28,056 nt of DNA. It comes from a virus. The notes under the pieces were generated by a model. The model worked only from the letters and a program-made list of their open reading frames with translations. It was not told where the DNA came from and searched no databases. Both the position numbers and the translations under genes were made by a program. Below, one piece after another: positions 1 to 28,056 of this stretch. The number at the start of each line of letters is the position of its first letter. The first letter of the stretch is position 1. The DNA is taken from IMG/VR virus record IMGVR_UViG_3300007960_000134, positions 1 through 28,056 of that record; one strand, given 5' to 3'.

Positions 1-1
1 A

Positions 2-1393
2 TGGTTCAACACCACAGTCGGTTCTGAATTCACTTATCTCTACACCGACACCGATGAAGACACATTTGTTTGGGTCGATATAGATCATTTGGGTCGTGGT
101 GAAACTGGTTTCGTGAGACTTGTTGGTGACACGATGACTGGAACACTCACTGGAACCAATGCTTCGTTCTCAGGAATCACAGCATCAAATGGTTTCATCG
201 GAACACTCACTGGAACCAATGCTTCTTTCTCAGGAATCACAGCATCAAATGGTTTCATCGGAACACTCACTGGAACCAATGCTTCATTCACCAGTTTCAC
301 AGCAACAAATGGTTTCATCGGAACACTCACTGGAACTGATGCTTCGTTCTCGGGAATCACAGCAACAAATGGTTTCATCGGAACACTCACAGGAACCAAT
401 GCTTCATTCTCAGGAATCACAGCAACAAATGGTTTTATTGGAACAATTTTAGAAATAAACCCATCAACTACCTCAGAAAAAGAATGGTACGATTTGGTGG
501 TTGGTCAAGTGACAGCAGATGATTCCTCCTCCGTGAACAATTTTTATATTTCGTCGAAAACAAATCCAACCACTCCCAGCCAAACTTTCTCTATGGGTGA
601 TTTCAACGTGGGAGGTTTGGGGGAAGATAACAGAAAAGATGCAAGGCTTAGAGTACATGGGAGAGCTTTGAGAGTCACAGGACCAAATGATTTCCTGTTG
701 GACGAATACATAACTAAACGACATCTCAACGAAAATCTTCCAGTTTATGAAACGCAAACTTTTTCAGCTAACTGCACAGCTATCATGTTATGCAATTCAT
801 CTTTGACATGGCAAATACCAATAACGGTAACTATAGCCGAATCTGGCATTGAGCTTGGAGGAGTATTTTATGGAGAACAAATTACAACTTATGAGTTTCC
901 AACACCAGCACAGATAAGAAGCAATTACATCTCAAACGAAAAAGAATGTGGTGGAGCAAACAGAGTGAATAACACTATTATAGGCCCTTTAGGAACAATT
1001 CTTTGCGTAGGTATTCCGTTCAGTTTAATTTATTCGGGTTTAGTTGTAATTTGGAGATTACCAGTATACGATAATGGTTCTTTTCAAAGCTTAATTTCTA
1101 AAACTAGGGAAAATAGTGTGATATTTAGAAACATAAGAAGAAATAATACTCCCATTACGATAAGTAATACATTAACTTTTAATGAAAATCAAAACAATTA
1201 TATAGATAATGATGAATTTATATATGCGAGACATGTCTCAAATGGCTACTCCGATGCCAGCATTAGTAGCTCTTTCAATGTCTTTGGATCAACTCCTAAC
1301 AATAATTCTTGTGCTTCCTTTACCGACCCCGACGCGGGAGTAACATTTACTAGTGAACTAAAACCAAAATTTATAGTAACTAGAAGAACTTAA
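2..1393 (+). CDS. Tail fibre / adhesin protein, 5' end missing
   Basis: Partial virion fibre protein. The reading frame is open from the first bases of the window, so the gene starts upstream; the TTG at 89 is internal. The visible N-terminal part (WFNTTVGSEFTYLY, then FVWVDI) matches the short W-N-T...Y-Y...QWVD module common in fibres of T4-like marine phages. Five copies of a 20-residue unit (GTLTGTNASFSGITASNGFI type) follow, probably a beta-structured shaft. The rest, about 320 residues, has no motif I recognise and is probably the distal receptor-binding part. Its DNA becomes clearly AT-rich after about base 720. Host adhesion is inferred from the repeats and from the fibre-like neighbours downstream. 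Ends at TAA 1391-1393. Confidence 0.8.
   Translation, partial: WFNTTVGSEFTYLYTDTDEDTFVWVDIDHLGRGETGFVRLVGDTMTGTLTGTNASFSGITASNGFIGTLTGTNASFSGITASNGFIGTLTGTNASFTSFTATNGFIGTLTGTDASFSGITATNGFIGTLTGTNASFSGITATNGFIGTILEINPSTTSEKEWYDLVVGQVTADDSSSVNNFYISSKTNPTTPSQTFSMGDFNVGGLGEDNRKDARLRVHGRALRVTGPNDFLLDEYITKRHLNENLPVYETQTFSANCTAIMLCNSSLTWQIPITVTIAESGIELGGVFYGEQITTYEFPTPAQIRSNYISNEKECGGANRVNNTIIGPLGTILCVGIPFSLIYSGLVVIWRLPVYDNGSFQSLISKTRENSVIFRNIRRNNTPITISNTLTFNENQNNYIDNDEFIYARHVSNGYSDASISSSFNVFGSTPNNNSCASFTDPDAGVTFTSELKPKFIVTRRT
140..439 (+). repeat. Five tandem 60-bp repeats in fibre gene
   Basis: Five consecutive 60-base units begin at 140, 200, 260, 320 and 380, each encoding a 20-residue GTLTGT(N/D)ASF... 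unit in frame. Units 1 and 2 differ at one base by eye. Unit 3 carries TSFT in place of SGIT. A degenerate start of a sixth unit (GGAACAATT) follows at 440. Identity at synonymous sites suggests recent expansion by slippage or unequal recombination. Confidence 0.95.
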
Positions 1394-1424
1394 AATATTT
1401 TTAAAATTTAAAAAAGAGACTAAA

Positions 1425-1955
1425 ATGGCAATATATTTCAATCCAAACGATAAACTTTTTTACAATTCTGATTTTACCGCAAAATCCAAGATAACTGGTA
1501 GTTTTGTCGAAATAGCAACTAAACAAGAATATTACGATTTAATCGATCTTGTCGTTAGAGGTTATGAATTGGATGTAGACGAATTTGGAGGCATAACCTA
1601 TAGTTTTGTTGGTTTTGATCCTGAAATCACAATTCCTACATCAGATACCACAAGTGATTATATATCATTTTTTTACGCTAATATTAAAAATTTATTAGAA
1701 GGAACATCAATTTCCTACGGCTATGATTCAATAGACAATGCGATTTCCTACTACAATTCTGGAATAACATCATGGAGAAATGAAGCAATCGCTTTCAACA
1801 CATGGAGAGACAATACAGTTTCCCTGATGTACGACAACATATTCAGTTTCACCGCTGATGGAATCACTCTTCCAGATCTGCCTGGATTCACTGGTCAGAC
1901 TGGATATTTCGACGTCGGAATCACATCACCATCGAGACCAAACTTATTTAGCTAA
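1425..1955 (+). CDS. Probable tail-fibre assembly chaperone-like protein
   Basis: 176-residue protein directly after the fibre gene and with similar AT-rich composition. No catalytic motif is visible. The C-terminal half (from about residue 105) has an SYYNSG..SWRNEAIAFNTWRD pattern, resembling the 'A..Y......W..EA.AF..WRD' segment of small proteins encoded beside fibres in T4-like and other tailed phages, often called tail-fibre assembly chaperones (DUF4376-like). A weak AAGAGA precedes the ATG. Role in folding or attaching the fibre is inferred from position and this pattern only; it could also be a minor structural protein. Confidence 0.5.
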   Translation: MAIYFNPNDKLFYNSDFTAKSKITGSFVEIATKQEYYDLIDLVVRGYELDVDEFGGITYSFVGFDPEITIPTSDTTSDYISFFYANIKNLLEGTSISYGYDSIDNAISYYNSGITSWRNEAIAFNTWRDNTVSLMYDNIFSFTADGITLPDLPGFTGQTGYFDVGITSPSRPNLFS

Positions 1956-1965
1956 GGAACCATAA

Positions 1966-2655
1966 ATGGCAGGTTTAACATTTCCTAAAAATCCAACTGA
2001 CGGACAGACAGCTTCTTGGTCATTTGTAGATGCCAATGGAATCACGATAGTCAGGGTATGGACCTTTGACGAAGAAGCTTCTGCTTGGACTTCCACTCCG
2101 GCGAACCTATCCTTTGGATCTGGATCGGGTGGAATCGGTTTTCAAGGACCAACTGGACCAGCTGGATCGAATGGAGCTACTGGAGCTACTGGAGCCGTTG
2201 GTGCTACTGGAGCTACTGGAATTATAGGTTCCATATTCGTAAATGGAATCGAATACACCGATGTGGAATCACTTAAATTCTTCTCGGATCATTCAATAAC
2301 CCACTCCTCCGCAGACAATGTTCTCACCATCACATTTGGATCCGAGTTTGGTTCCATATCAGGAAATTCAAAGGAATCTGGGGTTGCTAGATGGGATTAT
2401 ACGGTGTTCAAAGCAGATTTCAATGGTTCTTGGAGTGTCAGTGCTCCTTCAATCACTGCGAGAAATCTCTTGGAAATTCAAAACACCGGATCGACTGCAT
2501 ATGGAATTTCTGTCGTGGGTGGTGATGGAACAACCATAGCTGGATTCACTGGTTTTGATGTTTTGCCAGTTCCCAACGGAACCATAGTGGAATTGTCATA
2601 TAAGAGCGGAAGTTATTTCTTCTCGGCACCAAATCCGATAGAGGGAGTTTGTTGA
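1966..2655 (+). CDS. Collagen-like virion fibre protein
   Basis: 229 residues. The N-terminus (LTFPKNPTDGQTASW...VWTFDEEASAW) is the short 'FP.NPTDGQ......W.(Y/F)D...W' module found at the start of many phage fibre/appendage proteins. Residues about 58-87 form ten Gly-X-Y triplets (GPT GPA GSN GAT GAT ...), expected to make a trimeric collagen-like stalk. The remaining C-terminal part is predicted beta-rich (many S/T/G/F/V) and probably forms the head of the fibre. AAGGA lies 5' of the ATG, 10 bases after the preceding stop. Likely a decorated virion appendage; the receptor or location on the particle cannot be read from the sequence. The following gene is a glycosyltransferase. Confidence 0.8.
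   Translation: MAGLTFPKNPTDGQTASWSFVDANGITIVRVWTFDEEASAWTSTPANLSFGSGSGGIGFQGPTGPAGSNGATGATGAVGATGATGIIGSIFVNGIEYTDVESLKFFSDHSITHSSADNVLTITFGSEFGSISGNSKESGVARWDYTVFKADFNGSWSVSAPSITARNLLEIQNTGSTAYGISVVGGDGTTIAGFTGFDVLPVPNGTIVELSYKSGSYFFSAPNPIEGVC
2137..2226 (+). repeat. Gly-X-Y triplet tract
   Basis: Ten in-frame Gly-X-Y codon triplets inside the collagen-like gene. Several are the 9-base GGAGCTACT unit, a substrate for slippage and length variation. Confidence 0.85.
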
Positions 2656-2703
2656 TTCCTTGGAAATGACTTTGAAAATGTTTTTGATTCTTGCTAGTTG
2701 AGG

Positions 2704-2711
2704 TATAAATA
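2704..2711 (+). promoter_or_regulatory. T4-type late promoter box
   Basis: Exact TATAAATA followed by CTT, 33 bases upstream of the glycosyltransferase ATG, in an 89-base gap with no gene. TATAAATA is the known gp55-dependent late box of T4; gp55 is encoded in this window. Confidence 0.85.
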
Positions 2712-2744
2712 CTTTCGAACCTTTGTTGAAATGGAGATTTTATA

Positions 2745-3995
2745 ATGACCGATGTCATGAATTCGTTGATTGAAAAACCCAAAGCCAAACCAACAATAAT
2801 CACACCAGAGATGTTGAGTTCTCCTCTTCCTTCTTCGTCGAAATCGAAGAAACCTTTGGGTGAAAAGAAGACCATCACTCTCTGCATGATCGTAAAGAAT
2901 GAATCCAAGGTCATTGAGAGATGCCTTGCATCTGTTCTTCCAGTCATCGACCATTGGGTGATTCTCGACACGGGTTCCACTGACGGAACGCAGGAAAAGA
3001 TCCGTGAATTCTTCAACAATGTTGGAATTCCAGGCGAACTGCACGAAGAACCTTGGGTTGACTTCGGGACCAATCGTTCAAGAGCTCTTGAACTCGCAAG
3101 GGACAAAGCAGACTATTCCTTGATGATCGATGCGGACGAAGTTCTCGTCTACGACTCCAATTTCGATCCAGATGCCTTCAAGAAGGGACTCGTCGCCGAT
3201 ATCTACAACATCTTCGCTTTCTACGGAAACACCAAGTACCATCGTCCTCAACTGACATCGAACTCCAAGGAGTTCTACTATCGTGGAGTCTTGCACGAAT
3301 ATGTTGATTGCAAGGAAAAGATAGAGAGCCGTGAATTTGCCAAAGGATTCACCAACACCCCCATTCAGGACGGAGCTCGTTCTTCAAATCCCAAGAAATA
3401 TGAAGACGACGCCAAGGTGTTCGAAGAAGCTTTAGCTTCAGGAAAAGTCGAGGAAAAGGACTTCAATCGTTACCACTTCTATCTCGCACAAAGTTATCGT
3501 GATTGTCAACAGTGGGAAAAGGCGATGGAGTGGTACAACAAGAGAGTGGAACTTGGTGGTTGGCAGGAAGAAGCATTCTACTCCAAGTATCAAGTCGGAA
3601 GAATCATGGAGATTCTGAACAAGCCATTGGATGAGATATTGAAGACCTATTTCGACTCATATCAGATGGCGCCATATCGCGCCGAACCACTTTGGGCTGC
3701 AGCAAGACTTTGCAGACTCTATTCCAGATTCGATCAGGGATACCGTTATGCCAAGATTGCAATATCCCTGAACTATCCAGAAGGAGCTCTCTTCGTTGGT
3801 CAAAGTGTCTACGATTGGGGAATGTGGGACGAATACGCGATATGCTCGTTCTGGACCGAAAGGTACAGGGAAGCTTACATTGCCACTGGAAAACTCCTAC
3901 AGGAAAACAAGTATCCACAGGACCAGAAGCAAAGAATAGAAGCAAATCACAAGTTCGCAATGGATGCTCTTGTGAAGAGGGGCGGGACAATCTGA
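2745..3995 (+). CDS. GT2-family glycosyltransferase with TPR-like C-terminus
   Basis: 416 residues. After a basic, Ser/Pro-rich N-terminal linker of about 40 residues comes a GT-A fold: ITLCMIVKNES (44-54), ILDTGSTDGT (73-82) for nucleotide binding, and a D129-A-D131 metal/nucleotide-sugar site (MIDADEVL). From about residue 230 to the end are helical repeats of TPR type (YHFYLAQSYRDCQQWEKAMEWY and similar). This GT2+TPR layout occurs in bacterial sugar transferases including some acting on peptides. GGAG (2733-2736) gives a well-spaced ribosome site, and a late box lies upstream. It sits between a collagen-like fibre gene and gp13, so glycosylation of virion fibres is a reasonable inference. 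Modification of host surface glycan is the alternative. Donor and acceptor are unknown. Confidence 0.8.
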   Translation: MTDVMNSLIEKPKAKPTIITPEMLSSPLPSSSKSKKPLGEKKTITLCMIVKNESKVIERCLASVLPVIDHWVILDTGSTDGTQEKIREFFNNVGIPGELHEEPWVDFGTNRSRALELARDKADYSLMIDADEVLVYDSNFDPDAFKKGLVADIYNIFAFYGNTKYHRPQLTSNSKEFYYRGVLHEYVDCKEKIESREFAKGFTNTPIQDGARSSNPKKYEDDAKVFEEALASGKVEEKDFNRYHFYLAQSYRDCQQWEKAMEWYNKRVELGGWQEEAFYSKYQVGRIMEILNKPLDEILKTYFDSYQMAPYRAEPLWAAARLCRLYSRFDQGYRYAKIAISLNYPEGALFVGQSVYDWGMWDEYAICSFWTERYREAYIATGKLLQENKYPQDQKQRIEANHKFAMDALVKRGGTI

Positions 3996-4000
3996 AGAGA

Positions 4001-4037
4001 AGAAATCTCCTAAATACTTCAAGTTTAGGAGATTTTT
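4001..4037 (+). promoter_or_regulatory. Hairpin covering gp13 ribosome site, with late-promoter-like loop
   Basis: AAATCTCCTAAA (4003-4014) and TTTAGGAGATTT (4024-4035) are perfect 12-base inverted repeats around a 9-base loop, extendable by a G-U and an A-U pair. The 3' arm contains AGGAG (4027-4031), the ribosome site for the gp13 ATG at 4041, so the hairpin would hide it. It starts 6 bases after the glycosyltransferase stop and ends in a T run, so it could also act as a terminator. CCTAAATACTT (4009-4019) resembles the late box TATAAATACT (6 of 8 in the core). Initiation there would start near 4022 and drop the 5' arm. Confidence 0.7.
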
Positions 4038-4040
4038 CAT

Positions 4041-4859
4041 ATGGCAAGAATCACCAGAAGGCAACAACTAATCGATTATTGTCTTCGAAGACTTGGCGCA
4101 CCCGTCATCGAAATAAATGTGGATGGAAGTCAGATCGAGGATAGACTCGACGATGCTCTTCAATTGTTTTCCGAATTCCATTTCGATGGAGTGGAAAGAG
4201 TCTTCTTGAAGTATCAGATGACTCAAGAGGACATAGACAATGGCTACATAATGATGAAGTCAAACAACGAAGGATTTGACGCTGCGGACAGGGAAATGAC
4301 TGCAACAGAATCGGGTGTCACCGAAAATGTCCCGATTGAAGATCTCATAACGAGTGTGATAAGAGTTTTTCAGTTGAGAAACACCTCGATAGGAATGTTC
4401 GACATTCGCTATCAATATGCTCTGAACGAACTCTATACATTCGGATCATTCGATCTTCAACACTACGCAATGATTCAGCAGTACCTGAGTCTTCTATCGG
4501 ACATTCTTACGCCAGAAAAAGAGATAGAATTCAGTCGAGTCACGAACAAGATAACATTCCCGATGACATTGACCAAGGAGTTTCTTCCTGGCGACTACAT
4601 GATATTGGAGTGTTTCCGTGTTCTCGACCCGAGAATATACCCAGAGATATACAACGACAGATTGTTGAAGAAATACACCACAGCACTGATAAAGAAGCAG
4701 TGGGGTGAAAATCTCTCCAAGTTCGAAGGTATGACCATGCCAGGTGGAGTCACCTTCAACGGAAAGAGAATGATAGATGAAGCGCAAGCAGAAATAGACA
4801 AGATAGAAGAGCAGATAATAAACGAGTTTGAGCTTCCTCCAAATTTCATGGTCGGTTGA
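4041..4859 (+). CDS. 13: Neck protein gp13
   Basis: 272 residues; T4 gp13 is about 309. The N-terminus (RRQQLIDYCLRRLGAPVIEINVD, then QIEDRLDDALQLFSEFHFDG) is the conserved gp13 neck signature, and the helical middle (LYTFGSFDLQHYAMIQQYL) and QWGENLSKF segment also fit. gp13 forms with gp14 the neck that closes the filled head and joins the tail. The gene heads the gp13-14-15 run, in T4 order, with gp14 starting 1 base after its stop. Its translation is probably controlled by the hairpin just upstream. Confidence 0.92.
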   Translation: MARITRRQQLIDYCLRRLGAPVIEINVDGSQIEDRLDDALQLFSEFHFDGVERVFLKYQMTQEDIDNGYIMMKSNNEGFDAADREMTATESGVTENVPIEDLITSVIRVFQLRNTSIGMFDIRYQYALNELYTFGSFDLQHYAMIQQYLSLLSDILTPEKEIEFSRVTNKITFPMTLTKEFLPGDYMILECFRVLDPRIYPEIYNDRLLKKYTTALIKKQWGENLSKFEGMTMPGGVTFNGKRMIDEAQAEIDKIEEQIINEFELPPNFMVG

Positions 4860-4860
4860 A

Positions 4861-5733
4861 ATGGCAACAAACAAATATTTCATCAACTACAATTCCAGAT
4901 ATGAGCAAAGTCTCCTTGAGGACATAGTTATCGAATCCATAAAAATTCACGGATTCGACATCTACTATCTCCCACGGGAATTGAATTCTCAACCGAACAT
5001 ATTTGGCGACGACCCGATTTCATCCTTCAATCAACACTTCATAGTGGAGATGTTCCTACAGACGGTGGATGGATTCGAGGGAGATGGGGATTACATAAGT
5101 AAGTTTGGATTGGAGATAAGGGATAGTGCCACCTTTGCGGTATCCAAGACCAGATTCCAGAATATAACTGGAAAATTCAGGCCTATGGAGGGTGACATTC
5201 TTTATTTCCCACTCACCAAGAAATTTTTCGAAATAAAGTTCGTCGAGCATGAAAATCCATTTTATCAACTGGGAAAAAACTATGTGTACACCCTCAAGGT
5301 AGAACTTTTCCAATACAGCGAAGAGGAGTTCAACACCAATTTGGAGGACATAGATTCTGCTATAGACACAAGAGAATACACAAAAACTCTAGTTTTAGGA
5401 GCTACTGGTGGATCTGGCAATTTTGCTCAAGGAAGTATCGTGTACTCGTTTGACAATGGAGCTACATTCGGATCACTCACTGCTGCGGATTCGAATGCAG
5501 AAGTGGTGAATTACCAAGGTTCAAACTTGACCATCAGAAATCCAGTGGGAGAGTGGAGAGTTTCCAATGCTTCAAGAAACACATATGTCGTGAGTTCAGA
5601 CAATCAATTCTATGCAAAGATAAATTCAAAGATAGACAAGGTGGATTCGTTGACCGCAAACGACAACGACATATTGGAATCGAAATCTTTGGAATTCTTG
5701 GATTTCAGTGAACAAAATCCTTTTGGAGAGTAA
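4861..5733 (+). CDS. 14: Neck protein gp14
   Basis: 290 residues from the ATG at 4861, chosen because it lies 1 base after the gp13 stop and gives the family N-terminus (NKYFINYNSRYEQSLLEDIVIESIKIHG...YYLPRE). An upstream in-frame TTG would overlap gp13 and is not favoured. The C-terminus (LEFLDFSEQNPFGE) is the conserved gp14 end. T4 gp14 is about 256 residues; the extra part is a Gly/Ser-rich beta domain at about 175-240 (GATGGSGNF...GSNLTIRNPVGEW), of a type also present in gp14 of marine T4-like phages. Partner of gp13 in the head-tail neck. Confidence 0.92.
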   Translation: MATNKYFINYNSRYEQSLLEDIVIESIKIHGFDIYYLPRELNSQPNIFGDDPISSFNQHFIVEMFLQTVDGFEGDGDYISKFGLEIRDSATFAVSKTRFQNITGKFRPMEGDILYFPLTKKFFEIKFVEHENPFYQLGKNYVYTLKVELFQYSEEEFNTNLEDIDSAIDTREYTKTLVLGATGGSGNFAQGSIVYSFDNGATFGSLTAADSNAEVVNYQGSNLTIRNPVGEWRVSNASRNTYVVSSDNQFYAKINSKIDKVDSLTANDNDILESKSLEFLDFSEQNPFGE

Positions 5734-5734
5734 A

Positions 5735-6562
5735 ATGTTCGAATTCTTCTATCATCAAATAACCAAGAAAGCAATAGTGGCATTCGGATCACTCTTCAAT
5801 GACATCTATATTGCTAGGTATGAAAACGACGGAACTGAAAAGGAAAGAATAAGAGTTCCATTGTCATACATGTCGAAGCAAAAATTCATAACTAGATTGA
5901 ACCAAAATCCAGATTTAGCCAACAATTTCTACAACAATCTCCCGAGAATGTCATTTGATTTCAATCTATTCAGTTATGACCCATCCAGAAAAAATGACAC
6001 TTTTCAAAAATCTCTATACAAGAGGGATTCGGATTTTTACTATAGGTATGGAAGAGTTCCATATATAATAAAGTTCAATCTGAACATATTTACAAAAAAC
6101 ACCGAGGACATTCTTCAGATATTGGAACAAATATTTCCTTGGTTTTCACCTGAATATTCGGTAAATGTGAAAATGGTGAATCCCACGGACATGAGTGTAG
6201 ATGTGCCTTTTATCATAAAGTCCGTCACATATGAAGACAATGTAGCAGATACTGGATTTGATGCTGACAGAAAAGTGGTTTCTTCGACAATAGAATTCGA
6301 TTGCAAGTTGTTTTATTATGGCCCAACTAGAAAGTTATCTTCCACACCAGAAGGAAGCACTGCATTTGGAGAAAATGTAAGTATTCCCGAAGGAATGGTT
6401 GGGAAGGTAATTACCTCTGTGTTCACTCCTGGAGTAGAAGAGCCATTCATGACCGCTGTGACTGGCTTGACTGGAACCGTTGATGCTTCCAATTTTGATT
6501 TGAGTCTTTCAGGTGCAAGTGCTCAATATTACATGATTTACACCAAACATCCCTTTTTATGA
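5735..6562 (+). CDS. 15: Tail sheath stabiliser / terminator gp15
   Basis: 275 residues, against 272 in T4. The ATG at 5735 lies 1 base after the gp14 stop with GGAG at about 5725, and gives the family start MFEFFYHQITKKAIVAFGSLFNDIYI; an in-frame start at 5708 would overlap gp14. Other family segments are LPRMSFDFNLFSYDPSRK and the RVPYIIKFNLNIFTKN strand. gp15 caps the assembled tail tube and sheath and binds the neck. Third gene of the neck run; followed by a late promoter. Confidence 0.92.
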   Translation: MFEFFYHQITKKAIVAFGSLFNDIYIARYENDGTEKERIRVPLSYMSKQKFITRLNQNPDLANNFYNNLPRMSFDFNLFSYDPSRKNDTFQKSLYKRDSDFYYRYGRVPYIIKFNLNIFTKNTEDILQILEQIFPWFSPEYSVNVKMVNPTDMSVDVPFIIKSVTYEDNVADTGFDADRKVVSSTIEFDCKLFYYGPTRKLSSTPEGSTAFGENVSIPEGMVGKVITSVFTPGVEEPFMTAVTGLTGTVDASNFDLSLSGASAQYYMIYTKHPFL

Positions 6563-6582
6563 TCCTTTTCGCTTGAATGGTG

Positions 6583-6590
6583 TATAAATA
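6583..6590 (+). promoter_or_regulatory. T4-type late promoter box
   Basis: Exact TATAAATA in the gp15-gp16 gap, 48 bases upstream of the gp16 ATG. It would drive the terminase genes gp16-gp17. Confidence 0.85.
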
Positions 6591-6638
6591 GCATTGAATG
6601 TGCCGATGAAGCCGAAGGTTTCTATACAGTTTTAACAA

Positions 6639-7112
6639 ATGAAAGATAAAGTGGAAAAAAACATATCAGATGCTCTGGGCATAGAATATATTCCTATTGT
6701 TGAAGAAAAGGATTTAGCTAGCTCAGAAGAATCATCCACCAAAAACAATTCAGCTTCCGATCAAGCTCAAGCTGATGCTGATTATGCTCTGGTAAGAAAA
6801 AACTTAAAAAACATAATAAATCAATCTGAAGCAGCTATTGAAGGCATATTGGATGTAGCTAGCGAAAGCGAGAGCCCACGCGCATATGAAGTGGTGGCCC
6901 AATTGATACATAGCAGTTTGGATGCAAATGGCAAGTTGATGGAACTGCACAAGAAAATGAAGGATTTGAAGAAGGAGGAAGGTGGAAGTGGACCGAAGTC
7001 CATAACCAACAACTCCATCTATGTCGGGAGCACAGCGGAACTTCAGAAGTTCCTGAGTGAACGAAAGAAAGCAAAGTTGCTGGAGAAAAAGGATGCCGAT
7101 AAAGAACAATGA
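6639..7112 (+). CDS. 16: Terminase small subunit gp16
   Basis: 157 residues; T4 gp16 is 164. It has an acidic N-terminus (ALGIEYIPIVEE), a long helical pair (YALVRKNLKNIINQSEAAIEGILDVA; QLIHSSLDANGKLMELHKKMKDL) as in the coiled-coil core of gp16 rings, and a lysine-rich tail containing IYVGSTAELQKFL. gp16 binds DNA and regulates the large terminase during packaging. No good Shine-Dalgarno sequence precedes the ATG (AAGG is about 20 bases away). Its 3' end overlaps gp17 by 20 bases, which suggests coupling of translation. Confidence 0.9.
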   Translation: MKDKVEKNISDALGIEYIPIVEEKDLASSEESSTKNNSASDQAQADADYALVRKNLKNIINQSEAAIEGILDVASESESPRAYEVVAQLIHSSLDANGKLMELHKKMKDLKKEEGGSGPKSITNNSIYVGSTAELQKFLSERKKAKLLEKKDADKEQ

Positions 7113-8796
7113 CCACTACCTCGGCAATCCACTCATCAAGGCAGCAAACACTCCTGTAGAATTCACTCCTGAGCAGGTCGAGGAGTACATAAAATGCTCG
7201 AACGACCCCATCCACTTCATAGAGAATTACATAAAAATAGTTCAAGTTGACAGGGGATTGATTCCTTTCGAGATGTATCCTTTTCAGGAAAACATAGTGA
7301 GGACGATTCACGACAATCGTTTCACAATATGCAAACTTCCTCGTCAGAGTGGCAAATCGACCACCATGATATCGTATCTTCTGCACCATGTCCTTTTCAA
7401 TCAGGACAAGAAGGTTGCGATTTTGGCGAACAAGTTGACCACTGCAAGGGAGTTGCTTCAAAGATTGAAGAAATCCTACGAGAATCTTCCGAAATGGTTG
7501 CAGCAGGGAATAATCGAGTGGAACAAGTTGTCCATACAACTGGAAAATGGTTCCAAGGTCATCGCTTCATCCACTTCCTCGTCGGCGGTTCGTGGTGACA
7601 CTTACAGCATAATTCTACTTGACGAATTTGCCTTCGTTCCCAACAACATTGCCGAAGACTTCTTCAACTCCGTTTATCCCACCATTTCTTCGGGTGAAAC
7701 CACCAAAGTGGTAATCGTGAGCACACCCAAGGGAATGAACATGTTCTACAAGTTGTGGAAGAACGCGGAAAACGACAAGAATTCCTATGTTCCATTGGAA
7801 GTCCATTGGAATGAGATTCCAGGAAGAGACCAAAAGTTCAAGGAAGAAACCATTCGCAACACTTCCGAGAGGCAGTGGATGCAGGAGTTCGAATGTCAGT
7901 TTTTGGGTTCCGAGGATACTCTCATATCATCCGCAAAACTTGCTACCATGCCATTCGAGGAGCCTGTTCGTTCTGCGGTGGATGGATTGGACATATTCGA
8001 GGAACCGAAGAAGGACAATGTCTACATCATGTGTGTTGACACATGCAGAGCTCAAGGAGCTGACTACCACGCTTTCACTGTCATGGATGTGACCCAAATG
8101 CCATATAAAGTGGTAGCGAAGTACAGAAACAACACTCTTCCCGTTTTGATGTACCCCACGGTGATAGAAAAGATGGGTAAATATTACAACGATGCTCACA
8201 TTCTTTTGGAGATAAACGATGTCGGTTCGGAAGTTGCGGACATTCTCTACCAAGAATTGGAATATGAGAATGTCCTTTTGGTCTCCAATCGCGGCAAGAA
8301 AGGTCAGAAGGTGGACGGTGGTTTTGGTGAAAGTGGAAAGGTGCAATTTGGTGTTCGCACCAGTTATCAAATAAAGAAGTTGGGGTGTTCGATCCTCAAG
8401 GAGATGGTCGAGCAGGACAAGTTGGTGGTCACGGATTTGGATATTATTTCAGAGTTCAGTACCTTCACTTCAAAAGGAATTTCCTACGAAGCATCCGAGG
8501 GGTATCACGACGATTTGGTCGATACTCTGATTCTTTTTTCATGGTTGACGACACAGACATATTTTCGTGAAATCATAGACATAGACACGAGAAAGAAACT
8601 CTACGAGAAGAGATTGCAGGATTTGGAAGCTTCCCTCTCCCCATTTGGTTTCATAGAGGACGGGATCGTGGATTTCGAGGAAGAGAAGCAAAGGGATGCT
8701 TCTTTCCTTTCTAGGGAAAATCCGAGAAGAAAAAATCTAGAACTACCCCCAAGTGATGTGAACATGGACGATGAAAGTAGTTTCTTTTGGTCTTGA
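7093..8796 (+). CDS. 17: Terminase large subunit gp17
   Basis: 567 residues; T4 gp17 is 610. The start at 7093 is chosen because GGAG lies 7 bases upstream; an in-frame ATG at 7057 would overlap gp16 further. The N-terminal packaging ATPase shows Walker A PRQSGKST (about 83-90) and Walker B IILLDEFAF (about 173-181). The C-terminal RNase-H-like nuclease shows the first Asp in CVDTCRAQGADYHAF (about 316), an acidic site in EINDVGSE (about 374) and the HDDLVDTL site (about 472-479), so both headful-packaging activities look intact. Works with gp16 and docks on portal gp20. Confidence 0.96.
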   Translation: MPIKNNDHYLGNPLIKAANTPVEFTPEQVEEYIKCSNDPIHFIENYIKIVQVDRGLIPFEMYPFQENIVRTIHDNRFTICKLPRQSGKSTTMISYLLHHVLFNQDKKVAILANKLTTARELLQRLKKSYENLPKWLQQGIIEWNKLSIQLENGSKVIASSTSSSAVRGDTYSIILLDEFAFVPNNIAEDFFNSVYPTISSGETTKVVIVSTPKGMNMFYKLWKNAENDKNSYVPLEVHWNEIPGRDQKFKEETIRNTSERQWMQEFECQFLGSEDTLISSAKLATMPFEEPVRSAVDGLDIFEEPKKDNVYIMCVDTCRAQGADYHAFTVMDVTQMPYKVVAKYRNNTLPVLMYPTVIEKMGKYYNDAHILLEINDVGSEVADILYQELEYENVLLVSNRGKKGQKVDGGFGESGKVQFGVRTSYQIKKLGCSILKEMVEQDKLVVTDLDIISEFSTFTSKGISYEASEGYHDDLVDTLILFSWLTTQTYFREIIDIDTRKKLYEKRLQDLEASLSPFGFIEDGIVDFEEEKQRDASFLSRENPRRKNLELPPSDVNMDDESSFFWS

Positions 8797-8826
8797 GTCG
8801 ATTGCACAACGCAAAAACACCCAAAC

Positions 8827-8834
8827 AATAAATA
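8827..8834 (+). promoter_or_regulatory. Probable late promoter box (variant)
   Basis: AATAAATA, one base off the late box, in the gp17-gp18 gap, 44 bases upstream of the first sheath gene. Highly expressed sheath genes would be expected to have a late promoter here. Confidence 0.55.
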
Positions 8835-8878
8835 AGTAATAGTAGAAAGCTCCGTTATTAGACTAAGGAGATAGAAAT

Positions 8879-10678
8879 ATGGCATTTCAAGTCAGTCCGG
8901 GTGTAAATGTAAGTGAAATTGATCTCACAACGATAGTTCCAGCTGTTGCTACCTCCATAGCCGGATTAGCTGGTTATTTCGAATGGGGACCAGCAAACAC
9001 TGTGGTCTTGATAGACACTCCAAAAACATTCAGAAACATATTTGGTGATGTGAAGGAATGGAATTACGAAGAATATTTCACCGTATTGAATTTCTTGGGG
9101 TATTCGAGGGGGATAAAGATCGTCAGGACAATGGGTTCTGTAGGTTCCGTCGCCAACGCAAACAGTGCAGGAAAAACCGCAGGTGACCCGGAATCTTATG
9201 CACCAAACGACAATGTTGACATAACGACATTTGGTGGTGGTTTCTATTCCAGATACGCAGGTGAGAAGGGAAACAGTCTTGCGGTTTCGATTGGTGGCAA
9301 TGGAGTTTCAGCTGGGTCGAATTGGACAGTCGGAACACAAGGCACTAGCACCTATTCGGACATATGGTCTGCATTCGGGAGAAGTCCAGATTCTTCAGAC
9401 AACTTGATTTCAATAGCAGGAGCCACTACTTTCGACATGGTTCATATCGCTGTCTTGGATCAAGATGGTCTTTTCACAGGAACCAAGAACACCATTCTTG
9501 AGAAGTTTGAAAATGTTTCTCTTCATCCTAGAGCTAGGAGAAATGATGGAACTTCGAACTACTTCAAGAACATCATAAACACGACATCGCAATACATCAA
9601 GTGTGGTGGTGCTGTTGACAATTACGATCTCAACGACACCGCTTTCTATCCAGCTGCTATTTTTGGTGGTCCTGGCCTTGGGGTTTCTGGAATCAGTGAT
9701 GCAGAAACGGACTATGTGTTCAGTTATGGCGGAACAGCACATGTCACCATTTCACTTTCGGGTGGAACGGGGGATCAAACTGGATCACTTTTTGATATTC
9801 CCGAGCAAGGTTATGAGGTTTTGGCTGATGCGGAAAAGGAAGATGTGAATCTTCTTCTTGGTGGTGGAATAAACATCGCTGAAGATGTGCAAAATTTGGT
9901 TCAGATCGCCGAAACAAGAAAAGACTGCGTGGCATTTCTTTCTTGTGACATCGGCAAGGTCGGTGCGAGTGTCAGTGCAAGCTCAACTGAAAGTGCGAAA
10001 GCAGACCGTTGCATAGCTTTCAAGAACAATGTTGGATCGAGTTCTTATGTCTTCATCGATTCGGGATACAAGAAGCAATTCGATCCATACAATCAAGTCT
10101 TCAGATGGGTGCCTCTCAATGGTGACACTGCTGGATTGGTTGCTAGAACCGAATTCACCAATGACGCATGGTGGTCACCTGCGGGATACAATAGGGGAAT
10201 AATGAGGAATGCGGAAGCTCTTGCTTTCAATCCCTCGAAAATATACAGGGATAGATTGTACCCGAAGGGAATCAATCCAGTCATATTCCAAAAAGACACT
10301 GGAATTCTTCTCTTGGGTGACAAGACAGGTTTGCAGAAACCAAGTGCGTTTGACAGAATCAATGTTCGCAGATTGTTCATAGTTCTGGAGAAGGCAATCG
10401 CAACCGCATCCAAGTATTCCTTGTTTGAGTTCAACGATTCGTTCACTAGATCGAGATTCGTCTCTCTCGTCACTCCGTTCCTTTCGGATGTCAAGGCTAG
10501 AAGAGGCATGATCGATTTCAAGGTAGTTTGTGACGAGTCCAACAACACACCAGAAAGAATTGATAGAAACGAGTTTTGGGCAGACATCTACATCAAGCCA
10601 AATCGTTCGATCAACTACATTCAGTTGAACTTTATTGCTACTAGAACTGGTGCAAGTTTTAGTGAGGTTGGTGCTTAA
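8879..10678 (+). CDS. 18: Tail sheath protein gp18, copy A
   Basis: 599 residues; T4 gp18 is 659. It has the family N-terminus (FQVSPGVNVSEIDLTTIVPAVATSIAGLAGYFEWGPAN) and the conserved C-terminal contractile domain (SSYVFIDSGYKKQFDPYNQVFRW..., WWSPAGYNRG, LAFNPSKIYRDRLYPKGINPV, AFDRINVRRLFIVLEKAI, and the FWADIYIKPNRSINYIQLNF end). The middle, about residues 95-350, is more variable and corresponds to outward domains. AAGGAG is ideally spaced. A second complete sheath gene follows 30 bases later. The product forms the contractile outer tube around gp19. Confidence 0.96.
   Translation: MAFQVSPGVNVSEIDLTTIVPAVATSIAGLAGYFEWGPANTVVLIDTPKTFRNIFGDVKEWNYEEYFTVLNFLGYSRGIKIVRTMGSVGSVANANSAGKTAGDPESYAPNDNVDITTFGGGFYSRYAGEKGNSLAVSIGGNGVSAGSNWTVGTQGTSTYSDIWSAFGRSPDSSDNLISIAGATTFDMVHIAVLDQDGLFTGTKNTILEKFENVSLHPRARRNDGTSNYFKNIINTTSQYIKCGGAVDNYDLNDTAFYPAAIFGGPGLGVSGISDAETDYVFSYGGTAHVTISLSGGTGDQTGSLFDIPEQGYEVLADAEKEDVNLLLGGGINIAEDVQNLVQIAETRKDCVAFLSCDIGKVGASVSASSTESAKADRCIAFKNNVGSSSYVFIDSGYKKQFDPYNQVFRWVPLNGDTAGLVARTEFTNDAWWSPAGYNRGIMRNAEALAFNPSKIYRDRLYPKGINPVIFQKDTGILLLGDKTGLQKPSAFDRINVRRLFIVLEKAIATASKYSLFEFNDSFTRSRFVSLVTPFLSDVKARRGMIDFKVVCDESNNTPERIDRNEFWADIYIKPNRSINYIQLNFIATRTGASFSEVGA
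10352..10410 (+). repeat. 59-bp segment identical to sheath copy B
   Basis: By direct comparison this segment is base-for-base identical to 12218-12276 in the second sheath gene, including third codon positions, while flanking codons differ. It encodes DRINVRRLFIVLEKAIATAS. Confidence 0.9.
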
Positions 10679-10708
10679 TTACAGATATAGAATCAAGGAG
10701 ATAGAAAT

Positions 10709-12544
10709 ATGGCATTTCAAGTCAGTCCAGGCGTAAATGTAACGGAAATCGACCTCACAACCATAGTTCCAGCTGTTGCTACTTCTTTGGGTGGTATTGC
10801 TGGAAACTACGAGTGGGGACCAGCAAAGCAGGTGATATTGATCGATTCTCCGAAGTCATATAGGGCAATTTTCGGCAATCCAAAAAATTGGAACTATGAG
10901 CAATGGTTTTCGGGGTTCAATTATCTCAGTTACACGAACTCGTTGCAAGTAGTGAGAGTTGTAGGAACAGATGCAGAGAATGCTGCTGGTTGTTTCACGG
11001 GGGATGGTCAAACAGCTCCATCTGCACAACTATTTGAAAATGAGAGTTTGTTCAACAACGACTACAATGGAATTTTTGCTCGTTATCCAGGGCAAAAAGG
11101 AAATTCCCTCAAGGTCGCTATTTTCCCAGGACCAGGTGGAACAGCTATAAATGAAGGGACTACTGGTTATGGAGCTGGATTCACAGCGTGGACGGAATCG
11201 GGAGTGGAATATTACGCGAACTTCGGATTTGGTTCAGAAGGAGCTCCTGACCACACGACCAACATTCAGACACTAGCAGCAAGTTTGACCACGAACGACC
11301 AAATTCATGTTTTGGTCATCGACGAGGATGGATTGTTCACTGGAGCTAGAAACACGATACTGGAAAGATTCAACAATCTTTCTGTGTATCCAGAAGCTAA
11401 ATTGGACAATGGGGAAAGTACATTCTACAAGAGACATATCAACGACACATCACAATACATTTATGTCGGTGGAGAAGACATTCCTCAAGACGCAGCTTCC
11501 GACTTCTATGTTCAAACTGGTCTCCAATTCACCGACACTGGAACCTTTGGATATATTGCTGACTGGGGTGTCACAGGTCCAAATGGAACAAGAGTTCGTT
11601 TGGGTGGAGGAGTTTCTTTCCCACTCAATGGCGGCGCTGGTCAAACCAGTTCGAACTTGGTTTCTCCAACTGTTCCAAGTGACGATCCATATGGTTACAA
11701 CCTTTTCGAGGACACGGAATCGTACGATGTCAATCTCTTGATTTCTGGTGGAATCGTGGATTCCACAAGTGTCGGAGCATTGAAAGCTATAGTCGAGTAT
11801 AGAAAAGACTGTGTTGCTTTCTTTTCACCGAGAAACAGAAGTGACATAGAAGAAGAACAAGCAAAACTCGAAAGAGCTTTGGACTTCAAGGCAACTTTGG
11901 GAACAAGTTCCTACTGCGTAATCGATTCTGGATACAAATATCAATACGATCCATACAACGATCTTTATCGTTGGATTCCACTGAACGCTGATATTGCTGG
12001 TCTTTGTGCGAGAACGGATAGCACGAACGATCCTTGGTGGTCTCCTGCTGGATTCAATAGAGGACAAATCAGAAATGTCATAAAGTTGGCGTTCAATCCA
12101 TCCAAGGCATTCAGGGATCAACTTTATCCCGATGGAATCAACCCTGTCATAACAACTCCAGGAGAGGGAACGATTCTCTTTGGTGACAGGACAGCATTGT
12201 CCAAACCAAGTGCGTTCGACAGAATCAATGTTCGCAGATTGTTCATAGTTCTGGAGAAGGCAATCGCAACCGCATCGAAATTCTCTTTGTTCGAATTCAA
12301 CGATTCTTTCACCAGATCCCAATTTGTTTCCTTGGTGACACCATATCTCAAGGATGTCAAGGCGAGAAGAGGAATCATAGATTTCAAGGTGGTTTGTGAC
12401 GAGTCCAACAACACTGCCGAAAGAATCGACAGAAACGAGTTTTGGGCAGACATCTACATCAAACCAAATCGTTCTATCAACTTCATCCAATTGAATTTTG
12501 TTGCGACCAGATCAGATAGCAACTTCACAGAGTTGGGCGGATAA
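10709..12544 (+). CDS. 18: Tail sheath protein gp18, copy B (tandem paralogue)
   Basis: 611 residues, full length, with the same start (FQVSPGVNVTEIDLTTIVPAVATS) and the same conserved C-terminal blocks (YDPYNDLYRWIPLNADIAGL, WWSPAGFNRG, AFDRINVRRLF, FWADIYIKPNRS) as copy A. The two leaders share AAGGAGATAGAAATATGG, so the duplication included the ribosome site. The central region (about residues 95-400) has diverged strongly, with an added Gly/Thr-rich segment (GPNGTRVRLGGGVSFPLNGG). No frameshift is visible, so both copies are probably expressed. It may make a mixed sheath or an alternative one; the sequence does not decide. Confidence 0.95.
   Translation: MAFQVSPGVNVTEIDLTTIVPAVATSLGGIAGNYEWGPAKQVILIDSPKSYRAIFGNPKNWNYEQWFSGFNYLSYTNSLQVVRVVGTDAENAAGCFTGDGQTAPSAQLFENESLFNNDYNGIFARYPGQKGNSLKVAIFPGPGGTAINEGTTGYGAGFTAWTESGVEYYANFGFGSEGAPDHTTNIQTLAASLTTNDQIHVLVIDEDGLFTGARNTILERFNNLSVYPEAKLDNGESTFYKRHINDTSQYIYVGGEDIPQDAASDFYVQTGLQFTDTGTFGYIADWGVTGPNGTRVRLGGGVSFPLNGGAGQTSSNLVSPTVPSDDPYGYNLFEDTESYDVNLLISGGIVDSTSVGALKAIVEYRKDCVAFFSPRNRSDIEEEQAKLERALDFKATLGTSSYCVIDSGYKYQYDPYNDLYRWIPLNADIAGLCARTDSTNDPWWSPAGFNRGQIRNVIKLAFNPSKAFRDQLYPDGINPVITTPGEGTILFGDRTALSKPSAFDRINVRRLFIVLEKAIATASKFSLFEFNDSFTRSQFVSLVTPYLKDVKARRGIIDFKVVCDESNNTAERIDRNEFWADIYIKPNRSINFIQLNFVATRSDSNFTELGG
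12218..12276 (+). repeat. 59-bp segment identical to sheath copy A
   Basis: Partner of 10352-10410. The exact match in two otherwise diverged genes suggests gene conversion or strong constraint. Confidence 0.9.
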
Positions 12545-12548
12545 AATA

Positions 12549-12556
12549 TATAAATA
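12549..12556 (+). promoter_or_regulatory. T4-type late promoter box
   Basis: Exact TATAAATA followed by C, 4 bases after the second sheath stop and 27 bases upstream of the gp19 ATG. AAGGAG follows for gp19. Confidence 0.85.
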
Positions 12557-12583
12557 CAGACAAATGCTGTAAAAGGAGATAAA

Positions 12584-13252
12584 ATGTCATTACCAGATAT
12601 TCAAGGATTCAAGAATTCGTTACTTAGAGGTGGAGCCAGAGCTACTCACTTCTTGGTTCAGGGATTGAATATAGGAAGCATACAAGAGTTTTCTTATCTT
12701 TGTAGAGCTGCCTCACTCCCTGCAGCCACAGTGGCCGTGGTTGAAGTCCCAACTCCAGGTGGCAGAAAAATAAAACTTTCTGGAGACAGACAATTTGAAA
12801 ATTGGCAAATAACTGTTTACAATGACACGAACATGATAATGAGATCTCGTTTTGAGGCTTGGCAGACTGCATGTGCCAACTGGGACAGTCCTGCAGCTTT
12901 CGACAATCTCGATTCCTATGCTTCCAATCAATGGAATGTGACTCAATTGGACAGAGCAGGGAGAGCTATGAGGGCATATCAGTTCTTCAATGCTTGGCCA
13001 ACTGCTCTCGGTGCAATCGAGTTGTCTTTCGACGAAGCCACTACCATAGAGCAATTCACTGTTGATTTGGCCTATTCGCATTATGTTCCTGTTGCTGGTG
13101 GTGGAAGTGTTGGTCCCGCTGGAGTTCTTGGTGCTGATTGGGCAGTGAATCTCGGATTCTCTGGTTCCTTCAACCTTAACTTCGAGAGTGGTGGTGGTAT
13201 TCTTTCCAGTGTGAATGCTCTAGCTTCCATTGGTGGTTCTTTTAGTCTATGA
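12584..13252 (+). CDS. 19: Tail tube protein gp19
   Basis: 222 residues; T4 gp19 is 163. Tube-family features: RATHFLVQGLNIGSIQEFSYLCRAASLPA, then VPTPGGRKIKLSGDRQFENWQITVYNDTNMIMRSRFEAW, and AYQFFNAWPTALGAIELSF...IEQFTVDLAYSHY. The extra C-terminal part after the last family strand is Gly/Ser-rich (about residues 170-222), possibly exposed in the lumen or a loop. It polymerises into the inner tail tube inside the sheath. AAGGAG and an exact late box precede it. Confidence 0.93.
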   Translation: MSLPDIQGFKNSLLRGGARATHFLVQGLNIGSIQEFSYLCRAASLPAATVAVVEVPTPGGRKIKLSGDRQFENWQITVYNDTNMIMRSRFEAWQTACANWDSPAAFDNLDSYASNQWNVTQLDRAGRAMRAYQFFNAWPTALGAIELSFDEATTIEQFTVDLAYSHYVPVAGGGSVGPAGVLGADWAVNLGFSGSFNLNFESGGGILSSVNALASIGGSFSL

Positions 13253-13276
13253 TTTCAAAAATAGTTAGGAGTAGAA

Positions 13277-14800
13277 ATGCCATTTGAATTTTTTGGTCTG
13301 AAATTCGGGAAAACAAAGCAGGAGAAGGAAGAATCGAAGTTGACATCCTTCGTTCCTCCTGAAACTGACGATGGTGCAGTAATAGTCGAATCGGGTGGAT
13401 TTTACGGACAATATGTGGATTTGGACGGATCCACCCGGAGCGACTACGAACTGATCCAAAAGTATCGCGACATGGCTCTTCATCCCGAATGTGAAAGTGC
13501 AGTGGAAGAAATAGTCAATGAGTCGATCATTGCTAGTGACAACACAGATGTGGTCAAGATAAACCTAGACAATGTGAATTTGGACGCTGAGATAAAGTCT
13601 TTGATAACAAAAGAGTTCAGTACAATTTTGGAGTTGATGAGTTTCAACACAAAAGGTTACGAATTGTTTCGTCGTTGGTACATAGATAGCAGACTCTATT
13701 TTCATGTCATAGTGAATCCAAACAACATCAAAAAGGGAATAGTGGAACTTAGGTTCATAGATCCCCTGAATCTTCAGAAGATTCGTGAATTCAAGAAGGA
13801 AACACGACCAGATGGAACCAAGTTGATTGCGGATTTTGAGGAATTTTATATTTTTCACAAATATGTGTTTCCAGGTGGTCAAAAGAATTTTGCTACAGCT
13901 CCAGATGTTCAAGGTTTGAAGATTTCTCCCGATGCTATTTCAGCGGTCAATTCTGGTCTTTATGATACGAGAAACAAGAGAATAGTGGGATATCTCCACA
14001 AAGCAATCAAATCGTTGAACCAGTTGAGGATGATGGAAGATGCAGTGGTGATATATAGAATCTCACGCGCTCCTGAAAGAAGAATTTTCTATGTGGATGT
14101 TGGTAACTTGCCGAAACAGAAAGCCGAGCAGTATCTTCGTGATTTGATGAACAAACACAGAAACAAATTGGTCTATGATGCGAACACTGGTGAGATCAGA
14201 GACAACAAGAGAATGATGACCATGTTGGAGGACTATTGGATGCCTCGCCGAGAAGGTGGTAAAGGCACTCAAATAGAAACTCTTCCTGGTGGTCAGAATC
14301 TCTCGGAGATGGAGGATGTGAAGTATTTTCAGAAGAAACTATACAGGTCTCTCAATGTTCCCGTTTCTAGGCTTGAGAGTGAGAATGGGTTTACTTTAGG
14401 GAGATCCACGGAAATAACAAGAGATGAAATCAAGTTCACGAAATTCGTGAATAGAATGAGGACCAAGTTCAGTGAAATCTTCTACGACCTTTTGGGGAAA
14501 CAATTGATACTGAGGGAAATAATCACCAAGGATGAATGGGAGAAGATTCGTTACGATGTTCATTTCGATTTCAAGAGAGATACTTATTTCGCCGAACTCA
14601 AAGAAGCTGAACTTCGCAAAGATAAAGTGGATGAGTTGATGAACATGACTCAATATGTAGGAAAGTTTTTCTCGTACAATTGGATTCGCAAGAATGTTCT
14701 CAAGTTGACCGATGAAGAGATTGTAAGGATGGAAAAGGAAATAGAGGAAGAAAGGAAGAAGGGTTTGATACCACAAGACCAATCGGAATTCGGTATATGA
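13277..14800 (+). CDS. 20: Portal protein gp20
   Basis: 507 residues; T4 gp20 is 524. Recognised by GGFYGQYVDLDGS near the start, the RDMALHPECESAVEEIVNESI block, RFIDPLNLQKIREF, the EDAVVIYRISRAPERRIFYVDVGNLPK...YL block and ENGFTLGRSTEITRDEIKFTKFV. The dodecameric portal sits at one capsid vertex, starts prohead assembly and is the DNA channel for gp17. AGGAG precedes the ATG. Its TGA overlaps the next ATG (ATGA). Confidence 0.95.
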   Translation: MPFEFFGLKFGKTKQEKEESKLTSFVPPETDDGAVIVESGGFYGQYVDLDGSTRSDYELIQKYRDMALHPECESAVEEIVNESIIASDNTDVVKINLDNVNLDAEIKSLITKEFSTILELMSFNTKGYELFRRWYIDSRLYFHVIVNPNNIKKGIVELRFIDPLNLQKIREFKKETRPDGTKLIADFEEFYIFHKYVFPGGQKNFATAPDVQGLKISPDAISAVNSGLYDTRNKRIVGYLHKAIKSLNQLRMMEDAVVIYRISRAPERRIFYVDVGNLPKQKAEQYLRDLMNKHRNKLVYDANTGEIRDNKRMMTMLEDYWMPRREGGKGTQIETLPGGQNLSEMEDVKYFQKKLYRSLNVPVSRLESENGFTLGRSTEITRDEIKFTKFVNRMRTKFSEIFYDLLGKQLILREIITKDEWEKIRYDVHFDFKRDTYFAELKEAELRKDKVDELMNMTQYVGKFFSYNWIRKNVLKLTDEEIVRMEKEIEEERKKGLIPQDQSEFGI

Positions 14801-15318
14801 AAGACAAGACAGTAAAAATAGTAGAAAATTCCTTTGAAAAGGACTTTGAGTCGTTCAAGAAAAATTTATTTTCCTTGATTTCAGAAAAAATTCAAGAAAC
14901 TTTGGAATCTAGGAAAAACTCTGTCTCTTCCTCACTATTGGGGGAAGAAGGTGATGCAGCTGCGGCTGAAGCTGAAAAACAAGCTTTGTTCGTTGACCCG
15001 AACATGGCCAAGGAATTTTTCATAAAGGATTTGGAGTACAAAGAAAATACCATTACTCTGAAGACCTTGGGTACTGGAATCGGCAAACCTGTGGTTTCTT
15101 ACATCAACGGTGAACAATTTGAGGTGTTTGCGGACAAAGAAGTCGCAGAAAAAGAAAGTAAACAAGCAATAGATAGAATGATTGAAAAGGGTATAGACAG
15201 CCTTAAGGACTTGAGAAAAAGTTCAGCACAATTGAAAAAAGAGAAAGAGGCAGAACAAGCAAAATCTCAAGAGGAACCAAAACCAGAACCAGAAGAAAAA
15301 GAGAAAGAATCTAAATAA
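14797..15318 (+). CDS. Unidentified protein in prohead-core gene position
   Basis: 173 residues, ATGA overlap with portal gp20, so translation is probably coupled. There is no motif I can name. It shows a helical N-terminus (FEKDFESFKKNLFSLISEKIQETLES), a small middle region (KEFFIKDLEYKENTITLKTLG..IGKPVVSYINGEQFEVFAD) and a highly charged Lys/Glu/Pro tail. The position between gp20 and gp21 is where T4 encodes the small prohead-core proteins gp67 and gp68, so a role in head assembly is inferred. Confidence 0.6.
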   Translation: MKDKTVKIVENSFEKDFESFKKNLFSLISEKIQETLESRKNSVSSSLLGEEGDAAAAEAEKQALFVDPNMAKEFFIKDLEYKENTITLKTLGTGIGKPVVSYINGEQFEVFADKEVAEKESKQAIDRMIEKGIDSLKDLRKSSAQLKKEKEAEQAKSQEEPKPEPEEKEKESK

Positions 15319-15324
15319 TAAATA
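15317..15324 (+). promoter_or_regulatory. Probable late promoter box (variant)
   Basis: AATAAATA, one base off the late box, overlapping the stop of the preceding gene and 31 bases upstream of the ATG at 15356. Weaker than the exact boxes. Confidence 0.45.
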
Positions 15325-15355
15325 GATTATAGACTTTTAAAATAAGGATATAAAA

Positions 15356-15709
15356 ATGGCAGAAGAAACAGAATATCAGAAGTTTTTCAGAAAAGCATTG
15401 GAAAAGCATGGAGTCAGTAGTCCAGCTGAATTCAAATCGGACGAGGAAAAGAAGAAGTTTTTCAACTACATATCAAAAACTTGGAAGGGTTCGGATGAAC
15501 TCATCAAGGACATCAAAGATAACCCAGCTGTAAAAAAGGCAATAGACAAGGAATTGGGTTTGGAGGAAGTTGGAAAGAGACATGAAGAAATGATGACAGA
15601 AGCAAATGCATTCCTCAAAGCTCGTGCCGTCGCTATGTGGGAAGGAAAGAAGAAGTTTGAATTCGATGGAAAGACCTATCCTGTTATCAAGGTAACAGAA
15701 GAAAACTGA
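15356..15709 (+). CDS. Conserved small phage protein, unknown function
   Basis: 117 residues. The N-terminus (EYQKFFRKALEKHGVSSPAEFKSDEEKKKFFNYISKTWKG) and C-terminus (ARAVAMWEGKKKFEFDGKTYPV) resemble a small family often seen near structural genes of marine T4-like phages; I know no function for it. AAGGA precedes the ATG. Its TGA overlaps the next ATG (TGATG), so the two are likely translated together. Placement in the gp67/gp68 interval suggests a prohead or minor virion component. Confidence 0.6.
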   Translation: MAEETEYQKFFRKALEKHGVSSPAEFKSDEEKKKFFNYISKTWKGSDELIKDIKDNPAVKKAIDKELGLEEVGKRHEEMMTEANAFLKARAVAMWEGKKKFEFDGKTYPVIKVTEEN

Positions 15710-16098
15710 TGAAATCCTTTTCCAACTATCTTTCGGAAGATCATGATGGAGAAATGGCAATTTCTCAACTTCGATCAATTGTTGACAATGCGACGAAGTT
15801 GCTTGAGATGGTGAGTTCCGATACCAATCTTGAGCCTTGGGTTCAGAGTAAATTGACGAAGTCTCATGATTACATTTCAATGGTCCACGATTATATGGCA
15901 CATTCACCGGAAAGTGCTTTTGATGAGGGTTCACTTCTTCCCTCCGAAAGAAACGACCAGCAAAATTACAGAAAAACTTCATCGGGTTCGAAAGTCGCGA
16001 TGAAGTATTGGAAAAACAGTCAAAAACCAGATTACAAACCAGATGCAGCTGCATCCGTTCGAGCAAAAAGAGTACACAGAGGAGGGTATCATGCCTGA
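15709..16098 (+). CDS. Conserved small phage protein, unknown function
   Basis: 129 residues. The core (DGEMAISQLRSIVDNATKLLEMVSSDTNLEPWVQSKLTKSHDYISMVHDYMAH) is a helical module I recognise from many T4-like marine phages, alone or inside virion proteins, without known activity. The C-terminal half is polar and basic (KVAMKYWKNSQKP...RAKRVHRGGYH). It overlaps both neighbours by a few bases, as expected in a coupled head-assembly operon. Confidence 0.6.
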   Translation: MKSFSNYLSEDHDGEMAISQLRSIVDNATKLLEMVSSDTNLEPWVQSKLTKSHDYISMVHDYMAHSPESAFDEGSLLPSERNDQQNYRKTSSGSKVAMKYWKNSQKPDYKPDAAASVRAKRVHRGGYHA

Positions 16099-16348
16099 TG
16101 AATTAACTGCGAAAATGATAGATGCTTCCGTTGAAAAGAATGCTGTTCAATTCAAGGAACTCATGGATGCTTCCATGAATGAAAGAATTGCTTCTCAACT
16201 TCGAGACACCAAGATGGAAATTTCGAACAAGATTTTTGAAAATTCCAAGGAGTTTCAAATGAAGTTGAATTCAAAGAAAAAGAAGGAAGCTGCTATGGAC
16301 AAGAATGATCTTGCCATGAAAGGCTCCTCCATCAATAAGGTCCAATAA
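16091..16348 (+). CDS. Prohead core protein, gp67-like
   Basis: 85 residues from the ATG at 16091, preceded by GGAGG at 16081; a start at 16043 would overlap the previous gene more and lacks this site. The sequence ELTAKMIDASVEKNAVQFKELMDASMNERIASQLRDTKMEIS resembles the short helical gp67-type core proteins of T4-like phages (alternating acidic and basic helix, 'K(D/N)AV.FK' then '..R I...L...K'). T4 gp67 is 80 residues and lines the prohead core with gp22. Assignment by length, position and this weak pattern. Confidence 0.55.
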   Translation: MPDELTAKMIDASVEKNAVQFKELMDASMNERIASQLRDTKMEISNKIFENSKEFQMKLNSKKKKEAAMDKNDLAMKGSSINKVQ

Positions 16349-16837
16349 ATGAAGAACTTCAGAGAAATAAGAGAAAAAACAAGCACTTCATCATTGGAAG
16401 AGAGAAAAAATCTTTCATATGAAGTAAAGGACATGAAGTCCGCTGAATTCATAAAAAACGAACTCTCCTCTTTGGTCAAGGCAAATTTTGACATAAAGAA
16501 AAAAGGTTCGCGATACATGATCTCAGCTTCTCCGAAAACTTCTCAGGATGAAAAGATCATAAAATCCTTCATGGATGATGCAAAGATAGAAATGATCAAA
16601 GATGAATTTGTCAGGGGGTTGATGAAATCTAAAATGACAAATGAAGACATTTCCTTGGAGAATTTTCAAGGAGAAATCGTAGAGGTGAAGTCCGATATTG
16701 CAACAAAAATAATAGACATACACGACACATTGAATAAGGACAACCAAGAACTATTCATGGAAATGATCATATATTCACAAGAAACATTGAATCAAATGAT
16801 AAGTTTTTGTGAGACTTATTCGGGGGACAATAAGTAA
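16349..16837 (+). CDS. Unidentified protein in prohead-core cluster
   Basis: 162 residues starting right after the previous stop. Highly charged with predicted helices (AEFIKNELSSLVKANFDIKKKG; LFMEMIIYSQETLNQMISFCETY) and little else. Length is near that of T4 gp68 (141) and so is the position, but I cannot match sequence, so equivalence with gp68 is only a guess. Its TAA overlaps the next ATG (TAATG). Confidence 0.5.
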   Translation: MKNFREIREKTSTSSLEERKNLSYEVKDMKSAEFIKNELSSLVKANFDIKKKGSRYMISASPKTSQDEKIIKSFMDDAKIEMIKDEFVRGLMKSKMTNEDISLENFQGEIVEVKSDIATKIIDIHDTLNKDNQELFMEMIIYSQETLNQMISFCETYSGDNK

Positions 16838-17184
16838 TGGCATACACCACGATATCATCGACACACAATAGACTATTGGCTATTTTTTCAGGAACCACAA
16901 GTTTGACTTCTGGAACCCCTGCTTTTGGTGGATATACAGCTGATCCCTCGACTTTCAAGTTCACGAAGGGCTTCGTCGATTCTGGAAAAACAGCTTCGAT
17001 AAGTTTTGGTGCTGCTGGATTGACGATGGTGCTTCCTTCTGGAGTCAACGATTTGGATTCACATGGAATGGCTGTTGGATCAACTCTTTGCGATGGAATC
17101 ACGGTTGTTGTGTCTTCTGGTGGTTATGCTATATTGGAGTTCAAGGGAATTCCGACGAACATAGACGAAAACTACTTCAAGTAA
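16837..17184 (+). CDS. Unidentified small beta-rich protein
   Basis: 115 residues, TAATG-coupled to the gene before. Ser/Thr/Gly-rich with short strands (TSLTSGTPAFGGYTADPSTFKFTKGF; SISFGAAGLTMVLPSG; GITVVVSSGGYAILEFKGI), so probably a small beta-sandwich. It could be a head decoration or other minor virion protein; no family recognised. It lies just upstream of the protease gp21. Confidence 0.5.
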   Translation: MAYTTISSTHNRLLAIFSGTTSLTSGTPAFGGYTADPSTFKFTKGFVDSGKTASISFGAAGLTMVLPSGVNDLDSHGMAVGSTLCDGITVVVSSGGYAILEFKGIPTNIDENYFK

Positions 17185-17202
17185 TATATCAGGAATAAAA
17201 AA

Positions 17203-17880
17203 ATGAAACTATTCAGGGAAATCAACGAAGAGGTCCAGATTCTCACCGAAGAATCCGATAAAGGTGAAAAGAAATACTTTATCGAAGGTGTGTTTCTTCA
17301 GGGAAATCTGAAGAATCGCAATGGAAGAGTATATCCGATGGAGATTCTTGACAAGGAAGCTTCTCGATATTCCAAGAACTTCATAGAACAAAAGAGAGCA
17401 TTCGGTGAGTTGGGACATCCCGAGGGCCCAACCATCAACCTTGAAAGAGTCTCACACATGATCACTTCTCTTCACAAAGAGGGTGAAAATTACATCGGAA
17501 AAGCAAAGGTCATGGACACACCATATGGCAAAATAGTCAAGAATTTGATTGACGAGGGTGCCAAGTTGGGAGTTTCTTCAAGAGGAATTGGTTCTCTTGA
17601 GGAGAAGAGTGGTGTGAACTATGTCAAGGACGATTTCCAGCTTGCAACCGCAGCAGACATAGTTGCAGACCCATCCGCTCCAGATGCGTTCGTGAATGGG
17701 ATTTTGGAAGGCAAGGAGTGGGTCTATCAATCGGGTCTCCTCATCACTAAGAACACTCTTCGTGCTGAAGAGATGGTGGAGGAAACACAAAAAGAGTTGA
17801 AGAAAATTCGTTCAGTAAACCCAAGAAGATTGGAAGAAAAAGCAGTAAAAGCGTTTTCTCGTTTCATTCAAAATCTGTAA
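17203..17880 (+). CDS. 21: Prohead core protease gp21
   Basis: 225 residues; T4 gp21 is 212. It shows the family blocks FIEGVFLQGNLKNRNGRVYP, GELGHPEG with the probable catalytic His72, and LGVSSRGIGSL with the probable catalytic Ser125/126, as in herpesvirus-type assembly proteases. gp21 is activated inside the prohead, degrades the scaffold gp22 and trims gp23. AGGA precedes the ATG. It is followed directly by a late promoter and by its substrates gp22 and gp23. Confidence 0.95.
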   Translation: MKLFREINEEVQILTEESDKGEKKYFIEGVFLQGNLKNRNGRVYPMEILDKEASRYSKNFIEQKRAFGELGHPEGPTINLERVSHMITSLHKEGENYIGKAKVMDTPYGKIVKNLIDEGAKLGVSSRGIGSLEEKSGVNYVKDDFQLATAADIVADPSAPDAFVNGILEGKEWVYQSGLLITKNTLRAEEMVEETQKELKKIRSVNPRRLEEKAVKAFSRFIQNL

Positions 17881-17883
17881 TAT

Positions 17884-17891
17884 TATAAATA
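17884..17891 (+). promoter_or_regulatory. T4-type late promoter box
   Basis: Exact TATAAATA, 3 bases after the gp21 stop and 25 bases upstream of the gp22 ATG. It would allow strong late expression of scaffold and capsid apart from the upstream operon. Confidence 0.85.
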
Positions 17892-17916
17892 AACAATAGA
17901 ATCAAGGAGTATTTTC

Positions 17917-19068
17917 ATGGATATTCAAGAAACAGCAAAGAAACTTATGGAAGGTGCCGAACAAATGGCAAAGAGTGCGGCTACCAAGGTAAAAACACCA
18001 AACATGGACAAGGGTGGAAAGCATAAAGATTCGGAAGATCTAGAAGGATCAACCGATGGAATGCCATCGGACAATAAAGGCAAGAGTACTTTCGATTCCA
18101 ATGTTTCCACTAAATCAGGACAAAGACCAACCGACGAAAAGATGCCAGGAAAGACTGCTGGAAAACTTCGTAAGCAAGGTTCAACGACTTCACCTGAAGA
18201 CGAAGTTGAAGTTGAAATTGATCCTATGAAAGATAACGCCGGAAAGGTCTCAGCTAAATCAGTTGGAAAAACTACCAAACTCACCAAAGAAAACTTGGAA
18301 GATTCGGATGAAGTGATCTATGAGGAAGAAGTCCAAGAGGAAATCTCAATCGAACATCACTTGGATGCTCTTTTCAATGGTCAAGACTTGACCGAAGATT
18401 TCAAGGATAGAACTGCAACCATCTTCAAGGCTGCGGTCAATGAGAGAGTTTCTTCGATTCGCGAAGAATTGGAAGCAAGAGTGGAAACAAAACTCGCTGC
18501 TGCTATCCAAGAAAACAAAGAAGAAATGGCAAGCAATCTCGATTCATACCTCAATTATGTTGTTGAGGAATGGATGAAGGAAAATGAAGTTGCCATCGAA
18601 CGCGGTCTTCGCAACGAAATCACCGAGGAGTTCCTTGCTGGTCTTCGCAATCTCTTCCTTGAGCACAACATCGAAGTTCCAGAAACGAAAGTCGATGTAC
18701 TTGAGAAGATGGCTGCAAGAATCGAAGAACTTGAAGAAAGTCTCAACAAGGAAATCGAAAACAACATTTCACTTCGTGAAAAGGTTGAGACCGCAACCAA
18801 GAGAGACATAGTCGAAGAAATCGGTTCGGATCTCACTGCATCCGAAAGAGTGAAACTTCGTAAACTTCTTGAGGGAGTTTCCGCAGAATCACACGAAGAC
18901 TTCGTCACCAAGGCAAAGATTCTCAAGGAGAACTACTTTGCTGAAGAGATCGAACCGATTCGCAACACCGAAGAGGGAATCGACGATCTTCAACCAAACT
19001 ATCTGTCAGAATCAAACGAGTCAATGAGTGAATATCTCAAGGCACTCAATCGCATAGGAAGAAAGTAA
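17917..19068 (+). CDS. 22: Scaffold prohead core protein gp22
   Basis: 383 residues, clearly longer than T4 gp22 (269). The C-terminal two thirds (from about residue 140) match gp22: EEEISIEHHLDALFNGQDLTEDF, then long acidic coiled-coil helices with Glu/Lys repeats, SLREKVETATKRDIVEEIGSDLTASERVKLRKLLEGV and the end MSEYLKALNRIGRK. The first 130 or so residues are a low-complexity Lys/Gly/Ser/Asp tail not expected from T4. gp22 forms the transient core around which gp23 assembles and is then digested by gp21. AAGGAG precedes the ATG. Confidence 0.92.
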   Translation: MDIQETAKKLMEGAEQMAKSAATKVKTPNMDKGGKHKDSEDLEGSTDGMPSDNKGKSTFDSNVSTKSGQRPTDEKMPGKTAGKLRKQGSTTSPEDEVEVEIDPMKDNAGKVSAKSVGKTTKLTKENLEDSDEVIYEEEVQEEISIEHHLDALFNGQDLTEDFKDRTATIFKAAVNERVSSIREELEARVETKLAAAIQENKEEMASNLDSYLNYVVEEWMKENEVAIERGLRNEITEEFLAGLRNLFLEHNIEVPETKVDVLEKMAARIEELEESLNKEIENNISLREKVETATKRDIVEEIGSDLTASERVKLRKLLEGVSAESHEDFVTKAKILKENYFAEEIEPIRNTEEGIDDLQPNYLSESNESMSEYLKALNRIGRK

Positions 19069-19100
19069 TTAAAAAAAATTATCCAAAAGGAGTAAGATAA

Positions 19101-20480
19101 ATGGAACCTACTACAATCACAGAACAACTTCAGAATAAGTGGCAGCCCATCCTCGAACACGCGGATCTGCCCGAAATCAAGGACACTTACCGCAAGCAAG
19201 TGACCTCGGTTCTTCTTGAGAATCAAGAAAGATATCTCAAGGAAGCCGCACCTGCAAACGCAACCGTAGCACAGGGTGGATATCCAATGAACAATTGGGA
19301 TCCCATCCTCATCTCTTTGGTTCGTCGTGCAATGCCCAATTTGATCGCTTATGACATCTGCGGCGTTCAGCCAATGAGTGGTCCAACAGGACTTATCTTC
19401 GCTCTCCGCAGTCGTTATCAAGGACAGAAGGGTGCAGAGGCTCTCTTCAATGAAGCACAGACCAAGTTCGGTGGTGCTGGTGGTACTGCATATAATTCAC
19501 AGAATCCAGCAGCTGGTGGTGGTGGTATCACCAACGGTTTGGAGGGTGGAAGTGTAGATCCTCTCGCAACCATTTCGACCAGTGCTGTTGATGCTTCCTT
19601 GACACCAACTGGTGCTTACAGCACACAATCTGGTGAAGCTCTCGGTGGTGTTGCTGCTGACTACTTCCCAGAGATGGCATTCAGCATTGAGAAGACATCG
19701 GTCGAAGCAAAGACCCGTGCTCTCAAGGCAGAATACACTATGGAATTGGCACAAGACCTCAAGGCAATCCACGGTCTTGATGCTGAAACCGAACTTGCAA
19801 ACATCCTCTCGGCTGAAATCCTCGCAGAAATCAACCGTGAAGTTGTTCGTTCCATCTACTCGACCGCTAAACTCGGTTGCCGCGCTGGAACAGTTCAAAC
19901 CCAAGGCATCTTCGACCTCAATGTCGATGCCAACGGTCGTTGGTCTGTCGAGAAGTACAAGGGTCTGATGTATCAGATCGAGAGAGAAGCAAACTTCATT
20001 GCTAAGGACACTCGTCGTGGAAAGGGTAACTTCATTCTCTGCTCTTCCGATGTTGCTTCGGCACTCGCAATGGCAGGAGTTTTGGACTACACCCCCGCAC
20101 TCTCGACCAACCTCAATGTGGACGACACTGGTAACACCTTCGCTGGTGTTCTCAATGGAAAGACCAAGGTTTATGTCGATCCTTACTTCAGTCAGTCGGT
20201 TGCATACGACTTCTGCTTGGTGGGTTATCGTAGAACCAGCCCATACGACGCTGGAATGTTCTACTGCCCATATGTTCCGTTGCAGATGGTTCGTGCAGTT
20301 GGTGAGCAGACCTTCCAACCGAAGATCGCATTCAAGACTCGTTATGGTGTTGTTAACAATCCATTCGTGTCCACTGTGGCCGCAAATGGTGCATCAATAT
20401 CTGACAAGTCGAATCCTCTCACCACTGGTGTTCGCGCTAACCCATACTACAGAATCTTCCGTGTGGATAACCTCCTCTGA
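19101..20480 (+). CDS. 23: Major capsid protein gp23
   Basis: 459 residues; T4 gp23 is 521. Family marks: LPEIKDTYRKQVTSVLLENQE near the start, PMNNWDPILISLVRRAMPNLIAYDICGVQPMSGPTGLIFALRSRY, KAEYTMELAQDLKAIHGLDAETEL and YCPYVPLQMVRAVG...FQPKIAFKTRYG (HK97 fold). LKE|A at residues 46-49 fits the T4 gp21 cleavage rule (hydrophobic-x-Glu|), so about 48 residues would be removed on maturation. AAGGAG lies upstream. No separate vertex gene gp24 is seen in the window, as in cyanophages. The gene ends before a strong terminator. Confidence 0.97.
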   Translation: MEPTTITEQLQNKWQPILEHADLPEIKDTYRKQVTSVLLENQERYLKEAAPANATVAQGGYPMNNWDPILISLVRRAMPNLIAYDICGVQPMSGPTGLIFALRSRYQGQKGAEALFNEAQTKFGGAGGTAYNSQNPAAGGGGITNGLEGGSVDPLATISTSAVDASLTPTGAYSTQSGEALGGVAADYFPEMAFSIEKTSVEAKTRALKAEYTMELAQDLKAIHGLDAETELANILSAEILAEINREVVRSIYSTAKLGCRAGTVQTQGIFDLNVDANGRWSVEKYKGLMYQIEREANFIAKDTRRGKGNFILCSSDVASALAMAGVLDYTPALSTNLNVDDTGNTFAGVLNGKTKVYVDPYFSQSVAYDFCLVGYRRTSPYDAGMFYCPYVPLQMVRAVGEQTFQPKIAFKTRYGVVNNPFVSTVAANGASISDKSNPLTTGVRANPYYRIFRVDNLL

Positions 20481-20495
20481 TAGATTCGGTAGGAA

Positions 20496-20503
20496 CATAA
20501 ATA
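20496..20503 (+). promoter_or_regulatory. Probable late promoter box (variant)
   Basis: CATAAATA, one base off the late box, 16 bases after the gp23 stop. The expected start point, about 6 bases downstream, falls in the 5' arm of the terminator hairpin. Confidence 0.5.
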
Positions 20504-20541
20504 GGGGGAGAGGGTGGAAACACTCTCTCCTCTCTTTTTTT
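20504..20541 (+). terminator. Rho-independent terminator after gp23
   Basis: GGAGAGGGTG (20507-20516), a GAAA loop (20517-20520) and CACTCTCTCC (20521-20530) form a 10-bp stem with one G-U pair, extendable at the base, followed by TCTCTTTTTTT. This is a classic intrinsic terminator limiting read-through from capsid to the next gene. Confidence 0.88.
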
Positions 20542-20551
20542 GGAGAATAGA

Positions 20552-21100
20552 ATGACTGAAATAAATGTAACAGATTCCACTGGAAAGCAACCGAGAAAAG
20601 GTGGTTTCTTTGCGAATCAGCCAGAAAATAATAATTTTCAAGAAACTACAGCTTTTAAATTGGTCATGCCCAAAATCCCAGAAGTCACTTATTTTTGTCA
20701 GAAAGTCAATCTTCCTGGCATAAGTATCGAGACTGCTGAACAAAGCACATCATTCAATTCCATATTGTATCCAGCTGGCAAAGTTTCACATGAAACATTC
20801 ACTGCTAGTTTTGTGGTTTCGGAAAAATTGAACAATTGGTTGGAAATATATAAATGGATACAAAGTTGCTCAAATTACAGAGACTACGAAACTTTTGCTG
20901 GTAACGACAATACTCTGGTTAGTGATGCTAAATTGTATGTATTGACAAGTAAGAATAGTTTGAGTATAACTGCTAACTTCTATGGACTTTTTCCCATTTC
21001 CCTCGGATCCATCTCATTTGATTATTCCGACGTTGAATTGCAAACATTGATATCAGATGTGACTTTCGCATTTTCTTATTATGAGATAGAAGTTACTTGA
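20552..21100 (+). CDS. Virion protein, tail-tube-fold type (gp3/gp19-like position)
   Basis: 182 residues from the ATG at 20552 (GGAG at 20542-20545). The pattern FKLVMPKIPEVTYFCQKVNLPGISIETAEQSTSFNSILYPAGKVSHETFTASFVVSEKLNNWLEIYKWIQ belongs to a family frequent in T4-like marine phages between gp23 and uvsY, variously named tail completion gp3 or tube-like protein. The two-sheet 'P..YFCQ...LPG...F..D E.L.NW.EI..WI' layout recalls tail-tube folds. A tail structural role is likely; exact equivalence to T4 gp3 I cannot establish. Its stop overlaps the next promoter's -35. Confidence 0.65.
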   Translation: MTEINVTDSTGKQPRKGGFFANQPENNNFQETTAFKLVMPKIPEVTYFCQKVNLPGISIETAEQSTSFNSILYPAGKVSHETFTASFVVSEKLNNWLEIYKWIQSCSNYRDYETFAGNDNTLVSDAKLYVLTSKNSLSITANFYGLFPISLGSISFDYSDVELQTLISDVTFAFSYYEIEVT

Positions 21101-21124
21101 CTGACAACATTTATGTGTTATACT
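21097..21124 (+). promoter_or_regulatory. Sigma70-type early promoter before uvsY
   Basis: TTGACT (21097-21102), 16-base spacer, TATACT (21119-21124), each 5 of 6 against consensus, with an extended -10 TG at 21116-21117. It lies just upstream of uvsY at the change from virion to recombination genes, fitting early expression by unmodified host polymerase. Confidence 0.65.
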
Positions 21125-21131
21125 TTCGTCT

Positions 21132-21569
21132 ATGACATTCGATGAACTCAAAAAAATGGTGGAAAAGGATGTCGTCATCGACGACACCGAATTGGATCGG
21201 GAGTCGATGCGAACTCCCCAGTTGCACAATAAATACTTGTCTCTTTATCACGATATGAGATTGATAAAGAGAAAATATGAAACCGAGTATAGAATCCTGC
21301 GAAAGAGAAAGTGGGAGTATTACTCGGGAAAGATGTCCGAGGAAGAAATGCGGGAACTTGGTTGGGAACCATTCCAGCAAAGAGTGCTTCGTCAAGACAT
21401 TGAAATGTTTCTCGAATCCGACATGGATCTCATCAAGATCCGTGGAAGAATCGAGTATCAACAGGAAAAGTGTGAATATTTGGAAGGCATTGTCAAGTCG
21501 TTGTCATCCCGGCAGTGGACAATCCGCAATGCTATTGAATGGAGAAAATTCACTCACGGAATCAATTGA
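21132..21569 (+). CDS. uvsY: Recombination mediator UvsY
   Basis: 145 residues; T4 UvsY is 137. Family pattern: LHNKYLSLYHDMRLIKRKYETEYRILRKRKWEYYSGKM, then LRQDIEMFLESDMDLIKIRGRIEYQQEKCEYLEGIVKSLSSRQWTIRNAIEWRKFTHG. UvsY loads the UvsX recombinase onto gp32-coated single-stranded DNA for recombination-dependent replication. Next to uvsW, as in T4. The ATG lies only 7 bases after the -10 hexamer, so the early transcript from this promoter would be leaderless or nearly so, with no clear Shine-Dalgarno; the true start or promoter may therefore differ slightly. Confidence 0.9.
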   Translation: MTFDELKKMVEKDVVIDDTELDRESMRTPQLHNKYLSLYHDMRLIKRKYETEYRILRKRKWEYYSGKMSEEEMRELGWEPFQQRVLRQDIEMFLESDMDLIKIRGRIEYQQEKCEYLEGIVKSLSSRQWTIRNAIEWRKFTHGIN

Positions 21570-21572
21570 CAC

Positions 21573-23090
21573 ATGGAAGATGTCTGCGTTTACATAGAAT
21601 ATAAGAATAGTGCTTACCTGAGAGTTTTCGCGAGTGAATCGTTGGAAAGAAACATCAGTGATTATTTCACTTTTGAAGTTCCCAACGCTAGATTCACTCC
21701 GGCATACAGAAAGAGAATATGGGACGGGAAGATTCGTCTGTACAACATACACACCAAATGTATCTATGCTGGTTTGTATGAATATCTTCTTGAGTATTGC
21801 GATCAACGAAACATTCCCGTCAAGGTCGATTCCCAGATACCTTTCAACGAGAACAAGTTCAGTGAAAACGACATAAAGAATTATCTGACCAAGGAACTGA
21901 AACCACACTCAGGTGGAAAACAACTCATTCCTCATGATCACCAAATTCAGGGTGTGATGAAAGCATTGAATCTTCGTCGTTGCCTTCTGCTTTCTCCAAC
22001 CGCGTCGGGAAAGAGTCTCATCATCTATTCCCTTCTGAGATACTATCAGGATGTAATAGGAAAGAAGGAGAAGATTCTCATCATTGTTCCAACAATCTCG
22101 TTGGTCTTGCAAATGTACAATGATTTTGCTGACTATTCTTCCAAGGACAAGAATTGGGATGTCGAAAAGAATTGCCACAGAATACATGGTGGTGAGGAAA
22201 AAGAGACCGATAAGCAGATAGTGATATCCACATGGCAGAGCATCTACAAGATGACAGAGAAGTATTTCAAGGATTTCCGTGTGGTTCTCGGCGATGAGTG
22301 TCATGGGTTCCGCAGTCAGTCACTCACTTCCATCATGACGAAACTGATCGATTGTCCATATCGTGTAGGATTGACGGGAACTCTTGATGGTTCAAAGACA
22401 CACAAGTTGGTGATCGAGGGTCTTTTCGGAAAGGTCCAAAAAGTAGTTACGACCAAGGAGCTGATGGACAAGAAACTTCTTTCCCCATTGAACATTCGTT
22501 GCATCGTCTTGAGTCATTCGCAACAAGACAGGGAGAAGTGCAAGGATCTCAAGTATCCGCAAGAGATTGAACTCATCATAAATAATGAAGAGAGGAACAA
22601 GTTCATTCGTGATTTGACGGTGAACACCAAAGGAAATACTCTAGTTCTTTTTCAATATGTGGAGAAGCATGGAAAGATTCTTTATGAGATGATAAAGAAG
22701 AAGGAAAAGGACAGAGAGGTATATTTTGTTTTTGGTGGAACTGAAGCAGAAACTAGAGAAAAGATTCGTGAGATAACCGACAAGGAAAAAAACTCCATAA
22801 TAGTTGCTTCTTTCGGTGTTTTTTCGGTTGGTGTGAACATCAAGAGTCTACAGAACATCATATTTGCATCTCCTTCAAAGAGTAGAATTCGTGTGCTTCA
22901 GAGTATTGGAAGGCAATTGAGAAAGAGTGAAGGCAAGGAAATGGCGGTTCTTTACGACATCGCAGACGATTTGTCTTGGAAGTCGCGAAAGAACTACACA
23001 CTGAGACATATGGTCGAAAGAGTCAAGATATACAACGAAGAGAAGTTCGACTACAAGATAACTAAGATATCATTGGAGGGCCAAAAATGA
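21573..23090 (+). CDS. uvsW: DNA/RNA helicase UvsW
   Basis: 505 residues; T4 UvsW is 503. An N-terminal domain (MEDVCVYIEYKNSAYLRV...FTPAYRKRIWDGKIRLY) precedes two SF2 motor domains: IPHDHQIQGVM (Q-motif-like), Walker A SPTASGKS (about 141-148), IIVPTISLV (Ia), GDECHGF as the DExH box, GLTGTLDG (III) and SIGRQLRKSEGK (VI, arginine finger). It unwinds branched DNA and R-loops and shuts off origin replication in T4. It starts 3 bases after uvsY; ATGA overlap with the next gene. Confidence 0.96.
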   Translation: MEDVCVYIEYKNSAYLRVFASESLERNISDYFTFEVPNARFTPAYRKRIWDGKIRLYNIHTKCIYAGLYEYLLEYCDQRNIPVKVDSQIPFNENKFSENDIKNYLTKELKPHSGGKQLIPHDHQIQGVMKALNLRRCLLLSPTASGKSLIIYSLLRYYQDVIGKKEKILIIVPTISLVLQMYNDFADYSSKDKNWDVEKNCHRIHGGEEKETDKQIVISTWQSIYKMTEKYFKDFRVVLGDECHGFRSQSLTSIMTKLIDCPYRVGLTGTLDGSKTHKLVIEGLFGKVQKVVTTKELMDKKLLSPLNIRCIVLSHSQQDREKCKDLKYPQEIELIINNEERNKFIRDLTVNTKGNTLVLFQYVEKHGKILYEMIKKKEKDREVYFVFGGTEAETREKIREITDKEKNSIIVASFGVFSVGVNIKSLQNIIFASPSKSRIRVLQSIGRQLRKSEGKEMAVLYDIADDLSWKSRKNYTLRHMVERVKIYNEEKFDYKITKISLEGQK

Positions 23091-23575
23091 AGAGAAGATC
23101 CAGGCACAGAGTCCTTAAACTTCGTGATGGCACCGATGTGATTGGAAGAATAATAAAGGTGGATGATGGTGGGATGGTCTTGGACAGACCAATGCTGTAC
23201 CAGTTGGTTCCCGTCTTCGACAGGGGCAAGTTGGAATACCTCACCGTTTCCTTCAAGAAGTGGTTTGAATTTGCCAAGACGCAAAGATACTACTTCCCAA
23301 AGGAATACATACTTGCACATTCGGAACCTGAAAGAGAATTGGTGAAGGATTACATCCAAGCCAAGAAGACCAACGACTTCATAGAGCAAACTGTTGATGA
23401 AATGGAGGAAAATGACTTGCAGGGAATGAATGTCGAGGATATCATGGACAAGATACAGAAAATGAATCCAAATCTCCATAGTGGTTCTATGGGTTTTGTC
23501 GGAAAAGGCTCGACCGCTTCTAGCAAACCCAGTGTAGACGACGAGTTTTGGAGGGGATTACCAAGATTTGAATGA
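23087..23575 (+). CDS. Sm-like (LSm/Hfq-type) small phage protein 1
   Basis: 162 residues, ATGA-coupled to uvsW. The first 60 or so residues (HRVLKLRDGTDVIGRIIKVDDGGMVLDRPMLYQLVPVFDRGKLEYLTV...W) have the bent-sheet 'L.dG..viGri.....g.vL..P..' layout of Sm-like proteins, with a second strand set (FAKTQRYYFPKEYILAHSEPERELVKDYI). A polar tail with a hydrophobic helix (DEMEENDLQGMNVEDIMDKIQKM) ends in DDEFWRGLPRFE. RNA binding is an inference from fold-like pattern only. Another gene of this type is at 25231, on the far side of gp55 and gp47. Confidence 0.6.
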   Translation: MKRRSRHRVLKLRDGTDVIGRIIKVDDGGMVLDRPMLYQLVPVFDRGKLEYLTVSFKKWFEFAKTQRYYFPKEYILAHSEPERELVKDYIQAKKTNDFIEQTVDEMEENDLQGMNVEDIMDKIQKMNPNLHSGSMGFVGKGSTASSKPSVDDEFWRGLPRFE

Positions 23576-23587
23576 AAGGCATGCATC

Positions 23588-24154
23588 ATGGCAAAACGAA
23601 AACCAGAAAACTACATAGACAACAAGGAGTTCCTGAAGGCACTCATAGAATACAAGAAGGAAGTTCGAAAAGCAAAGAGAGAAAAACTTCCGATTCCTGG
23701 AGTCACCAACTACATTGGCAAATGCTTCTTGGACATCGCTACCAATCTTGCTAGAAAACCAAACTTCGTGAACTATGTCTTCAAGGAGGACATGATCAGT
23801 GATGGTGTCGAAAATTGCCTCATGTATGTGGACAACTTCGATCCAAAGAAGTCGAAGAATCCGTTTTCCTTCTTCACGCAAATCATCTTCTATTCCTTCC
23901 TTCGTCGGATTCAGAAGGAGAAGAAGCATCTCTACACCAAGATGGCATATTTCCGTGAGATGGATTATCGCAAGGAATTTGCCAATTGGGCAGTCGAGAA
24001 CAATGTGGTTGAAGCGGATGCGAAGGATCCATACTTGGAGTTCTTCAATCTGAACGAGAACGACTTGAAGAACTTCGACAAGGTTGCGAAGAAGAAGGTC
24101 AATAAAAAAAAAGTAGTGACGGGAAAGGATAATTTGGGAAATTTCTTGGCGTGA
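23588..24154 (+). CDS. 55: Late-transcription sigma factor gp55
   Basis: 188 residues; T4 gp55 is 185. Family features: YIDNKEFLKALIEYKKE, GVTNYIGKCFLDIATNLARKPNFVNYVFKEDMISDGVENCLMYVDNFDP, then NPFSFFTQIIFYSFLRRIQKEKKHLYTK, equivalent to sigma region 2 with -10 recognition. gp55 binds host RNA polymerase with the sliding clamp gp45 and co-activator gp33 and reads TATAAATA. AAAGG lies 8 bases before the ATG. It is a direct match for the late boxes found across this window. Confidence 0.95.
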   Translation: MAKRKPENYIDNKEFLKALIEYKKEVRKAKREKLPIPGVTNYIGKCFLDIATNLARKPNFVNYVFKEDMISDGVENCLMYVDNFDPKKSKNPFSFFTQIIFYSFLRRIQKEKKHLYTKMAYFREMDYRKEFANWAVENNVVEADAKDPYLEFFNLNENDLKNFDKVAKKKVNKKKVVTGKDNLGNFLA

Positions 24155-24185
24155 TGAAATTTTTTACAGAATGGAGGTGTCATAA

Positions 24186-25218
24186 ATGAAAGTAGCTATC
24201 ATTTGTGACTCGCACTTTTGGTGCTAGAAACGACAACGAACTGTTTTTAGACCACTTCCTGAATTTCTTTGAGGATCAGTTCTTTCCATACCTCAGAGAA
24301 AATGGAATAGGCACAATCATTCACTTGGGTGATTTCTTTGATCGCCGAAAGTATGTGAATGTGAACACATTGAACCAAGTCCGAAAGAGGTTTCTGTCTC
24401 ATTTGGACGGGTTCAAGTTTCATTGCATTTTGGGCAACCATGACACATACTACAGAAGCACGAATGAAGTCAATTCATTAAAAGAAATCTTGGGAGACCG
24501 ATACTCGTCATTCATTCTGCATGAAGAACCTGCCACACTGGATTTGGCGGGGTTGAGCGTGGCATTGGTTCCTTGGATCAACAAGAAGAATCGTGAGGAT
24601 TTCCTCAACTTCGTCAAGACTTGCAAAGCATCGATTCTGATGGGTCACTTTGAAATCAATGGTTATGAAGTCATTCCTGGTCTGAAGTTCCGTGATGGTT
24701 TGGATGCGAGGTTGTTCTCCAGATTTGATTCTGTGTACAGTGGTCATTTCCATGCGAAACAATCCAAGGAGAACATACACTATTTCGGGACTCCATATCA
24801 AATCACATTCTCAGACGCAAATCTAAGAAAGGGATTCCATGTCCTAGACACGGAAACAGGGAAGTTTGAGTTCGTTGAGAACAAAGATCGAATGTTCCAT
24901 GTCTTTGTCTATGACGAGAACGAACAGTTGAACAAGGAAGACTTCCGAAACAAGTATGTGAAGATCATGGTGGATAGGAGATCGGGAAGAAGTAACAATG
25001 GAGTTGATCTGTTGATAGATGAACTGAATTCACTTCCTGTAGCAAATCTCACTGTGGTTGAACTTGAGGACGAGAAGGAAGAGAACGAAGAGAAGATTGA
25101 TTTACAGAAAGACACTTTGACCATAATCTCCGAAGAGATAGATAGAATGGGCATAAATAACTCCGAGAAGTTGAAGAAAATCATCAATGAACTTTATGTT
25201 GAGTCTTTGAATATTTGA
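24186..25218 (+). CDS. 47: Recombination nuclease subunit gp47 (Mre11/SbcD-like), apparent 1-base frameshift
   Basis: The ATG at 24186, with GGAGG at 24173-24177, gives MKVAIICDSHF, the family N-terminus with the metal-binding D-S-H. The frame then hits TAG at 24225. The rest (GARNDNELF...) is in the next frame, and removing one T from the TTTT at 24216-24219 restores a normal gene of 343 residues (T4 gp47 is 339). Other metallophosphatase motifs are intact: GDFFDRR, GNHDTYY, GHFEIN, SGHFHA. The GTG at 24205 would give a protein lacking D8 and H10, so it is not favoured. gp47 with gp46 resects DNA ends for recombination. Either sequence error, inactivating mutation or +1 frameshifting. Confidence 0.88.
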
Positions 25219-25230
25219 AAGGAAATGAAA

Positions 25231-25518
25231 ATGAGCAACATCAAAATGATTCGCACGCAGAGTAACGAGGAAATCATCGCAGAGATCACACAGGAGACCG
25301 AAGAGGGATTTGTCCTCAAGAATCCTTGTGTTCTAGCACCAACCGAGAAGGGACTTGGATTCTTTCCTTGGATGCCTTTTGGTGACTTGGAGGGATTTGT
25401 TCTTCCTCGCAAGGAAGTTCGTTACACTGTGAGTCTCAAGGCTGAATTGCGTAACGAATATGCCAACGCATTCAGTAAGTTGGTTGTTCCCGACTCGGGG
25501 TTGAAGTTGGTTCAGTGA
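25231..25518 (+). CDS. Sm-like (LSm/Hfq-type) small phage protein 2
   Basis: 95 residues from the ATG at 25231, chosen because AAGGA (25219-25223) is 7 bases away; the ATG at 25225 is a close alternative. The sequence IKMIRTQSNEEIIAEITQETEEGFVLKNPCVLAPTEKGLGFFPWMPFGDLEGFVLPRKEVRYTVSLKAELRNEY has the same '.EEII..I.....GFVLKNP' layout as the gene at 23087 and is typical of a small Sm-like family near uvsW/gp55/gp47 in T4-like marine phages. RNA binding and ring formation are inferred. It occupies the place just after gp47. Confidence 0.6.
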   Translation: MSNIKMIRTQSNEEIIAEITQETEEGFVLKNPCVLAPTEKGLGFFPWMPFGDLEGFVLPRKEVRYTVSLKAELRNEYANAFSKLVVPDSGLKLVQ

Positions 25519-25541
25519 AAAAATTTTAAAGGTTTTTTAAA

Positions 25542-26561
25542 ATGAAATTATTTAATGTCGATATTCATATATCAATAATACATGATATAAAAACTTTATT
25601 TAAAGAAATGGGACATCAAGTTGATTCTTGGTGTATGTCTGGTCATACATGGGTAAATGACGAAGAAAGAATAGAAACTGAAATAGTAAATTCTAAAAAT
25701 TTTATAAACATAGATCAAACTATGTGCGATAGATTTTATGAGGAATATAAAAACTTATTGAATGATTATGACGGTTTTATACACTCATATCCTCCTGCTT
25801 TTTCTGTTCTTTTTGAAAAATGGGACAAACCAATATACACCATTGCTTGCACCAGATATGAATTTCCTTGTGGTAGTGGGCCTTTTGCGAGTAGAGATAG
25901 ATTGAAATGGTTGAACGATAAATTAATTTCAGGCAATAAAAATGGTCAAATAAAGTTTATTGCTAATAACCTATACGACAAAAAATATTGCGAGAATTAT
26001 TGTGGAGGTGAATGGAAGCACATACCATCTATATGTAAATATGTAGAGCATATAACTTGTAATGGAATTAATAATAAAATGATTATTTGGGACAGGAATA
26101 GGGATGGATTAAGAAAAACTTTTTATAACTCAAAAATAGATACTAAATTTAATATTTCACAGGTTTATGATAGATCTAGACTTAATGAATACTGTGGAAT
26201 TATACATCTTCCATACAATATAAGTATAATGTCTGCTTTTGAACATTATGCCATGGGAATTCCCATGTTCGTTCCATCGTATGAATTGTTAGTTAAATGG
26301 AAAAAAGAGGGTAAGGATGTTTTGGGTGAGTTGGAGTTTCCTAATAATTTAAATACTAATTTGAAAGACGAATGGATTAAATTAGCGGATTGGTATGACG
26401 AAGAAAATATGCCTCATGTGATTTTTTTCGATAGTGTGGAACAACTCCACGAAAAAATAAATATTTTTGATAGGATTGAAATTACTTCAAACATGAAAAA
26501 TTTTTATTTTAAGAAAAAAAATAAAACCAAAAAAATGTGGATGGAAACATTAGGATGTTAG
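25542..26561 (+). CDS. Putative GT-B-like glycosyltransferase / unknown glycan protein
   Basis: 339 residues, in DNA visibly richer in A/T than the genes before it. The start MKLFNVDIHISIIHDIKTLFKEMGHQVDSW resembles an uncharacterised viral family I have seen near glycan genes. Near residue 230 IHLPYNISIMSAFEHYAMGIPMFVPSYELL resembles the 'E.(Y/H)..GIP...PS' donor-binding region of GT-B transferases, with WKHIPSICKYVE possibly at the domain boundary. It is Cys-rich (about 10) for a phage protein. No catalytic residue can be named. It stands before a methyltransferase and a sugar epimerase, so sugar-related function is likely but unproven. ATGTTAG overlap with the next gene. Confidence 0.5.
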   Translation: MKLFNVDIHISIIHDIKTLFKEMGHQVDSWCMSGHTWVNDEERIETEIVNSKNFINIDQTMCDRFYEEYKNLLNDYDGFIHSYPPAFSVLFEKWDKPIYTIACTRYEFPCGSGPFASRDRLKWLNDKLISGNKNGQIKFIANNLYDKKYCENYCGGEWKHIPSICKYVEHITCNGINNKMIIWDRNRDGLRKTFYNSKIDTKFNISQVYDRSRLNEYCGIIHLPYNISIMSAFEHYAMGIPMFVPSYELLVKWKKEGKDVLGELEFPNNLNTNLKDEWIKLADWYDEENMPHVIFFDSVEQLHEKINIFDRIEITSNMKNFYFKKKNKTKKMWMETLGC

Positions 26562-27130
26562 GACAAATTTTAAATAATAGTAATTTGGGGGGTTTTATTT
26601 CTTCACTGATAGAAGAAAATGACATTCAAAGTGTTTTGGAAACGGGAACGATGGATGGGACTGGATCAACTAAAGTTTTATATGATGCTTTACTATCAAA
26701 ACCAAATCCAAAATTATTTTCTTTTGAGATAAATCCAAGTTATTTTTCTTTAGCTAAAAAAAGATATGAGTCTGTTGAATGGGTGAAAATCTATAATGGA
26801 TCGATAATTAACTTTCATGACGTTACCATTCAAAAAATAGACACAGCTAGACAAAAGTGGTTAGATGAAGATTTAAAAAATTATAATTCTTCCCAATATA
26901 TAAATTTGGATGATTATAGTTTTGACTTGTGTTTTTTGGATTCTAGTGAATTTTGTGGTTTTCAGGAGTTTAAAACAGTAGAAAAAAAAACTAAATATGT
27001 TATATTGGACGATACAAAAACATTAAAACATGTGGATACTTTGGAATATTGTTTAAAAAATCATGAATGTATCCTCAATTTTGATGGGGATAGAAATGGG
27101 TGGGCTTGTTTTAAAATGAAGGAAAGTTGA
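26555..27130 (+). CDS. SAM-dependent methyltransferase (class I)
   Basis: 191 residues from the ATG at 26555, which overlaps the previous stop (ATGTTAG); a GTG at 26537 is a longer alternative. The Rossmann SAM site is IQSVLETGTMDGTGSTKVLYDAL (motif I) with FSFEINPSYFSLAKKRYE (motif II acidic residue) and SFDLCFLDSSEF plus KYVILDDTKTL (later strands). Resembles phage and bacterial methyltransferases that modify glycan or small molecules; the acceptor cannot be read. Same AT-rich block as its neighbours. Confidence 0.75.
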   Translation: MLGQILNNSNLGGFISSLIEENDIQSVLETGTMDGTGSTKVLYDALLSKPNPKLFSFEINPSYFSLAKKRYESVEWVKIYNGSIINFHDVTIQKIDTARQKWLDEDLKNYNSSQYINLDDYSFDLCFLDSSEFCGFQEFKTVEKKTKYVILDDTKTLKHVDTLEYCLKNHECILNFDGDRNGWACFKMKES

Positions 27131-27208
27131 TTCTCGTTGTTTAGTGAAAAATAAATTTTTGATGTTGTGAAAAGTTGTAGTGTAAAAATAATGAAAGGAG
27201 AATAATTT

Positions 27209-28056
27209 GTGAATATTTTAATAACTGGAAATGCGGGTTTTATAGGAAACGCTCTTTGGGATAGATGGAAAGACAAATATACTCTAAATGGAGTAGATGA
27301 CTTGAGTAGGGAGACATCAATCTCTCCTGTAATAGATTCACTACAACCCCATTTATTTTTTTTAGAAGATATTAATAATATAGACAACCTTCCCCTGAAA
27401 TTACCTAAACTAGATCTAATCGTTCATTTAGCTGCTCAAGTTGCAGTTACACATTCATTGATTGATCCAATTTCAGATTTTAAAACAAATGCTGAGGGAA
27501 CTCTCAGGATGTGTTTGTTAGCAAAAAAACATCAGTGTAAATTAATATATTCTTCTACCAATAAGGTTTATGGGGAATTGATTGGGGTAAATACCCCCAT
27601 AAAAGATTCTACTCCATTTTACCCACAAACGCCATATGGAATAAGCAAATGTTGTGGCGCACAATATGTTTTAGACATTCTTCCCGACACTGGGTATGTA
27701 TTCAATCAGTCATGTATATATGGAGAAAAGCAGTTGGGTACAGTCGATCAGGGTTGGATTGGTTGGTTGAGAAATTGCATTTTTAAAAATATTCCTGTGA
27801 CTTGCTATGGAGACGGGAGTCAAATTAGGGATCTTTTACATGTCGATGATTTGATTGATTTGTATGAATTGGTTTTGAACGAACAGATACCTCCTGGTTC
27901 TTATGTGGTTGGTGGGGGAGAAGAAAATTCATATTCGTTCTCAGAAGTTGTTCGTATTATGGGTGGTGAGATTAGTAAATATGAAAATTGGAGATCACGT
28001 GATCAAAAATATTTTGTTTCTTCCAATGAAAAGTTAAATTTTTTTGGGTGGAAACC
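27209..28056 (+). CDS. NAD-dependent sugar epimerase, CDP-paratose/tyvelose 2-epimerase-like, 3' end missing
   Basis: At least 282 codons from a GTG at 27209 (AAAGGAG at 27194-27200), open to the window end. Extended short-chain dehydrogenase: NAD site TGNAGFIG (6-13), LIVHLAAQ, YSSTNKVYGE (about 114-123), and Y143-G-I-S-K147 as catalytic YxxxK. SSTNKVYGE and SCIYGEKQLGTVDQGWIGWL are especially like CDP-paratose 2-epimerases (RfbE type), and GDGSQIRDLLHVDDL is the usual C-terminal substrate part. The likely reaction is epimerisation of a CDP- or UDP-sugar. Cut off at the window end (so no stop codon is present). Confidence 0.85.
   Translation, partial: MNILITGNAGFIGNALWDRWKDKYTLNGVDDLSRETSISPVIDSLQPHLFFLEDINNIDNLPLKLPKLDLIVHLAAQVAVTHSLIDPISDFKTNAEGTLRMCLLAKKHQCKLIYSSTNKVYGELIGVNTPIKDSTPFYPQTPYGISKCCGAQYVLDILPDTGYVFNQSCIYGEKQLGTVDQGWIGWLRNCIFKNIPVTCYGDGSQIRDLLHVDDLIDLYELVLNEQIPPGSYVVGGGEENSYSFSEVVRIMGGEISKYENWRSRDQKYFVSSNEKLNFFGWK

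Follow-up and report, generated by a model that had tools for sequence, protein, structure and literature searches.

Two complete genes of the T4 gp18 tail-sheath family were found in tandem on the plus strand of the window, the 28,056-nt stretch of viral DNA analysed here (IMG/VR record IMGVR_UViG_3300007960_000134). Copy A (gp18A) occupies positions 8879–10678 and encodes 599 aa, and copy B (gp18B) occupies positions 10709–12544 and encodes 611 aa. Both scored above the curated Pfam cut-offs for Phage_sheath_1 (PF04984) and Phage_sheath_1C (PF17482) and matched PHROG 23 'tail sheath' over the full length (E 1.6e-111 for copy A and 7.5e-129 for copy B). Structure models of moderate quality (mean pLDDT 72–73, with the lowest confidence at the termini and in some portions of domain IV) superposed on T4 gp18M (3foa) with Z 27.1 and an rmsd of 3.4 Å over 343 aligned residues for copy A, and with Z 28.5 and 3.0 Å over 342 residues for copy B. 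By their domains, their fold and their place between gp17 and gp19, both copies are intact gp18-type sheath genes. The two proteins showed 53% identity across 628 columns. Each gene begins with an identical AAGGAGATAGAAAT-ATG and an N-terminus, MAFQVSPGVNV, common to both; the AAGGAG ribosome sites lie at 8865–8870 for copy A and at 10695–10700 for copy B, on the plus strand, the latter within a 30-nt A-B junction that is alike in all tandem contigs. The sequence-only reading had described two complete tandem sheath genes that retain ribosome site and N-terminus, as opposed to the single sheath gene of T4, and it was correct in each of these points.

The pair is flanked upstream by the gene for the terminase large subunit gp17 (7057–8796, PF03237) and downstream by a single tail tube gene, gp19 (12584–13252, PF06841, PHROG 45), and the portal gene gp20 (13277–14800, PF07230, E 1.8e-172); the tail-sheath stabiliser gene gp15 (5708–6562, PF16724, E 2.5e-57), also on the plus strand like the others, is single as well. 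The genes are arranged in the order gp13, gp14, gp15, gp16, gp17, copies A and B, gp19, gp20, small unknown genes, gp21, gp22 and gp23, followed by gp3, uvsY, uvsW, gp55 and gp47, and the structural order matches that of S-PM2. On the basis of this conserved structural gene order the window phage is classified as T4-like (Kyanoviridae-like). Its major capsid protein was closest, among cultured relatives, to those of Pelagibacter phage Mosig (62%), Methylophilales phage Melnitz (61%) and HTVC008M (61%). A further PHROG 45 'tail tube' match at 20540–21100 was considered as a second tube gene and rejected, its position and best relatives identifying it as gp3, the tube terminator; automatic annotation would miscall a second tube gene here through the PHROG label. 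Directly upstream of the neck genes, region 1966–3995 carries a collagen-like or tail-fibre-like ORF and a family 2 glycosyltransferase gene, and the interval between gp20 and gp21 (14797–17184) contains six small ORFs, almost none of them with a family match.

A late-promoter-like motif, AATAAATA, is located 52 nt upstream of copy A (8827–8834, plus strand), and each of the eight tandem contigs checked carried NATAAATA at −52 to −57 relative to copy A. The A-B junction of these eight contigs contained no late-promoter-like motif, and no terminator-like site was found on the plus strand between A and B. A separate late-promoter-like motif, TATAAATA, precedes gp19 (12549–12556, plus strand); exact copies of it occur four times in the window, all on the plus strand and 33–56 nt ahead of a gene, and the glycosyltransferase gene has its own at 2704. 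NATAAATA resembles the T4-type late promoter motif, and the window contains a gene for the late sigma factor gp55. These motifs are presumably promoters, and A and B are probably co-transcribed.

The A-B tandem was not restricted to the window. Eighteen other IMG/VR contigs from many metagenomes, among them contigs of 57 and 66 kb, carried both copies, complete or partial, in unchanged order and with the same junction layout; the 57-kb and 66-kb records contained no third sheath copy. Where both gp17 and gp19 flank the sheath, one sheath ORF was found at 125 loci and two or more at 10, nine of which belong to the A-B clade, the tenth (L101) being a frameshifted single gene. Loss of a copy was not seen in any member of the A-B clade. 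Besides L101, L074 and Aeromonas phage phiAS4 (L057) were considered as further tandems and judged to be split or frameshifted single genes; the phiAS4 sheath is annotated in three pieces (L057:2492–4475), by appearance the result of frameshifts rather than of duplication. Several other contigs showed irregular arrangements. In L016 (3–1711) copy A is broken into two overlapping ORFs by a frameshift or an assembly error, and L080 and L102 each carry three gp19-matching ORFs near the sheath, possibly split or repeated tube genes. On a different phage contig, L155, an ordinary sheath gene (1225–3123) is directly followed by a very divergent sheath-like ORF (3138–5195) that is recognised by its N-terminal part alone and is cut by the contig end; it is perhaps an independent two-sheath lineage.

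In a tree of 50 rows, A (12 rows; support 100/100) and B (18 rows; 99/97) formed separate clades that joined each other with 100/100 support, and every single sheath fell outside. A larger tree with more relatives placed the single-sheath contigs L109 and L111, which have the ordinary gp17-18-gp19 order, nearest to the pair (100/99). When domain IV was omitted, the first copy of L108, the deepest tandem contig, joined A (99/99), and its second copy was placed near B without resolution. These A and B clades, together with the placement of L108, indicate one tandem duplication that took place after the split from L109/L111 and preceded at least six lineages. A phylogeny of both copies among relatives, as proposed in the sequence-only reading, thus traces them to a single old duplication.

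Divergence between the copies was found to be unevenly distributed over the domains of the sheath protein. With both copies mapped onto T4 gp18 and domain limits as given for that protein (PMC3004832), A-B identity was 96% in the N-terminal arm of domain IV, 51% in domain III, 39% in domain II and 79% in the C-terminal part of domain IV, which bears out the earlier description of similar ends around a differing centre. The position of T4 residue 509 in the structure alignment (A 452, B 464) gave a domain edge in agreement with this mapping. Domain I, the outermost domain of T4 gp18 (91 residues), is nearly missing from both copies: its columns contain 15 residues in one copy and 24 in the other (27% identity over 15 aligned residues). 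The outward divergence therefore falls mostly in domain II. The near absence of domain I was rejected as a mark of the A-B pair, since most single-sheath T4-like relatives show it too. The diverged outer-face segments correspond to residues 89–298 of copy A (9143–9772, plus strand; 31–40% identity to B in the window) and residues 89–311 of copy B (10973–11641, plus strand), and across several lineages the paralogue-specific centres are retained at 37–44% A-B identity. Copy A varies from 586 to 607 aa between lineages and copy B from 600 to about 780 aa. Large inserts were seen in the outer part of B in L013 (3294–5357, 688 aa) and L108 (1498–3831, 778 aa), compared to about 600 aa usually, and the inserts themselves had no Pfam match. 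Given these inserts in B, with A staying at 586–607 aa, B may be a decorated subunit.

Both copies are under strong purifying selection. Between orthologues, dN/dS was 0.03–0.06 for both copies when the window was compared with L004 and L006, and 0.12–0.13 for both copies in other pairs, with dS close to saturation in several of them. The highest values were obtained for residues 89–300 (0.05–0.23 between orthologues), still far below 1, so that at these distances nothing indicates positive selection. The suggestion that an exposed surface is under selection from outside thus stands only as far as the outer region is the fastest-changing part of the protein.

A tract inside domain IV behaved differently from the rest of the gene. 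It comprises residues 481–575 of copy A (10319–10603, plus strand), supported by region trees that group by genome, an approximately unbiased (AU) test and permutation, and residues 493–587 of copy B (12185–12469, plus strand), with the same basis and an exact identity of 59 nt. For residues 481–540, A and B from the same contig shared 95% amino acid identity, as compared to 88% for A-A and B-B pairs across lineages, and identical codons at shared residues reached 71% for A-B within a genome as compared to 57% (A-A) and 55% (B-B) between lineages. In permutations of the A/B pairing the true pairing ranked first of 120 for amino acids, codons and nucleotides, and likewise for residues 481–599. 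The DNA tree of residues 481–572 paired A with B within each of L010, L012 and L013 and grouped the L007/L008 set and the window set by lineage; forcing A to be a clade in this region cost 112 log-likelihood units and was rejected (AU p = 1.6e-6). Trees of residues 1–88, 89–300, 301–400 and 401–480, by comparison, each gave A as a single clade (100/99–100), and for residues 546–599 alone A as a clade was not rejected (AU p 0.13). In the C-terminal tract the two copies of L108 grouped together with weak support (86/61).

Lineage-specific codons common to A and B were about 2.5 times denser in residues 481–575 (0.189 per site) than elsewhere (about 0.07), and none of the 95 positions of the tract were fixed differently between A and B, as opposed to nine positions elsewhere, K463/D475 and Y580/F592 in domain IV among them. 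The longest exact A-B run lay within the tract both in the window (59 nt, A 10352–10410 and B 12218–12276) and in L013 (107 nt). In the group formed by the window, L004 and L006, A and B are separate branches even in the C-terminal tract, and therefore the last exchange is older than the split of these three and conversion has not been recent there. The N-terminal arm was also considered as homogenised, owing to its 96% identity; its true pairs ranked only 25–120 of 120 in within-genome versus cross-genome comparisons, so that plain conservation accounts for it. The process behind these patterns is gene conversion or an equivalent recombination, which is concentrated in the interlocking domain and has been repeated, though not recently in every lineage. 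Genes of recombination proteins (UvsY, UvsW and gp47) are present in the window.

In T4, domain IV holds neighbouring sheath subunits connected in both states and during contraction (PMC3004832). Taken together, these comparisons make it fairly probable that gp18 was duplicated in tandem long ago and that the resulting paralogues have both been retained, have specialised and form a single two-component contractile sheath, presumably around one gp19 tube. On balance we lean towards a heteromeric T4-type sheath in which recurrent conversion limited to the interlocking domain keeps the subunits compatible and the exposed domains are kept different, the same inside and different outside. In such a sheath A and B would be parts of one lattice, sit on the same tube and move as a unit on contraction, for which reason domain IV of the two would have to stay interchangeable and conversion there would be tolerated or favoured; in the outer domains, where A and B would have different roles, conversion would be eliminated. 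Of the three ideas put forward in the sequence-only reading, the mixed sheath is accordingly the best supported, by the co-transcription layout, the single tube gene and the homogenisation of domain IV within genomes. In it A and B may alternate, mix randomly or occupy separate zones. Against a two-component sheath, gene conversion can arise without co-assembly wherever genes are very similar and recombination is active.

The main rival is a zoned version of the two-component sheath: one paralogue would make up a distinct ring or segment next to the baseplate or neck, with the bulk formed by its partner. Several sheath proteins occur in the PVC and AFP injection systems, as opposed to one in AlgoCIS (PMC8894135), the sheath chains of AFP and PVC are matched by the profile and by the structure models, and the fixed differences K463/D475 and Y580/F592 in domain IV would suit such zoning. 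However, fixed differences between the clades number only nine in all and are absent from the homogenised positions, and the common ribosome site and shared promoter-like motif do not suggest strongly unequal amounts; zoning is therefore regarded as possible but rather unlikely. Alternative use of A or B by condition, giving two virion types with different outer surfaces, would agree with the marked difference of the outer domains and with the more variable length of B. This earlier proposal is nevertheless disfavoured and considered improbable, as a single late-promoter-like motif serves both genes, with none at the junction in any lineage and no terminator-like site between them, the ribosome sites are equally strong, and no switch was found. 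That the second copy simply supplies more sheath protein is very improbable: many sheath copies are needed and the layout is tandem, but a duplicate kept for dosage should either remain similar or disappear, whereas the distinct centres have been retained and no clade member has lost a copy. That one copy is a chimera of the assembly had been named in the sequence-only reading as a way in which it could be wrong. A chimera joining the single sheath genes of two phages, which the metagenomic origin of the contig might suggest, is excluded for practical purposes, as is chance, by the same pair, order and junction layout in 18 independent contigs.

The usual teaching on contractile tails is that of a one-protein sheath; the present clade would represent a clade-wide two-gene sheath of T4-like phages with a recombination-homogenised interface. 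It offers a test made by nature, in which the surfaces that a sheath needs to have in common in order to contract can be told from those that may vary, and a case of gene conversion with domain-level limits in a virus.

T4, its relatives HTVC008M, Melnitz, Mosig and S-PM2 in Kyanoviridae, and also DLP6 and Cr30 share with the window the gp18 fold, the gp17-gp19 place and the domain plan, but each has one sheath gene at that place. Among the matches listed for phage records, near relatives have one sheath place, and the records with two places are two Erwinia jumbo phages. More than one sheath gene per contractile machine is also found in PVC/AFP and in Bacteroidales BIS, which has two sheath proteins in some clusters (PMC7394362); these systems, however, are non-phage and their sheaths are distantly related to those of the window. 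The closest parallel is the Pseudomonas jumbo phage PaBG (Lupandier group), for which PMC7412058, citing Kurochkina et al. (2018), gives a two-component sheath with both proteins found in the virion. As in the window phage, two sheath paralogues go back to a duplication within a single lineage of phages. In PaBG the two proteins are 38% identical and their genes are non-adjacent (products 76 and 213), whereas those of the window are adjacent, T4-like and have a homogenised domain IV common to both. Since the A-B pair arose within T4-like phages, its duplication is presumably independent of that of PaBG. PaBG and the injection systems were the sole matches in the open literature searched, where no duplicated sheath in T4-like phages and no report of domain-limited conversion between sheath genes were found. 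Two-component sheaths are thus already known, and it is the T4-like tandem pair with domain-limited conversion that appears to be new, within the open literature searched.
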